The notes under the pieces: generated by a model
Databases searched by the model: none
What the model was told of the DNA's origin: nothing
Seen by the model: the letters and a program-made list of their open reading frames with translations, nothing else
Assembly: GCF_014200015.1 (NCBI RefSeq)
Contig: NZ_JACHOT010000004.1
Span: 1 to 64,000, forward strand
Reading direction: 5' to 3'
Source: Aminobacter niigataensis
GTDB lineage: Bacteria > Pseudomonadota > Alphaproteobacteria > Rhizobiales > Rhizobiaceae
DNA: 64,000 nucleotides
Translations under genes and position numbers: made by a program
Shown: positions 1-64,000 of the stretch, one piece after another
Numbering within the stretch: position 1 is the stretch's first letter
Layout of the letters: each line of letters begins with the position of its first letter

Positions 1-296
1 TTCAAACTGTCAACGACCTTTTTCCAACTTTTGCGAATTTTTTGCGACAAACTCCCAAACACCAACAAGACCCTGCGTAACCTCACCAAGAATTCTCCTC
101 GCACCGGCCTCAAGGCGTCAGGTCAACCGCAATCTGGACGCGAAAACAAACACTTGACCCATCGCAAGGCGGGAAACGGCTGTGCGAATCCCGATTCCCG
201 AGCTCGAAAAAAGCTTAGCCGGGCGCGAAAATTCCCGTCCCGGCGGCCAGAAAGATGATTCAGCGGCGATTCACGCGGCCGAATCCCTGAGCTCGG
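1..296. other. intergenic / no gene seen
   Basis: The stretch before the hydantoinase stop codon holds no open frame that looks like a gene. A 75-codon plus-strand frame at 31-258 has a very basic, low-complexity translation, no ribosome binding site and no recognisable family. I see no RNA gene or clear terminator. Confidence 0.5.
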
Positions 297-3200
297 TCAG
301 ATCGAGCCGAATCCGCCCGGCGTCGGCGTGGTGACGATCACCGCCTCGCCGGCCTGGAGCACGGTCTGGTCGCAGGCTTTCAAGACGTCGACCGAACCGT
401 CGGTGCGACGCACCTTGGTCGAGCCCTTCTGGCCCTCGCCGCCACCGTCCAGTCCAAGAGGCGGGCGCGAACGATGCGACGACAGGATCGAGCACTCCAT
501 CTTCTCGAGAAAGCGGATGGTGCGGCGCGTGCCGTCGCCGGCGTTCCACCTGCCCTTGCCGCCCGAACCTTCGCGGATGTGGAAATCCTCGAGCAGGACC
601 GGGAAGCGCAGTTCGAGGATCTCCGGATCGGTGAGGCGCGAATTGGTCATGTGGGTATGCACGCCGGACGTGCCGGCAAAACCGCTGTTGTCATTCATGC
701 GGCCGGCGGGCGAACCGGAGCAGATCGTCTCATAATATTGGTAGGTGGCGTTGCCGAAGGTCAGGTTGTTCATCGTGCCTTGGGCGTTGGCAAGCGCCCC
801 CATAGCGCCGAAGATGGCGTTGGTGACGTGTTGCGAGGTTTCGACATTGCCGGCGACGACAGCTGCCGGATAGGACGGCTTCAGCATCGAGCCGTCAGGT
901 ATGACGATGTCGATCGGCCTGAGGCAGCCGGCATTCATCGGGATATTGTCCTCGACCATGACCCGGAAGGCATAAAGCACGGCCGCGCGGGCGACGGGCT
1001 CGGGCGCGTTGAAGTTGTTCTTCATCACCGGCGAGGTGCCTGTGAAGTCGACCGTTGCCTTGCGCTTGGCGCGGTCGACCGAGATCTTCACCTTGATCAC
1101 CTGGCCGGTGTCGGTGGGGTATTCATATTGGGAGCTGTCCGGCAAACGTTCGAGCACGCGCCGCACGCTTTCGGCGGCGTTGTCCTGGACGTGACCCATA
1201 TAGGCCTCGACCACATCGAGCCCGAAATGGGCGACCATCTTCTTCAATTCCGCCACGCCCTTCTCGTTGGCGGCGATCTGGGCCTTGAGGTCGGCGATGT
1301 TCTGGTGCGGGTTGCGGGCCGGGTAGGGATGGTCGGTCAGGAGTTGGTGCAGTTCCTTTTCGCGAAATCTTCCACGCTCGACGAGGCGGAAATTGTCGAA
1401 CAGCACGCCTTCCTCGTCGACCGTCGTCGCCAGAGGCGTCATCGAGCCAGGCGCGGTGCCGCCGATATCGGCATGGTGGCCGCGCGCGGCGACCCAAAAC
1501 AGGATGCGGGGCTTACCCTCCCCCCTCGAGAGGGAGGTGGCGGCGGAGCCGCCGGAGGGGGTCAGTTCGGCAGAGCTCGAGACACCATCTGCGCCTCCGC
1601 TCTCGGAGACGACCCCACCCGGCCGCTGCGCGGCCACCCTCCCCTCAAGGGGGAGGGAAAGGTCCTCGAACACCGGCGTGACGACAGTGATGTCGGGCAG
1701 ATGCGTGCCGCCATTATAAGGAGCGTTCAGCGCAAAGACGTCGCCGGGATGGATGTCGCCTTCGTTGAGGCGGATGATGGTCTCGACCGAGCGGTCCATC
1801 GAGCCGAGATGCACCGGCATGTGCGGGGCATTGGCAACCAGCGCACCGGTGCGGTCGAAGACGGCGCAGGAGAAATCGAGCCGCTCCTTGATGTTGACCG
1901 AATAGGCGGTGTTCTGCAGCGTCACCCCCATCTGCTCGGCGATCGACATGAACAGGTTGTTGAAGACCTCGAGCATGACCGGATCGGCAGCGGTGCCGAT
2001 GGCGGCGCGGCGCAGCTTCTTCTTCGTGCGCCGCATCAGCACGTGGTTGCGCGCGGTGATCTCGGCCAGCCAGCCCGGCTCGACGACGATGGTCTGGTGG
2101 CTCTCTATAATAAGAGCGGGTCCTGACACCTTATATCCAGGGCTCATGTCGGCGCGGCGGAAGACGCCGGCATCGTGCCAGCCGCCCTCGGTAAAGATCC
2201 TTCTCACCTCTGAAGCGGCGGCCTGCTTGTCGTCAAGCTCCGCCTCGCGTTCGGAGAGCCCGCGGGCGCTGCCGTCGCGGCCTTCCAGCGCCACGGCTTC
2301 GACGACGATGGGCTTGTCTTTATATATAAAGCCGAACTGTGCCTTGTGGGCGGCCTCGAAGGCGGCCTTTGCGTCCGCGATCGAACCATGTTCGAAGCCC
2401 ACCGGCAGGGCGGTGTCGGTGCCGTCGTAGCGGACATGCAGGACAGGCCGTACGGCGACATCCTGTTCGGCGATGGCCTGGCCGGCGAGTTCGGCCAGCA
2501 CCTCGGCGCGGAGGTCGTTTATCAGGGCCTCGATGTCAGCCCGCGATTCCTCGCCCAGCGGCATGAGCAGCGCCTGCTGGCGCGAGGCGAAGACCGAGGA
2601 CAGGCCGATGCCATAGGCAGACAGCAGGCCGGAAAAGGGGTGGATCAGCACCGCCTCGATGCCCAGCGCATCGGCGACCAGGCAGGCATGCTGGCCGCCG
2701 GCGCCGCCGAAGCAGTTGAGCAGATATTCCGTCACATCGTAGCCGCGCTGGACCGAGATCTTCTTGATGGCGTTGGCCATGTTCTCGACGGCGATGGTGA
2801 CGAAGCCCTCGGCCACGGCTTCCGGGCTGCGGCCATCGCCGATCTCCCGTGCAAGGGCTTCGAATTTTTCGTGCACCACGCCGGCATCGAGCGGCTTGTC
2901 CTGGCCGGTGCCGAAGATCGCCGGGAAGAAAGCGGGCTGCAGCTTGCCGAGCATGACATTGGCGTCGGTGACGGCGAGCGGGCCGCCGCGGCGGTAGCAG
3001 GCGGGACCGGGATTGGCGCCGGCGGAATCGGGCCCGCAACGGAAGCGGCCGGCCTCGAAATGCAGCACCGAGCCGCCACCGGCGGCAACCGTGTGGATGC
3101 GCATCATCGGCGCACGGACGCGGACGCCGGCGACCTCGGTGTCGAAGCTGCGTTCGTACTCGCCATCATAATGGGCGACATCAGTCGAGGTGCCGCCCAT

Positions 3201-4169
3201 GTCGAAGCCGATGACCTTGTCGAAGCCGGCGAGTTTTGCCGTCTCGACCATGCCGACGACGCCGCCGGCGGGACCGGACAAAAGCGCGTCCTTGCCCTGG
3301 AACAGGTCGGCGGCGGTGAGTCCGCCGGAAGACATCATGAACATGAGGCGGGGGTTTTCACCCTCCCCCTTGTGGGGAGGGTCGGCACGCAGTGCCGGGG
3401 TGGGGGTGGATCTGGCTTCACCCCCACCCCGTACGGCTTCGCCGTCCGACCCTCCCCACAAGGGGGAGGGTAAAGCGCCCAGTTCCCCCGCCACCTGGCT
3501 GACATAACGCGACAGGATCGGCGACAGGTACGCGTCGACCACCGTCGTATCGCCGCGGCCGACGAGCTTGACCAGCGGCGAGACCTCGTGGCTGACGGAG
3601 ACCTGGGTGAAACCGCATTTGCGGCAGACGGCAGCAACGGCGCGCTCGTGCTCTGGATACTTCCACGCATGCATGAAGACGATCGCAACTGCGTCGATGC
3701 CATCGGCCTTGGCCTGCATCAGGATCGGCTTGATCTCGGCGATATCCAGAAGCCGCTCGACGCAGCCATCCACCCGCACCCGCTCGTCGACCTCGACGAC
3801 GCGCTCATAGAGCTGCTCGGGCAGGATGATCTCCTTGGCGAAGATGTCGGGCCTGGCCTGGTAGGCGATGCGCAGCGCGTCGCGGAAGCCCTTTGTAATA
3901 AGAAGTAGGACTCGGTCGCCCTTGCGTTCGAGCAGCGCATTGGTGGCGACCGTCGTGCCCATGCGGATGTCGCCTATGGCACCCACCGGGATTGCGGCGC
4001 CCGGTGCCAGTCCAAGCAGGTCGCGGACACCCTGGATCGCGGCATCGCGATAGGCCTCGGGATTTTCCGACAGCAGCTTGCGCGGATGGAGATTGCCCTG
4101 GGGGTCGCGGCCGATGACGTCGGTGAAGGTGCCGCCACGGTCGACCCAGAAATCCCACTTGCCCGACAT
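297..4169 (-). CDS. fused hydantoinase A/B (HyuA-HyuB), 5-oxoprolinase-like
   Basis: This 1290-residue protein belongs to the ATP-dependent hydantoinase/5-oxoprolinase family, which hydrolyses cyclic amides such as hydantoins or 5-oxoproline. Residues 1 to about 720 are HyuA, with the N-terminal phosphate-binding motif DRGGTFTDV, the motif GPAGGVVG and the actin-like motif [10 protein letters not shown]. Residues from about 726 to the end are HyuB, starting near [13 protein letters not shown] and containing [10 protein letters not shown]. Fusion of A and B in one chain is usual for oxoprolinases and less so for bacterial HyuA/HyuB. Two palindromic repeats interrupt it in frame, at about residues 233-270 and 838-885, in places where relatives have short linkers. 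It lies 121 bp downstream of, and co-directional with, the XRE-cupin regulator gene, which probably controls it. The exact substrate cannot be read from sequence. Confidence 0.85.
1515..1657. repeat. palindromic repeat element inserted in frame in the HyuB domain
   Basis: Both ends form GC-rich hairpins: a left one starting ACCCTCCCCCCTCGAGAGGG, and a right one around CCCTCCCCTCAAGGGGGAGG. The middle is also rich in short inverted repeats (GGCGGAGCCGCC, CGGCCGCTGCGCGGCC). The host gene stays open across it and gains about 45-50 residues between VVTPVFED and [10 protein letters not shown], two segments that are normally nearly adjacent in HyuB. It resembles the rhizobial intergenic mosaic/palindromic repeats, but here it lies inside a coding region. 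Confidence 0.7.
3360..3471. repeat. palindromic repeat element inserted in frame in the HyuA domain
   Basis: Perfect 26-bp inverted arms lie at 3360-3385 and 3446-3471 (outer bases ACCCTCCCCCTTGTGGGG and complement). They enclose a second inverted pair, CCGGGGTGGGGG against CCCCCACCCCG. The element is translated as about 38 extra residues (LPSPLWGGS to PPHKGEG in the protein) between GELGA and [11 protein letters not shown]. Those two segments are normally contiguous in HyuA. It shares its outer hairpin sequence with the element at 1515-1657, so the two belong to one repeat family. Confidence 0.85.
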
Positions 4170-4290
4170 GACGCTCTCCCCATTCGCTGTCGCGGTATCG
4201 CCCGAACACGATACCGCTTGCGGGGAGGAAGCGGCAGGGCTGCCGTGCCGTCAAGAGTAGAAAGCCTGTCCCACGCTGTGGCGTTGCGGG

Positions 4291-4872
4291 TCAGGCCTCC
4301 TGGTCGTAGAGCACGACCATCAGCGCTCTGGCCGTCTCGGTGCCGCCATTGGTGATCTCGTGGCCGATGTCGGCGCGATAGCGGGCGGTCTCGCCGGTCA
4401 GGAGTTCCTGCCGGCCAAGTTCGGTCTCGACCAGCAAGCCATCGGTGTAGGCCGTGAGATGCTCGAAGGTGCCCGGCGCGTGCGGGGCGCTCTGCAGCTT
4501 GGAGCCGGGCGCGATCTCGACCTCGTACCATTCGACGCGACCGGCGAGCGCGGGCGAACTCAGGATGCGCAGCCGCCAGGCGCCGTCTGGGCTCTTGATC
4601 TCCGGCGTCAGCGCCAGCGTCACCAGTTCGATGGCCTCGGCCTTGCGCTGGTGCGTGATGCCGCCCGCGATGAGCTGGGAAAAATCGATGCCGAGCGCCT
4701 GGGTCAGCGACCACAGAACCGCGAAGGTCGGATTGGCCTCGCCGCGCTCGATCTGCGACAGCATCGAGCGCGACACGCCTGAAAGCGCCGCCAGCCGGTC
4801 AAGCGTCAGATGGCGCTCCTTGCGTTCCTTCTGGAGCACCGGACCGATCTTCGGCGCGTTGTTCACTTCCAT
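4291..4872 (-). CDS. XRE-family regulator with C-terminal cupin domain
   Basis: This is a 193-residue transcription factor. Residues about 10-65 form a helix-turn-helix of the Cro/CI type (LDRLAALSGVSRSMLSQIER). Residues about 100-190 form a small cupin that probably senses a ligand, as in the PuuR/MmsR-like branch of this architecture. I place the start at the ATG ending at 4872 because GGGGGAGG lies six bases upstream. A longer frame to 4932 would add 20 residues with no homology and no ribosome binding site. It is divergent from kbl-tdh and just upstream of the hydantoinase gene on the same strand, so it is a candidate regulator of either. The effector is unknown. Confidence 0.85.
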   Translation of the reverse strand: MEVNNAPKIGPVLQKERKERHLTLDRLAALSGVSRSMLSQIERGEANPTFAVLWSLTQALGIDFSQLIAGGITHQRKAEAIELVTLALTPEIKSPDGAWRLRILSSPALAGRVEWYEVEIAPGSKLQSAPHAPGTFEHLTAYTDGLLVETELGRQELLTGETARYRADIGHEITNGGTETARALMVVLYDQEA

Positions 4873-4977
4873 ATGCGGCCTCCCCCAAAGCTGGCACACT
4901 GATAGCACCGTGCCTTGCGTCCTGCGAGGCATTTGCGTCTGGTATGCTGGCCCAATTGGATTCCGCTAGACTTAACA

Positions 4978-4994
4978 CGATATCCATTATATCG
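4978..4994. promoter_or_regulatory. inverted repeat, candidate operator between XRE regulator and kbl
   Basis: CGATAT-CCATT-ATATCG is a perfect 6-bp inverted repeat with a 5-bp spacer. It lies in the divergent spacer, about 30 bp before the kbl start and 105 bp before the XRE-cupin start. Its AT content stands out in a GC-rich region. XRE-cupin regulators commonly bind such sites; binding by this particular regulator is inference. Confidence 0.4.
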
Positions 4995-5024
4995 GAATTT
5001 CTATCTTAACGGATGGCGAGACCG

Positions 5025-6227
5025 ATGAGCCAAGATTTCCTTTCCCACATATCGAGCGTTCTCAAGGGCATCGAGGCCGACGGCCTCTACAAGCGCGAGC
5101 GCGAAATCACCGGCCCGCAGTCGGGGCGCATCAAGGTGAAGGGCGCGTCGGGCGAGCGCCAGATGGTCAATCTGTGCGCCAACAACTATCTCGGCCTTGC
5201 CGACAATGCCGATATCCGCAAGGCGGCTGCCGCGGCCCTCGACGAGTTCGGCTTCGGCATGGCCTCGGTCCGCTTCATCTGCGGCACCCAGACCCTGCAC
5301 CGCGAACTGGAGCATGCCATCGCCGACTATCTCGGCAAGGACGACGCGATCCTGTTTGCCGCCTGCTTCGACGCCAATGGCGCACTGTTCGAACCGCTGC
5401 TCGGCGCCGAGGACGCCATCATCTCCGACAGCCTCAACCACGCTTCGATCATCGACGGCGTGCGGCTCTCCAAGGCCAAGCGCTTCCGCTACGCCCAGGG
5501 CGACATGGACGACCTGGAAACCCAGCTCAAGCAGGCCGCTGCCGACGGCGCGCGCTTCAAGCTGGTCGTCACCGACGGCGTGTTCTCGATGGACGGGCAC
5601 ATCGCCAAGCTGAAGCAGATCTGCGACCTTGCCGAGCGCTACGGCGCCATCGTCGCGGTCGACGATTGCCATGCCACCGGCCATATCGGCGACGAGGGCC
5701 GCGGTACGCCTGATCTGACCGGGGTCGGCAGCCGCGTCGACATCGTCACCGGCACGCTGGGCAAGACGCTGGGCGGCGCGATGGGCGGCTTCATTGCAGC
5801 GTCGCAGCCTATCATCGACCTGTTGCGTCAGCGCGCGCGCCCTTATCTCTTCTCCAACAGCCTCGCGCCAGCAGTGGCCGCAGGCTCGTTGAAGGCAATT
5901 GAGATCGCCCGTGCCGCAGACGACCTCCGCACAAAACTCGGCCGCCACACGACGCGCTTCCGGGAAGGCCTGACCCAGGCCGGTTTCACGCTGCTTCCGG
6001 GCGAGACGCCGATCATTCCGGTCATGCTGGGCGATGCGGTGCTGGCGCAGCGAATGGCCAAGGCGCTCGACGAGCGCGGCGTCTATGTCGCCGGCTTCTT
6101 CTATCCCGTGGTGCCGCAGGGCAAGGCACGCATCCGCACCCAGATGTCGGCCGCCCTCGACGACCAGGACATCACCTTCGCCATCGACGCATTTGCCGAC
6201 GCCGGCAAGTCGCTCGGCATCATCTGA
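5025..6227 (+). CDS. kbl: glycine C-acetyltransferase (2-amino-3-ketobutyrate CoA ligase)
   Basis: Kbl is a PLP-dependent alpha-oxoamine synthase that cleaves 2-amino-3-ketobutyrate with CoA to glycine and acetyl-CoA. It is the second step of the threonine dehydrogenase pathway in the cytosol. The 400-residue chain matches the E. coli enzyme along its length: [45 protein letters not shown], and the PLP-lysine segment [15 protein letters not shown], ending in [10 protein letters not shown] chose the ATG at 5025 because GGCGAG sits just upstream; an ATG at 5013 would add four residues. It is followed 17 bp later by tdh, its pathway partner, and the pair ends at a strong terminator. Confidence 0.96.
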
Positions 6228-6244
6228 TTTTCAGGAGTTTTCCC

Positions 6245-7267
6245 ATGCGCGCACTGGTCAAGGCCAAGGCTGAACCCGGCATCTGGATGGAAGACCGGCC
6301 CGTGCCGGAAGTCGGCCCCGACGACGTGCTGATCAAGGTCAACAAGACCGGCATCTGCGGCACCGACATCCACATCTACAAGTGGGACGAATGGGCGGCC
6401 AGGACCGTGCCGGTGCCGATGGTCACCGGCCATGAATATGCCGGAGAGATCGTCGAACTCGGTTCGCATGTGCGCGGCTTCAAGGTCGGACAGCGCGTTT
6501 CGGGCGAAGGCCATGTCATCGGCATGCGCAGCCGCGCCAGCCGTGCCGGCCGCTATCATCTCGATCCGGAGACGCAAGGGATCGGCGTCAACCTGCCGGG
6601 CGCCTTCGCCGAATATGTCCGCATCCCCGCCTTCAACGTGGTGCCGCTGCCCGATTCGATCGACGACGAGCTGGGCGCCATCCTCGACCCGCTCGGCAAT
6701 GCGGTGCACACGGCACTTTCCTTCGACGTCGCCGGAGAGGACGTGCTGATCACCGGTGCTGGGCCCATCGGCATCATGGGTGCAGCAGTCGCCCGCCACT
6801 GCGGCGCGCGCCATGTCGTCATCACCGACGTCAACCCGAAGCGCCTCGAACTCGCCACCCAGGTGGCCGACGTCACCCCCGTCAACGTCGCCCAGGAAGA
6901 ACTGCGCGACGCCATGGGCCGCCTCGGCATGCGCGAAGGCTTCGACGTCGGCTTCGAGATGAGCGGCTCGCCTGCCGCCTTCGACCAGTTGATCGAGCAC
7001 ACGCTGATGGGCGGCCGCATCGCCCTGCTCGGCGTGCCGGCCAAGCCCTTCCCCATCGACCTCGCCAAGATCGTGTTCAAGATGATCACGCTCAAGGGCA
7101 TCTACGGCCGCGAGATGTTCGAGACCTGGCACAAGATGCTGGCGATGCTGGAGAGCGGCCTCGACATCCGCAAGGTCATCACCAGCCGGATGAAGGCCGA
7201 CGACTACCAGGCCGCGTTCCACAACGCCGCCAACGGCGAGGCCGGCAAGATCGTGCTCGAGTGGTAA
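6245..7267 (+). CDS. tdh: L-threonine 3-dehydrogenase
   Basis: Tdh is a zinc-dependent medium-chain dehydrogenase that oxidises L-threonine to 2-amino-3-ketobutyrate with NAD+, the substrate of Kbl. The 340-residue chain has the catalytic zinc ligands Cys38 (GICGTD) and His63-Glu64 (GHEY), and the NAD-binding GAGPIG. The structural zinc lobe is unusual: the four cysteines that E. coli Tdh has at 93, 96, 99 and 107 are Gly93, Ser96, Ser99 and Asp107 here, with no gap in the alignment. From memory rhizobial Tdh proteins share this loss, so it looks like a lineage trait and not damage. The gene is co-transcribed with kbl and ends at the terminator at 7294-7318. Confidence 0.95.
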
Positions 7268-7293
7268 GCTTTTGCCGCCACGTTTGAACAAGA

Positions 7294-7318
7294 GGCCGCG
7301 CGACTGCGCGGCCTTTTT
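7294..7318 (+). terminator. rho-independent terminator of kbl-tdh
   Basis: A perfect 8-bp stem GGCCGCGC / GCGCGGCC with a GACT loop is followed directly by TTTTT. It lies 26 bp after the tdh stop codon. Confidence 0.9.
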
Positions 7319-7370
7319 CATGAGATCTCCGGCCTTCAAAAGGTGAGGGGGATCTGATGCGTGGCAGAAA

Positions 7371-7404
7371 CAAAAAACCCGCGGAAGCTGCCTTCCGCGG
7401 GTTT
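7371..7404 (-). terminator. rho-independent terminator of the ABC transporter/isomerase operon
   Basis: On the minus strand a 13-bp stem (AAACCCGCGGAAG with its complement, four-base loop) runs into a T tract, read as AAAAAA at 7372-7377 on the plus strand. It lies 24 bp beyond the stop of the isomerase gene, the last gene of the six-gene minus-strand operon. Confidence 0.88.
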
Positions 7405-7428
7405 GCCGTTCGCAGCCGATGGACAGGC

Positions 7429-8517
7429 CTACGCGGCCTTGCTCAGCGGCAGGCCGAGTTCCTCGCAGATTCCACGGACATGGGCGGCGCTGTCCTTGAT
7501 GTAGTCGACCGTCTCGGCATAGTGGTAGTTCTTCACTGCCCAGGCAGCGAAGCTCTCGCGGTCCATGACCTCGCCGCTGGCGATGCGGGCGGCATAATCC
7601 TGCACCATCTTCATGTAGTCGGCATATTCCTCGACGCTCAGGTCGGGATGGCCTTCGAGCCATTTCGGATCGGCGATCTCGATGATCATCTTGGGTGGAT
7701 TGCGCGGCCGGTCAGAGAAGGATTCGTAGTTCTCGATCGACAGGTTGAGATGCGGGTTGGCCTCGGCCAGGATCGGCATGACGGCACGGAAATCGACCAC
7801 GCCGCCGCCACAGGGACGCATCTGGAAGTCGAGCACTTCGCCATCATAGGCGATCAGCGCGTCCTTGATGTGGGTCTGGCGCACGTAAGGCGCGACCCGC
7901 TTCGCTGCCCACACCGGATGCTCGGCGCGCTGCAGCACATTCGCCGTGTCGAAGACGATGCCTGTGGTATCCGGCCCGACTTCCTCGACCAGCCGCACGA
8001 GTTCGAAGGACGTGATCTCCTCGTGCGTCTCCAGGTTCATGTGGATGCCGAGGTCGCGGGCGATCGGCGCAAGCTTCTTGAGGAAGCGCGCCGTGGCGTC
8101 GAGCTGCTCGCGCCAGGTGACGTCGGTGCGGAAACGGTCATAGGCAAAGCGGCCGGTGAAAGCCGGCTTGTAGTTGGCGGTCGCCACCCACAGCTCGCGG
8201 CAGTCGATGGCGGCACAGGCCTCCATCATGCGGCGGAAGCCGAGCACGATGTCGCCGTCGCCGATCAGCCTGAGTTCTGGCGCCTCGGGCGTGGCGAAAG
8301 GGTTGACCTTGCCGAGACCGGTTTCGAGATACATGCCGAGCTCATTGGCGCGCTGCTTGATCTCACCGAGATAGCCGGCATCGAGCGTCGGGCTCATGTC
8401 GAGCACGGTGCGGAAGAACAGGCCCTCCATGCCCAATTCCTTGGCATGGTCGAAGCTGGCCACGGGGCCGCGCTTGGCGGCTTCGGGGATCTTGCGGCCA
8501 TCGACACCGATACGCAT
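7429..8517 (-). CDS. sugar phosphate isomerase/epimerase-type TIM barrel protein
   Basis: This 362-residue member of the AP endonuclease-2/xylose isomerase-like TIM barrel family probably isomerises or epimerises a small hydroxy-keto acid or sugar. It keeps the four expected metal ligands: Glu in NLETHEEIT, Asp in FDTANVL, His in QTHIKDA and Glu in SIENYES. It is the last gene of an operon with a peptide-type ABC transporter (20 bp after the last ATPase gene). A paralogue lies at 17902-18834; both share the N-terminal pattern SPTLD and the segment THEEIT. Given malate synthase and a PuuE-like enzyme nearby, a hydroxypyruvate isomerase-like role in glyoxylate metabolism is possible but unproven. 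The start ATG has GGAGACTGCC upstream. Confidence 0.75.
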   Translation of the reverse strand: MRIGVDGRKIPEAAKRGPVASFDHAKELGMEGLFFRTVLDMSPTLDAGYLGEIKQRANELGMYLETGLGKVNPFATPEAPELRLIGDGDIVLGFRRMMEACAAIDCRELWVATANYKPAFTGRFAYDRFRTDVTWREQLDATARFLKKLAPIARDLGIHMNLETHEEITSFELVRLVEEVGPDTTGIVFDTANVLQRAEHPVWAAKRVAPYVRQTHIKDALIAYDGEVLDFQMRPCGGGVVDFRAVMPILAEANPHLNLSIENYESFSDRPRNPPKMIIEIADPKWLEGHPDLSVEEYADYMKMVQDYAARIASGEVMDRESFAAWAVKNYHYAETVDYIKDSAAHVRGICEELGLPLSKAA

Positions 8518-8537
8518 CGGCAGTCTCCTTAGTAATG

Positions 8538-9356
<819 letters not shown>

Positions 9357-9358
9357 GA

Positions 9359-10375
9359 TCAGGCACCCTTCCCGTCGAGCAGGTGGCAGGCAACACGCGA
9401 CATGCCGACCGGCTGCAGCGCGGGCAAATCAACGCCGCAGCGGTCGAAACGCTGGTCGCAGCGCGGGTGGAACGGGCAGCCGCTCGGCCGGGCCAGCGGC
9501 GGCGGCGGCGCGCCGGGGATGGCGTAAAGCGTGTTGAGATCCTGGTCGATGCGCGGCACCGCCTTGATCAGCCCTTGCGTGTAGGGATGGCTCGGCTTGG
9601 CGAAGACGCTGGCGACCTCGCCGTCTTCGACGATGCGGCCCGAATACATGACCATGACGCGCTCGGCGAAGCCGGCGACGACGCCGAGATCGTGGGTGAT
9701 GAACAGCACCGCCAGGCCGCGCCGGGTCGAGACGTCGTCAAGCAGGTCGAGGACCTGGTCCTGGACGCGCACGTCGAGCGCGGTCGTCGGCTCGTCGGCG
9801 ATCAGCAGGCGCGGCTCGCCCACCAGCGCCATGGCGAGCACGACGCGCTGGCGCATGCCGCCGGAGAATTCATGCGGATAGGCATCGAGCCGTTCGGCGG
9901 CGCGGTCGACGCCAAGCTCGTCGAGCACGGCGAGTGCCCGCTTGCGCGCCTCGGCCTTGCCGATGCCGCGGATGCGCAGCGTCTCGGCAACCTGGTCGCC
10001 AATGGTCATCAGCGGGTCGAGGAAACTCATCGGGTCCTGGAAGACCATGGCGATGGAGCTGCCGCGCAACTTGCCCATGTCGCGGTCGGAAAGCTTGAGC
10101 AAGTCGGTGCCATCGAAATCGACCCGGCCGGACAGCTTGGCGAGGCGGTCGAGCCGCATCAGGGCGCGCGCCGTCAGCGACTTGCCCGAACCGGACTCGC
10201 CGACAAGCGCGACGCGCTCGCCGACGCCGATGGTGAAATCGACGCCGTCGACGATGCGGACGCTCGACCCGCTGCGGCCGAGCGGCATGTCGACGGTGAG
10301 CTTGTCGACGCTGATGAGCGGCTGGCGAACCGGAACCACGGAAGCTGCGTCCGGCAAGGGATGTACTGTCTTCAT
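9359..10375 (-). CDS. ABC transporter ATP-binding protein, DppD/OppD type
   Basis: This is the first ATPase (338 residues) of the importer. It has Walker A GESGSGKS, the Q-loop VFQDPMSFLDP, the signature EFSGGMRQR, Walker B LLIADEPT and switch ITHD. The C-terminal oligopeptide-transporter extension carries the conserved cysteines of GCPFHPRC, DRCG and VACH, which in this family can hold an iron-sulfur cluster. The start is 1 bp after the permease gene stop, so translation is coupled. The 20-residue lead before LISVDKLTVD is longer than usual but is the only ATG in frame. Confidence 0.92.
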   Translation of the reverse strand: MKTVHPLPDAASVVPVRQPLISVDKLTVDMPLGRSGSSVRIVDGVDFTIGVGERVALVGESGSGKSLTARALMRLDRLAKLSGRVDFDGTDLLKLSDRDMGKLRGSSIAMVFQDPMSFLDPLMTIGDQVAETLRIRGIGKAEARKRALAVLDELGVDRAAERLDAYPHEFSGGMRQRVVLAMALVGEPRLLIADEPTTALDVRVQDQVLDLLDDVSTRRGLAVLFITHDLGVVAGFAERVMVMYSGRIVEDGEVASVFAKPSHPYTQGLIKAVPRIDQDLNTLYAIPGAPPPPLARPSGCPFHPRCDQRFDRCGVDLPALQPVGMSRVACHLLDGKGA

Positions 10376-10376
10376 C

Positions 10377-11231
10377 TCAGTTGCCCCTCAAGGACGGATC
10401 GCGGCGGACCTGGATGATGTCGCCCAGAAGGCCGAAGGCGATCGAGGTGATGGCAACCGCTGCACCCGGAGCGACGACGGTCCACCAGGCGGTCGAGACA
10501 TAGCCGCGTGCGCTGGCGATGGTGGCGCCCCATTCGGCGCTCGGCGGCTGGGCGCCGACGCCGATGAAGGACAGGCTGGCCAGCACCAGCACCGTGGTGC
10601 CGATGTCGCCGGCCCATTTGACGATCAGCACGTCGAGCGAATTGGGCAGCACGTGCTTGGTCATCAGCCGCCATTTCGACACGCCCAGCACCTGGGCGCC
10701 GGCGACGAAGGGCTGCTCCATCGTCTGGCGCATGATGCCGCGCAGCATGCGGGCGGTGATCGGCCAGCCGGTGATGGCCATGGCGATGACCGCCGAACGC
10801 AGGCTGGCACCCATGGCGGCAGCAAAACCGAGCGCCACGATCATGCCAGGTAGCGCGAGGCCAATGTCGGTAACGCGCATCAGCGCCTCGTCGAGCCAGC
10901 GCGGGCCGGCGGCGGCGACGGTGGCGAGGGTAACGCCGATCAGGGAATAGAGCGTCACCACCAGGAAGGCCGAGAGCAGTGTCGTCTGGGCGCCGACGAT
11001 CAAGCGCCAGAACACGTCGCGGCCCTGGTCGTCGGTGCCGAACCAGTTCGCGGCACTCGGCGGCATCAGCGAATTGGCGATGTCGGAACTGTAGATGCTG
11101 TCAGGCGCCAGGAGCGGCCCGAAGATGGCAATGGCGAGCAACGCGACGACAAGCGAGAAGACGAAAATCTCGAAGGCCGAGAAGCCTTCCTTGCGGCGGG
11201 CTGCCGGCTGGGCGATGGCAGGGGCGGTCAT
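10377..11231 (-). CDS. ABC transporter permease, DppC type
   Basis: This 284-residue inner membrane permease is the second transmembrane subunit of the peptide-type importer. It starts with an N-terminal transmembrane segment (FEIFVFSLVVALLAIAIFGP), as DppC proteins do, followed by a periplasmic loop (NWFGTDDQGRDVFWRLI, the family signature). The binding-protein-dependent transport domain follows, with an EAA-like loop around AQVLGVSKWRLMTKHVLP. Its start overlaps the stop of the DppB-type gene by 4 bp (11228-11231). Confidence 0.93.
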   Translation of the reverse strand: MTAPAIAQPAARRKEGFSAFEIFVFSLVVALLAIAIFGPLLAPDSIYSSDIANSLMPPSAANWFGTDDQGRDVFWRLIVGAQTTLLSAFLVVTLYSLIGVTLATVAAAGPRWLDEALMRVTDIGLALPGMIVALGFAAAMGASLRSAVIAMAITGWPITARMLRGIMRQTMEQPFVAGAQVLGVSKWRLMTKHVLPNSLDVLIVKWAGDIGTTVLVLASLSFIGVGAQPPSAEWGATIASARGYVSTAWWTVVAPGAAVAITSIAFGLLGDIIQVRRDPSLRGN

Positions 11232-12271
11232 TGGCCTTGGCTCCCCAGTTGTGCGGCGCGGATGCGCGGGTCGACCAGAAGCTGGAGGATGTCGACGACG
11301 AGATTGACGAGGCAGACGACAGTGCCGATGAACATCACCGAGCCCAGCACAGCGAATGCGTCCTTCTGGGCAACGGCATTGAACATGTAGGCGCCTATGC
11401 CCTGGCGGGCGAAGACGGTCTCGACCAGCACCGCCGAGCCGATCATCGCGCCGGCCTGCGTGCCCGAGAGCGTCAACACCGGGTTGAGGCTGTTGGGCAG
11501 AGCGTGGCGCACCAGCATGTGGCGGGCCGTGGCACCCTTGGCGCGCACCGCCATGATGAAGTCGGAGCGCAGGACGCCAAGCAGCGACGCACGCAAGGTG
11601 CGGAAGATCTGCGTGGCAAAGAGCGCCGCCAGCACGGCTGCCGGCAGGATGATGTGGTGCAGGGCGTCGAAGAAGGCCCCGAAATTGAGCGCCATCAGCG
11701 CGTCGAGCGTCGGTGCGCCAGTGACGATCGGCGACGCCATGCCGTAGCTCTGCTGGCCCGAGATCGGCACCACGCGCCAGACGCTGCCCAGCACATATTG
11801 CAGAACCAGCGCCAGCCAGAAGGCGGGCATGCCGCCGAGCATGACAGCCGTGATGCGACTGGTCGCGTCAAAGACGCCGCCCTGGCGGTAGGCGGCAACG
11901 ATGCCGGCCGGGATAGCCACGGCCAGATTGAGCAGCATGGCGATGAAGACGAGTTCCAGCGTGCTTGGCAGCACCTTCTCCAAATCGGCCAAAACGGGCT
12001 GGAGCGTGACGATGGAAGTGCCCAGGTCGCCGCGCAGGAGGCGACCCAGGAAGCTGAAATACTGCATGATGACCGGGGCATCGAGCCCCAGCCTTTCACG
12101 CACCGCCTCGATCTGTGCGGCGGAAGCGTCCGCGCCGGCGGCCATCTGGGCCTCGTCGCCGGGCATGAGCTTGATCATCAGGAAGACCAGCGAAGCCAGC
12201 CCCCAAAGGGTCAGCAATGCAAGGCCCAGGCGTCGGGACAAAAACCAGGAATAGGCGCGGAACGCGAGCAT
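11228..12271 (-). CDS. ABC transporter permease, DppB type
   Basis: This 347-residue inner membrane permease is the first transmembrane subunit of the importer. It has the N-terminal segment LALLTLWGLASLVFLMI, the long first periplasmic region typical of DppB, and the EAA-like cytoplasmic loop around VRAKGATARHMLVRHALPNS. A hydrophobic C-terminus follows. It lies 12 bp after the substrate-binding protein gene and overlaps the DppC-type gene by 4 bp. Confidence 0.93.
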   Translation of the reverse strand: MLAFRAYSWFLSRRLGLALLTLWGLASLVFLMIKLMPGDEAQMAAGADASAAQIEAVRERLGLDAPVIMQYFSFLGRLLRGDLGTSIVTLQPVLADLEKVLPSTLELVFIAMLLNLAVAIPAGIVAAYRQGGVFDATSRITAVMLGGMPAFWLALVLQYVLGSVWRVVPISGQQSYGMASPIVTGAPTLDALMALNFGAFFDALHHIILPAAVLAALFATQIFRTLRASLLGVLRSDFIMAVRAKGATARHMLVRHALPNSLNPVLTLSGTQAGAMIGSAVLVETVFARQGIGAYMFNAVAQKDAFAVLGSVMFIGTVVCLVNLVVDILQLLVDPRIRAAQLGSQGQ

Positions 12272-12283
12272 CTCAGACCTCGC

Positions 12284-13861
12284 TTATGGCTTGGCGAGCC
12301 GGAAGTCCGCCGGCTCGGCGGGCGTGGCGAGCATGCTGGCCTTGAGGTCGGCAAGCGTGCCGACGCGATAGGCGGCCGGCTTGTAGACACCATACATGTC
12401 GACCATCACGGAGTCATTGTCGAGGATGGTCTGGACCTGCTTGTAGAGGTCGCAGCGCTTGGCGTCGTCGGCCGTGGCGAGTGCTGTGTCAAGCAGCTTG
12501 TCGACTTCCGGATTGGCGTAGCCGGTACGATTGGTGCCGACGGCATCCGACTTGTAGCCCTTGACCAGCATGATGCCGGCATCCGGGAACTGGGCGAAGT
12601 CCTCGAGCAGCATCATCTGCGGGATCGAGTTCGGGTCCTTCAGGCTGGCGAGGTAGTTCGGATAGGCAATCGGCTCCAGTTCGAGGTCGATGCCGATCTC
12701 GCGCAGGTTGGACTGGAACAGCGTCGCTTCCTGCTTCTGCAGCTCGAACACCGGCTGGAAGTTCATCTTGAGCTTCAGGTTGGCAGCACCCGCCTCGGCA
12801 AGCATCGCCTTGGCAGCTTCGAGGTCGCGTCTCACCTCGGGCAGTTCCGGACGGCAGTCGAGGCGCGCAGGCAGCGGGCCATTGGCCACCTTGCCGTTGC
12901 CACCGCGGACGCCACGCAGGCCGCCTGCATAGTCATAGACCATGCGCAGCGCCTTGCGCACCTTGGGATCGGCGGTCGGGCCGACCTTGGTGTTGAAGAC
13001 GACTTCGGTCTGGTAGCTGGTGTTGATCGGCACCACCTTCAGCGCCGGATCGGTGGCCATGGCGGCCGCATCGCGGTCGGCAAAGCCGAAGGCGACGTCG
13101 ATGTTGCCGGCGCGCAGCTCGTCGCGGCGCGTCGAGCTTTCGTCGATGCGGCGGAAGACGATCGATTCGGGTCGGCCGGCCTCGGCGGCCCAATATCCCG
13201 CAAACAGGTCGATGACCACGGCCTGCGACTGGTCGCCCAGCACGTAAGGACCGGAGCCGGCATCATGCGCCTGGAGCCAGCCCTGGCCGTCGTCGGCGGC
13301 CGCATTGGCGGTGACCAGCGCGGAATTGAGGATGTAGATCTTGCTCAGCGACGGCAGGAACAGCGTGTTGGGCTTGGTGAGATTGATCGTGAGATGGGTG
13401 TCGTCGGTGACCATGGTCGAATCGTAGCCGTCGATCAGCGAGGCGACGCCGGCGCCGAGGCGCTTCAGGCGATCGAGCGTGTAGGCGACATCCTTGGCGG
13501 TCAGCGCCGTGCCGTCGTGAAACTTCACGTCGGGACGCAGCGTGAAGGTGATCGACTTGGCGTCATCCGAATAAGCGTATTCGGTGGCCAGGCTGCCGAC
13601 CAGCTTGGTGTCGTCGTACGTCACCAGCGTATCGTAGACAGCACTGATGATGGTGTTCGTCTGGTTATAGTCAGCGCGCAACGGATCCAGCGTGTTGATC
13701 TGGCCTCCGAGGCCAACGATGATCGTGTGCTCGCGATCCGCGGCCAACGCCGTAGAACCGCCAAGGCCTACCGAAATCGCGAGTGCGGCGCCGCCAACGG
13801 TCGCCAGAAACTGCCGCCGGCTTTGCGACAGCGCCGAAAAGGCCTGGAAAAACGCATGCAT
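12284..13861 (-). CDS. ABC transporter periplasmic substrate-binding protein (SBP_bac_5, peptide/opine type)
   Basis: This 525-residue solute-binding protein is the first gene of the six-gene import operon. The N-terminus carries a twin-arginine-like motif (SRRQFLATVGGAA) and a signal cleavage region after TALAADREH. The mature part has the SBP_bac_5 pattern VKFHDGTALTAKDVAYTLDR. I start it at the ATG ending at 13861, preceded by GGGAGCG; the frame is open back to 13954, but that lead lacks a ribosome binding site and crosses the operator region. Ligand specificity cannot be called. Two copies of the TTGTATCC/GGATACA motif lie 60-95 bp upstream, linking the operon to the inferred GntR regulon. 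Confidence 0.88.
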   Translation of the reverse strand: MHAFFQAFSALSQSRRQFLATVGGAALAISVGLGGSTALAADREHTIIVGLGGQINTLDPLRADYNQTNTIISAVYDTLVTYDDTKLVGSLATEYAYSDDAKSITFTLRPDVKFHDGTALTAKDVAYTLDRLKRLGAGVASLIDGYDSTMVTDDTHLTINLTKPNTLFLPSLSKIYILNSALVTANAAADDGQGWLQAHDAGSGPYVLGDQSQAVVIDLFAGYWAAEAGRPESIVFRRIDESSTRRDELRAGNIDVAFGFADRDAAAMATDPALKVVPINTSYQTEVVFNTKVGPTADPKVRKALRMVYDYAGGLRGVRGGNGKVANGPLPARLDCRPELPEVRRDLEAAKAMLAEAGAANLKLKMNFQPVFELQKQEATLFQSNLREIGIDLELEPIAYPNYLASLKDPNSIPQMMLLEDFAQFPDAGIMLVKGYKSDAVGTNRTGYANPEVDKLLDTALATADDAKRCDLYKQVQTILDNDSVMVDMYGVYKPAAYRVGTLADLKASMLATPAEPADFRLAKP

Positions 13862-13920
13862 GATTGTCGCTCCCATATGCTGAATTGACTCTGCCTTTTC
13901 GCAAAGGCGCTCCCTGTCTT

Positions 13921-13953
13921 TTTGTATCCGATTTTTTCCCCAGTGGATACACA
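13921..13953 (-). promoter_or_regulatory. two candidate GntR operator half-sites upstream of the ABC import operon
   Basis: TTTGTATCCG (13921-13930) and TGGATACACA (13944-13953) form an inverted pair with dyad-related cores GTATCC / GGATAC. They match the TGGATACAA motif found upstream of the other genes in this neighbourhood. They lie 60-93 bp before the start of the binding-protein gene. The rest of the 13862-14348 spacer holds the sites at 14181-14209 and no gene that I can support. Confidence 0.55.
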
Positions 13954-14180
13954 AATTTTGGGCAACGGATGCAAATCAGGCAGAGATGAATGCTCTGCTG
14001 TAAAACACTTCTAAATCAATGGTCTAGACCATCACCGCATCCGGCGGCATGGCCAAATGGCAAAAATTCTTCGATGTCGAACCTGACTCGTCGGCGGCAC
14101 GGCGAAGCTTTTTCGACTGTATGGCGCGGTCTAAAGAATAGGCAATCAGCGCGCAGCACCGGCGAAAATGTGCGCAATTT

Positions 14181-14209
14181 TTGGATACAAACTTTACAGC
14201 TGATATGAT
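14181..14209 (+). promoter_or_regulatory. promoter with embedded TTGGATACAA operator for the racemase-like gene
   Basis: TTGGAT (14181-14186), exactly 17 bp, then TATGAT (14204-14209) is a good sigma-70-type promoter. The operator motif TTGGATACAA at 14181-14190 overlaps the -35 box. A further GATACAAT lies at 14207-14214. It points toward the Asp/Glu racemase-like gene 140 bp downstream. Confidence 0.6.
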
Positions 14210-14348
14210 ACAATGATATCAAGTTGGCACTGCAGTTCGACCATGCCCCTGCAAATGGGTGCGGGCGTCATCCAGCCAAACGCCTCTCTTCACCCCGAGA
14301 GTGAAGGCTGGGTCGGCAGCTAAAGTCCGTTGTTCCCAGAGGAAACCG

Positions 14349-15107
14349 ATGCCTCGCCTGCTCGTCATCAATCCAAACACGTCGGCCGACGTCAGCCAGG
14401 TTATCGATACGCTGGTGCGCGAGGAGACGGCGGGCGCAGCTAAAGTCCAGACCGTTACTGCAGGCTTCGGCTTCAGCTACATCTCCACGCGCGTTGCGGT
14501 TTCGATCGCCGCGCACGCCGTGCTCGACGCGGCCGCCAAGGCGATGACCGAAGGGGCCGAGCCCGACGCGATCGTGCTCGCCTGTTTCGGCGATCCCGGC
14601 CGCGAGGCGCTCGCCGAGATGACCGGCCTGCCGGTCATCGGCTTTGCCGAAGCGGGCCTGCTGGCTGCGGCGGCATTGCCGGGAACATCCCTGATTTCCA
14701 CCAATGGCACCGTCTGGTGCGAAATGCTGGGCGAACTGGTGCTGAAGCTCGGTCTCGGCGACAAGGTTGCGGGCATCCGCTCCATCGAGACCGTCGCCGA
14801 CGACACACAGGCGATTGCCGATTTCCTGGCAAATGAAGCAAAGGCGCTGGGCGCCGACCGTGTCGTGCTCGGCGGCGCCGGCCTGATCCCGAGCCTGCCC
14901 GGCATCATCGCGTCGTCACGCGTGCCGATCCTCGATCCGCATCGTGTTGCCATCGGCAAGGCACTGCGCCTGACGGCAGCGCCGCGGACGGCTCCAACCC
15001 CTGGGCAGAACGGCGCCACCGAAACGCTCGGCCTGTCGCCCTTTCTGTCACATGCCCTGAACGGGGGCACAGCCATCGCGCCCTTGCGCCGCTGCGCCGG
15101 ACGCTGA
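14349..15107 (+). CDS. Asp/Glu/hydantoin racemase family protein
   Basis: This 252-residue protein belongs to the cofactor-independent Asp/Glu/hydantoin racemase family. The N-terminus MPRLLVINPNTSADVS is the family signature, and the first catalytic cysteine is Cys79 in IVLACFGDPG. The second catalytic cysteine, normally in a VLGCAG motif, is Gly176 here (VLGGAGLIP). A two-base racemase mechanism is therefore not possible as usually drawn; it may be a decarboxylase or isomerase-like relative. I start at 14349 because AGAGGAAACCG precedes it; an upstream in-frame ATG at 14259 lacks a ribosome binding site. The neighbours are the GntR regulator and PuuE-UraD. Confidence 0.8.
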   Translation: MPRLLVINPNTSADVSQVIDTLVREETAGAAKVQTVTAGFGFSYISTRVAVSIAAHAVLDAAAKAMTEGAEPDAIVLACFGDPGREALAEMTGLPVIGFAEAGLLAAAALPGTSLISTNGTVWCEMLGELVLKLGLGDKVAGIRSIETVADDTQAIADFLANEAKALGADRVVLGGAGLIPSLPGIIASSRVPILDPHRVAIGKALRLTAAPRTAPTPGQNGATETLGLSPFLSHALNGGTAIAPLRRCAGR

Positions 15108-15453
15108 TCGATTTCCAACAGCCGCGACGACCTTTGCATCCATGCTGCGCGGGGGCCGGAAGGCAGCGCATTTTCAAATCGTATTCAAAACACCTTACGA
15201 TTGCGCGCAATGGATTTCGCTATTGTATTAGAAAACATGTGCTAGAGTGGCCGCAATGCAAACTGGCACTGCGTCGGCTTGCAGTGGAGGAGGCACGGCA
15301 GGCAGCGGCGTGCCGGCTGCATCGCATGACACCGGCTAATACATAACGAACAACGAAGCAAGGCTCGCATTTTTCTTGTCTTCCGCCCGGTGGCGATGCA
15401 TCTGAGACGTAGCATAGTTGCATGCTGCCCGTGCAAAACCGGCTGGTGAGGGA
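15108..15453. other. intergenic region upstream of the GntR regulator gene
   Basis: These 346 bp hold no credible gene. Weak promoter-like elements TTGCGC (15201) and TGTATT (15224) have 17-bp spacing. The sequence between and over them (TGGATTTC, ATTGTATTAG) looks like a degraded copy of the TGGATACAA motif, which could mean autoregulation. Evidence is slight. Confidence 0.35.
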
Positions 15454-16164
15454 ATGGCTAAAGCTGCGAATACTGACTTCGACGAAAAAGCCGGATCGAA
15501 GATCGATGCGATCTACCAGGCGCTATTCAGGGCCATTCTGGCGCGCGAGCTGACGCCCGGTACGAAACTCAGCGAAGAATCGATCGGCTCGCTGTTTTCC
15601 GTCAGCCGCACCATCGTGCGCGCAGCACTCAACCGCCTGCACACCGAATCGCTGGTCGAGTTCCGGCAGAATCGTGGCGCCTTCGTCGCCAGCACGACGC
15701 CCGACGAGGCCCGCCAGGTCTTCGAGGCACGCAATGCCATCGAACGCGAGATCTTCTCCAAGCTCGCCACCGTCGTCACCGACAAGCAGATCGCAGCCCT
15801 TGAACAGCACCTGCACCATGAGCACGCCATCCGACACGCCGGCGACCACACCGCTGCCATCGTGGCGTCGGGAGAGTTCCACCTGCTCGCCGCGCACATG
15901 GCCGGCAACGAGGTGCTTGCCGGATTCCTCAAGTCGCTGATTTCGCGGACCTCGCTGATCCTGGCGCAGCACAGCACCCATCAGGAAACCGACTGCAGCG
16001 TCGATGAGCATGCCGCGATCCTGCAGGCGCTGAGGGCCCGCGATCCCAAGGCAAGCGCCGATGCGATCATCGAGCACCTGCAGCAGGTGTTCGAGCAGGC
16101 CAATATCGGCCAGACCAAGCGCACCAAGCGCAATCTCAGCGAGATCCTGTCGCGCTACGCTTGA
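15454..16164 (+). CDS. GntR-family regulator, FadR subfamily (FCD domain)
   Basis: This is a 236-residue transcription factor. Residues about 15-80 are the winged helix (GTKLSEESIGSLFSVSRTIV, RAALNRLHTESLVEF), and residues about 90-215 the all-helical FCD ligand domain (FEARNAIEREI, HLLAAHMAGNEVLAGFLKSL). FCD proteins bind carboxylic acids, often through a metal held by Asp/His. I chose the ATG at 15454, preceded by GGTGAGGGA; an ATG at 15418 lacks a ribosome binding site. It is central to a group of genes carrying the TGGATACAA motif, which fits the GTATAC-like half-sites of this subfamily, so I infer it is their repressor. The effector is unknown; a ureide or glyoxylate derivative is plausible. 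Confidence 0.87.
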   Translation: MAKAANTDFDEKAGSKIDAIYQALFRAILARELTPGTKLSEESIGSLFSVSRTIVRAALNRLHTESLVEFRQNRGAFVASTTPDEARQVFEARNAIEREIFSKLATVVTDKQIAALEQHLHHEHAIRHAGDHTAAIVASGEFHLLAAHMAGNEVLAGFLKSLISRTSLILAQHSTHQETDCSVDEHAAILQALRARDPKASADAIIEHLQQVFEQANIGQTKRTKRNLSEILSRYA

Positions 16165-16186
16165 GACAGCACTGGTACCTGGGTGC

Positions 16187-16353
16187 GTCCTTCGAGGCCC
16201 CGCTTCGCGGGCTCCTCAGGATGAGGACCGTTGGTGTGGCCTGCCCAGTCTAGAAACTGCCCCGGCCTGGAAACAGCGCGGGGTTGGTCAGCTTCGGTGA
16301 GGCACAACGGCCCCATCCTGAGAAGCTCGCCCACCGGGCGAGCCTCGAAGGAC
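16187..16353. repeat. 167-bp palindromic intergenic repeat
   Basis: Terminal 12-bp inverted repeats GTCCTTCGAGGC (16187-16198) and GCCTCGAAGGAC (16342-16353) enclose further dyads: CCCGCTTCGCGGG, CTCAGGATGAGG, and GCTCGCCCACCGGGCGAGC. It fills the gap between the GntR gene and the convergent PuuE-UraD gene. It has the look of the abundant rhizobial/bradyrhizobial intergenic palindromes and may act as a bidirectional terminator or mRNA end. Confidence 0.75.
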
Positions 16354-16365
16354 CTACAATCAGGG

Positions 16366-17772
16366 CTATTCCGCGAACCGCGCCTCGACCTGGATTTCCG
16401 CCAACCGCTCGACCTCGCCATAGGTGACGGCCAGTTCGGTCTCGCTATCCGTCTCCAGCCGTGCCTCCAGCGACTCCAGCAGCGATGCGGTGGTGTAGTT
16501 GCGCACCACGAAGATGGCGCCGAACCCAAACTTGGTTTCGTAGATGCCGAGCAGTTCCAGCAATCGCTTCTGCTGGCCGTCCGTCATGACATCGAGGCTG
16601 ACGGATTGGCTTTCGTCGGCGACGATCCTTGCAGCCAGAATGCGGGGATCAAGCGGCGTATAGCCCTTCAGCACCTCGAACTTCTCGGCAGCGCTTGCCG
16701 CGCGGAACTGTGTGCGCAGCGCAAAGAACAGGCCATAGGCACTGTCGTTCACCGGCCCCAGCTCGCCGTCGAAGGCGCGCTCGGCGAGCAGTGCACCGTT
16801 GCGGAAGCACTGACCGAACTTTTCGACAAAGCCGCCTTTGTCCATCTTCGACGGCACCAGCGTCGGCTTGGCGTAGGGATGTTCCCTGGTCCAGTGATGG
16901 GCGATGTCGATGCGGCGCGCGATCCACACCTTGTCGTGGCTCTGCACATACTCGATGAAGCGCTTGAGCGCGGCGATACGCCCGGCGCGGCCGACAAGGC
17001 GGCAATGCAGGCCGATGGAGAACATCTTCGGCCGGCCGGCGGCACCTTCGGCGTAGAGATAGTCGAACGTGTCCTTGAGGTAGGCAAAGAACTGGTCGCC
17101 CGAATTGAAGCCGTTCGGCGTGCCGAAGCGCATGTCGTTGGCTTCGAGCGTGTAGGGGATGATCAGTTGCTCCTTGCCCTGATGTTCGCGCCAGTAGGGC
17201 AGGTCGTCATCATAGGTGTCGGAAACGTAGTCGAAACCGCCTTCCTCGGAGACGAGGTCGACGGTGTTGACCGAGCAACGGCCGGTGTACCAGCCGGTCG
17301 GGCGCAAACCCGTGGCCAGCGTGTGCAGGCGGACCGCCTCCTGGATCTGGCCGCGCTCTTCTTCGGCCGGCATGTCCTTGTGCTCGACCCATTTGTAGCC
17401 GTGGCTGGCGATCTCCCAGTCGGCCTGCTGCATGGCGCGCAGCTGTTCGGGCGCGCGCATCAAGGCGGTGGCGACGCCATAAACGGTGACAGGCACGTCG
17501 AGGTCGGTGAACAGCCGGTGCAGCCGCCAGAAGCCGGCGCGGGCGCCGTATTCGTAGACCGACTCCATGTTCCAATGGCGCTGCCCCGGCCACTGCGCGG
17601 CACCGGGGATTTCCGACAGGAAGGCTTCGCTCGCGGCATCGCCGTGGAGGATGTTGTTTTCGCCGCCCTCTTCATAGTTGAGCACGAACTGGACGGCGAC
17701 ATGGGCGCCGCCCGGCCAGTTGGCGTGAGGCGGATTGGCGCCGTAACCGCGCATGTCCCTGGAATATCGCAT
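16366..17772 (-). CDS. puuE: PuuE-type allantoinase fused to an OHCU decarboxylase (UraD)-like domain
   Basis: This is a 468-residue two-domain protein. Residues 1 to about 300 match the metal-independent, polysaccharide deacetylase-like allantoinase PuuE: NYEEGGENNILHGD, ASHGYKWVEHKDM, GWYTGRCSVNT and IGLHCRLVGRAGR. Residues about 315-468 match 2-oxo-4-hydroxy-4-carboxy-5-ureidoimidazoline decarboxylase (FVEKFGQCFRNGALLAERAF, YETKFGFGAIFVVRNYT). Together they would serve consecutive steps of urate degradation to allantoate. However, the catalytic histidine of the UraD HPDL motif is missing: the equivalent stretch reads YTPLDP. The second domain may be inactive or changed in specificity. It is transcribed from an upstream region carrying ATTGTATCCAAT. 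Confidence 0.85.
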   Translation of the reverse strand: MRYSRDMRGYGANPPHANWPGGAHVAVQFVLNYEEGGENNILHGDAASEAFLSEIPGAAQWPGQRHWNMESVYEYGARAGFWRLHRLFTDLDVPVTVYGVATALMRAPEQLRAMQQADWEIASHGYKWVEHKDMPAEEERGQIQEAVRLHTLATGLRPTGWYTGRCSVNTVDLVSEEGGFDYVSDTYDDDLPYWREHQGKEQLIIPYTLEANDMRFGTPNGFNSGDQFFAYLKDTFDYLYAEGAAGRPKMFSIGLHCRLVGRAGRIAALKRFIEYVQSHDKVWIARRIDIAHHWTREHPYAKPTLVPSKMDKGGFVEKFGQCFRNGALLAERAFDGELGPVNDSAYGLFFALRTQFRAASAAEKFEVLKGYTPLDPRILAARIVADESQSVSLDVMTDGQQKRLLELLGIYETKFGFGAIFVVRNYTTASLLESLEARLETDSETELAVTYGEVERLAEIQVEARFAE

Positions 17773-17871
17773 GAATGTCTCCTGGCTTGGGTGCGCGGCC
17801 GCCTGCCGCGCGAAATGATTGAGTGTGAAGGCCCCGGCGGCATCGTGCCTCAGAGGCCGGTCACCGCAAGA

Positions 17872-17883
17872 ATTGTATCCAAT
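17872..17883. promoter_or_regulatory. candidate GntR operator upstream of the PuuE-UraD gene
   Basis: ATTGTATCCAAT is a near-perfect dyad and the cleanest single copy of the motif. It lies 100 bp upstream of the PuuE-UraD start codon, in the gap after the second isomerase gene. On the minus strand it reads ATTGGATACAAT, whose TACAAT could double as a -10 box. Confidence 0.6.
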
Positions 17884-17901
17884 GTCTCTGCGTGGGCGTC
17901 T

Positions 17902-18834
17902 TCACGGAAGCAGCCGGCGCAGGGCCTGCGGCAGCCGCGCGACGCGATCGGCCTGGTCCCAGGGCACCTTTTGCGCGCCGAATTTGGCTGCCATGGCGAG
18001 CACGGCGGCGAATTCGTTCAGTGCGACTTCAGGCTGCATGCGCAGCCAGTCCGAGTCGAACACCGGCATGGCAAACTGGCCGGCATGCATCTCGATCCAG
18101 ACCTTCGCGTCGGGCATCAGCGGCAGGATCGCGTCCCAGTCGACAAAACCCTCGCCGAGCGGCGCGAGGAAGCGGCGGATGCCATTCTCCTGGAACCGCA
18201 CCACGGCGTCGTCGACATAGAGCTGGGCGGCATAGGGCGCGACGCGCCTTGCCGCGGCGACCGGATCCTCGAGGCGGCACAGCACATTGACCGGGTCGAA
18301 GGCTATGCCAAGTACATCGGGCCCGACCTTTTCGACCAGGGCCACGACCTCCGGGGTGGTGATCTCCTCATGGGTCTTGAGCAGCAGCTTCGAGCCGTGC
18401 TGGCGCAGCAGCGGCGCGCGGCGCGCCAGCATTTCAGTAACCCGATCGAACTGCGCCTGCCAGGAGACCGGCGCCTCGAAGCGGTCCTCGATCATCCCGA
18501 TGAGGAAGAACATGTCGTGGATGCCGATACCTGCCGCCAGTTCGACCAGGCGCCTGACACCGGCTTCCAGGTCGCCGGCACCGGCATCGATGATCGGCTG
18601 GCTGCGCGCCGGCAGCGCCGGGTTGACGATGCCGAGCATCGACGAGATTTCGAGCCCCAGCCGGTCGGCCTCCTGGCGCACGGCGTGCAGTTCGGCCGGA
18701 TCGAGCGTCGGGCTGATGTCGAACAGCGAGTTGAACAGCAGTCCCTGCAGACCCAACTGGCTTGCAGCCTGCAACGCCTCGACCGCAGCCAGGCTGCGTC
18801 CGTCAGGCAATGAACTCTTGATGATGCCGATCAT
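17902..18834 (-). CDS. TIM barrel sugar isomerase paralogue with altered metal site
   Basis: This 310-residue protein is a paralogue of the isomerase at 7429-8517 and aligns along most of its length (SPTLD, MLGIVNP against GLGKVNP, THEEIT, VGPDVLGIAFD). Two of the four expected metal ligands are replaced: the Glu of the LETHEEIT segment is Lys (LLKTHEEIT), and the His of QTHIKDA is Tyr (QLYVDDA). The Asp (AFDPVNVL) and the last Glu (WIEMHAGQF) remain. It may therefore be metal-free with a different chemistry, or a non-catalytic partner. It is upstream of and co-directional with the PuuE-UraD gene, and divergent from glcB. Confidence 0.75.
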   Translation of the reverse strand: MIGIIKSSLPDGRSLAAVEALQAASQLGLQGLLFNSLFDISPTLDPAELHAVRQEADRLGLEISSMLGIVNPALPARSQPIIDAGAGDLEAGVRRLVELAAGIGIHDMFFLIGMIEDRFEAPVSWQAQFDRVTEMLARRAPLLRQHGSKLLLKTHEEITTPEVVALVEKVGPDVLGIAFDPVNVLCRLEDPVAAARRVAPYAAQLYVDDAVVRFQENGIRRFLAPLGEGFVDWDAILPLMPDAKVWIEMHAGQFAMPVFDSDWLRMQPEVALNEFAAVLAMAAKFGAQKVPWDQADRVARLPQALRRLLP

Positions 18835-18916
18835 GCTGCCGCCTCGCCGGAGAGAATGGGTGCGCAGCGACCGCCCGGGCGCATCGGATGCGCGACGACC
18901 CCGGCAATCTAGGCAC

Positions 18917-18963
18917 TTGGATACTATCTTGTATCAAAAAATGCTTGTCAATGGATACAATCG
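18917..18963. promoter_or_regulatory. divergent promoter/operator region between isomerase paralogue and glcB
   Basis: On the minus strand TTGACA (18946-18951), 17 bp, then GATAGT (18923-18928) forms a sigma-70-type promoter for the isomerase/PuuE genes. An inverted repeat TTGGATAC-tatctt-GTATCAA (18917-18937) covers its -10 box. A second motif CAATGGATACAATCG (18949-18963) touches the -35 side and lies toward glcB. Operators over the -10 box fit repression by the GntR regulator. The assignment is inference. Confidence 0.65.
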
Positions 18964-19020
18964 CTGTCATCACCATCGTACAGAACTGCCCGCCTCTCGC
19001 GCGTATCGAAGGAGCACCCC

Positions 19021-21198
19021 ATGACCAAGACCTATGAAAGCGTCGCCGGCCTTTCAGTCCATCCGGCGCTGCGCGCCTTCGTCGACACCGAGGTGCTGCC
19101 TTCGGCGCGCCTCGAGCCGGCAGCATTCTGGGCCGGCCTTGCCGAGATCATCCGCGACCTCGCGCCCAGGCATCACGAGCTGCTCGCCATACGCGGCGAC
19201 CTCCAGGCCAGGATCGACACCTGGCATCGCGACCGCAAGGGCCAGGGGCATGACGCCGCCGGCTACGAGCAGTTCCTGCGCGAGATCGGCTATCTGGTTC
19301 CCGCACCGGCCGCCGACGCCTATCAGGTCGCGACCAAGAACGTCGACGCCGAGATTGGCACCATCGCCGGCCCGCAGCTGGTGGTGCCGCTGTCCAATGC
19401 GCGCTACGCCCTCAACGCCGCCAATGCGCGCTGGGGTTCGCTCTACGACGCGTTCTACAGCACCGATGCCATCGCCGAGACCGACGGTGCCGAGCGCAGC
19501 AAGACCTTCAATCCCGTTCGCGCGAGCCGCGTCATCGCCTGCGTTCGCGAATTCCTCGACCTGGCCGTACCGCTGGCCCAGGGCAGCCATGCCGACGCCA
19601 CCAGCTATATCGTCGAGCGCGGCAAGCTGCAGGTGAGCCTCGCCGACGGTAGCAAGACCGGGCTCAAGTCGGCTGGCCAGCTTGCCGGCTTCACCGGACC
19701 GCGCCATGAGCCGAAGAGCGTGCTGTTGGTCAACAACGGCCTGCATATCGAACTGGTGTTCGACCGCGAGCATGCGGTCGGCGCGCTCGACGCAGCCGGC
19801 ATATCCAACGTGGTCATCGAGGCCGCGGTCTCGATCATCATGGACCTCGAGGACGCGGTTTCAGCCGTCGACGCCGACGACAAGGTTGCGGTCTACCGCA
19901 GCTGGCAGCGCCTGATGGACGGCAGCCTGAGCTCCGAGTTCACCAAGGACGGCAAGACCGTCACGCGCCGCCTGGTCGAAGACCGTGTCTTCACCGCGCC
20001 CGGCGGTGGCGAGCTTGTGCTCCACGGCCGCTCGACGATGCTGGTGCGCAATGTCGGCCACCACATGTTCACCGACGCCGTGCTCGACGAAGCCGGCAAC
20101 CCGGTGCCCGAGGCGATCCTCGACGCCGCCATCACGGTAGCTAGCGCGGCGCAGGACATCCGCGGCGAGAACGCCGTGCGCAACAGCCGCACCGGTTCGG
20201 TCTATGTCGTGAAGCCCAAGATGCACGGCCCCGACGAGGTCGGCCTGTCGGATGCGCTGTTCAAGCGCATCGAGGAACTCGTCGGCCTGCCCAAATACAC
20301 CATGAAGATCGGCGTCATGGACGAAGAGCGCCGCACCTCGGCCAACCTTGCCGCCTGCCTTTCCAAGGTGCGCGACCGCACGGTGTTCATCAACACCGGT
20401 TTCCTCGACCGCACCGGCGACGAGATCCACACCTCGATGGAAGCCGGCCCGATGCAGCGCAAGGCCGAGATGGCATCGGCGACCTGGCTCAAGGCCTATG
20501 AGGCGAACAATGTCGATGTCGGCATTGCCCGCAACCTTCCCGGCCGCGCCCAGATCGACAAGGGCATGTGGGCGGCACCCGACCAGATGGCGGGACTGAT
20601 CGAGAAGAAGGTCGCCCACCCCGGCGCCGGTGCCAGCACGGCTTGGGTGCCGACGCCAACGGCGGCGGTGCTGCACGCCATGCACTATCACCTGGTCGAC
20701 GTGGCAGCCGTCCAAGACCAGCTGCGCGGCAAGGAGCAGACGTCGCTCGCCGACCTTCTGACCATTCCGCTGGCAACGCGCAGCTACTCGGCCGAGGAGA
20801 TCAAGGCTGAGTTGGAAAACAATCTGCAGGGCCTGCTCGGCTATGTCGTGCGCTGGGTCGGCCAGGGCGTCGGCGTGTCGACGGTGCCCGACCTCGACAA
20901 TGTGCGGCTGATGGAAGACCGCGCCACTTTGCGCATCGCCAGCCAGCATGTCGCCAACTGGCTGCACCACGGCATCGTCAGCGAAGGGCAGGTGCGCGAG
21001 ACGATGCAGCGCATGGCCGCCGTAGTCGACAGGCAGAATGCCGCGACGGAAGGCTACAAGCCACTGGCGCCCGGCTTCGACAGCCCGGCCTTCAAGGCGG
21101 CTGAAGACCTGGTGTTCACCGGCCGCACCCAGCCGAACGGCTATACCGAGCATGTGCTGCATGCCCGCCGCCGCGAGGCCAAGGCGCTTTCCGCCTGA
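19021..21198 (+). CDS. glcB: malate synthase G
   Basis: GlcB condenses glyoxylate with acetyl-CoA to malate in the cytosol, allowing growth on glyoxylate-yielding compounds such as glycolate or ureides. The 725-residue length is typical of the G isoform. Clear signature segments are IIMDLEDAVSAVDADDK, KPKMHGPDEV, IGVMDEERRTSANL, FINTGFLDRTGDEIHTSMEAG and GAGASTAWVPTPTAA. It starts at the ATG at 19021 after AAGGAGCACCCC, a good ribosome binding site. The shared upstream region with TGGATACAA motifs suggests co-regulation with the neighbouring ureide-type genes, giving it the job of disposing of their glyoxylate. It ends at a strong terminator. Confidence 0.97.
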   Translation: MTKTYESVAGLSVHPALRAFVDTEVLPSARLEPAAFWAGLAEIIRDLAPRHHELLAIRGDLQARIDTWHRDRKGQGHDAAGYEQFLREIGYLVPAPAADAYQVATKNVDAEIGTIAGPQLVVPLSNARYALNAANARWGSLYDAFYSTDAIAETDGAERSKTFNPVRASRVIACVREFLDLAVPLAQGSHADATSYIVERGKLQVSLADGSKTGLKSAGQLAGFTGPRHEPKSVLLVNNGLHIELVFDREHAVGALDAAGISNVVIEAAVSIIMDLEDAVSAVDADDKVAVYRSWQRLMDGSLSSEFTKDGKTVTRRLVEDRVFTAPGGGELVLHGRSTMLVRNVGHHMFTDAVLDEAGNPVPEAILDAAITVASAAQDIRGENAVRNSRTGSVYVVKPKMHGPDEVGLSDALFKRIEELVGLPKYTMKIGVMDEERRTSANLAACLSKVRDRTVFINTGFLDRTGDEIHTSMEAGPMQRKAEMASATWLKAYEANNVDVGIARNLPGRAQIDKGMWAAPDQMAGLIEKKVAHPGAGASTAWVPTPTAAVLHAMHYHLVDVAAVQDQLRGKEQTSLADLLTIPLATRSYSAEEIKAELENNLQGLLGYVVRWVGQGVGVSTVPDLDNVRLMEDRATLRIASQHVANWLHHGIVSEGQVRETMQRMAAVVDRQNAATEGYKPLAPGFDSPAFKAAEDLVFTGRTQPNGYTEHVLHARRREAKALSA

Positions 21199-21221
21199 TC
21201 AGGCAAGTTATCTTTGCCGAA

Positions 21222-21250
21222 GGCCCCGTTCACCGAGCGGGGCCTTTTTT
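21222..21250 (+). terminator. rho-independent terminator of glcB
   Basis: A 7-bp stem GGCCCCG / CGGGGCC with a 9-base loop runs directly into TTTTTT, 24 bp after the glcB stop. Confidence 0.9.
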
Positions 21251-21333
21251 GCATGAGCAAGTCCTATCGCCAGTTGCACTGGTCGGCACGCTGTCGGAAT
21301 GTCGGTCGACGCAGCATCGACCGGGAGTGCATC

Positions 21334-22887
21334 ATGGGCACCGGAATCCACCACATCACGCTCATCACCCGCAAGGTGCAGGCCAATGTCGATTTCTATG
21401 TCGGCTTCCTCGGCCTGCGGCTGGTCAAGCAGACCGGCGGCTATGAGGATGCCACCCAGCTGCACCTGTTCTACGGCGACGGTGCTGCCAGCCCGGGCTC
21501 GCTGATTACCTTCCTGGTTTGGGAGGATGGTGCCCGGGGGCGTGTCGGCCATGGCCAGCCGAGCGAGATTTCGCTCGCCATCGAACCGTCGAGCATCGGC
21601 TTCTGGCTGACCCGGGCGCTCTCCCACCATGTCGAGATATCGGGCCCCGTCGACGAGATGGGCGAACCAACGCTCAGGCTCAAGGACCCCGACGGGGTGA
21701 TCGTCAAGCTCGTCGGCGTCAGTGGCTTTGCGGCGCCCGAAATCTGGGAGGGCAGCGGCGTGCCCGCCGAACACGCGATCCGGCGCATCCGCGGCGCCAC
21801 GATCATGAGCGAGGTGCCGGAACTGACCGAGAGCTTCGTCACTCGGCATTTCAGCTATCAGCCGATGCAAAGCACCGAGTTCATCCGGCGCCTTGTCTCC
21901 GACAGCGGCGACATCATCGACATCAGGGATGCCAAGGGTTTCTGGACGAGCGCGCCGGGCACCGGCACCATCGACCACATCGCCTTTCGCGCCAGGGACA
22001 CCGACGAGGTGGAGCGGGTGCATGGCGAACTCGCCTCCAGCAACTCAACCATCACCAATGTCCACGACCGCAAATATTTCTACTCGCTCTATGTGCGCGA
22101 GCCGGGCGGCACCCTGTTCGAACTGGCGACGGACGGTCCCGGCATGGCGATCGACGAACCGGTCGAAACGATGGGCACGCAGCTCTTCGTGCCACCGGAA
22201 CGTGCCGACAAGATCGGCGAGCTGCTGACAATGCTGCCACAGTTCTCCTGGCCCGGCGAGGAGCGGGTGATCTATCGCGACCTGCCCTTCGTCCACCGTT
22301 TCTATACGCCGGGAAATGCCGACGGCAGCGTCATCGTCCTGCTGCACGGGTCGGGCGGCAACGAAACCAGCCTGCTGCCGTTTGCGGCCAAGGCAGCACC
22401 ACGCGCGACACTGCTCGCCCTGCGCGGCCGCGCCACCGACGAGGGCACGCCGCGCTGGTTCCGCCGCCTTTCAGCAAGCAAATTCGACCAGGCCGACATC
22501 AGGTCGGAGGCCGAAGCGCTCGCCGCTTTCATCGAGGATGCCGTGGATGCCTACCGCATCGATCCCGAGAAGCTCGTCTTCCTCGGGCATTCCAACGGCG
22601 CCAACATGATCGCCGCAACCATGCTGCTGCACCCGCACCTGATCCGACGCGCCGTGCTGCTTCGGCCAGCCATGGTGCTCGAGCAACCTCCGGCCGCCGA
22701 TTTGTCGGATGTCGAAGCCCTGCTCGTTGCCGGCAACGTCGACGTGTTCAGCAATTTCGGCCCTGACCTCGCCGGCCTGCTGCGCCACGCCGGCGCCAAT
22801 GTCGACGCCCGCACGATCCCGTCCGGTCACGCATTCGAGGCGGCCGATGTCGAGATCGTCAGGGACTGGCTCGCAGCGCGCGGCTGA
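21334..22887 (+). CDS. ring-cleaving dioxygenase-like VOC protein fused to an alpha/beta-hydrolase (MhqO-MhqD-like)
   Basis: This 517-residue protein has three domains. Two vicinal oxygen chelate modules come first: about 1-130 starting GIHHITLITRKVQANVDFY, and about 150-290 with TIDHIAFRARD and GGTLFELATDGPG. A serine hydrolase follows from about 310, with oxyanion segment LLHGSGGNE, nucleophile GHSNGAN and catalytic His in SGHAFE. The halves resemble MhqO (glyoxalase/dioxygenase) and MhqD (carboxylesterase), which are separate proteins in Bacillus and respond to quinones. I start at ATG 21334 after GGGAG; the frame is open from 21214. A role in quinone or electrophile detoxification is inferred from these families. 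Confidence 0.82.
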   Translation: MGTGIHHITLITRKVQANVDFYVGFLGLRLVKQTGGYEDATQLHLFYGDGAASPGSLITFLVWEDGARGRVGHGQPSEISLAIEPSSIGFWLTRALSHHVEISGPVDEMGEPTLRLKDPDGVIVKLVGVSGFAAPEIWEGSGVPAEHAIRRIRGATIMSEVPELTESFVTRHFSYQPMQSTEFIRRLVSDSGDIIDIRDAKGFWTSAPGTGTIDHIAFRARDTDEVERVHGELASSNSTITNVHDRKYFYSLYVREPGGTLFELATDGPGMAIDEPVETMGTQLFVPPERADKIGELLTMLPQFSWPGEERVIYRDLPFVHRFYTPGNADGSVIVLLHGSGGNETSLLPFAAKAAPRATLLALRGRATDEGTPRWFRRLSASKFDQADIRSEAEALAAFIEDAVDAYRIDPEKLVFLGHSNGANMIAATMLLHPHLIRRAVLLRPAMVLEQPPAADLSDVEALLVAGNVDVFSNFGPDLAGLLRHAGANVDARTIPSGHAFEAADVEIVRDWLAARG

Positions 22888-22924
22888 AAGCACGGGCGGC
22901 GCGGCACCCTTCAGGCTGTCGGCC

Positions 22925-23245
22925 TCAGTACTGTTCGCGCGGCAGGTGCACGACCAGCCCGTCGAGCGCCTCCGACATCTTGAGCTGGCAGGTCAGGCGG
23001 CTGCGCTCCGTCGGGTTCATCAGGCATTCGATCATGCCCTGCTCGGAATCGTCGGGCGCTGGCAGGCGTTCGGTCCAGCTGTCGTCGATGTAGCAGTGGC
23101 AGGTGCCGCAGGCGCAGGAACCGCCGCATTCGGCGAGGATCTGGTCGATGCCGTTGGCGACAGCCACCGACATGACACTCTGGCCTTGCTGGGCTGTGAG
23201 TTCGGTCGCCTGTCCGTCGGCGTCGATGAAGGTTACGCGGTACAT
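22925..23245 (-). CDS. 2Fe-2S ferredoxin (adrenodoxin/putidaredoxin-type)
   Basis: This 106-residue electron carrier is of the vertebrate-type ferredoxin family. Cluster ligands are Cys40, Cys46, Cys49 and Cys86 (ECGGSCACGTCHC and LTCQL); Cys44 and Cys51 are extra. The motif MIECL and the segment after it match putidaredoxin-like proteins that feed P450s. It follows the cytochrome P450 gene by 15 bp on the same strand, so it is almost certainly that enzyme's redox partner. No ferredoxin reductase gene is present in the window. It converges with the VOC-hydrolase gene. Confidence 0.93.
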   Translation of the reverse strand: MYRVTFIDADGQATELTAQQGQSVMSVAVANGIDQILAECGGSCACGTCHCYIDDSWTERLPAPDDSEQGMIECLMNPTERSRLTCQLKMSEALDGLVVHLPREQY

Positions 23246-23260
23246 CAGAAATCTCCGGGA

Positions 23261-24514
23261 TCAGGCAGGCGTGAAAGCCAGGCGCAGCGCCTTGGGGCCG
23301 CGTACCGACAGGCCGCGCTTGTATTGCGGCTCGGCATCGACCAGCGAAACCGACGACAGGCGCTTGAGCAAGGTGGTGAAGATCACCTCCATGTCGAGCC
23401 GCGCCAGATGGTTGCCGAGGCAGAAGTGGGCGCCGCCACCAAAGGCGAGGTGCCGGTTGGGGTTGCGGCCGGCATCGAAGACATCGGCATCGTCGCCGAA
23501 GGCTGCCGGGTCGCGATTGGCCGCACCATAGAGCAGGCCGAACTTGGTGCCGCGCGGAAACGACTTGCCGCCGACCACGCAGTCGGCCGTCGCGTAGCGG
23601 TGGAAGAAGGGCAGCGGCGATTCGAAACGGAACATCTCCTGGATCGCGGTGTGGATCAGGCCGGGGTCGGCCTTGAGCCGCGCCATCTGGTCGGGAAAGC
23701 GCAGCATCGCATGCATGCCCGAGCCGAGCACGTCGATGGTCGAGCCATGGCCGGCCATCAGGATCAGCATGCAGGTCGACACCAGCTCATCCTCGTTGAG
23801 CTGGCCGGCGTCCTGCGCCGCCATCAGGCGGGTGATCAGGTCCTCCTGCGGCGCGGCGCGGCGCTCGGCCATCAGCTTGAGCAGATAGTGGTAGAACTCG
23901 GTCGTTGCCTGCTCGGCCAGCGCCTTGCGCTCGTCGGAGCGATCGATGTCGAAGAACTGCACCACACGCTCCGACCAGACGCGCAACTGTGGGCAATCCT
24001 CGTCGGGCACGCCGAGCACCCGGCCGATGATGTGGCCCGGAACCTGGGAGGCAAGCTCCTCGACGAAGTCGATCTCGCCCTTGTCGATCAGGCTGTCGAC
24101 GAGCCTGTCGACGAAGCTCTGGATCATCGTGCGCTGGCGCGCGATGAAGGCCGGCGTGAACTCGCGAAACACCTGCTTGCGCAGCCGGTCATGCACAGGA
24201 CCGTCGCTGTCGAGCATGGAGAACTGCACGAAGCGCTGGTGATGCGGCATGTCGAGCCAGTTCTGCAGGCGCTTCTGCTCGGTGATCTCTTCCTCGGACA
24301 TGAAGAATTCGGGCGAGCGCACCATCGCGTTGTCGCGGGCGATGCCTGCGACATCGTCGAAGCGCGTCACCAGCCACATGTCGAAATCGGCGAAGAACTG
24401 CGGCTCGCCCTTGTCGCGCAGCGCCGCATAGGCGGGATAGGGATTCTGGGCGAAGGTGGCTGACAATGGCTCGAAAGCCGTGCCGTGTTCGCTTGCCTTT
24501 GGGGTAGCGGTCAT
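23261..24514 (-). CDS. cytochrome P450
   Basis: This 417-residue soluble bacterial P450 monooxygenase has its heme-ligand Cys near residue 365 in FGGGAHFCLGNHLARLD. The I-helix reads MAGHGST, and the K-helix ExxR is EMFR. The I-helix normally ends in an AG-x-[DE]-T pattern; here it is AGHGS-T with Gly-Ser in place of the acid, which may alter proton delivery. Electrons should come from the adjacent ferredoxin. The substrate is unknown. It is divergent from an AraC regulator 172 bp away, which is its likely activator. Confidence 0.92.
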   Translation of the reverse strand: MTATPKASEHGTAFEPLSATFAQNPYPAYAALRDKGEPQFFADFDMWLVTRFDDVAGIARDNAMVRSPEFFMSEEEITEQKRLQNWLDMPHHQRFVQFSMLDSDGPVHDRLRKQVFREFTPAFIARQRTMIQSFVDRLVDSLIDKGEIDFVEELASQVPGHIIGRVLGVPDEDCPQLRVWSERVVQFFDIDRSDERKALAEQATTEFYHYLLKLMAERRAAPQEDLITRLMAAQDAGQLNEDELVSTCMLILMAGHGSTIDVLGSGMHAMLRFPDQMARLKADPGLIHTAIQEMFRFESPLPFFHRYATADCVVGGKSFPRGTKFGLLYGAANRDPAAFGDDADVFDAGRNPNRHLAFGGGAHFCLGNHLARLDMEVIFTTLLKRLSSVSLVDAEPQYKRGLSVRGPKALRLAFTPA

Positions 24515-24686
24515 CCAACGCTCCAGTCATGGATTTTGGGCAGCAAGTATGCCGCCACCATCCAGTCTAATGGCAATGGCGGCGAGATGAATGCATGCCC
24601 CTCGCACATTGCTGGATAAAACTCGCATCACGAGTTGCAGGCAGATACAATGGATCTGGCCCTTTCAAACCTACCCCTGCGCAAAA

Positions 24687-25532
24687 ATGACGACCAAGAC
24701 GGACGAAAGAAACGCGATCTTCTTCCACACGCCGGGCCGGCATGCGGACGCCTATCCCTACAAGATTCTGGTTGCCGGCCGCACGCGTTTCGGCCATCGC
24801 GACGGCTTCGTCTCGCGGCGCTTCCACCACCACACACTGATCTGCACGCTGTCAGGTCTCGGCCTGATCGAGATCGGCGGCAACAGGGTCGCGGCCGGGC
24901 CGCAAACGATCGCCTGGCTGGACACGTCGATGCAATATGCCCATGGCTGCCATCCCGAGGCCGACCACTGGCGCTATCTCTGGATGAGCATCGAGGGCCA
25001 CGGGCTCGATGCAGTCTTCTCGTTTCTGCGCGTCGCCGGCAATCCGCTGTTTGCCACCGCCAGCGACGGCAGTGCGGCCGGCTTCGAGCGTGCCATCCAA
25101 AATCTCGCCCGGCGGGGGCAGACGACCGACGCCATTTCCAGCGCCGTCGTCGCCCAGCTGGTCGAAACGCTTGTCGCCGAACGTGGCGAGCAGGACAGCT
25201 CGGAGGACCGGGGCGAACGCGTGCTGCGGGTGATGCGCGAGGTGCGCGCCGACATCGCGCGCAACTGGCCAATCGAGGAACTGGCTGCGATCTCCAGCCT
25301 CAGCGCCTCGCAACTGCACCGGCAGTTCAAGCAAAAGACCGGCACGACGCCGATGGACTGGATCCGCCACGAGCGCATGAACCTTGCCAAGCGCCTGCTG
25401 ATCGCACCCGACGTCAAGATTGCCATGGTGGCGCTGAATTGCGGCTATGCCGATCCCTATCATTTCAGCCGCGACTTCCGCCGCATCGCCGGCCAGTCGC
25501 CAAGCGAATTCAGGCGCGCGCAGGGGCAATAG
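24687..25532 (+). CDS. AraC-family transcriptional regulator
   Basis: This 281-residue regulator has an N-terminal cupin-like AraC ligand domain (residues about 30-130) and a C-terminal double helix-turn-helix (about 180-278). The latter has LAAISSLSASQLHRQFKQKT and VALNCGYADPYHFSRDFRRI. The ATG at 24687 follows an A-rich stretch without a strong Shine-Dalgarno; an upstream ATG at 24591 would add 32 residues that do not look domain-like. It is divergent from the P450-ferredoxin pair and 99 bp upstream of the DDAH gene, so it may control either. Confidence 0.87.
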   Translation: MTTKTDERNAIFFHTPGRHADAYPYKILVAGRTRFGHRDGFVSRRFHHHTLICTLSGLGLIEIGGNRVAAGPQTIAWLDTSMQYAHGCHPEADHWRYLWMSIEGHGLDAVFSFLRVAGNPLFATASDGSAAGFERAIQNLARRGQTTDAISSAVVAQLVETLVAERGEQDSSEDRGERVLRVMREVRADIARNWPIEELAAISSLSASQLHRQFKQKTGTTPMDWIRHERMNLAKRLLIAPDVKIAMVALNCGYADPYHFSRDFRRIAGQSPSEFRRAQGQ

Positions 25533-25631
25533 CGGCACGACCATCATCGCTGGCCCATTGCCTCCCCGTCGACATGCAACGCCGTTTCGGGCAGGCTGCA
25601 ACCCTCGCCCTATCAGCACGAGCGCACCGAG

Positions 25632-26435
25632 ATGACGTCCAAGCCAGCGGTCTACGAATTCACAGCGGCCATCGTGCGCGAGCCGGCGCGATCGGTGGTC
25701 AACGGCCTGCGCGCCGACGACCGCGGCAACCCGACCCATGACGGCGTGAAGGCCGAGCATACCGCCTACATCGCGGCAATGCGCGTGGCAGGCGTCGAAG
25801 TGACGGTGCTGCCGGCGCTGGAAAACTTCCCGGATTCGATCTTCGTCGAGGACCCGGCGCTGGTGTTTCCCGAAGGGGCGATCCTGCTCCGCCCCGGTGC
25901 CGAGACGCGCGTCAGGGAAACCGCCGAGATCGCGCCGACGCTGCGCGACATGTTCGTCACCGTGCTCGACCTGCCCTCGCCCGGCTTCGCCGACGGCGGC
26001 GACGTGCTGACGACGCCCAGGAGCGTGATGATCGGGCTGTCGGCCCGCACCGACCGCGCCGGCGCCGAAGGCCTGATCGCCAGCCTGGCGAGGCTCGGAC
26101 GCAAGGGAGAGGTCGTGCAGACGCCGGAAGGTGTGCTGCATTTCAAGAGCGACTGTTCACTGCTCGACAGCGAGACCATGCTGTCGACAAAGCGGCTGGC
26201 GCGTTCGGGCGTGTTCAAGGATTTTCGCGAGGTGCTCATCCCCGAGGGCGAGGAGCCCGCCGCCAATGCGCTGCGCGTCAACGACGTGGTGATGGTCGGG
26301 GCCGATTACCCCCGGACCATCGAGATGCTCGACAAGCTCGGCTACAAGGTGGTTGCCCTCAAGACCACCGAGATCGGCAAGATCGACGCCGGCCTGTCCT
26401 GCATGTCGCTGCGCTGGCATCGCGGCCAGCTCTAG
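25632..26435 (+). CDS. dimethylarginine dimethylaminohydrolase (DDAH)
   Basis: This 267-residue amidinotransferase-fold enzyme of the DDAH family hydrolyses N-omega-methylated arginines to citrulline and methylamines. Visible active-site parts are FVEDPALV (substrate-binding Asp), the catalytic His in VLHFKSDCS, and the nucleophilic Cys near residue 257 in GLSCMSLRW. Arginine deiminase and other guanidine hydrolases share the fold, but the size and the C-terminal CxSLR pattern favour DDAH. It lies between the AraC gene and the cobalamin riboswitch with no further catabolic partner next to it. Confidence 0.88.
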   Translation: MTSKPAVYEFTAAIVREPARSVVNGLRADDRGNPTHDGVKAEHTAYIAAMRVAGVEVTVLPALENFPDSIFVEDPALVFPEGAILLRPGAETRVRETAEIAPTLRDMFVTVLDLPSPGFADGGDVLTTPRSVMIGLSARTDRAGAEGLIASLARLGRKGEVVQTPEGVLHFKSDCSLLDSETMLSTKRLARSGVFKDFREVLIPEGEEPAANALRVNDVVMVGADYPRTIEMLDKLGYKVVALKTTEIGKIDAGLSCMSLRWHRGQL

Positions 26436-26564
26436 AGATCGCCATGCTGGTCCCGGGCGGCAGCAAGTATAGGTCAAGCTTCGCCACAATGTAGGGATCG
26501 CGACAACGAGGCGGACCGTTTGCGACAATCGCGATCAACGAGACGTCCGACAGTAACAGATCAA

Positions 26565-26594
26565 TTGACAAGGCTTCCGCCGACTGTCTAGTTT
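26565..26594 (+). promoter_or_regulatory. candidate promoter of the B12 uptake operon
   Basis: A consensus -35 TTGACA (26565-26570) is followed at 17-18 bp by CTAGTTT, a weak -10. Transcription would start just before the first paired stem of the cobalamin riboswitch at 26600. No other match of this quality is near. Confidence 0.5.
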
Positions 26595-26599
26595 CGATC

Positions 26600-26782
26600 C
26601 CGGAATCGGTTCCACCGAGAGGTGGATGAAAAGGGAACACGGTGAGGCCGAAGGCCAAATCCGCGACTGCCCCCGCAACTGTAACCGTTGAGCCTCTTCC
26701 ATCATGCCACTGAACGCATTCGTGCGTTCGGGAAGGCGGAAAAAGGCGATGACACGGAAGTCAGGAGACCTGCCCGTTCCGG
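26600..26782 (+). promoter_or_regulatory. cobalamin (adenosylcobalamin) riboswitch
   Basis: The closing stem is CCGGAA (26600-26605) with TTCCGG (26777-26782). Inside are the conserved blocks: GGTTCC...GGGAAC, then CCGCGACTGCCCCCGCAACT, ATGCCACTG (26704-26712), and the B12 box GAAGTCAGGAGACCTGCC (26757-26774). The family binds coenzyme B12 and shuts down expression of the gene downstream when B12 is plentiful. A hairpin CCACGGG/CCCGTGG at 26797-26829 follows and may belong to the expression platform; it has no T tract, so control of translation is more likely than termination. Confidence 0.95.
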
Positions 26783-26971
26783 TCACCCATGCTTGTCCAC
26801 GGGGTGTGGTCAGGCGCGGTCGCCCGTGGCGGTGACATTGAAAAGTGTTGCCGCATGCGGAAGGCCGCCGGGTCGATCTTGTCCCAAAGTCTGCCTGCCG
26901 ACCTGTCTTGCCTGCGGTTTGGAAAACGGGTGCGATGCTTGTCGCGCCCACCGAACCATTTGGGGGCAGAA

Positions 26972-28834
26972 TTGCTGAGACTTACCCTTGCCGCCGGCGC
27001 AATTGCGCTGGCAATTCCAACGCAATCCCAGGCGCAGCAGGTGCCCGCGGCCGAAAATGTGACCGTACTTCGGCCGCTGGTCGTGTCGACACCGTTGCGG
27101 CGCGAGACGGCGCTCGTTCGCTCGACGTCGTCGGTCACCGTCATTGACGAGGAGGAACTCAGGAAATCGGCGGCGCCCGATTTGCCGTCGCTGCTCAAGC
27201 GCTACACCGGGGTTTCCATCGTCGGCTATGGCGGCCAGGGAGCTTCCTCCAACGTCTACCTGCGCGGCATGTCGGCCGGGCAGACACTGGTGCTGGTCAA
27301 CGGCGTCCGCACCGCCTCGGCAACCAGCGGCACCAGTTCGATCTTCAACATCCCCCTTGCCTCGATCGAACGCATTGAGATCGCCAAGGGCCCGCACTCG
27401 GCCCAGTATGGTGCCGACGCGATCGGCGGTGTCGTCAACATCATCACCAAGCAAGGTGGCCAGTGTGCCGACGGCCGCAGTGCTTGCGCCAGCATCACCA
27501 CCGGCGTCACGCACCCGCGGGGAGCCTATGTCTCGGGCGACGTGCGCGGCCGCAGCGAAGGTGGCGTCGACTATTCCATCGGCGGCAGCATCCTCGGCAC
27601 GCGCGGCTACGACTTCACCACGCCGCTGGCCTGGGGCCACGAGCCCGACGATGACGGCTTCCTCCAGGGTTCGCTCAACTTCTCCCTCGCCAAGGAATAC
27701 GGCTGGGGCAGGCTTTATGCCGACGGCCTGTTCGCCCGCGGCCGCTCGCAATACGACGACACCTTCCCGTCCAGCAACGAAGTCGATACCGACACATTCG
27801 CCGGCAAGGCAGGGGTGCGTCTGAAGCACTCCGATAGTTGGTCCTCGACGGTCGAGCTGTCCAGCAGCCTCGATCATTCGACCAATTTCCGAGACGGCGT
27901 TTCGGGCGACAGCGAGTTCGACACAAGGCGCTACGGCATCTTCGCGTCGACCGAAAAGACCTTCGAGGCCGGTGATGCCCGGCATGTCGTGACCGGCGGT
28001 GCCGAGGCCTATCGCGAACGGGTCGATTCGACGGTCGATTTCGACGTCACCTCGCGCGATCTGGCGGCGGTGTTCGGGCAATATTCGGTCGAACATGGTG
28101 CGCTGACCATCGACAGCGGCCTGCGCTACGATCACAATGAACAGTTCGGCAGCGCCACCACCTACAATATCGGCGCCAGCTTCGAGATCGTGCCCGAACT
28201 CGTCGCCCGCGCCTCCTACGGCACCGGCTTTCGCGCACCGACCTTCAACGACCTCTATTATCCAAATTATTCGAACTCGAACCTGAGGCCGGAAAAATCG
28301 AGGTCCTACGAACTTGGCCTCAACTGGCGGCCGACCGACCGGACCACGCTCGACGTCGCTTTCTACCAGACATGGCTCACCGACGCGATCGCCTCCAACC
28401 CGCCGACCTACCTGCCGTTCAATGTCGCACGCGCCAAGGTGGTCGGCGTCGAGGCGACGGTGACGCACGAATTCAGCGACCGCTGGAGCGGCAAGGCGTC
28501 GATCGACTACCGTTCGCCCAAGAACGAGGACAATGGCCGCTACATTCCCTATCGCGACCGTTTCAAGGCGACCGCCGAACTGGGTTTTGCCGCGACCGAC
28601 AGCCTGGACCTGACCGCTAGGCTGCTCTACGGCGCGGCGCGCTACGCCGACGCGGCGAACACCGTCAAGCTGCCTGAGTATGTGACGGTGGATTTTGCCG
28701 CCAACTACACCTTTGATGCGCAATCGAGCCTGAAGTTCTCGGTCGAAAACCTGTTCGACGAGCAATATTCGACCGTCCCCAACTATCGCGCGCCTGGCCG
28801 GACTTTCAATCTGAGCTTCACGCGTGTGTTCTGA
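26972..28834 (+). CDS. btuB: TonB-dependent vitamin B12 receptor BtuB
   Basis: This outer membrane receptor imports cobalamin using TonB energy. The plug domain (SVTVIDEEELRKSAAPDLPS, YLRGMSAGQTLVLVNGVR, IEIAKGPHSAQYGADAIGG) and barrel end (VENLFDEQYSTVPNY, ending FTRVF) are typical, with the terminal Phe. The start is uncertain. A TTG at 26972 gives a 620-residue protein with a sensible signal peptide (LRLTLAAGAIALAIPTQSQA), preceded by GGGGGCA. The frame is open back to an ATG at 26789, but that lead is not signal-like. Location right after a cobalamin riboswitch and before binding protein, permease and ATPase genes fixes the function. Confidence 0.9.
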   Translation: MLRLTLAAGAIALAIPTQSQAQQVPAAENVTVLRPLVVSTPLRRETALVRSTSSVTVIDEEELRKSAAPDLPSLLKRYTGVSIVGYGGQGASSNVYLRGMSAGQTLVLVNGVRTASATSGTSSIFNIPLASIERIEIAKGPHSAQYGADAIGGVVNIITKQGGQCADGRSACASITTGVTHPRGAYVSGDVRGRSEGGVDYSIGGSILGTRGYDFTTPLAWGHEPDDDGFLQGSLNFSLAKEYGWGRLYADGLFARGRSQYDDTFPSSNEVDTDTFAGKAGVRLKHSDSWSSTVELSSSLDHSTNFRDGVSGDSEFDTRRYGIFASTEKTFEAGDARHVVTGGAEAYRERVDSTVDFDVTSRDLAAVFGQYSVEHGALTIDSGLRYDHNEQFGSATTYNIGASFEIVPELVARASYGTGFRAPTFNDLYYPNYSNSNLRPEKSRSYELGLNWRPTDRTTLDVAFYQTWLTDAIASNPPTYLPFNVARAKVVGVEATVTHEFSDRWSGKASIDYRSPKNEDNGRYIPYRDRFKATAELGFAATDSLDLTARLLYGAARYADAANTVKLPEYVTVDFAANYTFDAQSSLKFSVENLFDEQYSTVPNYRAPGRTFNLSFTRVF

Positions 28835-28845
28835 TGGGAGGTAAC

Positions 28846-29697
28846 ATGTCGACCAATCGTATGCTGCAGGCGTTGCCGCTCGCCCTCGCGGGCACAATGC
28901 TCGCGGCTGCCCCTGCTGCAGCCGAACCGCCCAAGCGCGTCGTCTCGATGAATGTCTGCACCGACCAGTTGGCCATGCTGATGGCGGGGCAAGGACAGCT
29001 GCACTCCGTCTCGTATCTGGCGAGAGATCCTGGCACCTCGGTACTCGCCGAGCGCGCCAAAGGTCTCGTGGTCAACCATGGCCTCGCCGAGGAGGTCTTC
29101 CTGATGCAGCCCGACCTGGTGCTCGCCGGCACCTACACGACACGGTCGACGGTGGCCCTGCTGCGACGCCTCGGCATCCGCGTCGAGGAATTCGCGCCCG
29201 ACAATTCCATCGCCGAGATCAGGTCGAACATCCTGCGCATGGGCGAGGTGCTGGAGCGGCGCGAGCGCGCGGCGGAGCTGGTCGCCGACCTCGACCGCGG
29301 GGTGGCCGAACTCGCCGCCCGCCCGGCCTCGGACAGGACAGTCGCCACCTACTATGCCAACAGCTACACGTCAGGCGCAGGTACGCTGGTCGACGACATC
29401 GTCAAGCTCTCCGGCCTTGTCAACGTCGCCGACAAATTGGGCCTCAGCGGCACGGCGCGGCTGCCGCTCGAGATGCTGGTCCTGGCCCAGCCCGATCTCA
29501 TCGCCGGCGGCGGCGAAAGCTACGATGCGCCCGCGCTCGCCCAGGAGAATTTCGTCCATCCGGCATACCGGGCGATCGCCGGGCAAGGCAGCGCAGTTCC
29601 GATCCCCGCGCGCTACACCATCTGCGGCGCGCCGTTCACGCTCGAGGCTGCGCGCCTGCTCCGCGACGCCGCCGCGGGCAAGGACGGCGTCCAATGA
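28846..29697 (+). CDS. btuF: periplasmic cobalamin-binding protein (BtuF-like)
   Basis: This 283-residue periplasmic solute-binding protein is of the helical-backbone class used for B12 and siderophores. It has a signal peptide (PLALAGTMLAAAPAAA) and the first-lobe pattern KRVVSMNVCTDQLAMLM, as found in BtuF-like proteins. The start at 28846 has GGGAGGTAAC upstream; the ATG at 28834 overlaps the btuB stop and would sit on that Shine-Dalgarno. Its stop overlaps the permease start (ATGA). It would hand B12 from the periplasm to the BtuCD-type complex encoded next. Confidence 0.88.
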   Translation: MSTNRMLQALPLALAGTMLAAAPAAAEPPKRVVSMNVCTDQLAMLMAGQGQLHSVSYLARDPGTSVLAERAKGLVVNHGLAEEVFLMQPDLVLAGTYTTRSTVALLRRLGIRVEEFAPDNSIAEIRSNILRMGEVLERRERAAELVADLDRGVAELAARPASDRTVATYYANSYTSGAGTLVDDIVKLSGLVNVADKLGLSGTARLPLEMLVLAQPDLIAGGGESYDAPALAQENFVHPAYRAIAGQGSAVPIPARYTICGAPFTLEAARLLRDAAAGKDGVQ

Positions 29698-30695
29698 GCG
29701 ACACCTCTCGCTACGGCCTTGTGCTGGGCGCACTTGCTGCGTTCGCCACCATCCTGTTCCTGCTTTCGCTCACCGTCGGTCCGGCAGCCCTGGGTTTCAG
29801 CGACAGCATGGCCGCATTGTTTTCGGACAAGGCAGGCGCCATCGAACTGATCATGGGCGAGATTCGCCTGCCGCGCGCACTGCTCGGCCTGATGGTCGGT
29901 GCAACGCTCGGTCTCTCCGGTGCGGCGTTGCAGGGCTATCTGCGCAATCCGCTGGCCGAGCCGGGGCTGATCGGCGTCAGCGCCTCGGCATCACTGGGCG
30001 CCGTCATCGCCATATATTCCGGCCTGGCGGCGATCTTCCCGCTCGCCTTGCCGCTGTCGGCGCTGGCCGCCGCCGTCCTTGCCGTCGTCGTGGTCCAAGC
30101 TCTCGCCGGTCTGCGCGGCAGTACGCTCACCATCATCCTGGCGGGAGTTGCCGTGTCGAGCTTTGCCGGCGCCATGACGTCGCTTGCCCTCAACCTGTCG
30201 CCCAATCCATTCGCCGCACTCGAGATCACGTTCTGGATGCTCGGTTCGTTGACCGATCGATCGATGACCCATGTCTGGCTGGCCATGCCGTTCATGCTCG
30301 TGGGCTGGCTGATGCTGGCGGCGCTCGGCCGGGCACTCGATGCGCTGACCCTCGGCAACGAGACGGCGGCAAGCATGGGCATCGACATGCGTCGCGTGCA
30401 GTGGCTTGCCGTCTTCGGCACGGCGTCGGCGGTAGGGGCTGCGACAGCCGTGGCAGGCGCTATCGGCTTCGTCGGCCTCGTTGTGCCGCACATGCTTCGA
30501 CCGCTGGTCGGGTCAAGGCCGTCGCGGCTGTTGCCGGCCAGCGCCCTGGGCGGCGCCTGCATGCTGCTTGCCGCCGATATCCTGGTCCGGATCATCGCGC
30601 CGGAGCGCGATCTCAAGCTCGGCGTGCTCACCGCCATCGTCGGTGCGCCGTTCTTCCTCTGGCTGGTCTACCGCACGAGAAGGAAACTCGCGTGA
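29694..30695 (+). CDS. btuC: FecCD-family permease for cobalamin (BtuC-like)
   Basis: This 333-residue inner membrane permease has about ten transmembrane segments and the FecCD signature segments MGEIRLPRALLGLMVGATLG, GAALQGYLRNPLAEPGLIGV and IGFVGLVVPHMLR. It is translationally coupled to the binding-protein gene before it and the ATPase gene after it. The family serves siderophores, heme and B12; the riboswitch upstream assigns this one to B12. Confidence 0.9.
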   Translation: MSDTSRYGLVLGALAAFATILFLLSLTVGPAALGFSDSMAALFSDKAGAIELIMGEIRLPRALLGLMVGATLGLSGAALQGYLRNPLAEPGLIGVSASASLGAVIAIYSGLAAIFPLALPLSALAAAVLAVVVVQALAGLRGSTLTIILAGVAVSSFAGAMTSLALNLSPNPFAALEITFWMLGSLTDRSMTHVWLAMPFMLVGWLMLAALGRALDALTLGNETAASMGIDMRRVQWLAVFGTASAVGAATAVAGAIGFVGLVVPHMLRPLVGSRPSRLLPASALGGACMLLAADILVRIIAPERDLKLGVLTAIVGAPFFLWLVYRTRRKLA

Positions 30696-31483
30696 TGCTG
30701 CTCGACGTTCAAAATCTCAAGGCGTCGCTGGGCAGACGGCCTGTGCTCCACGGCGTTTCCTTCTCGGTGATGCCGGGCGAGTTCATCGGCCTGATCGGGC
30801 CCAACGGTGCCGGCAAGTCGACCTTGCTGCGGGCACTTCTGGGGCTCATTCCGGCCGAAGGAGCAGTCGCTCTCGGGACGCTCGACGCCACCCATGCCAG
30901 CGCCAGGGAGCGCGCGTTCCACATGGCCTATGTCGCGCAGGAGCGCGAAATCGCCTGGGCCGTTCCTGTCGAAATGCTGGTGTCGCTCGGCCGCTCGCCG
31001 CATCGACCGGGATTTTCTGCCCTCACCGCAGCCGACCGCGCAGCCATCGAACGGGCGATGCGGCGGATGGAGGTGGACGGGTTTCGCGAGCGGGCAGCGA
31101 CCGAGCTTTCGGGCGGCGAGAAGGCGCGCGTCCTGATCGCGCGGGCGCTGGCGCAGGAGACGCCGCTGCTGCTCGCCGACGAGCCGACGGCCGGCCTCGA
31201 TCCATCGCACCAGATCGCGCTGATGCGCCTGTTCGCCGAGCTGGCGGCCAGCGAACGCAGCGTCGTCGCCTCGCTGCACGATCTCGGGCTCGCCGCGCGC
31301 TGGTGCACCCGCCTGCTGCTGATCGATGGCGGCCGGATCGTCGCCGACGGGCCACCGGCAGAGGTGCTCACCGCCCAGACGCTGCGCGCCGTCTACGGCG
31401 TCGAGGCTTTCTTTGGCGAGACCACGGGCCGGTTGGTGGTGCAGCCGCTCGATCTCGTCGCCGCCACCGGAGTTCGCCGATGA
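30695..31483 (+). CDS. btuD: ABC transporter ATP-binding protein for cobalamin (BtuD-like)
   Basis: This 262-residue ATPase of the FepC/BtuD group has Walker A GPNGAGKST, signature ELSGGEKARV, Walker B LLLADEPT and switch SLHD. Its ATG overlaps the permease TGA, and its own stop overlaps the next gene's ATG. Together with the two preceding gene products it forms the inner membrane B12 importer. Confidence 0.92.
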   Translation: MLLDVQNLKASLGRRPVLHGVSFSVMPGEFIGLIGPNGAGKSTLLRALLGLIPAEGAVALGTLDATHASARERAFHMAYVAQEREIAWAVPVEMLVSLGRSPHRPGFSALTAADRAAIERAMRRMEVDGFRERAATELSGGEKARVLIARALAQETPLLLADEPTAGLDPSHQIALMRLFAELAASERSVVASLHDLGLAARWCTRLLLIDGGRIVADGPPAEVLTAQTLRAVYGVEAFFGETTGRLVVQPLDLVAATGVRR

Positions 31484-32511
31484 GCTATCTGGAACAGCTG
31501 TTGCGCCACCACCTGCTGGACTGGCGAAGCGGATGGAGCATGGGCACATTCGGCGCCATCGCCGAGTTCCATCAGGACGATGGCGAGATCGCGGTGATCG
31601 ACGACCGTCAGCTCCTGACCCGGGCGACGCGGCGCGGCGGCATCCGCCTGGAGCGCAGCATGGTGGCCGGGCTGGTGCCGGTCGCCTACGAGACGTTGAG
31701 CCCCAGGCGACATCGCTGGAGCCAGGCGCTGGCGCTGTGCCTGCCCGACGCGAGGGCCAGGCGCAGCGGCCGCTCGGTGCTGACCGAGATCGGTCCCGAC
31801 GACAATGCCATCCGTGGCATCGACCGGACCGGCATCCTGTTCGACATGGGCCTGTCGCTGCCGCAATGCGATTTCTGCATCCGCACCAGCGAGCCGAAGC
31901 TGCTGGTCGAGTTGCGCGCAAATCTTGGCCGCTCGGTGTTCGATCCCGCAAACGGGGCCATGCCGGCGATCCTGCGCACGCACCCGCATCGCGTCGCGCT
32001 GACCAATATCGGCCGTGTCGAGGTCTACCAGAAAATCGGCGGCCCCGACACCGGCGGGGTGTCGCCGGAAGGGCCACATACCCATGTGCTGCCGAAGATG
32101 CTGAAGGGCGGGCGCACCCATTCGGCCAACACGCCGATCCCAGAGGGCCTGCTGCCGCTCGGCGCGCTTCACCCCGGCAACCCCGTCATAGATGCGATAG
32201 GACGCGACCGGCCGTTCGAGCCGATCCTGCACGGCGCGTTCCAGGAGATGATGAGGCGGTTCGGCACGGCTGAGGCGCTGTCTGAACGCAAACGCGTCGA
32301 CGACGCGCTCGATGCAAGGCTTTCGCCGGTCGAGACCGAGGCGCCCTCGGGTCGCTTTGCCCGGTCGGCCATGCGGATCGCACTGCGCCAAAAGGCCCAC
32401 CTCGCCGCCCATTCCGGCAACATCGCGCTCGCCCGCCTCGTTGCGGACTGGCAGGCGGCCTTCGAGCAATCCGCCGCGGAAACGGAAGACGACGACGCGC
32501 CCGGCCACTGA
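31480..32511 (+). CDS. uncharacterised protein encoded in the B12 uptake operon
   Basis: I do not recognise a characterised family for this 343-residue protein. It has no signal peptide or membrane segment, so it should be cytosolic. The most striking stretch is GPHTHVLPKMLKGGRTHSAN near residues 200-220, with three histidines. An internal DFCIRTSEPKLLVELR contains one of two clustered cysteines. The C-terminus is alanine-rich and ends in an acidic tail (ETEDDDAPGH). Its ATG overlaps the ATPase stop (ATGA), so it is translated as part of the riboswitch-controlled btu operon. A role in handling or sensing the imported corrinoid is a reasonable guess, nothing more. Confidence 0.7.
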   Translation: MSYLEQLLRHHLLDWRSGWSMGTFGAIAEFHQDDGEIAVIDDRQLLTRATRRGGIRLERSMVAGLVPVAYETLSPRRHRWSQALALCLPDARARRSGRSVLTEIGPDDNAIRGIDRTGILFDMGLSLPQCDFCIRTSEPKLLVELRANLGRSVFDPANGAMPAILRTHPHRVALTNIGRVEVYQKIGGPDTGGVSPEGPHTHVLPKMLKGGRTHSANTPIPEGLLPLGALHPGNPVIDAIGRDRPFEPILHGAFQEMMRRFGTAEALSERKRVDDALDARLSPVETEAPSGRFARSAMRIALRQKAHLAAHSGNIALARLVADWQAAFEQSAAETEDDDAPGH

Positions 32512-32633
32512 TGCCGACAGTGCCACGAGGCACTGGGAGGCGTTTTGCAGCCGCACAACCTGCCAACAACTTGGCGGCTGCAAGCACGCCGGAGCCTCTA
32601 GGCACAAAAACGATTGTGGCCTTCCGATGATTT

Positions 32634-32652
32634 CTTGATAAAAGAAGTCAAG
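32634..32652 (+). promoter_or_regulatory. candidate RirA-type iron-responsive operator (IRO box) upstream of exbB
   Basis: CTTGATAAAAGAAGTCAAG is an imperfect dyad matching the TGA-N9-TCA core described for RirA-regulated promoters in rhizobia (TGA 32636-32638, TCA 32648-32650). It lies about 80 bp upstream of the exbB start, in an AT-rich patch. The surrounding 32512-32731 spacer has no gene. Confidence 0.5.
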
Positions 32653-32731
32653 AATGTTAGTGGGCTCCCGACCGGGCCGGGAAAGATGCGCAGAAGCCAC
32701 CGGTCGAAGGGTTCGAAGTCGGAGATTCGAG

Positions 32732-33916
<1,185 letters not shown>

Positions 33917-33927
33917 GAGCGGGTCCG

Positions 33928-34385
<458 letters not shown>

Positions 34386-34389
<4 letters not shown>

Positions 34390-35294
34390 CGGCGGCGGCG
34401 GCGCATCTCGGCTTCGGCCTCGGCGGCCTGAGCCGCCGCGAACTGGCGCTCTGGTCGGGCGCCGCAATGGTGATCGTCAGCGTCCACGTCGCCGGCGCCT
34501 GGTACGTCCAGCGGCAGCCGCCGATGATGCTGGACGAGATGCAGGCGCAATCGGCGGTGCTGATCGACCTTGCGCCGATGGCGATGGCGCCGGAAGCGGT
34601 GCCGCAGGATACGACAGACCTCGTCGACAGCCAGGCTGCCGAAAGCGTCGAGGAGCCGACCGAGACCATTACGCCCGATCCCGTCGAGCCGGTGACCGAA
34701 CCCGTGGAGGAAGTCGCCGAAGACATGCCCGAGCCGCTGGAAGATGTCGCCGAGGCCGAGCCCGTCGAAGAGGTGGTGCCCGACATCGTGGAAGCACCGC
34801 TGCCGGAAGTGGCGATGGCCATCCCCGAACCGCGCCCGGAGATCAAGAAGCCGAAGCCGGTGGAAAAGCCGGTGCGCGAAAAGAAGCCGGTGCAGAAGAA
34901 GCCGGAGCCGGTGAAGCAGGCCAAGGTCGAGAAGAAGCCGGCGACGACCAGCAGCCAGGCATCGCAAAAATCGGCACAGAATTCCGAGAGCACCCGTGCA
35001 CCCGCGCCGGGCCAGGGTGGCGGCAAGGCGATGTCGCCGGCGCGCTGGCAGTCACGCGTCTACTCCCACCTCAACAGGCACAAGCCGAGGAACGTGCGCA
35101 GCCGTGGTTCGGTCGCCGTCCGGTTTTCCTTCAACACCAATGGCGACGTGCTTTCGGTCAGGCTGGTGAGCTCCTCCGGCGACCAGGCCCTCGACGAGGC
35201 CGCGGTCAATCTCGTGCGCCGCTCGTCGCCGATCCCGGCGCCGCCGCCCTCAGTCCCGACGAGCATCATCGTGCCGATCGACTTCAGGCGCTGA
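34386..35294 (+). CDS. tonB: TonB energy transducer
   Basis: This 302-residue protein has an N-terminal transmembrane anchor ([18 protein letters not shown]), a long Glu-Pro then Lys-Pro-rich periplasmic spacer ([23 protein letters not shown]) and the C-terminal TonB domain. The last has [20 protein letters not shown] and [17 protein letters not shown]. It transfers the ExbBD proton-motive energy to outer membrane receptors, here probably BtuB and the receptor at 37393-39696. Confidence 0.93.
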
Positions 35295-35302
35295 GGTTGC
35301 GC

Positions 35303-35333
35303 GCCTGCCCATTGCCGTGAGAACCGGGCAGGC
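35303..35333 (+). terminator. probable terminator after tonB
   Basis: An 8-bp stem GCCTGCCC / GGGCAGGC with a 15-base loop lies 9 bp after the tonB stop, followed by AGCATTTCTCCTATTT. The T tract is interrupted, so efficiency is uncertain. Confidence 0.45.
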
Positions 35334-35673
35334 AGCATTTCTCCTATTTCGGCTTAGACCGACCGTTCACGGCAGCGCCGGCGAGCGACGGAACGCCGCG
35401 CTCGCCTTTCGGTTGCGGCCCGCGCTGTGCCCAATTCGCCACACCCTCGCAACATTGTGCTGCGACAATTCGTGCCGGAGCGACAGGTCGCGCCGCAGTT
35501 AGCGCAGCAGAATCAAACACTAAACATGATAAAAATAGGAAGGTTTTAATCCAGGCCGTCCCGTTTCCCTAAGACATTGGGGTTGCACGACATTTTCTGA
35601 GCGCCTAGGGAGCCTGCGTTGCCGCCGTTTCCAAGGGGAATCGGCCTGCCAGCACGAACTGGTGTGAAGAAGA
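35334..35673. other. intergenic region upstream of the FecI-like sigma gene
   Basis: This 340-bp stretch has no supported gene. Its AT-rich middle (around 35510-35550, AAACATGATAAAAATAGG) is where a promoter for the sigma factor gene would be expected. I found no full TGA-N9-TCA or Fur-like dyad in it. Confidence 0.4.
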
Positions 35674-36186
35674 GTGAGCAAGATGGAACTCACCAGGCTA
35701 CTTCAGAGCTTTGCCGCGCTGCGCCCCCGCATCGAGGCTTTGACGCGCGGCCGTGTCGGCTGCAGCGCAACCGCGGAAGACATCCTCCAGGACACCTGGA
35801 TCAGGCTGTCCAACGTCCGGCATGACGATTCCATCGACAATCACGCCGCCTTCGCCATGCGGGCTGCCAAGAACGCGGCCATCGGTCATTTCCGCAAGCA
35901 GCAGCGGCGCAACGAGATCGACGCCGAGGTCAACGACCTGTTGTGGCAATCGGTCGACGAGATTTCGCCTGAGCGGATCGTGATGGGCCGCGACATGCTG
36001 CGCGCCGTCGACGCGGCATTGCAGGACATGCCCGAACGGAGCCGGCGTATTTTCCTGATGAACCGGATCAATGGCGTTTCCCACCGCGAGATCGCGCGCC
36101 AGATCGGCATCAGCGAAGAGGCCGTCTACTACCACATCCGGCGTGTGGTCGAGCGCCTGGCCGAGCTTCGCGACAGCCAGGCTTAG
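35674..36186 (+). CDS. FecI-like ECF sigma factor
   Basis: This 170-residue ECF sigma factor has region 2 around SATAEDILQDTWIRLSN and region 4 around PERSRRIFLMNRINGVSHRE, with IARQIGISEEAVYYHIRRVV. FecI-type factors direct transcription of iron-siderophore receptor genes under control of a FecR partner, which is encoded next. The start is a GTG at 35674; an ATG at 35683 is nearly as good. It probably activates the receptor and siderophore genes downstream. Confidence 0.9.
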   Translation: MSKMELTRLLQSFAALRPRIEALTRGRVGCSATAEDILQDTWIRLSNVRHDDSIDNHAAFAMRAAKNAAIGHFRKQQRRNEIDAEVNDLLWQSVDEISPERIVMGRDMLRAVDAALQDMPERSRRIFLMNRINGVSHREIARQIGISEEAVYYHIRRVVERLAELRDSQA

Positions 36187-36292
36187 TCCTGCGACAACAT
36201 TTATTTTGCCATGACGCTTAGGCGTGGTGCCGTCTCGCGTGTCTATGATAGCAAGATGGTTGGGGTGCCCGTAGCAAACGGGCACGTGCTGC

Positions 36293-37264
36293 GTGACTGG
36301 CATGGGCAAAGGGCAAGAACGATCCGAGATCGACCGAGGCGTCGCACTTGATGCGCGTGACTGGATCGTTCGGCTGACCGCCGGCAATCTCAGCCGGCAG
36401 GAGCTCGACCGGTTCCACGCCTGGCGCGCGCAGTCGCCGGAACATGCGCAGGCATTCGCCCGCGAGAAGGAATTCTGGCAGCTTCTGCAAGGCGTGAACG
36501 ACGGCAACCCGCCCGTTGCCGTGCCGAAGCTGCGCCGACCCGTCAACCGACGCTCGTTCCTTGTCGGCGGCGCCCTTGCCGCCTCGGTTGCAGCTGTCGC
36601 CGCGCCGCGTGTCATCACATGGATGCGTTCGGACTTTGCCACCAGCTCGGGCGAGCAGGCGACGACCACCCTGCCCGACGGCTCGACGATGTTCCTCAAC
36701 ACCAACAGTTCCGTTGCCGTCGATTTCCAGCGTGGCCGACGCCTGGTGAACCTGCTCGCCGGCGAGGCGGAATTCGCCGTCAAGCCGGCCGCCGGCGTGC
36801 CGTTCAGCGTCTCGGCGCTTGGCGGCAGCAGCGATGCGGATAGCGGTGTCTATGCGGTGCGCTCGATCGCCGGCGAGGTCACGATCACCGCATCGACGGG
36901 AACCGTTTCGGTGACCGGCGGAGATGCCGGCGCTGCCGCCAACTTGGTGTCGCTCGCCCCCGGACAGCAGACCCGCTACCTGAGCGGCGGCGCACCCAAG
37001 CCTGCTTCGGATGTCGACCTCGACACAGAGCTCGCCTGGCGCACCGGTCGTGTGGTGTTCGACGCCCGGCCGTTCAGCAGTGCCGTCGCCGAGCTCGGCC
37101 GCTACGTTTCCGAACGGCTGGTCGTTGCCACCCATGCGCACGATGCGAGCCCGATCACGGCCGTGTTCCTGACACGCGACGCCCATGCGGCGATCGAGGC
37201 CCTGGCACATACCCAGGGGCTTTCGGTGCGCAGGGTTCCCGGTGTCGTCATCGTCATTTCCTGA
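36293..37264 (+). CDS. FecR-like anti-sigma/sensor protein
   Basis: This 323-residue FecR family protein has an N-terminal cytoplasmic sigma-binding part with the paired-Trp pattern ARDWIVRLTAG and FHAWRAQSPEH. A single twin-Arg/membrane segment (RRSFLVGGALAASVAAVAAP) comes next. The periplasmic FecR domain then reads TTTLPDGSTMFLNTNSSVAV, with GEAEFAV further on. The last about 60 residues resemble an STN-like fold. The start is GTG 36293 or ATG 36302. It should sense substrate loading of the receptor encoded next, through that receptor's STN domain. Confidence 0.9.
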   Translation: MTGMGKGQERSEIDRGVALDARDWIVRLTAGNLSRQELDRFHAWRAQSPEHAQAFAREKEFWQLLQGVNDGNPPVAVPKLRRPVNRRSFLVGGALAASVAAVAAPRVITWMRSDFATSSGEQATTTLPDGSTMFLNTNSSVAVDFQRGRRLVNLLAGEAEFAVKPAAGVPFSVSALGGSSDADSGVYAVRSIAGEVTITASTGTVSVTGGDAGAAANLVSLAPGQQTRYLSGGAPKPASDVDLDTELAWRTGRVVFDARPFSSAVAELGRYVSERLVVATHAHDASPITAVFLTRDAHAAIEALAHTQGLSVRRVPGVVIVIS

Positions 37265-37392
37265 CCCTGACGAACTCGCGCCAACTTATTTCAGAAAAAA
37301 TGCAGACAGCTCTTTAGGCGGCGGGCCCCGTCGCGCGTCACACCATCGAAGGCGCTCGGTGGATGGGTGCGCCACGCTTTTTGGGGACCAGC

Positions 37393-39696
37393 ATGACGGG
37401 CGAGAGCAACAGGGATTTTGGCGGCGCGGCGTCGGGGCGCCTGCTGAGGCGGCTTCTGGTGGGAACGGCGCTGGGCGCAGGCGTGCTGGTGACGTCCGTG
37501 CCATACGCTCCCGCCCATGCGCAGTCGGCGCAGATGCACAACATCAACCTGCCGGCGCAGCCGCTGGCGCAGTCGCTGAAGCAGCTTGCTGCGCAGACCG
37601 GCCTGCAGATCGCCTTCGGCACCGCCGACATCGGCTCGGCCCGCGCGCCCGCGGTCTCAGGCAACATCTCGGCCGAACAGGCGCTCGGCAGCGTGCTTTC
37701 CGGCAGCGGCCTGAACTACCGCTTCACAGGCCCCAACACGGTGTCGATCCAATCGGCGGCGGCAAGCGCTTCGACAGGTGGGCTCAACGTCGCGGCCAAC
37801 GGCGCGGTCGTCTTGAACACGATCGACGTCAACGCCCAGGGCGGCGAAGGCGGGGTCAATAACGTCCAGATCACAGCGCAAGACCTGGCGCGGAAGAACC
37901 CTGTCGACCTGCAGGAAGTGTTTGCCGACGAGCCGAAGGTTGCCGTCGGCAGCTCCCTGCCAATGTCGCAGAAAGTCTATGTCCAGGGCATCGAGGAAAC
38001 CAACCTCGCGGTGACCGTCGATGGCGCGCGGCAGAACAACAAGGTGTTCCACCACAACGCGACCAACCTGATCGATCCATCGCTGCTCAAGGCCGTCAGC
38101 GTCGACGCCGGCGTTGCACCGGCCGATGCCGGACCGGGTGCGCTCGGCGGCGCGATCGCCTACGAGACAAAGGATGCGCGCGACCTGCTCGAGCCGGGCA
38201 AGAGCATCGGCGGGCTCGTCACCGGAACCTACGACTTCAACAGCAAGACCTCCACGGTGGGCCTGTCGGCCTATGGCATGGAAGGCGGCTTCGAATATTT
38301 CGGCTACCTGAACTTTGCCAAGGGCGACAACTTCACCGCCGGCAATGGCAGCGTCATCGACGGCACCAGCGCCAACCTGCTGAGCGGTCTCGGCAAGGTT
38401 GCCTACCAGGCGGAAAGCGGCCATCGCTTCGAGCTGAGCCACGAGCAGCTGCGCGACGACGCTCCGCGGCCGTTCCGTGCGAACATGGGCAAGCTCGTTC
38501 CCCCAAAACCCTGGGAACCAGATATTCGCGACTACACGCTCGACCGCAGCAGCACCGTCTTCACCTATACCGATGAGTCGCCCGAGGGCTGGTGGGATCC
38601 GAAAGTGGTGATCGCCTATACGAGCGCTCGGGTGGAGACGCTCATCTACCCGAGACCAGTAGCGCCGAGCACCGAGTCGGATACCTATACCGGTGTCGGC
38701 AAGACCGAGAGCTTCAACGGCAAGGCGGAAAATCGTTTCGCGCTCGACATGGGCAGCATCACCGCCGGCTTCGATTTCTACAAGGACACCGCCGATCTCG
38801 ACGACAAGTTCGAACCCGGAACAGAGCATGCAAGCAATGTCGGTCTCTACGCCCAGGCCCGGCTGGAGCCATGGGAGCGGACACGGCTTTCCTTTGGCGC
38901 GCGCGGCGACAACCAGTGGTTCGAGGGGGTCTCGGGCGAGAACTGGACCAATGCCGGACTGAGCGGCAACATCTCCGGCGAATACGACCTCGTACCCGAT
39001 TTCCTGACCGCCAAGGCAGGCTATTCGCATGTCTGGGCCGGCGTGCCGCTGGCGGAAAACTTCAACTTCAATCCGAACTGGGACTATGGCGCCGGGCCGA
39101 AGCCGGTAACCTCGGACAACTTCACCGCCGGACTGGTCGCTACCTATCAGGGCTTCACGCTCGAGGGCGGCATTTTCCGCACAGACATCTACGACGCCCG
39201 CGCCGCCCTCTACAAGACCACGGCCATCGAGGCCCATGATGTCCGTTCCCAGGGTTTCACGCTCGGCGCCGGCTACGACTGGGGTTCGGGCCACGCCAGG
39301 ATCAAATACGTCAACATCGACGTCACCATCGATGGCGACCCGGCGGATTCCTACCTCGGCAACTACCTGGTGACGCCAGTCGGCCAGATCTTCACACTGG
39401 CGGCAATGCACCGTTTCGACGACTGGGGCGTGACGGTCGGCGGCGACGTCGAGATCGCCCTCGATTACGACAAGGTGCCAGCCGGATCGAAGCAGATCGA
39501 GGGGCACGAGGTGGTCAACGTCTTCGTCGAGTACCAGCCGCCATCGAAACCGAACCTGACTTTCCGCGGCGAGGTGAAGAACCTGTTCGACGAGGACTAC
39601 GCCAGCAGGGCGACCTATGGCCAGGAATTCGGCGACGTCAAACCGCTGCTGGAGCCGGGGCGGTCGTTCCGCCTGAGCGCAACCGCAAAGTTCTGA
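37393..39696 (+). CDS. TonB-dependent outer membrane receptor with STN signalling domain (candidate ferric-petrobactin receptor)
   Basis: This 767-residue receptor has a signal peptide ending APAHAQS. An STN domain at residues about 45-125 (LPAQPLAQSLKQLAAQTGLQ) is typical of receptors that signal to FecR/FecI. The plug has VDLQEVFADEPKVAVGSS, then VYVQGIEETNLAVTVDGARQ, the pattern of the hemoglobin/transferrin/heme receptor class and not of classical siderophore receptors. The barrel ends in NLFDEDYASRATYGQE and SATAKF. I start at ATG 37393 (GGGGACCAGC upstream). The place between FecIR and the asb operon argues for the siderophore as ligand; heme remains the alternative. Confidence 0.85.
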   Translation: MTGESNRDFGGAASGRLLRRLLVGTALGAGVLVTSVPYAPAHAQSAQMHNINLPAQPLAQSLKQLAAQTGLQIAFGTADIGSARAPAVSGNISAEQALGSVLSGSGLNYRFTGPNTVSIQSAAASASTGGLNVAANGAVVLNTIDVNAQGGEGGVNNVQITAQDLARKNPVDLQEVFADEPKVAVGSSLPMSQKVYVQGIEETNLAVTVDGARQNNKVFHHNATNLIDPSLLKAVSVDAGVAPADAGPGALGGAIAYETKDARDLLEPGKSIGGLVTGTYDFNSKTSTVGLSAYGMEGGFEYFGYLNFAKGDNFTAGNGSVIDGTSANLLSGLGKVAYQAESGHRFELSHEQLRDDAPRPFRANMGKLVPPKPWEPDIRDYTLDRSSTVFTYTDESPEGWWDPKVVIAYTSARVETLIYPRPVAPSTESDTYTGVGKTESFNGKAENRFALDMGSITAGFDFYKDTADLDDKFEPGTEHASNVGLYAQARLEPWERTRLSFGARGDNQWFEGVSGENWTNAGLSGNISGEYDLVPDFLTAKAGYSHVWAGVPLAENFNFNPNWDYGAGPKPVTSDNFTAGLVATYQGFTLEGGIFRTDIYDARAALYKTTAIEAHDVRSQGFTLGAGYDWGSGHARIKYVNIDVTIDGDPADSYLGNYLVTPVGQIFTLAAMHRFDDWGVTVGGDVEIALDYDKVPAGSKQIEGHEVVNVFVEYQPPSKPNLTFRGEVKNLFDEDYASRATYGQEFGDVKPLLEPGRSFRLSATAKF

Positions 39697-39700
39697 ACCC

Positions 39701-39729
39701 GGTGGCCACGGGCCTTGTCCGTGGCCACC
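39701..39729 (+). terminator. strong hairpin between receptor and DUF2218 gene
   Basis: An 11-bp perfect stem GGTGGCCACGG / CCGTGGCCACC with a 7-base loop starts 5 bp after the receptor stop. There is no T tract (CCCGTTTGAAA follows). It may act as an mRNA-stabilising end or partial terminator that sets receptor expression above that of the synthesis genes. Confidence 0.5.
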
Positions 39730-39765
39730 CCCGTTTGAAATCAACGACGGACAGGGAACGAAACC

Positions 39766-40050
39766 ATGGTTCAATCGTCGGGCACGTTCGAAACCGAACA
39801 TGGCGCCAAGTACCTGACCCAGCTGTGCAAGCACTTCGCCCACAAGATCGAGGTGTCCCATGGCGATGGGCATGGCGAATGCCATTTCCCGTTCGGCCAT
39901 GCGGTTCTGGAAGCCGACGGCACCGCGCTGACGATCCGGCTGGACGCGCCCGACGCCGACCAGCTGGCGCGAACCAAGGCAGTCATCGACGACCATCTCG
40001 CCCGCTTCGCCTTCCGCGAGCCCGAGCGTGCCATCCAGTGGAGTGCCTAA
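39766..40050 (+). CDS. DUF2218 family protein
   Basis: This is a 94-residue cytosolic protein. The pattern GTFETEHGAKYLTQLCKHFAH near the start and the hydrophobic ALTIRLDAPDADQLARTKAV identify the DUF2218 family, whose members often sit beside siderophore or heme receptor genes. The function is unknown. It contains a His-rich stretch (HGDGHGECHFPFGH, residues about 32-45) that could bind metal. It sits between the receptor and the first NIS synthetase gene on the same strand. Confidence 0.85.
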   Translation: MVQSSGTFETEHGAKYLTQLCKHFAHKIEVSHGDGHGECHFPFGHAVLEADGTALTIRLDAPDADQLARTKAVIDDHLARFAFREPERAIQWSA

Positions 40051-40139
40051 GGCCAGCCAGCCTTCGTTCTCCGATAAAATCCGTCAGATACCTAGCTGCT
40101 GCAAGGCATTCGGTCGGTCCAACCACATGGTGACGACAG

Positions 40140-41921
40140 ATGAAGCCCACGCCGCGGCAGGTTGCCGAACACGCGACATTCCAGAATTTCGCGAACTGCT
40201 ATGTCCGTGAAATCTCGCCCGGCAGGGTGAGCCAGCACCGGAGCGGCGCGGAGGATCCTGTCGACTGCATCGAGTGGGTTCTGGCAGCCCAGCAACTCGT
40301 GCTGCGCGCCGAGTTGGCGTCGCATTCCCGGTGCGGGCCGCACCGTTTCGGGCAGGCCTGGGTCCGCCGGGCGGCCGACGCCGGCTGGCGCCACAGCGAA
40401 CCGTTCGCCGCACTGCAGCTGCTGCTTCACGAAGCCTACAGGCAATTGCACGACGAACGCAGCGACGCGATGCGCGGCTGCGAACTCGAACTGCTTGGCC
40501 GGGCGCTGCAAAGCTACCAACAGACGCTGCGCTACATCGAAGCACATCATGCCAACGCGGACGACGACAGCTTCATCGCGGCAGAACAGTCGCTGGTGTT
40601 CGGCCACTCGCTGCACCCGACGCCGAAGAGCCGGCAAGGCATGACTTCGTGGCAGGAACCGAGCTATGCGCCCGAACTGCACGGCAGGTTCCAGCTCGTC
40701 TACTTCGCCGCGGATGCCTCTATCGTCAGCCACAAGTCGGCAGCCGCCGAGACCGCGCCGGAGATTATCGCGTCGCTGGCAGGCCCCGAGGGGCTCGAAA
40801 CGCGGCCCGGCGAGATGCTGCTGCCGATGCACCCGCTGCAGGCCGAAGCGCTGCTGCTCGATGTCGGCGTCCGCGAACTGCAGGCAGCCGGCAAGCTGAG
40901 ACTGGTCGGTCCCGCCGGCCCGGCTTTCACGGCCACGTCTTCGGTCCGCACGGTCTACAATCAAGACCTGCCATGGATGCTCAAATTCTCGCTGCCGGTC
41001 CGCATCACCAATTCGCTCAGGGTCAACAGCCGCAAGGAACTGGAGGCCGGGGTCGCCATGGCCAAGCTGCTCAAGCGCACCGGCATCGGCAGCGAAGATG
41101 GCCGCTTCAAGGTGATCGCCGACCCGGCCTACATCACCTTCGATCTGCCCGGCCGCAGCGAAAGCGGCTTCGAGGTGATCCTGCGCGAAAACCCGTTCGT
41201 CGCCTGCAAGGGACGCGGCAAGATCACCATCGCAGCACTCACCGCCGAGCCGCTGCCGGGCGAGCAGTCACGACTGGAGCGGATCATCCGGGCTTTGTGC
41301 CTGCGCGACGGGACGCATCCGGAGCTGGTCTGCAAGCACTGGTTCCAGCGCTACCTCGACTGCGCGCTCGACCCGCTGGTTTCGCTCTACGACGACTTCG
41401 GCCTGGCGCTCGAGGCGCACCAGCAGAACAGCCTGCTCGACGTCAGCCAGGGCTATCCCAGCGCCAGCTACTATCGCGACAACCAGGGTTTTTATCTCTC
41501 CAAGCGCTACCGCGCCCGCTTCAGCCTGCATGTGCCGGAGGCGGCCGAGATCGCCTCGCTCTACTATGACGACCGCGACATCCAGGATCGCTTTGCCTAC
41601 TACCTGATCGTCAACCAGATCTTCTCGGTCGTCGCCCGCATGGGACATGACGGCCTGATCGACGAGGAGGTCCTGCTGCGCTTGCTGCGGGACCGGCTGG
41701 AGGTGTTGTCGCGGACGACCAGCGCGGTCGGGCGCGAATTCGTCCGCGGCGTGCTCGACCGCCCGACCGTGGCCTTCAAAGCCAACCTGATGACCCGGCT
41801 GTTCGACGTCGACGAGTTGCAGACCAGCAACGAGCGCTCGCTTTACGCCCGCCAGCCCAACCCGCTCTTCGCCGCCATAACCGGCCTCTACCACGGAGAT
41901 GGCAGTGCCCTTGCCTCTTGA
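40140..41921 (+). CDS. asbA: NIS siderophore synthetase, AsbA-like (spermidine-citrate ligase candidate)
   Basis: This 593-residue IucA/IucC family synthetase adenylates a citrate carboxylate and condenses it with an amine. Family motifs are GHSLHPTPKSRQGM, LLPMHPLQAEALLL and WMLKFSLPVRITNSLRV, followed by the FhuF-like C-terminal domain (EAHQQNSLLDVSQGYPSASY). AsbA of Bacillus anthracis couples spermidine to citrate as the first dedicated step of petrobactin synthesis. Assignment as AsbA rather than another NIS type rests on its being first in an operon with the complete asbB-F set. The ATG at 40140 has only a weak GGTGA upstream. It overlaps the next synthetase gene by 23 bp. Confidence 0.82.
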   Translation: MKPTPRQVAEHATFQNFANCYVREISPGRVSQHRSGAEDPVDCIEWVLAAQQLVLRAELASHSRCGPHRFGQAWVRRAADAGWRHSEPFAALQLLLHEAYRQLHDERSDAMRGCELELLGRALQSYQQTLRYIEAHHANADDDSFIAAEQSLVFGHSLHPTPKSRQGMTSWQEPSYAPELHGRFQLVYFAADASIVSHKSAAAETAPEIIASLAGPEGLETRPGEMLLPMHPLQAEALLLDVGVRELQAAGKLRLVGPAGPAFTATSSVRTVYNQDLPWMLKFSLPVRITNSLRVNSRKELEAGVAMAKLLKRTGIGSEDGRFKVIADPAYITFDLPGRSESGFEVILRENPFVACKGRGKITIAALTAEPLPGEQSRLERIIRALCLRDGTHPELVCKHWFQRYLDCALDPLVSLYDDFGLALEAHQQNSLLDVSQGYPSASYYRDNQGFYLSKRYRARFSLHVPEAAEIASLYYDDRDIQDRFAYYLIVNQIFSVVARMGHDGLIDEEVLLRLLRDRLEVLSRTTSAVGREFVRGVLDRPTVAFKANLMTRLFDVDELQTSNERSLYARQPNPLFAAITGLYHGDGSALAS

Positions 41922-43617
41922 CCTGCCAGGCCGCCCCGACGAGCGCGTCATCAGGCAACTGGTCGAGGCCGTGCTGTTCGAAGAGCTTGTCGCGGCAACG
42001 ATCGCCGACGACGGCGACCAGCTTGCCTTCTCGTGGTCGCATGAGGGCAAGCGCTTTCGCTGCGCCGGCGTTGAAGGTGCGTTCAGCCGCATCCGGATCG
42101 CGCCGGGTTCGGTCGAGAGCGAAGATAGCGATGGCACCTGGCGCCCGGCTGCGCTGGACGAGTTGGTCGCCAGCTTGCCGGCATCCGCAGACGACAAGTG
42201 CCGGCTGCTCGGCGAGCTGCAGAGCACGCTCGCCCACTGCAGCTGGAACGACCGCAACCTGCGGCACGGCTCGCGCCGCGATCTCGGCTTCGCCGCGCTC
42301 GAGAGCGCGCTGCACGAAGGCCATGCGTACCATCCCTGCTTCAAGGCGCGGACGGGTTTCAGCGAAAGCGACCACCGCGACTTCGGCCCCGAAGCGGGTA
42401 GCAGCTTCCAGCTCGCCTGGCTGCTGGTGCGGCGCGAAGAGGTAAGCCAGCGCCTGCCAGCAGACGAAGCCGCCTTCTGGACCGCCGAGCTCGGCGCAGA
42501 AGGCTTTGCCCAGATCGATCGGCGGCGGGCGGAGCTTGGCCTGAGCTGGGACGAGTTCGCGCTGGTGCCGCTGCATCCGTGGCAGTGGACGGCGCTCAAG
42601 GACACGCTGCTTGTGCCTTGGCTGACAGACGAAACGGCCCGTTTCGTCGGCACCGTGGGCGACCGTTACACGGCGAGCCAGTCGATCCGAACGCTGCTCA
42701 ATGCGGATCGACCCGATGCGGCGAACGTCAAGCTGTCGATGAACATGAGCAACTCGTCGTCGCTGCGTACGATCGAGCCGCATTCGGTGTGCACGGCGCC
42801 GGTGATATCGCGCTGGCTGGGCGACATAGTCGCCGGCGACCGGCTGTTCCAGACTGACTATCCGCTGACCGTGCTCGACGAATATGCCGGCATCATCGCC
42901 GGCCGCGACGGGAAGCTCGCCGGCCAGCTTGCCGCGATCTGGCGCCGCAGCGTCACCTCGCTACTGGTTGAAGGCGAACAAGCGGTGCCGTTCAACGCGC
43001 TGATGGCGATCGAGCACGACGGCAAGCCGTTCATCGACGAGTGGGTCCGCCGCCACGGCTTCCGTGCCTGGCTCGGGCAGCTGCTGCAGGTCGCCATCTT
43101 GCCGGTGTGGCACCTGCTGGTCGGGCACGGCATCGCCACCGAGGCGCACGGCCAGAACATGGTGCTCGTCCACCGCGACGGCTGGCCGGTCCGGCTGGTG
43201 CTGCGCGACTTCCACGACAGCGTCGAATACGTGCCCGACTTCCTGCGCGAGCCTGGCAAGGCGCCCGACTTCCTGGCGCTCGACCCAGCCTATCGGACGG
43301 CGCTTCCTGACCAGTACTACTGGATGGGGGACGTCGAGACGCTCGGCGAGCTGGTGACGGACGCGCTGTTCATCTTCAACCTGGCAGAGATTTCGCACCT
43401 GCTGCAGACCCATTACGGACTGCGCGAAGCCGACTTCTGGAAAACGGTCCGGCAGATGCTGTCCGACTACGCCGCCAGCCACGGCCTGACCGCGCGGCAG
43501 GCCCAGCTCGGTCTCGCCCGACCCGAGATCGTCGCCGAAGCGCTGCTTGCCCGCAAGCTCAACACCGGCCGTTCGAGCCACGTCGTTTCCAACACCCTTT
43601 CCACCCCCGACGCCTGA
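41899..43617 (+). CDS. asbB: NIS siderophore synthetase, AsbB-like
   Basis: This 572-residue second IucA/IucC synthetase has HAYHPCFKARTGFSESDHRD, LVPLHPWQWTALK, KLSMNMSNSSSLRTI and the C-terminal AEISHLLQTHYGL. In petrobactin assembly AsbB adds the second spermidine, or its dihydroxybenzoyl derivative, to the citrate centre. The ATG at 41899 abuts a GGAG, so a GTG at 41905 (GGAGATGGCA before it) may be the true start. The overlap with asbA implies translational coupling. The shorter N-terminus, compared with about 600 residues in Bacillus, is within family range. Confidence 0.82.
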   Translation: MAVPLPLDLPGRPDERVIRQLVEAVLFEELVAATIADDGDQLAFSWSHEGKRFRCAGVEGAFSRIRIAPGSVESEDSDGTWRPAALDELVASLPASADDKCRLLGELQSTLAHCSWNDRNLRHGSRRDLGFAALESALHEGHAYHPCFKARTGFSESDHRDFGPEAGSSFQLAWLLVRREEVSQRLPADEAAFWTAELGAEGFAQIDRRRAELGLSWDEFALVPLHPWQWTALKDTLLVPWLTDETARFVGTVGDRYTASQSIRTLLNADRPDAANVKLSMNMSNSSSLRTIEPHSVCTAPVISRWLGDIVAGDRLFQTDYPLTVLDEYAGIIAGRDGKLAGQLAAIWRRSVTSLLVEGEQAVPFNALMAIEHDGKPFIDEWVRRHGFRAWLGQLLQVAILPVWHLLVGHGIATEAHGQNMVLVHRDGWPVRLVLRDFHDSVEYVPDFLREPGKAPDFLALDPAYRTALPDQYYWMGDVETLGELVTDALFIFNLAEISHLLQTHYGLREADFWKTVRQMLSDYAASHGLTARQAQLGLARPEIVAEALLARKLNTGRSSHVVSNTLSTPDA

Positions 43618-43628
43618 AGGGAAAATCG

Positions 43629-44900
43629 ATGCTCCAGATCGACGACAGGTACTATGACCGACAGAAGTTCGAGCAATTGGTAGCGGAGAACGCCGACAAG
43701 GCCGGCCTCGAGGCGAATGCGTGCTATGCGGTCTGCTTCAGCGATACCGCCGGCTGGCTGGCGCTGTTCTTCGCCATCCGCAACATCGGCGCCAGCGTCT
43801 TCCCTATCCATCCGGCAACGCCGCACGCCGCGGCGCGCCGGCTGGCCGTCGCCGCAGGCTGCCATGCGCTGTACTTCAACAGTCTCGAAGCGGAGACGCT
43901 GTCGACCGAGATCGAGCCGGCTTCGCAGGGCCAGCTGCTGCAGATGAGCTCCGGCACCACAGGCGCGCCGAAATGCATCGCCCGCGGCTGGGCCGAGATC
44001 GACGCCGAGGTGGCGAGCTATGTCACGACATTCCGCCAGCCCGAGGAGATGACGCCGGTCATCGCCTGCCCGACAACCCATTCCTACGGTTTGATCTGCG
44101 GCATACTGGTGGCGCACAAGCGCGGTCGCACGCCCGTCGTCGTCGACGCCGGCAATCCGAAGTACCTGCTGCGGACGTTGCGCGACATCAAGCGGCCATT
44201 GCTCTACTCGTCACCTGCAGTGCTGCACACGCTGGCGCGCCTGATGCCCGAAGGCGAGAAGCTGCACGCGGCGATGACATCGGGCACGGTGCTGCCCGAG
44301 CCATGGTTCGCGCGCATCCGGGCCCACACAACACATCTGTTCCAGCAATATGGCTGCTCTGAAACGGGCTGCATCGCAGTCAATCCCAACGTCACCGACG
44401 CCGCCGACATGGGCTTCGTGCTGCCGCATCACAGCGTCGCCTGCAGCAACAACGCGGTGGCACCGTCCGAAGTGATCGTCAGCGGCCCCAACGGTGAGGT
44501 TGCCACCCGCGACCTCGGCTATTTCAGGCCCGACGGCATGCTGGTGTTCGTCTCCCGGCTCGACGACACCATCAACGTTTCCGGCCTCAACGTCTATCCC
44601 AGGGAAGTCGAGGACGTGGTGATGTCGATGCCCGCCGTCACCGACGCTGTCGCCTTCCGCAAGGCGGACACCCTGGCGGGCGAGCGGGTCGGCCTGCTGT
44701 TCAGCGCCAGCGAACGGCTGGACGGTCCAACCGTGCGGCAATGGTGCGCCCAGAACCTCGCCAGCCACCAGCTGCCGATGGAAATCGTCCAGGTCGATGC
44801 GATCCCGCGCCAGGCCAACGGCAAGATCAGCCGCCGCGAGGTGGCGGCGCAGCATGCCGCGGGACAGTTCACGGCATCGGCCGCGGAGGTTGCAGCATGA
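43629..44900 (+). CDS. asbC: 3,4-dihydroxybenzoate-AMP ligase, AsbC-like
   Basis: This 423-residue ANL-superfamily ligase has the P-loop MSSGTTGAPKCIARG (A3), QQYGCSETGC (A5), ATRDLGYFRPDG (A7), VSRLDDTINVSGLNVYPREV (A8) and the A10 lysine in PRQANGKISRREV. In the petrobactin pathway AsbC activates 3,4-dihydroxybenzoate and loads it onto the AsbD carrier. It is shorter than the typical 500+ residues of aryl-AMP ligases, as AsbC is. The start follows GAAGGGAAAATCG, and its stop overlaps the next ATG. Confidence 0.85.
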   Translation: MLQIDDRYYDRQKFEQLVAENADKAGLEANACYAVCFSDTAGWLALFFAIRNIGASVFPIHPATPHAAARRLAVAAGCHALYFNSLEAETLSTEIEPASQGQLLQMSSGTTGAPKCIARGWAEIDAEVASYVTTFRQPEEMTPVIACPTTHSYGLICGILVAHKRGRTPVVVDAGNPKYLLRTLRDIKRPLLYSSPAVLHTLARLMPEGEKLHAAMTSGTVLPEPWFARIRAHTTHLFQQYGCSETGCIAVNPNVTDAADMGFVLPHHSVACSNNAVAPSEVIVSGPNGEVATRDLGYFRPDGMLVFVSRLDDTINVSGLNVYPREVEDVVMSMPAVTDAVAFRKADTLAGERVGLLFSASERLDGPTVRQWCAQNLASHQLPMEIVQVDAIPRQANGKISRREVAAQHAAGQFTASAAEVAA

Positions 44901-46198
44901 ACACCGAACAGGTCATCGAAGCGATCGGCACCGTGCTGCGCGATCATATGAACCATGCCCATCTCGACCGCTTCGGACCCGAGGCGCGGCTCAACGAAGA
45001 CCTCTATCTCGACTCGGTGCTGATCCTCGAGATCTTCCTCAGCCTCGAGCTGGAATTCGGCCTGCCGGCACCGGAGGAGGCGATCAACCGCCAGGACATC
45101 GAGACGGTGTGGGAACTGGCGCAGCTGTTCACCGGCGATGCCAGCGTCGCTGCCGCGCGTCCCGAGCCGGCCGGCGAGGGCGTGCACGGCGAGGACTACA
45201 TCGACATCAAGGTACACTGCTTCGTCAGCAGCGTCTGCGACGCGCTGAAACGCTCGGGGATCGACCAGCGGCCGTTCTATTTCAGCGTCTGGGACGCCGG
45301 CTTCGCCATCAACGAGCGCTGGCAGCTGGCCTATCACGACAAGTCGATCAACCACGACTTCTTCCGCGTCTGGTATGAGCGGATCTACGGCGTGACCATG
45401 CATGAATGGTACGACCCGGAACGGTCGAAGGACCAGAACATCGTCACCATGCTCGATCTGCTCGAGCGCAAGCGCGACAGCGAATATCTGATGGTGATGC
45501 TCGACCTGTTCCACCTGCCGGAGCGGGAGAACAAGTTCAACCAGAACCCGTTCCCGCACTATCTGATGATCGAAAAGACCGGCGATCCGAAGATCTGGCA
45601 GGTCAACGACCCCGACTTCCGCTGGGAAGGCCAGATCGCCCGCGACAAGGTCATCCACGCCATCCGCCAGCCGACCGTCGGCGGCGGCTACATCTTCGAT
45701 CGGCTGGAGGCGCAGAAACCCGCCGCCGCCGACTTGCGCGACTTCTTCCTCGCCTGCTACCGGCCCGACCACAATCCGCTGGTCGACGGCGTGCGTCGCA
45801 TCGTTACCGCCCATCTCGAAGGCCGAGACGGGGCGGAGCTCGCCGATCTCGGCGCAGCACTTCGCGAGGTGCCCGTCATCTCGATCCGCAAATACGCCTA
45901 CGAGCACGGCTTCGCCTTTTTCTGGCGCGAGATGAAGCTGGCCAATGCAGACTTCGACCACTGGTGCGACGAGATCGAGCGGGTGATCCAGGACTTCAAG
46001 GCGCTGCACTATGCCGTCATGAAGCTGGCCCAGACCGGCGACCGCAGCCTGGCCGACGACGTCTTCCGCCGCCTCGACACGCTGGACGGTCTGGAGAAGC
46101 GGATCAAGGCCCAGCTTGGCGAGGCCTTCGAGGCTTGGTGCGCGACAAAGGGCATCCCGCACACAATTCCCGCCGAACTACCGGGAGCAGCCGAATGA
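44897..46198 (+). CDS. asbDE: aryl carrier protein fused to AsbE-type transferase (AsbD-AsbE)
   Basis: This 433-residue protein corresponds to two separate Bacillus proteins. Residues 1 to about 82 are an acyl/aryl carrier domain with the phosphopantetheine serine at Ser40 in LYLDSVLILEIFLSLE. Residues about 98-433 (from EDYIDIKVHCFVSSVCDALK) match the AsbE-like condensing enzyme, with FYFSVWDAGFAINERWQL and NPFPHYLMIEK. AsbD carries 3,4-dihydroxybenzoyl thioester and AsbE transfers it to spermidine amines. A Pro/Ala/Glu-rich linker joins the domains. The ribosome binding site GGAGG lies 11 bases ahead, and the start overlaps the asbC stop. Confidence 0.83.
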   Translation: MNTEQVIEAIGTVLRDHMNHAHLDRFGPEARLNEDLYLDSVLILEIFLSLELEFGLPAPEEAINRQDIETVWELAQLFTGDASVAAARPEPAGEGVHGEDYIDIKVHCFVSSVCDALKRSGIDQRPFYFSVWDAGFAINERWQLAYHDKSINHDFFRVWYERIYGVTMHEWYDPERSKDQNIVTMLDLLERKRDSEYLMVMLDLFHLPERENKFNQNPFPHYLMIEKTGDPKIWQVNDPDFRWEGQIARDKVIHAIRQPTVGGGYIFDRLEAQKPAAADLRDFFLACYRPDHNPLVDGVRRIVTAHLEGRDGAELADLGAALREVPVISIRKYAYEHGFAFFWREMKLANADFDHWCDEIERVIQDFKALHYAVMKLAQTGDRSLADDVFRRLDTLDGLEKRIKAQLGEAFEAWCATKGIPHTIPAELPGAAE

Positions 46199-47040
46199 AG
46201 ATCTCGCTCTGCACCATCACCTTCCGCCACCATCTCGCTTCGCTCGAGGACATCGCCAGGTGGGCCCGCGCTAACGACTTCCAGGGCATCGAGATGTGGG
46301 GCGTGCATGCCCGCAACCTCGCCTACCAGCCGCATCGCGACGCCGACTGGCTTGCCGAGCTCGGGCTCTATGTGCCGATGGTGAGCGACTACCTGCCGCT
46401 CGACGGCGATGCAGAGGCGCTGCGAAAGAAGACCGTCGACCTGTGCCGCCTCGCCCGGCACTGGCGGGCCGGCAAGATCCGCACCTTTGCCGGCAGCCGC
46501 GGCAGCCGCGACACGCCCGCCGACGTCAGGCGCATCATCACCGCACGACTGCGCGAGATGTCGGAGATCGCGGCCGATTTCGACCTCGACCTGCTGGCCG
46601 AAACGCATCCGGGCACGCTTGCGGACTGCGGCTCGTCGACGCTCCGGCTGGTTGCCGAGGTCGACCACCCGGCATTCAAGCTCAATTTCGACACGCTGCA
46701 TGTCTGGGAGGGCGGGGACGACCCGGTCGCCGCCCATGCCGCGATGCGGCCGCACATCCGCCACTACCACCTCAAGAACGTGCGCTCGCGCGCCGACCTC
46801 CGGGTGTTCGAACCAGCCAATGTCTATGCCGCTGCCGGAAGCCGCGAAGGCATGACGCCGCTGTTCGACGGCAAGGTCGACTATCAGCGCTTCCTCGGCC
46901 AGCTGCGCGACGACCCGGCGGTCGAAGCCTCGCTCGAATGGTTCGGCAACGATTGCTTCAATGTCCTGCGCAGCGACCGACAGGCAATAAAGCGCCTCAG
47001 AAGTCGGGATGAAGTCTTGTTGCGCACCGGTAGCTTCTGA
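46195..47040 (+). CDS. asbF: 3-dehydroshikimate dehydratase AsbF
   Basis: This 281-residue TIM barrel enzyme converts 3-dehydroshikimate to 3,4-dihydroxybenzoate (protocatechuate), the petrobactin catechol. It closely follows Bacillus AsbF: SLCTITFRHHLAS, IRTFAGSRGSRDTPADVR, AETHPGTLADC, NFDTLHVWEGG, HYHLKN, VFEPANVYAAAGSREGMTPL and ASLEWFG. All metal ligands of AsbF are present (Glu in AETHP, Asp and His in FDTLH, His in HYHLKN, Glu in LEWFG). Among sugar-isomerase-like TIM barrels this set of motifs is specific. Its ATG overlaps the preceding stop. This is the strongest single piece of evidence for the petrobactin assignment. Confidence 0.92.
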   Translation: MKISLCTITFRHHLASLEDIARWARANDFQGIEMWGVHARNLAYQPHRDADWLAELGLYVPMVSDYLPLDGDAEALRKKTVDLCRLARHWRAGKIRTFAGSRGSRDTPADVRRIITARLREMSEIAADFDLDLLAETHPGTLADCGSSTLRLVAEVDHPAFKLNFDTLHVWEGGDDPVAAHAAMRPHIRHYHLKNVRSRADLRVFEPANVYAAAGSREGMTPLFDGKVDYQRFLGQLRDDPAVEASLEWFGNDCFNVLRSDRQAIKRLRSRDEVLLRTGSF

Positions 47041-47112
47041 TATGTGCCAAAGAAGAGTATTTTGCGAAGGTTTTATGAACCCGACGCCGACGGCACAAGA
47101 CGGAGACACGAG

Positions 47113-48018
47113 ATGAAGTATGTTCGGCTGCTGGCCAACCTTGCAGCTGCGCTGGCGATCGCCACCGCACCTGCCATGGCCGTGGAAATCACCACCGCGA
47201 CCGGACAGAAGACCATCGACAAGGTGCCGGCCAAGGTCGCTGTCTACGACATCGCCGCGATCGACACCCTGACCCGACTCGGCGTCCAGCCGGCAGGCGT
47301 CCCCGACAAGCTGTTCGTGCCCGAACTGGCCGATGTCGCCAAGGGCGCCACGGTCGTCGGCACCCTGTTCGAGCCGGATCTCGAGGCATTGAACGCGCTT
47401 GCGCCCGATCTGGTGATCGTCGGCGGCCGTTCGTCGACTCAGGTCGAGGCGACGTCGCGCGTTGCGCCGACCATCGACATGACCATGGCTGGAGACGATC
47501 TCGTGGCCCAGGCCAAGGCGCGCCTCGCCGCCTATGGCGACCTCTTCGCCAAGCCCGACGAGGCCGCCGCCGCCGCCAAGGAGCTGGACGCCGCCGTCGA
47601 AGCCGCCAGGCAGGCCGTCAAGGGCAAAGGCAAGGCGCTGATCCTGATGACCAACGGCCCGAAGATCACCGCCTACGGCCCGGGTTCGCGCTTCGGCTGG
47701 GTGCACAAGACGCTCGACCTCGAGCCGGCCGTCGCCGATGTCGAGACGGCGACCCATGGCGAGGCGATCTCGTTCGAATTCATCAGCAAGGCCAACCCGG
47801 ACTGGCTGCTCGTGCTCGACCGCGCCGCGGCCATCGGCTCGGGCGACCAGGGCGCCAAGGCCACGCTCGACAACGAACTGGTGGCGCAGACGACCGCCTG
47901 GAAGAAGGGGCAGGTGATCTTCCTGCCGTCGCCCGACTTCTACATCGCCGCCGGCGGCGTACAGTCGACGCACCGCGTCCTTTCGACCATAGAACAAGCT
48001 TTCGCCAAGGCGAAGTGA
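47113..48018 (+). CDS. periplasmic ferric-siderophore binding protein (YclQ/FatB-like)
   Basis: This 301-residue substrate-binding protein has a cleavable signal peptide (LLANLAAALAIATAPAMA) without a lipobox, as expected in a Gram-negative. It shows the helical-backbone class patterns KVAVYDIAAIDTLTRLGV, LFEPDLEALNALAPDLVIVG and the conserved TAYGPGSRFGWVHKTLDL. The family includes the petrobactin binders YclQ and FatB of Bacillus. The start at 47113 follows CGGAGACACGAG. It lies 72 bp after asbF and is translationally coupled to the permease genes that follow. Confidence 0.88.
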   Translation: MKYVRLLANLAAALAIATAPAMAVEITTATGQKTIDKVPAKVAVYDIAAIDTLTRLGVQPAGVPDKLFVPELADVAKGATVVGTLFEPDLEALNALAPDLVIVGGRSSTQVEATSRVAPTIDMTMAGDDLVAQAKARLAAYGDLFAKPDEAAAAAKELDAAVEAARQAVKGKGKALILMTNGPKITAYGPGSRFGWVHKTLDLEPAVADVETATHGEAISFEFISKANPDWLLVLDRAAAIGSGDQGAKATLDNELVAQTTAWKKGQVIFLPSPDFYIAAGGVQSTHRVLSTIEQAFAKAK

Positions 48019-48983
48019 TGGCCGCGGCAGTGCCCAACGCCCAGCTGGTGGTCGCCACCAGCCTCGTCGGGCTGTTTGCGCTGAGCCTGTGCATCGGCGT
48101 CGACGACCTGTCGCTGGACAGGATCGCAACCGGTGCAGGGGCGCTGGAACTTCTGCTCGTCAGCCGCCTGCCGAGGACGGTGGCCGTGGTGCTCACCGGC
48201 GCGGGACTGGCCATTGCCGGGCTCGTGCTGCAGATACTGGTTCGCAACCGCTTCGTCGAACCCATCACCACCGGCACGGGCCAAAGTGCCGCCCTCGGCG
48301 TGCTCGCGGTGACGCTGCTGTTTCCAACAGCATCGATCGGGGCGAAGACCCTCGCGGCGAGTGCGACCGCGCTGGCCGGCACGTCGATCTTCCTTGGCAT
48401 CGCCCACCGGCTGCCGCCGACGCAGCCATTCCTCATCCCGCTGTTCGGCCTCGTTTATGGCGGCGTCATCGGGGCTGCGGTAACCTTCATCGCCTGGCAG
48501 ACCGACCTGCTGCAATATGTCGACGTCTGGACCAACGGCGAATTCTCCGGCGTCCTGCGCGGCCGCTACGAGCTCTTGTGGATCACAGCGGTAATGGTGG
48601 CGCTGGCCTGGTGGGTGGCCGACCGGCTGACCATCGCCGCGATGGGCCGCGAGGTCAGCGTCGGGCTCGGCCTCAACTACCAGCGCATCGTGCAGTTCGG
48701 CCTCGTCATGGTGGCAGTGATTTCGTCGCTCGCCGTCGTGGTCGTCGGCATGATCCCGTTTGTCGGGCTGGTGGTGCCGAACCTCGTCTCCCGCCTGATG
48801 GGCGACAATTTGAAAAGCGCCCTGCCCTGGGTGGCGGTCACCGGCGCAACGCTGCTGCTGGCCTGCGACATCATCGGCCGCCTCATCCGCTACCCCTATG
48901 AAATTCCCGTCGGCACCGTGCTCGGCGTCGTCGGCTCGGGGCTGTTCCTGTGGATCCTGTTCGGGCGGGCCCAGCGTGCCTGA
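48018..48983 (+). CDS. FecCD-family ferric-siderophore permease 1 (YclN/FatD-like)
   Basis: This 321-residue inner membrane permease has LLVSRLPRTVAVVLTGAGLA, GLVLQILVRNRFVEPITTGT and MIPFVGLVVPNLVSRLMGDN, which are the FecCD hallmarks. The ATG at 48018 overlaps the binding-protein stop (TGATG). It overlaps the second permease by 8 bp. It would form a heterodimeric channel with that protein. Confidence 0.9.
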   Translation: MAAAVPNAQLVVATSLVGLFALSLCIGVDDLSLDRIATGAGALELLLVSRLPRTVAVVLTGAGLAIAGLVLQILVRNRFVEPITTGTGQSAALGVLAVTLLFPTASIGAKTLAASATALAGTSIFLGIAHRLPPTQPFLIPLFGLVYGGVIGAAVTFIAWQTDLLQYVDVWTNGEFSGVLRGRYELLWITAVMVALAWWVADRLTIAAMGREVSVGLGLNYQRIVQFGLVMVAVISSLAVVVVGMIPFVGLVVPNLVSRLMGDNLKSALPWVAVTGATLLLACDIIGRLIRYPYEIPVGTVLGVVGSGLFLWILFGRAQRA

Positions 48984-49917
48984 CAAGCGGCTTCTGATCC
49001 TCGCCGCCGTGGCGCTGGCCGTGGCGGCCGCCTTCATGACCGTCGGCTTGCGCGGCAATATCGGCTTTGCGCTCGAACTGCGCGCGGTACGCCTGCTAAC
49101 GCTGATACAGGTCGGCGTGGCGATCGCGATCTCGACCGTGGTGTTCCAGACAGTGACGGCGAACCGGGTGCTGACGCCGCAGATCATGGGGCTGGACGCG
49201 CTCTACCTGTTCGGCCAGATGGCGCTGGTGCTGACGCTCGGCAGCGTCGGCTATGTCGCGCTCGACCCGCGGCTGAAATTCGCCGGCGAGTCGGTGCTGA
49301 TGATGGCGATGGCGCTGATGCTGTTCCTGCCTATGCTGCGCCGGCGCTTCGACATCGGGCTGCTGCTTCTCACCGGCGTGGTGCTCGGCGTGCTGTTCCG
49401 CAGCCTCGCCATGCTGGTGGCGCGGGTAATCGACCCCAACGAATTCGCCGTCGTCCAGGGTTCGAGCTTCGCCGATTTCAACACCGTGCGGCCGGATCTG
49501 GTCGCCATCGGCCTGGTCGTGACGATTGTCGCCGGTGCCATCATCTGGCGGCTGCGCCACATGCTCGACATCGTCGCCCTTGGCGCCGACAGCGCCACAG
49601 GTCTCGGCGTCGACTGGACCCGGGCACTCGCCGGCCTGCTGCTGCTGGTCGCAGCACTGGTGGCGGTATCGACGGCGCTGGTCGGACCGGTGACGTTCTT
49701 CGGGCTGCTGGTCGTGGCGCTTGCCGAGCGCATCATCGACAGCCGGCGGCACCGGCTGCTGCTGCCGGCGGCGATGCTGACGGCGATCATCGTGCTGCTC
49801 GGCGGCCAGATGGTACTTCAGCACATGCTGGGGGGTGCGGCCACGCTCGGCGTCGTCATCGAATTCGTGGGAGGCCTCGTGTTCCTGGCCATGCTGATCA
49901 CAACGAGCAAGCGATGA
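48976..49917 (+). CDS. FecCD-family ferric-siderophore permease 2 (YclO/FatC-like)
   Basis: This 313-residue permease starts at a GTG (48976) that overlaps the end of permease 1. Family segments are IAISTVVFQTVTANRVLTPQ, IMGLDALYLFGQ, GADSATGLGVDWTR, and GPVTFFGLLVVALAERI near the end. The YclO/FatC half is typically the one with the NRVLTPQIMGLDALY pattern, which fits the petrobactin/anguibactin transporter branch. Its stop overlaps the ATPase start. Confidence 0.9.
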   Translation: MPDKRLLILAAVALAVAAAFMTVGLRGNIGFALELRAVRLLTLIQVGVAIAISTVVFQTVTANRVLTPQIMGLDALYLFGQMALVLTLGSVGYVALDPRLKFAGESVLMMAMALMLFLPMLRRRFDIGLLLLTGVVLGVLFRSLAMLVARVIDPNEFAVVQGSSFADFNTVRPDLVAIGLVVTIVAGAIIWRLRHMLDIVALGADSATGLGVDWTRALAGLLLLVAALVAVSTALVGPVTFFGLLVVALAERIIDSRRHRLLLPAAMLTAIIVLLGGQMVLQHMLGGAATLGVVIEFVGGLVFLAMLITTSKR

Positions 49918-50672
49918 TCGAGATCAAGAATATTTCGCTGCGCCTCGGCGACACGCAAATCCTGGAGGATGTGTCGCTGACCATGCCGAAGGGCGGACTG
50001 ACGGCGCTCGTCGGGCCGAACGGCGCCGGCAAGTCGAGCCTGCTGTCGCTCATCGCCCGGCTGCAGCCGCTGCAAAGCGGGTCCATCTCCGTTGACGGCC
50101 TACCGGTGGACACGACGCCGAGCCGCCGACTGGCGAAGACGCTCGCCATCCTGCGCCAGGACCCCGCCGTGGCGAGCCGGCTCAAGGTGCGCGAACTCGT
50201 CGGCTTCGGCCGCTTCCCGCATCAGCGCGGCCGCATCGACGACAACGACCTGAGGCTGATCGAGGCGGCGTTGCAGCAGTTCGGTCTGACCGATCTTGCC
50301 GACCGCTTCCTCGACCATTTGTCGGGCGGCCAGCGTCAGCGCGCCATGGTCGCCATGGCCTTCTGCCAGGGCACCGACTACATGCTGCTCGACGAACCGC
50401 TGAACAATCTCGACATGCTGTTTGCCCGCCAGCTGATGCGCGACCTGCGCGCCGCCGCCGACAAGGACAAGCGCACGGTCATCGTTGTTCTGCACGACAT
50501 CAACCACGCCGCCGTCTATGCCGACCGCATCGTGGCAATGAAGGCCGGGCGCATCGTCGCCGACGGCGCCCCGGCCGAGGTGCTGCAGCCCGACGTGCTG
50601 GCCCAGGTCTTCGGCTATGACATGGACGTCATCGACGTCGGCGGCGCACCGCTAGTGCTGCACCACCGCTAG
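49914..50672 (+). CDS. ferric-siderophore ABC transporter ATP-binding protein (YclP/FatE-like)
   Basis: This 252-residue ATPase has Walker A GPNGAGKSS, signature HLSGGQRQRA, Walker B YMLLDEPLNNLDM and switch VLHDINHA. It completes the binding protein-permease-permease-ATPase set for inner membrane ferric-siderophore import and is the last gene of the iron island. It converges with the aldehyde dehydrogenase gene. Confidence 0.93.
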   Translation: MIEIKNISLRLGDTQILEDVSLTMPKGGLTALVGPNGAGKSSLLSLIARLQPLQSGSISVDGLPVDTTPSRRLAKTLAILRQDPAVASRLKVRELVGFGRFPHQRGRIDDNDLRLIEAALQQFGLTDLADRFLDHLSGGQRQRAMVAMAFCQGTDYMLLDEPLNNLDMLFARQLMRDLRAAADKDKRTVIVVLHDINHAAVYADRIVAMKAGRIVADGAPAEVLQPDVLAQVFGYDMDVIDVGGAPLVLHHR

Positions 50673-50706
50673 CTAGGTCCGGGATTTACCGCGCGGCGCG
50701 ATGGAA

Positions 50707-50725
50707 GGGGACGGCGACCGGCCCC
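50707..50725. terminator. possible bidirectional hairpin between convergent operons
   Basis: GGGGACGGCGACCGGCCCC can fold into a stem with one A-G mismatch and a 3-base loop in the 67-bp gap between the convergent siderophore-transport and aromatic-catabolic operons. Neither strand has a T tract, so this is weak. Confidence 0.3.
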
Positions 50726-50739
50726 TCCTCAATCCGCTC

Positions 50740-52221
50740 TTAAAACGGATAGGCCGGCGGTGTGTTGCGGATGGTCAGCCACTGCCACTGGGTGAACTCG
50801 TCGATGTTGCTGGGACCGCCGATGCTGGTGCCGTTGCCCGAGGCGCCGACGCCGCCGAACGGGTTGATGACCTCGTCGTTGACCGTCTGGTCGTTGATGT
50901 GCAGCAGGCCGGCGCGCAGCCTGTCGCCGATGGCCATGGCGCGGCCGATGTCGGGCGAGATCACTGCGGCGGACAGGCCGTATTCCGTGCGGTTGGCGAG
51001 TTCCACCGCCTCGTCGTCGCCGCTGAAGGAGGTGATGCAGGCGACAGGGCCGAATATCTCCTCCTCGAAAGCAGCCATGCCAGGCTTGACGCCGGCGAGC
51101 ACGGACGGCGCGTAGAACAGCTTGTCATAGGTGCCGCCTGCCATCAGTCGGGCACCTTGATCGACCGAGGTTTTCACCACCCGGTCGATGTGATCGAGTT
51201 GCGCCTTGTTGATGATGGGGCCGAGCGCGACGTTGTCCGTCGCCGGATTGCCGACAGGCAGGCTCTTCGCCTTCCGTGCCAGCGCCTCGGTGAAAGCCTC
51301 CAGGATCGGCGCCTCGACCAGGATGCGGCCGGACGACATGCAGATCTGGCCCTGGTGCAACCAGGCGCCCCAGGCGGCATTCTTCACCGCCAGCTCGAGG
51401 TCCGCGTCCTTGAGGATGACGAGCGTGTTCTTGCCGCCGAGCTCCAGCGACACCTTCTTGAGATGCCGGCTGGCGTTTTCGCCGACAATGCGGCCTGCCT
51501 TGGTCGAACCGGTGAACTGGATCATCGCGATGTTCGGATCGGCGACCAGCGCGGCACCCGCGTCGCCGGCGCCCGGCAGCACGTGGATGAGGCCTTCCGG
51601 CAGGCCGGCCTTTTCGAACAGCGTGGCAAAGACCAGCCCGCCGCAGACCGCCGTGCGCGGATCTGGCTTGAGCACAACCGCATTGCCCACGGCGAGCGAC
51701 GGCGCGACGGCCCGCATGGCGAGATAGAGCGGGAAGTTGAACGGCGAGATGACGCCGACGACGCCGAGCGGACGGCGGCGGGCGAGGTTCATCCGGCCGG
51801 CTTCCGACGGCAGCACGAGACCTTGCGGCTGCGAGGCGAGTGCGGCGGCTTCGTTCAGCGCCTTGATGCTGAGTTGCGTCTCGAACTCCGCCTTGCCGCG
51901 CGCCGAACCGCTCTCGCGGATCAGCCATTCGACCACGTCGCCGAAATGCAGCTCGAGCATGCCGGCGGCCTTGCGGATGACCGCCGCCCGCGTGTCGTAG
52001 CTTGCCGCTGCCCAATCGCGCTGTGCCTTGGCCGCCGACGCCGACGCCAGTGTCACGTCTGCCGGGGATGCCATGCCGATGCGGCCAAGCACGGAACCTG
52101 TCGCAGGCTCGATGATGTCGGCGGCTTGCGTCGTGCGCTTCCAGCCGCCCGAATAAATGGTCCCGTCGAGATGGTCGCCGCGGATCAACTTCAGCTCCTG
52201 GGAAGAGACTGCCTTGTTCAT
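50740..52221 (-). CDS. aldehyde dehydrogenase, benzaldehyde/vanillin dehydrogenase-like
   Basis: This 493-residue NAD(P)+-dependent aldehyde dehydrogenase has the cofactor-binding ISPFNFPLYLAMRAVAPSLA, the catalytic Glu in SLELGGKNT and the catalytic Cys in HQGQICMSSGR. The C-terminal INPFGGVGASG pattern is also present. The overall type matches aromatic aldehyde dehydrogenases, which would supply benzoate from benzaldehyde. I start at the ATG ending at 52221 (AGGAGTGACAAG upstream); the frame is open to 52359, but those residues overlap the preceding pcaD gene. It is the last gene of the ben/cat/liv run, 4 bp after pcaD. Confidence 0.87.
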   Translation of the reverse strand: MNKAVSSQELKLIRGDHLDGTIYSGGWKRTTQAADIIEPATGSVLGRIGMASPADVTLASASAAKAQRDWAAASYDTRAAVIRKAAGMLELHFGDVVEWLIRESGSARGKAEFETQLSIKALNEAAALASQPQGLVLPSEAGRMNLARRRPLGVVGVISPFNFPLYLAMRAVAPSLAVGNAVVLKPDPRTAVCGGLVFATLFEKAGLPEGLIHVLPGAGDAGAALVADPNIAMIQFTGSTKAGRIVGENASRHLKKVSLELGGKNTLVILKDADLELAVKNAAWGAWLHQGQICMSSGRILVEAPILEAFTEALARKAKSLPVGNPATDNVALGPIINKAQLDHIDRVVKTSVDQGARLMAGGTYDKLFYAPSVLAGVKPGMAAFEEEIFGPVACITSFSGDDEAVELANRTEYGLSAAVISPDIGRAMAIGDRLRAGLLHINDQTVNDEVINPFGGVGASGNGTSIGGPSNIDEFTQWQWLTIRNTPPAYPF

Positions 52222-52225
52222 CTTG

Positions 52226-53062
52226 TCACTCCTGGTATGCGGCCACTCGGCCGCCCTGTTCGGCGACGTGGAGCCGCCGTCCTTGGAAAAGAAACTCGCG
52301 AAGCAGACTGGCCACTTCGACCGGACGCTCAATGCACGGCAGATGACCAGCGCCGGCAATCGCGCGGAAAGCCGCTGCGGGTATTCGCCGCGCCGTGTCG
52401 GCGACCAACTCAGGCGGGGTAGAAAGATCCCTGGCGCCGGCGATGACCAGCGTCGGAGCGGAGATGCCGCCGATCGTCTCGGTCAAGTCTGCATCGCGCA
52501 ACGCCCTGCAGGTGTCGGCGTAGCCGGCGGCCGGCGTGCGCTCCAGCATGCGCTGCCAGCCGGCAAAGGCGTCGGGCTCGCCGTTGCGGTAGCCGGGCGA
52601 AAACCAGCGCTCCATGATCTGGTCGCCGATTGCCGCCACGCCCTGCTGCAACACAGCGTCGATGCGGGCGTTCCATGCGTCCAGCGTGCCGATCCTGGCG
52701 GCCGTGTCCATCAGCACCAGCCCGGTCAACCGCGCCGGTGCGCGCACCGCGAGTTCCATTGCGATCAACCCACCGACAGACAGGCCGCAGACGGCCGCGC
52801 TATCCCATCCGACGTGGTCGAGCAGGCTGACAAGGTCGTTCGCATGATCGGCGATGCCGCCGGGAGCCGGCGACACTTCGCTCAGCCCGTGGCCGCGCTT
52901 GTCATAGAACAGCAGGTCGAAATCGGCGCCGAGTTCATCGGCGACATCGTCCCAGATCGTGATGTCCGACCCGAGCGAATTGACAAAGACGATCCTCGGT
53001 CCGCCGCGGCGGCCGATACGGCGATAATGAAGGACGATGCCGTTGGTTCTGGCGAAGGACAT
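52226..53062 (-). CDS. pcaD: 3-oxoadipate enol-lactonase
   Basis: This 278-residue alpha/beta hydrolase converts 3-oxoadipate enol-lactone to 3-oxoadipate, the step shared by the catechol and protocatechuate branches. Visible are the oxyanion region VNSLGSDITIWDD, the segment FDLLFYDKRGHGLSE, the nucleophile Ser in CGLSVGGLIAMELA, and the catalytic His in IAGAGHLPCIERP. PcaD enzymes carry exactly these segments. It is 10 bp after livF and 4 bp before the aldehyde dehydrogenase gene. The preceding pathway steps (CatB, CatC) are not in the window. Confidence 0.88.
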   Translation of the reverse strand: MSFARTNGIVLHYRRIGRRGGPRIVFVNSLGSDITIWDDVADELGADFDLLFYDKRGHGLSEVSPAPGGIADHANDLVSLLDHVGWDSAAVCGLSVGGLIAMELAVRAPARLTGLVLMDTAARIGTLDAWNARIDAVLQQGVAAIGDQIMERWFSPGYRNGEPDAFAGWQRMLERTPAAGYADTCRALRDADLTETIGGISAPTLVIAGARDLSTPPELVADTARRIPAAAFRAIAGAGHLPCIERPVEVASLLREFLFQGRRLHVAEQGGRVAAYQE

Positions 53063-53072
53063 GATGCGCGCC

Positions 53073-53767
53073 CTAGTGCAGGCCGAGATGGCGTTCGAGA
53101 AGCTCAGGTTGGGACAGGAGTTCCGACGGCGTACCGTCGAACTCGATGCCGCCCTTGGACATCACGACCATGCGGTCGGCGACTTTCGCGAGGTTCTTGA
53201 TGTCCTTGTCGACGACGATGGTGGCGATGCCCTCGCCGCGTATGACGGCGAGAGTCTTCCAGATCTCGTCCGACCCCTCCGTCGCCTCGTCGATGAGAAC
53301 GATCTCCGGATTGGTCATCAGCGCCCTGCCGATGGTCAGCATCTGCTGCTCGCCACCGGAAAGCTGGTGGCCGCCATTGCCGCGGCGCTGGGCGAGGCGC
53401 GGAAACACCGACAGCACGCGGTCCAGCGTCCAGCCGCGCTTGCCGTCGCGGCCGGCGCGGGACGCCATGGTGAGGTTCTCGATCACCGTGAGCGAGCCGA
53501 AGACCCCGCGCCCCTCGGGCACGAGGGCGACGCCCGCCTGCGAGATGGTCTCCGGCTTCTTGCCGCGGATCGAGCTGCCGTTCAGGTCGATGGTTCCCTG
53601 GACGCGCGGCACCAGCCCCATCAGCGAGCGCAGCAAGGTGGTCTTGCCCATGCCGTTGCGGCCGATGAGCGCCACCTGTTCGCCGGGCTTCACGGCCAGG
53701 CTTACGCCATGAAGGATCTGGCTCGGCCCGTAGAAACTCTCCAGCCTGTCGACTGTCAGGAGCATGT

Positions 53768-53771
<4 letters not shown>
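53073..53771 (-). CDS. branched-chain/aromatic ABC transporter ATP-binding protein, LivF type
   Basis: This 232-residue ATPase has the LivF start pattern LLTVDRLESFYGPSQILHGV, Walker A GRNGMGKTT, signature QLSGGEQQML and Walker B IVLIDEATEG. It overlaps the LivG-type gene by 4 bp. In this operon context it probably energises uptake of an aromatic acid and not leucine. Confidence 0.92.
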
Positions 53772-54515
<744 letters not shown>

Positions 54516-54526
<11 letters not shown>

Positions 54527-55517
54527 TGTTCGCCTCCTTCAGCTTGAGCGCAGGCGTGCTGGCGCGCCTGCCGAGGCCGGCCAGCCGCGCAAGGTCCTGC
54601 AGGCCGCCGGGCGCAACCAGCACCAGCGCGATGACGATCAGCCCGTAGACGAGCTTCCAATCGTCGATGAAATATTTCAGCACCTCCTCGAGCCCGGTCA
54701 CGACGAAGGCACCGGCGAGCGGCCCGGCGACGCGGCGGGTGCCGCCCAGCACGACCATCACCAGGGCGGTGGCGGAGAGATGCCAGCCAAGCATCTGCGG
54801 CGCGACGAAGCCGAACTGGGCGGCCGAGAGATAGCCGGCAAGACCCGCCAGCGCTGCGGACACCACGAACGCAATGAGCCGGACGCGGAACACCGGGATG
54901 CCGAGCGCCAGCGCCCGCCGCTCGTTGTCGCGCGCTGCCGTCAGCGCATCGCCGAACGGCGTCGACAGCAGGTGTCGGATGAACCACCAGCAACCGGCAG
55001 TCATAAGCAAGGCCACCAAGTAGAAGGTCACCGGATTGTCGAGGTCGAGGAGGATCGTCTCGCCGAACGCCAGCACCGGTTTCACATAGAGGAAGAGACC
55101 ATCCGAGCCGCCGCCGATCGGCGTGTCATGGAACAGGAAGAACAGCATCTCGCCGAAGGCGAGCGTGACCATGATGAAATAGACGCCGCGCGTCCTCAGC
55201 GACAGCACGCCGATGACCAGCGCCACGAGCACGGTGACGCCAACGGCAAGCGGAAGCGTCAGCAGCAGCGACGGCGCGTCATATTCGGGTGCCGCCAGCA
55301 CGAGGACATAGCCGGCCAGGCCGAAGAACGCGGCGTGGCAGAGGCTGACGAGACCGCCGAAGCCGACGGCGAGGTTCAGCGCCATGGCCAACGTGCCGAG
55401 GATCAGCACCTTGGCCGCGAACTGGACGTAGTAGTCGGGGACCAGCGCCGGAAGCATCGCCGCCGCAACAACGGCTGCAAGCAGCGCCAGATGGGTACGT
55501 GAAGACAGGGGTTGCAT
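54516..55517 (-). CDS. branched-chain/aromatic ABC transporter permease, LivM type
   Basis: This 333-residue inner membrane permease shows LNLAVGFGGLVSLCHAAFFG near the start (the LivM signature), LRTRGVYFIMVTLAFGEM, and LSAAQFGFVAPQMLGWHLSA. The C-terminus extends slightly past the usual end. It pairs with the LivH-type protein, whose gene ends 1 bp before this gene's start. Confidence 0.92.
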
Positions 55518-55518
55518 C

Positions 55519-56391
55519 TCAAACCTCCCGCTTGCCGAGGATGCCGGTGGGGCGAACCACCAGGACCACGGCCATCAGTACGTAGATGAGGATTCCGGCC
55601 AGCTCCGGCATGAACACCTTGCCGAATGTGTCGATCAGGCCGATCAGCAGCGCGCCGATGGCCGCGCCCGGCACCGAACCGATGCCGCCCAGAACCACCA
55701 CGACGAAGGACAGGATGAGCATGCCGTCGCCCATGCCGGGATAGACGGTGGAAATCGGCGCGATCACCGCACCGGCGAGTGCGGCGAGCGCAATGCCGAC
55801 GGCAAACACGTAGCGGTTGACGCTGTCGAACGGTATGCCGAGCGCACGGGTCATTTCGCGGTTCTCGGCGCCGGCGCGCACGACCATGCCGATCCTGGTG
55901 CGGCGGATGACCAGGAAGATGGCAACGGCCACCGCCAGGCAAAGCAGGCTGACGGCGAGCCTGTAGACCGGGTAGTTCAGCACCTCGGTCAGCGGCAGCG
56001 AACCCGACAGCCATTCGGGCAGCGGCACCGACTGCACGTCGCGGCCGAACACCATTTGGCGCAGTTCGTCGACGACGAGGATCAGGCCGAAGCTGAGCAG
56101 CACCTGCGAGAGATGATCGCGGCCGTAGAGCCTGCGGATGAACACGCTCTCCAGTGCCAGTCCGATGACGAAGCTGATGGCGAAGGCACCAACGATGCCG
56201 ACGGCGAAATTACCCGTCGCCACTGTCAGCCACCAGGCGAGATAGGCGCCCAGCATGTAGAACACGCCGTGCGCGAGATTGATCACTCCGAGGATGCCGA
56301 AAACCAGGGTCAGGCCGCTCGCGACGAGAAACAGCACGAGCCCATACTGGACGGCATTGAGGAGTTGGATGGCAAAAGTGCCGATATCCAT
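55519..56391 (-). CDS. branched-chain/aromatic ABC transporter permease, LivH type
   Basis: This 290-residue inner membrane permease has LLNAVQYGLVLFLVASGLTL, then FGILGVINLAHGVFYMLGAY, the LivH hallmark. The late segment SFVVVVLGGIGSVPGAAIGA is also present. I start at the ATG ending at 56391 (GGAGACCGTT upstream); the frame is open to 56418. It follows the substrate-binding protein gene by 50 bp. Confidence 0.91.
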   Translation of the reverse strand: MDIGTFAIQLLNAVQYGLVLFLVASGLTLVFGILGVINLAHGVFYMLGAYLAWWLTVATGNFAVGIVGAFAISFVIGLALESVFIRRLYGRDHLSQVLLSFGLILVVDELRQMVFGRDVQSVPLPEWLSGSLPLTEVLNYPVYRLAVSLLCLAVAVAIFLVIRRTRIGMVVRAGAENREMTRALGIPFDSVNRYVFAVGIALAALAGAVIAPISTVYPGMGDGMLILSFVVVVLGGIGSVPGAAIGALLIGLIDTFGKVFMPELAGILIYVLMAVVLVVRPTGILGKREV

Positions 56392-56441
56392 AACGGTCTC
56401 CATGTCCGAAGGAGGCAAGCGGGCGCAGTTGCGCCCGCCGT

Positions 56442-57656
56442 TCAGGCCATGCGGCAGCCGCGCGCGGGGTCCTGCACCGCCTCGCCGGCGACCGACACCA
56501 ACGCGTTGCGCCCGTCGCGAACCTCGCGGAGGTAGATGTTCTGGATCGGATTGTGCGCGGCCGAGAAGCTCAGCGGCCCGCGCGGGCTGTCGATCCGGGC
56601 ACCTGCCATGGCACCGAACAGCGCCTCGCGCGCCGAAGCGTCGCCGCCGGTCGCCGTTAGTCCGGCTTCCAGCAGGGCGGCGGCGTCGAAGCCCTGGACG
56701 GCGTAGATGTCGCCTGCTTCGCCGGTCTTGGCCTGGAAGGCGGACAGGAAGGACTTGTTGGCCGGAATGTCGAGATCGTCGGCATAGTGCAGCGTAGTGC
56801 GGATGCCGGTGGCGGCATCGCCCTGCGCCTTCAGCGTGCCGTCGGTCAGGAAGCCGGTGCCGTAGAGCGGGATCTTGCCCTTCAGGCCCGCAGCGGCATA
56901 GTCGGTGACGAATTTCACCGCCCCGCCGCCGGCGAAGAAGGCGAACACCGCGTCGGGCTTGAGCGTGGCGATGCGCGTGATCAGCGCCTGGAACTCCACT
57001 TCCGGGAAGGGCACCGTCAGCGCGTCGACGACCGTGCCGCCTGCCGCCTCGAAACCTTCGGTGAAGGCACCGACCATCTGCTGGCCGGCGGTGTAGCGCC
57101 AGGTGATGGTCACGACATTGCGGTGGCCGTCGTCGTGGACGACCTTGCCCATCGGATGCGCAGGCTGCCAGTTGGAGAATGAGGTGCGGAAAATGTTTTG
57201 CGCGCAGAGCGGGCCGGTGGCCTCGTCGGCGCCGGCATTCGGGATGATCAGAGGCACGCCGGTGTCGCGCGCCACCTTCACCATCGCCATGGCGACGCCG
57301 GAATGCACGGTGCCGATGACGACGTCAGCCTTGTCGCGGCTGACCAGCCTGTTCATGTTGTCGGTCGCGGTCTCGGGCTTGGACTCGTCGTCGAGGCGGA
57401 TGAACTCCACCTTGCGGCCGCCGAGCATGCCCGACTTCTGCTCGACATAGAGGTTGAAGCCGTTTTCGATGAACTGCCCGAGCTTGGCGTAGGTGCCGCT
57501 GAAGGGCAGCATCAGTCCGACCTTGAGCGGCGCGCCCTGGGCGATTGCCGGCTTGGGGAATCCGAGGGCCAGGCCCGCGGCTCCGGCTGCGGTTGCGCCG
57601 AGAAAATTCCTGCGCGTCATGGCGATGGTCTGCGTCGTCGGCTTGAACTTGGTCAT
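56442..57656 (-). CDS. ABC transporter substrate-binding protein (periplasmic binding protein type 6, aromatic-acid candidate)
   Basis: This 404-residue Leu/Ile/Val-type binding protein has a twin-arginine signal (MTRRNFLGATAAGAAGLALG, cleaved after PAIAQ). The mature protein begins APLKVGLMLPFSGTYAKLGQ and has the pattern IRLDDESKPETATDNMNRLV. Relatives with this start are found in benzoate and hydroxybenzoate uptake systems. I start at the ATG ending at 57656 (GGAGGAGTACGAC upstream). Co-transcription with benABCD-catA points to an aromatic acid ligand. Confidence 0.88.
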   Translation of the reverse strand: MTKFKPTTQTIAMTRRNFLGATAAGAAGLALGFPKPAIAQGAPLKVGLMLPFSGTYAKLGQFIENGFNLYVEQKSGMLGGRKVEFIRLDDESKPETATDNMNRLVSRDKADVVIGTVHSGVAMAMVKVARDTGVPLIIPNAGADEATGPLCAQNIFRTSFSNWQPAHPMGKVVHDDGHRNVVTITWRYTAGQQMVGAFTEGFEAAGGTVVDALTVPFPEVEFQALITRIATLKPDAVFAFFAGGGAVKFVTDYAAAGLKGKIPLYGTGFLTDGTLKAQGDAATGIRTTLHYADDLDIPANKSFLSAFQAKTGEAGDIYAVQGFDAAALLEAGLTATGGDASAREALFGAMAGARIDSPRGPLSFSAAHNPIQNIYLREVRDGRNALVSVAGEAVQDPARGCRMA

Positions 57657-57776
57657 GTCGTACTCCTCCGTTTTATTGTCATTGGACAGTCGTCGTGCGA
57701 GGCCTCCCCCTCGCAGCAACCTCGGCCGCTATCCGACGTGGGGACCGGGTCGCGCCCGAGCCCACGGCGGTATGGT

Positions 57777-59117
57777 TCAATGGCCTCCGGCAAAGGCCTC
57801 GGCCGGTGCCTGCCGGCGCGTGCGCACCAGCACGACAGCGACAGCCGCGAGGATCAGCGGCACGGCAAGACCGGCGAAGTAGCCGCTGGTTCCTCCGGCC
57901 TGCAGCAGCCAACCACCCGCCGCCGAGCCGACGATGGCGCCGGTGCGGCCGATGCCGATTGCCCAGCCGGTGCCGGTGGCGCGTAGCTCCGTCGGATAGG
58001 TGCTGGAGATGAGGTAGTTCAGCGCGATCTGCTGGCCGCCGATGCCGAATCCGGCTGCGGCGACGAGCGCAAAGACCAGGGTCCAGTTGGTGTTCACCAG
58101 GGCCAGCCCGGCACAGACCGCGATGCCGATCATGAACATCGCCGTCAGCGTGCGGCGGATGTCGATGCGCGGCAGGAAGATCGACAGCGGAATGGCGAAG
58201 ACGATGAAGGCGGCGTTGACGATGACCGTTCCCAGCGCGGCGGTCGGCTGGTCGAGCCCCATGCCGGTCAGCACCGTCGGCAGCCACAGCAGGAACATGA
58301 ACCAGGCGATCCAGTTGAACAGATAGATGGCCCAGATCGCTATGGTGCTGGTGCGGTACTCCGGCGTGAACAGCGCGCTGACCGAGCCCTTGCCAGCCGC
58401 TGGCGGCACGATGAACGTCGTGTCATCGGCAATCGGCTTGCCGGCGATGCGGGCGACGAGACTGCGAGCCCGGGAGATGTCTTCGGGCCGGCCGCGCGAG
58501 GCGAGGAACTGGGCCGATTCCGGCAGGAACGCCAGGCAGATCAGCAGCACGACGAGCGGTATCGCCCCGCCCACGATGTAGATGCCCTGCCAGCCGATGA
58601 CCGGCATCCAGCCGGCGGCGAGCACGCCGCCGACCATGGCGCCGGCCGGCAGGCCCAGGAGCACGCCGGTGAGCACCGCACCGCGCAGGCGCGACGGGCT
58701 GTATTCCGCGGCCATCGCCAGCAGGACCGGTGTCGCACCGCCCATGCCGAGGCCGGTCAGGAAGCGCAGCGCCACGATCTGGGTCGGCGACTGGGCAAAG
58801 GCGATGGCCAGCGAAAAGACGCCGAACAACACGATCGAACCCAGAATGGCGACACGGCGGCCGATGCGGTCGCCGATCATGCCGAGGCCCATGGCGCCAA
58901 GCGCCATGCCCAGCGTGCCGGAAATGAAGATGTAGGTCATGTCGCCCGGCGACATGCCGAACGCCTTGGCGATGGCCGGACCGGTATAGGCGATGGCCTG
59001 GGTGTCGAAACCGTCAAGCAGCGCGACGAGAAAACACAGGAAGAAAACCCGCAATTGCAGGCCACTCACAGGCCGCTCGTCGAGCAGCTGTCGAATGTCC
59101 AGTCTAGAATTGAGCAC
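57777..59117 (-). CDS. MFS transporter, aromatic acid:H+ symporter (AAHS) family
   Basis: This 446-residue 12-helix transporter has the AAHS motif ALLDGFDTQAIAYTGPAIA in the first helix and the loop 2-3 motif MIGDRIGRRVAIL. It resembles BenK/PcaK-type importers of benzoate, hydroxybenzoate or muconate. The start is a GTG ending at 59117, with CAGGAGAAATACAC upstream; the frame is open to 59153. It lies between benD and the Liv-type transporter genes, so the operon encodes two independent uptake systems. Confidence 0.88.
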   Translation of the reverse strand: MLNSRLDIRQLLDERPVSGLQLRVFFLCFLVALLDGFDTQAIAYTGPAIAKAFGMSPGDMTYIFISGTLGMALGAMGLGMIGDRIGRRVAILGSIVLFGVFSLAIAFAQSPTQIVALRFLTGLGMGGATPVLLAMAAEYSPSRLRGAVLTGVLLGLPAGAMVGGVLAAGWMPVIGWQGIYIVGGAIPLVVLLICLAFLPESAQFLASRGRPEDISRARSLVARIAGKPIADDTTFIVPPAAGKGSVSALFTPEYRTSTIAIWAIYLFNWIAWFMFLLWLPTVLTGMGLDQPTAALGTVIVNAAFIVFAIPLSIFLPRIDIRRTLTAMFMIGIAVCAGLALVNTNWTLVFALVAAAGFGIGGQQIALNYLISSTYPTELRATGTGWAIGIGRTGAIVGSAAGGWLLQAGGTSGYFAGLAVPLILAAVAVVLVRTRRQAPAEAFAGGH

Positions 59118-59212
59118 GTGTATTTCTCCTGTAGGAAGTCGATCGGCCGGCAACGCCGGCCTCTGTCTGTGGGGTCGGCGGCGCGAGCTTGCTACCCGGC
59201 GTCGCCGTGTTT

Positions 59213-60001
59213 TCAGCCGCTGTCGCCACCACCGACCGGCAGGATGGTGCCGGTGAGGTAAGAGGCCTCGTCCGAGGCCATGAACAGGATGGCGTTGGTC
59301 TGCTCGGCGAGCGTGCCGTAGCGTTTCATGAAGCTGGTGGCCTTGGTCTGGTCGACCACCGCCTGCATCCAGGCCTTGTCGCGTTCGTCCTGGGCAGCGT
59401 CATTGCGCGGGATGCGGCGCACCGGTGCATCCGTGCCGCCGGGCGCGACCGCGTTGACGCGGATGCCGCGCTCGGCATTCTCCATGGCCAGCGATACGGT
59501 CAGCGCGTTGACCGCGCCCTTCGCCGCCGAATAGGGCACGCGGTTGATGCCGCGGGTGGCGATCGACGAGACGTTGACGATCGACCCACCGCCGGCCTCG
59601 ATCATCAGCGGCAGCACGGCGCGGCAGCACCACATGGTCGGAAACAGCGAGCGGCGGATCTCCGCCTCGATCTGGGTCTCGTCGAAATGCTCGAACGGCC
59701 GCATCCAGATGGCGCCGCCGACATTGTTGACCAGCACATCGACGCGTCCGAGCGCAGCGCGCGCCTCCTCGATCGCGCCTGTCGCGCCCTGCCAGCTCTC
59801 GAGGTCGGCCAGGATCGCAACGGCCTTGCCGCCGCTGGCAACGATGTCGGCTGCGGCCTCATTGGCCAGTTCGGAGCGGTCGACCAGCGCCACATGCGCA
59901 CCCTCGGCGGCCGCCTCGATCGCCACCTGACGGCCGATGCCTTGCGCGGCACCGGTGACGACCATCGCCTTGCCGGCGAAACGCTGCGCCCGGCCGCTCA
60001 T
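59213..60001 (-). CDS. benD: 1,6-dihydroxycyclohexa-2,4-diene-1-carboxylate dehydrogenase
   Basis: This 262-residue short-chain dehydrogenase has the nucleotide motif VVTGAAQGIGRQVA, the NNVGG motif and the catalytic Tyr-Lys in YSAAKGAVNAL. BenD oxidises and decarboxylates the benzoate cis-diol to catechol with NAD+. The pattern VNNVGGAIWMRPFEHF is typical of BenD/XylL. Its start overlaps the benC stop by 4 bp. Confidence 0.93.
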   Translation of the reverse strand: MSGRAQRFAGKAMVVTGAAQGIGRQVAIEAAAEGAHVALVDRSELANEAAADIVASGGKAVAILADLESWQGATGAIEEARAALGRVDVLVNNVGGAIWMRPFEHFDETQIEAEIRRSLFPTMWCCRAVLPLMIEAGGGSIVNVSSIATRGINRVPYSAAKGAVNALTVSLAMENAERGIRVNAVAPGGTDAPVRRIPRNDAAQDERDKAWMQAVVDQTKATSFMKRYGTLAEQTNAILFMASDEASYLTGTILPVGGGDSG

Positions 60002-61017
60002 ATCGCTGCCTCCGCGGCCACGAACTTCTCATGGTAGAAGGCGGCCGGCTTGACCCCGATCTTGTCGAAATGCGCCTTGACCGCGTCGACCATCGGCGGC
60101 GGGCCGCAGAGATAGACGTCGGCCTCGCCGTCGTTCAGATCGGCGGCGCCGAAGTGGTCGGTGACGAAACCGATCAGGCCGTGCGTGCTCGCCGTGTCGG
60201 AAACGCAGACGTCGAAGGTGAAATCCTCCATCGTCTCGGCAAAACGCTCGAGCTTTTCGACCTCGACCATGTCGACGTCGCGGGTGACGCCGTAGACGAG
60301 CCTGACCGGGTGAGCGGGGCCGCCCTGCTCTTCCAGATATTCGAGCATGGCGAGGAAGGGGGCGAGACCGGTGCCGCCGGCTAGGAACAGCGTCGGCCGG
60401 CGGAGTTCGCGCAGGTAGAACGCACCCACGGGACCACGCAGCGTGAGCCGGTCGCCGGTCGCCGCCTGGCTGGACAGGTAGGTCGACATCAGTCCGCCAG
60501 GGATGTTGCGGACCAGGAAGTCGGCGCGGCCGCCCGAGACGCAGGACGAGAACGAATAGGCGCGGCTCTCGCTGGTGCCTGGAACCGAGACCTGCATGTA
60601 TTGGCCGGGCAGGAAGCTCAGGGCCTCCGGCTGGTCGAGGGCGACGGTGAAGCCGATGGTGGTGTCGGAAAGCTTGCGCACGTCGGCGAGCTCAGCCTCG
60701 AATGCCGTCGGTCCGCTCTTGCACAGCGCGGAGGTCGCCGGAATGCTGATGACGCAGTCGCTCTCCGGCCGAAGCTGGCAGGTCAGCACGAAGCCTTCCG
60801 ATGCCTCGTCCTCGCTGAGGGCATCCTCGATGTAGTCGCCCATCCTGAAGCGGCCCGACTCGCACTTGCTCTTGCAGGTGCCGCAGGCGCCGTCGCGGCA
60901 ATCCATCGGAATGTTGAGCCGGGCCCGATAGGCCGCATCGGCCACGACCTCGTTGCCGTCGCATTCGATGAAGCGGGTGACGCCGTCTTCGAAGTTCAAA
61001 GCTATCCTGTGTGCCAT
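59998..61017 (-). CDS. benC: benzoate 1,2-dioxygenase electron transfer component
   Basis: This 339-residue reductase has an N-terminal plant-type 2Fe-2S domain (DCRDGACGTCKSKCESG and a later Cys in VLTCQLRP). A ferredoxin-NADP reductase-like FAD domain (SRAYSFSSC) and an NAD domain (LFLAGGTGLAPFLAMLEYL) follow. It delivers electrons from NADH to the BenAB oxygenase. It is placed 22 bp after benB, which is its usual order. Confidence 0.95.
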   Translation of the reverse strand: MAHRIALNFEDGVTRFIECDGNEVVADAAYRARLNIPMDCRDGACGTCKSKCESGRFRMGDYIEDALSEDEASEGFVLTCQLRPESDCVISIPATSALCKSGPTAFEAELADVRKLSDTTIGFTVALDQPEALSFLPGQYMQVSVPGTSESRAYSFSSCVSGGRADFLVRNIPGGLMSTYLSSQAATGDRLTLRGPVGAFYLRELRRPTLFLAGGTGLAPFLAMLEYLEEQGGPAHPVRLVYGVTRDVDMVEVEKLERFAETMEDFTFDVCVSDTASTHGLIGFVTDHFGAADLNDGEADVYLCGPPPMVDAVKAHFDKIGVKPAAFYHEKFVAAEAAI

Positions 61018-61039
61018 GGCGCGATCCTCCCTGGCCTGT

Positions 61040-61531
61040 TCAGACGTGGTAGATGTCGATGACGTGGTGGATGTAGTCGTTGGTCAGCACGACCTTCTTG
61101 CGGGCGATCTTCAGCGCGCCGTCGCCGACCTCGAGCGTGTAGAACGACGCCCCGTAGTAGGAATCGGTGGTCTTGTAGCGGAAGTTGAAGGTCAGCCAGT
61201 TGAAGCGGACCTCAAGCTTCTCCGCATCCTGTTCCAGGATCTCGACATTGGAGATGTGGTGGATGGTCCGCGGCTCCGGCAGGCTGGTGGCGCTGGAGCG
61301 CTCGGTGCGGATGCGGAAGATGCGATCCTCCAGCCCCTGCTTGGTCGGGTAGTACATCAGCGAGATTTCGGTCTGCGGGTCCTCGACGAGCGTTTCATCG
61401 TCGTCCCAGGACGGCATCCAGAACTCGGCATGCGGGGCGTAGAGCGCGAGCCATTCGTCCCACTGCCTGTCGTCCAGGAATCGGGCCTCGCGATAGAGGA
61501 ACTCTTCCACCTCTTGGCGTGAAATGGTCAT
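61040..61531 (-). CDS. benB: benzoate 1,2-dioxygenase small (beta) subunit
   Basis: This 163-residue ring-hydroxylating dioxygenase beta subunit has VEEFLYREARFLDDRQWDEW at the start, YAPHAEFWMPSWDDDET and the C-terminal IARKKVVLTNDYIHHVIDIY, all BenB features. It forms the alpha3-beta3 oxygenase with BenA. The ribosome binding site GGAGACG precedes the ATG. Confidence 0.95.
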   Translation of the reverse strand: MTISRQEVEEFLYREARFLDDRQWDEWLALYAPHAEFWMPSWDDDETLVEDPQTEISLMYYPTKQGLEDRIFRIRTERSSATSLPEPRTIHHISNVEILEQDAEKLEVRFNWLTFNFRYKTTDSYYGASFYTLEVGDGALKIARKKVVLTNDYIHHVIDIYHV

Positions 61532-61620
61532 GACGTCTCCTTCCGCGGACCGTTCTCGGACCGCGCCGTGCGGGCTTGATGCTTGAAAGGCGGCGAGCCG
61601 GGCTCGCCGATCAGTTGCCG

Positions 61621-62991
61621 TCAGTCAGTCGGGTTCTTGCCGACCGCCTTCTCCAGCGTTTCCTTCCAGTATTTGTGCTGGATGACGAACAGGCCTTCGT
61701 CCTCGGTCTTGGCGCCCGACAGCAGCGGCTTGAGGCCGATTGCCTTGGCGCCTTCGTCGGCGCCCTCGATCCAGTGCGTGGCGCCGCGGCTGAGGTCGTT
61801 CCACGCCGCCTGCCGCGCCTGGTAGCCGATCTGGCAGGAGCGGAACTCCTCGAGGTCGTCGGGCGTGGCCATACCGGAGGCGTTGAAGAAGTCCTCGTAC
61901 TGGCGGATGCGGCGGGCACGTGCCTCGGCACCCTCGCCCTTGGGCGCGATGCAGTAGATGGTGACTTCCGTCTTGTCGACCGAGATGGGCCGGTACATGC
62001 GTATCTGCGAGGAGAACTGATCCATCAGGTAGACGTTGGGGTAGAGGCACAGGTTGCGCGAGCGGTCGATCATCCAGTCGGCCCAGGACTGGCCGAACTT
62101 CTCGGTCAGTTCGCCGCGCTTCTCGGCAAGCGGCCGGTCCTCCGGATTGCTCCAGCGGGTCCAGAGCAGGAGATGGCCGTGCTCGAAGGAGTAGAAGCCG
62201 CCACCCTGCTTGGCCCAGGACGAGGCGTCCATGGCACGGGTGACGTCGACGCCGGCAGCAGCGGCCAGCGCATCCTTGCGGTGATTGGTGGTCGCCGCAT
62301 AGTTCCAGTGCACTGAGGAGACATGGTAGCCGTCGGCGCCGTTCTCGGTCTGCAGCTTCCAGTTGCCGTCATAGACATAGGTCGAGCCGCCGCGCAGCAC
62401 TTCGAGCCCGTCGGGCGACTGATCGACGATCATGTCGATGATCCTTGCGGCTTCTCCAAGATGCTGTTCGAGCGGCAGCACATCGGCATTCAGGCTGCCG
62501 AACAGGAAGCCGCGATAGCTCTCGAAACGCGCCACCTTGGTCAGGTCGTGCGAACCGTTCTTGTTGAACTGTTCGGGGTAGCCGGCACCGTCGGGGTCCT
62601 TGGCCTTGAGCAGCTTGCCGCTGTTGGAGAAGGTCCAGCCGTGGAACGGGCAGGTGTAGGTGCTCTTGTTGCCGCGCTTGTGGCGGCACACCATCGCGCC
62701 GCGATGCGAGCAGGCATTGAGGAAGCAGTGCAGCTCGCCCTTCTTGTCGCGCGAGATGACGATCGGCTGGCGGCCGATATGGCCGGTCAGGAAGTCGTTG
62801 GCGTGCGGGATCTGGCTTTCATGGGCGAGATAGACCCAGTTGCCCTCCCAGATGTGGCGCATTTCCAGCTCGAACAGGTCGGGGTCGGTGAAGATGTCGC
62901 GACGGCAGCGATAGGCGCCGGTGGCGGGGTCGTCCACAACGGCCGCATCGAGCTTGTCTTCGATGTGCCGATCAAGGTTTGAGTCCAGCAT
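61621..62991 (-). CDS. benA: benzoate 1,2-dioxygenase large (alpha) subunit
   Basis: This 456-residue Rieske oxygenase alpha subunit converts benzoate to its cis-1,2-diol. The Rieske cluster ligands lie in [20 protein letters not shown] and [12 protein letters not shown]; the mononuclear iron histidines are in [16 protein letters not shown] start at the ATG ending at 62991 (GGAGGAATGCAAC upstream); a GTG five codons earlier sits on that Shine-Dalgarno. It follows catA by 57 bp and precedes benB by 89 bp. Confidence 0.96.
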
Positions 62992-63048
62992 GTTGCATTC
63001 CTCCACAAAGGTGGCGCGCCGCCTCCGCTTGGCGCACCCGATCCGACA

Positions 63049-63975
63049 TCAGGCGCTGACGCGTTCGCGCTCGACCACGGTGTCCGTCACGCCTTCCACT
63101 TCAGGCATCAGCACGAAGTCGAAGTCGATCGAGGCGAAAGGCTCCTGCACCTGGCGTTCGGCCAGCACCTTCGGGTCACTGATGCGGGCGACCGGTGGGA
63201 TGAGGTCGTTGCGGGTGCCGAAGGCGAAATCCTCGAACAGGTATTCGTCGCCTTCGATGTTGATCTGCGTCGTCAGGTGGCGGTAGCCGGGCGCCGAGAC
63301 GAAGAAGTGGATGTGCGCCGGACGGTGGCCATGGCGGCCGAAGGCGAACATCAGCTGCTCGGTCGAGCCGCCCGGAGGCGTGGCATAGCCGCTCGGCATG
63401 ATCGAGCGGAAGCTGTAGCGCCCCTCGGCGTCGGTCTGGATGCGGCGGCGCAGGTTGTAGGCCTGCTGCTGCGGGTCGAAATGCGAATAGTTGCCCAGCG
63501 TGTTGGCGTGCCAGACGTCGACGATGGCGTCGGCGACAGGCTTGCCATTCTGGTCGCGGACCTGGCCCTGCATGAACACGACCTCGCCCTTGTCGGAGCC
63601 GTCGTCGAGCCGCGCAGTGCCCTTGGAGAGCGGTGCGCCGGCAATGTAGAGCGGTCCTTCGATGGTGCGGGCGGTGCCGCCGGCGAGGCCTGCGCGGCGC
63701 TCGGCCTCGTCGAGGCGCAGGTCGAGGAAATGCTCGAGGCCGATGCCCGGGGCGATCAGGCCGAGTTCGTTGTTGCGCGCCGCCTGGCCGAGATAGGCGA
63801 CGGCACTCCAGACCTCGTTCATGCTGATGTCGAGATCGTCGATGGCGGTGAACAGGTCGCCGAGCAGCCGGTTGGCGATGCTCTTCAGGCGCTGGTCGCC
63901 GCCCGCCTGGTCGAGGCCGCTGGCACGGCTGGCGAGATCGTCGATGACGGACTTTTCGATAAGCTTGCTGGACAT
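63049..63975 (-). CDS. catA: catechol 1,2-dioxygenase
   Basis: This 308-residue intradiol dioxygenase cleaves catechol to cis,cis-muconate using Fe(III). The iron ligands are visible: Tyr in GNYSHFD, Tyr in PSGYATPP, and two His in RHGHRPAHIHFFVS. The N-terminal helical linker domain of catechol 1,2-dioxygenases is present (residues about 5-100), which separates it from protocatechuate 3,4-dioxygenases. The ATG ending at 63975 has GGGAGGTTCCC upstream. It is the first complete gene of the ben operon in the window; the operon may begin beyond position 64000. Confidence 0.95.
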   Translation of the reverse strand: MSSKLIEKSVIDDLASRASGLDQAGGDQRLKSIANRLLGDLFTAIDDLDISMNEVWSAVAYLGQAARNNELGLIAPGIGLEHFLDLRLDEAERRAGLAGGTARTIEGPLYIAGAPLSKGTARLDDGSDKGEVVFMQGQVRDQNGKPVADAIVDVWHANTLGNYSHFDPQQQAYNLRRRIQTDAEGRYSFRSIMPSGYATPPGGSTEQLMFAFGRHGHRPAHIHFFVSAPGYRHLTTQINIEGDEYLFEDFAFGTRNDLIPPVARISDPKVLAERQVQEPFASIDFDFVLMPEVEGVTDTVVERERVSA

Positions 63976-64000
63976 GGGAACCTCCCTTTCTGGCTCGCAT

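Follow-up and report, generated by a model that had tools for sequence, protein, structure and literature searches.

The gene order fprA-c14010-asbABCDEF-fatBDCE, accompanied by FecIR, has been published for Sinorhizobium fredii CCBAU45436 and Aminobacter aminovorans KCTC 2477, and the passages available from the same paper also provide genetics for siderophore production and for RirA/FecI control of the S. fredii locus (PMC8822346). A locus of this kind was found in the window, by which is meant the whole 64,000-nucleotide stretch of Aminobacter niigataensis DNA that was analysed. The initial annotation had set it apart from the standard siderophore systems of rhizobia, a view that the published order contradicts. 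This kind of locus is therefore already known in rhizobia, to which the window adds one more genome, and the prediction of a homospermidine arm developed below is offered as a testable correction. No report of an Aminobacter petrobactin was found in the literature searched beyond the available passages of PMC8822346.

The clusters for rhodopetrobactin (Rhodopseudomonas palustris) and methylolanthanin (Methylorubrum extorquens AM1) share with the window an AsbDE fusion, a DUF2218 gene and FecIR, according to the passages available from PMC11317620. Homospermidine synthase (HSS) occurs in relatives of both producers, as it does in the A. niigataensis genome. Unlike the window's genome, in which no close MllH was found, both clusters carry the acetyltransferase MllH, and the AM1 cluster has an asbBC fusion, whereas asbB and asbC are separate open reading frames in the window. 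Bacillus asbABCDEF with FatBCDE/YclNOPQ, described in part in the passages seen of PMC8822346, agrees with the window in biosynthetic functions and gene order; in the window, however, asbD and asbE are fused, an outer-membrane receptor, FecIR and DUF2218 are added, and the host polyamine is probably homospermidine. The plasmid locus of Phaeobacter inhibens DSM 17395 likewise holds asbA, asbB, asbC, asbDE, asbF and a Fat-type importer (Asb proteins 42-55% and Fat proteins 43-58% identical to those of the window), but its importer lies on the opposite strand and an MsbA-like ABC protein adjoins it. This locus is probably of the roseobactin type, a name taken from the passages available from PMC11317620 and matched to it by us.

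The asb/fat locus occupies 35674-50672 on the plus strand and comprises fecI, fecR, a TonB-dependent receptor gene, a DUF2218 gene, asbA, asbB, asbC, asbDE, asbF and a four-gene importer, with exbB-exbD-tonB immediately 5' of fecI (32654-35294). In the open reading frame list of the window all of these frames are intact, and the stops and starts of most overlap. As the core families far exceed their Pfam cut-offs, a chance or artefactual origin was ruled out. The locus is thus confirmed as a complete petrobactin-type (Asb plus Fat) system that includes FecIR and a TonB-dependent receptor and belongs to an alphaproteobacterium of the rhizobial order, and every gene that the initial annotation had named was recovered by Pfam, NCBIfam and phmmer matches, intact, in the order given and on the plus strand. 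Two details needed amendment: FecIR and the receptor do precede the asb genes, but fecI and fecR (35674-37264) lie upstream of 37393, where the feature had been made to begin, and the carrier and AsbE functions, listed as separate proteins, are both present but within a single fused frame. The DUF2218 gene between the receptor gene and asbA (39766-40050; PF09981, 107.7 bits, cut-off 29.1; MllG-like) had gone unmentioned; from its position, we infer that c14010 of the S. fredii locus is the same gene.

Both NIS synthetases, AsbA (40140-41921) and AsbB (41899-43617), matched IucA_IucC (191.5 and 211.4 bits, cut-off 25) and also contain the FhuF domain. The closest solved relatives of AsbA were IucA (5jm7) and AcsD (2w02), no AsbA being present in the solved-structure match list, and the best for AsbB was petrobactin AsbB itself (3to3, E 1.7e-94, 320.8 bits, the next scoring 158.7). 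Across 15 compared loci, AsbA and AsbB were 44-94% and 46-89% identical to their counterparts, respectively. The short aryl-AMP ligase AsbC (43629-44900) reached 543.2 bits against NF006167 (cut-off 513). AsbDE (44897-46198), an aryl carrier fused to the AsbE transferase in 433 residues, matched DUF6005 (PF19468, 490.6 bits, cut-off 25); its carrier half scored 60 bits against the AsbD model NF005798 over the N-terminal 78 residues, under the cut-off of 100, and retains an Asp-Ser pair that is invariant in eight aligned sequences. AsbF (46195-47040), a predicted 3-dehydroshikimate dehydratase, had AsbF 3dx5 as its sole solved relative at E ≤ 0.001 (phmmer E 7e-73, 47% identity over 264 aligned residues), and it keeps all of R102, E142, H144, D172, H175, K200, F211, Y217 and E253 of that structure, which presumably include the metal and active site. 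The comparison with trees and characterised relatives that had been proposed as a test of system type, carried out in part, therefore favours the petrobactin type, with AsbB leading to 3to3 and AsbF to 3dx5 alone.

On the uptake side, the FprA-like TonB-dependent receptor (37393-39696, start at 37363 or 37393) contains an N-terminal STN signalling domain, plug and barrel by Pfam. No NCBIfam receptor model was matched above its cut-off (best 160 bits), and the models therefore do not reveal the ligand of this protein. The YclNOPQ/Fat-type importer claimed to follow the asb genes was borne out: a FatB/YclQ-type binding protein (47113-48018, probable start ATG at 47113, frame open from 47044; Peripla_BP_2, 104.2 bits; best solved chain 8bf6, E 4e-59; YclQ 3gfv, E 5e-46), the FecCD permeases FatD-like (48015-48983, 206.2 bits) and FatC-like (48898-49917, true start probably further 3'; 142.1 bits over residues 58-334), and a FatE-like ABC ATPase (49914-50672, ABC_tran 111.8 bits), which scored 231 bits against both the heme and the FecE ATPase models, under either cut-off. 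The earlier statement that no exporter gene is visible in the window holds for the eight flanking proteins scanned (26.8-35.3 and 50.7-53.1 kb), among which none was recognised. Nor was a recurrent exporter family found when 1,599 non-core open reading frames from 85 loci were clustered (largest family in 17 loci), the 22 largest families each being judged by the opening 70 residues of a single representative; an ECF sigma factor was among the recurrent families, as were TonB-receptor-like and out-of-frame reading frames. Of two candidates adjoining other loci, the Neorhizobium ATPase proved to be of the oligopeptide/GsiA importer type and the Phaeobacter protein to be MsbA-like.

Energising and control genes lie at the 5' end. 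ExbB (32654-33916, TIGR02797, 336.5 bits, cut-off 206.2), ExbD (33913-34389, TIGR02803, 206.2 bits, cut-off 152.95) and TonB (34386-35294, Pfam TonB_C; tonB_Cterm 60 bits, cut-off 27.1) precede a FecI-like ECF sigma factor (35674-36186, Sigma70_r2 and r4_2; TIGR02937, 71.8 bits, cut-off 42.9), which fell far under the cut-off of the FecI models proper, and a FecR-like anti-sigma factor (36293-37264, Pfam FecR 50.5 bits, cut-off 24). Alignment of intergenic regions revealed the palindromic element ATCAAACACTAAACATGAT (35512-35530, plus strand) 5' of fecI, identical in the window and four Aminobacter loci, with one difference in Mesorhizobium ephedrae; it sits within a longer conserved block, the rest of the region being variable, occurs just once in the window even when up to three mismatches are tolerated, and is a possible candidate operator or promoter element. 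The genome encodes RirA (276.6 bits, cut-off 193). The window contains 21 exact copies of the published RirA motif TGA-N9-TCA, where 10.7 would be expected, but the promoter regions of fecI and of the receptor gene have none, and the copies nearest the locus are intragenic; a visible operator in the form of an exact RirA box is unsupported, and RirA palindromes vary according to passages of PMC8822346. By eye, the sequences upstream of fecR and of the receptor gene showed no clear FecI promoter motif in common. In an S. fredii rirA mutant, siderophore overproduction was largely undone by suppressor mutations in asbA, fprA, fecI, tonB and exbB (same passages of PMC8822346). The locus of S. fredii USDA 205 has homologues of all 13 proteins in identical order, with Asb proteins 56-68%, Fat proteins 63-70% and the receptor 58% identical to those of the window; since its FecI and FecR are 25% and 29% identical to the window pair, control may differ.

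The distribution of DUF6005 was patchy: counting the genome itself, it was present in 9 of 101 relatives and in 3 of 385 genomes from a class-wide sample, and within the genus in 6 of 10. The order from receptor through DUF2218, asb and fat to fatE was identical in 14 of 86 loci, including S. fredii USDA 205 and four Aminobacter loci. In the latter all 13 proteins were 80-98% identical to those of the window, FecR alone falling to 73-90%, and the locus of A. aganoensis reached 89-98% per protein. In an Asb tree made by a quick method from 34 rows (the window and 33 of 85 loci, hand-chosen for genus spread, with no Bacillus or Marinobacter rows), the window grouped with Aminobacter and Mesorhizobium and was separate from Methylobacterium/Methylorubrum and from Rhodopseudomonas; Phaeobacter and Rhodopseudomonas formed long branches.

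The polyamine pathway of the host bears on the product. HSS was found in the A. niigataensis genome (820.9 bits to PDB 4plp), an enzyme that also makes some spermidine from diaminopropane. In this genome, which is rated 100% complete, SpeD had no match, the only NspC match (28.5 bits) was LysA (TIGR01048, 489.6 bits, cut-off 297.9), and the only SpeE-like match scored 23-32 bits against spermidine synthase cut-offs of 250-472. Its 368-aa saccharopine-dehydrogenase-like protein gave no match at E ≤ 1 to two carboxyspermidine-dehydrogenase-like queries adjoining real NspC genes. HSS with neither SpeD nor full-length NspC was also the profile of 21 of 28 cluster-bearing genomes, one S. fredii included; these were all nine with DUF6005 (the present genome among them) plus 19 hand-chosen from 80 loci, in which SpeD, NspC and HSS alone were sought and completeness was not given. 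Of 263 stretches that matched, the best 80 were kept as these loci, which leaves those distant from the query out of the set. A Rhodopseudomonas and a Methylorubrum genome, each related to a homospermidine producer established by experiment (products in passages of PMC13251462, PMC11317620 and PMC7857480), served as calibration and likewise had HSS without SpeD or full-length NspC. Through spermidine import or the HSS side activity, a spermidine or mixed product could arise.

An MllH-like acetyltransferase was sought in the A. niigataensis genome, where the best match was 28% identical (31 bits). Matches of 69-100% occurred in five other genomes, and 8 of the 28 genomes, S. fredii included, lacked this close form and had a 40-50% match. 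In one further genome a 44% match stood beside one of 78%, which makes the 40-50% form look like a separate relative. Because of these 40-50% matches the prediction of an unacetylated product is limited to Aminobacter; the S. fredii siderophore may be acetylated.

With HSS present, no recognised spermidine route and no close MllH, the arm would most likely be unmodified homospermidine, which predicts an unacetylated bis-homospermidine petrobactin (C36H54N6O11, [M+H]+ ~747.39, against 719.36 for petrobactin) as the most likely product. The initial proposal of petrobactin from citrate, spermidine and 3,4-dihydroxybenzoate (m/z 719) thus keeps its Asb set but becomes doubtful in its spermidine, HSS being there without a recognised spermidine route; a homospermidine analogue, as in rhodopetrobactin, appears likelier on the gene content.

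It is our fairly confident view that the locus is best explained as an iron-regulated, self-contained siderophore system, most likely for bis-homospermidine petrobactin. The gene identities come from this analysis, and the enzymatic order and control are modelled on Bacillus Asb biochemistry and on S. fredii genetics. AsbF would convert 3-dehydroshikimate to 3,4-dihydroxybenzoate, which AsbC would activate and load onto the carrier domain of AsbDE; the AsbE domain would then transfer it to the polyamine arm, and AsbA and AsbB would amidate both outer citrate carboxylates with such arms. TonB-ExbBD would energise re-entry of the ferric complex through the receptor, and the FatBDCE importer would then carry it further; receptor occupancy would signal through the STN domain to FecR and FecI and raise operon expression, and the iron repressor is likely to be RirA.

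Petrobactin proper, built on spermidine that is supplied by the medium or the plant or made by an unrecognised route, is the reading of the initial annotation and of the S. fredii papers; it is considered unlikely, though it is the likeliest of the alternatives. The gene set and order equal those of the cluster published as 'petrobactin', and the S. fredii product was assigned C34H50N6O11 in the passages seen of PMC12815270. However, this reading has to contend with a genome rated 100% complete in which neither SpeD nor NspC nor a carboxyspermidine-dehydrogenase-like protein was found and no SpeE match was convincing, and the assignment with sources that, in the text available, contain neither 'mass spectrometry' nor 'LC-MS' (main text of PMC8822346, where a CAS assay is described) and neither 'mass spectrometry' nor 'UPLC' (PMC12815270).

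More improbable is an acetylated rhodopetrobactin or a methylolanthanin-like 4-hydroxybenzoate lanthanophore. The AsbDE fusion described in the available passages of PMC11317620, and DUF2218 and FecIR, are common to the window and both clusters, and a different GNAT enzyme could acetylate, but no MllH-like match above 28% identity was present and the Asb tree sets the window apart from Methylobacterium/Methylorubrum and Rhodopseudomonas, the latter on a long branch. As for 4-hydroxybenzoate, asbF is present with its aligned active-site residues kept; since the methylolanthanin cluster has asbF too, that gene alone does not exclude it. The patchy occurrence of DUF6005 would suit a decayed or silent acquisition without a product, an explanation rendered very improbable by the intact and mostly overlapping reading frames, by the conservation of the 13 proteins among Aminobacter loci and by the conserved block before fecI.

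If the homospermidine reading is right, cluster annotation alone leads to 'petrobactin' and may mispredict the mass, the receptor fit and the cross-feeding partners. The polyamine argument suggests a simple cross-species rule for the product of a mobile Asb cluster in each host, and it questions the formula assigned to the siderophore of S. fredii that studies of nodule competition have used. The broader proposition, to which we give about an even chance, is that the Aminobacter siderophore is a so far unassigned unacetylated bis-homospermidine petrobactin, that those of S. fredii and many other hosts are also homospermidine-based, and that the host polyamine pathway, not the cluster, sets the backbone used by the same Asb enzymes. 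Were this true, one horizontally moving cluster would yield different molecules in different hosts.

The gene set that the initial annotation had assigned to a petrobactin-type siderophore, together with FecIR and a TonB-dependent receptor, was confirmed by open reading frame and domain models and occupies 35674-50672 of the forward strand, from an ECF sigma factor through to an importer ATPase. Its forward-strand genes encode the ECF sigma factor and FecR, a TonB-dependent receptor carrying an STN signalling domain, and a DUF2218 protein; then come two NIS synthetases, an aryl-AMP ligase, AsbDE (a carrier fused to DUF6005) and AsbF, and lastly an importer made up of a binding protein, a pair of permeases and an ATPase. 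Stop/start overlaps of 4-23 bases were found at asbA/asbB, asbC/asbDE, asbDE/asbF, fatB/fatD and fatC/fatE, as in a single operon, and exbB, exbD and tonB, all three exceeding their own model cut-offs, lie immediately upstream of the sigma factor gene. The window falls within contig 4 of a 5.28 Mb genome with a completeness rating of 100%. Upstream of exbB, a second uptake set of the iron/B12 type was observed (26789-31483, forward strand), comprising a BtuB-like receptor, a binding protein, a FecCD permease and an ABC ATPase (the last recognised by eye), none of which reached cut-off when scanned against NCBIfam. Beyond the importer, on the opposite strand, lie genes for an aldehyde dehydrogenase (50740-52359) and the 3-oxoadipate enol-lactonase PcaD (52226-53062, reverse strand; 310.8 bits, cut-off 255.9), a protocatechuate-pathway enzyme adjoining a protocatechuate-using locus.

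Comparison with characterised Asb proteins gave petrobactin AsbB as the best match of AsbB (320.8 bits, twice the score of the next solved relative) and AsbF as the sole solved relative of AsbF at E <= 0.001 (E 7e-73). In the AsbF alignment, the counterparts of R102, E142, H144, D172, H175, K200, F211, Y217 and E253, which include metal and active-site residues, were all identical. Among solved structures, IucA and AcsD were closer to AsbA than AsbB was, which would fit a second NIS type. In its carrier half, AsbDE retains an Asp-Ser pair, invariant across eight aligned sequences, which we take to be the site that would bear the phosphopantetheine arm.

As to the polyamine arms, the genome encodes a 481 aa protein that is, judged by its sequence, unmistakably a homospermidine synthase (820.9 bits to 4plp), and a search of the same genome for SpeD returned zero matches. 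Its sole NspC match was rejected as a diaminopimelate decarboxylase. Its sole SpeE-like match scored 26.5 bits with its Pfam model and, against spermidine-synthase models with cut-offs of 250-472, no more than 23-32 bits. Its saccharopine-dehydrogenase-like protein showed no similarity (E <= 1) to carboxyspermidine-dehydrogenase-like proteins from two other genomes, where they are neighbours of genuine NspC genes. Across 28 cluster-bearing genomes, SpeD was found in none, full-length NspC in seven (395-411 bits; three above the curated cut-off) and homospermidine synthase in 26. Homospermidine synthase occurred without NspC in 21, S. fredii USDA 205 included, both were present in five, and NspC alone was seen in two gammaproteobacteria, Oceanimonas and Oceanisphaera. 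The pattern of this genome was matched in G112 and G113, relatives of two known homospermidine-siderophore makers, which calibrates the polyamine inference in the homospermidine direction only. NspC was present in the A. tumefaciens genome G119, which fits the statement, in PMC7857480, that spermidine is part of agrobactin in Agrobacterium tumefaciens. According to PMC13293326, S. meliloti makes spermidine and most rhizobia do not.

Acetylation was addressed by searching the 28 genomes with MllH, the acetyltransferase of rhodopetrobactin and methylolanthanin clusters, as encoded in a Methylorubrum locus. Close relatives (69-100%) were found in five (G093, G111, G112, G113 and G118), and matches of 40-50% in eight more, including S. 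fredii (G103). As no match above 28% over the gene length was detected in the Aminobacter genome, an unacetylated product is predicted for it, a prediction not extended to S. fredii. The calculated m/z is 747.392 for this predicted product, a bis-homospermidine petrobactin, and 719.361 for petrobactin. For rhodopetrobactin B, the m/z printed in PMC13251462 (831.4228) differs by about 11 ppm from the calculated 831.4135, which rests on a formula derived in this analysis, C40H58N6O13.

The related loci were surveyed as 85 loci with asbA, asbB, asbC and asbDE. The DE fusion was present in 85/85, a count that may miss unfused asbD and asbE because the proteins aligned to make the search query were fused ones; asbB and asbC were fused in 11. 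In 20 of the loci the fetched stretch gave no asbF match; L096, one of these, stops at asbDE. The other 19 (L013, L033, L042, L047, L054, L055, L066, L076, L077, L080, L085, L086, L088, L089, L091, L092, L098, L100 and L101) include several Neorhizobium, Rhodopseudomonas infernalis and three Methylobacterium, and since the fetched stretch held no asbF match, their aryl unit must either be 4-hydroxybenzoate or originate from another part of the genome. The initial annotation had also remarked on a missing exporter, and indeed none was recognised among the eight neighbouring proteins scanned (26.8-35.3 kb and 50.7-53.1 kb). As no recurrent exporter was obvious by eye in the related loci either (22 largest families, 1,599 non-core ORFs, 85 loci), this gap seems to be a property of the locus type and not of the window alone.

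A RirA gene is present in the genome, and the exact form of the published RirA motif is absent upstream of fecI and of the receptor gene. A block 5' of fecI, nearly invariant between the window and five loci and containing the palindrome ATCAAACACTAAACATGAT (35512-35530), may have a regulatory role, and a second conserved block, TTTCAGAAAAA...TTTAGGC, precedes the receptor gene and may be a FecI promoter.

The nearest named relatives are Aminobacter, with A. aganoensis AsbDE at 93% identity among the best 80 of 263 matching stretches; A. aganoensis DSM 7051 carries a copy of the locus (L028). In a tree built from a concatenation of four Asb proteins (34 rows: the window and 33 of the 85 loci picked for genus spread, with no Bacillus or Marinobacter rows), the window is nested in Aminobacter, with Mesorhizobium ephedrae next. 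In the same tree, a locus on a plasmid labelled Roseateles and flagged UNVERIFIED_ORG (L018, NZ_CP084754.1) clusters with Shinella; its label may be wrong. DUF6005 was found in 6/10 genomes of the genus, 9/101 relatives and 3/385 genomes sampled across the class, this genome being counted in each. The receptor-to-fatE order was exact in 14/86 loci. The S. fredii USDA 205 locus (L059) has counterparts to all 13 window proteins in conserved order; however, its FecI and FecR share only 25% and 29% identity with those at 35674-37264, as against 56-68% for the Asb proteins, which suggests that the FecI/FecR pair was recruited separately in the S. fredii and Aminobacter loci.

PMC8822346 describes fprA-c14010-asbABCDEF-fatBDCE with FecIR in S. 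fredii, an identical order in Aminobacter aminovorans, repression of the S. fredii operon by RirA, and Asb in 245 alphaproteobacterial genomes; siderophore overproduction in a rirA background needs asbA, fecI and rseP and, largely, fprA and the Ton genes. Given this precedent, the surprise initially expressed at a rhizobial host, as not standard in rhizobia, is out of date: the locus is real but ordinary, a further case of an already published type.
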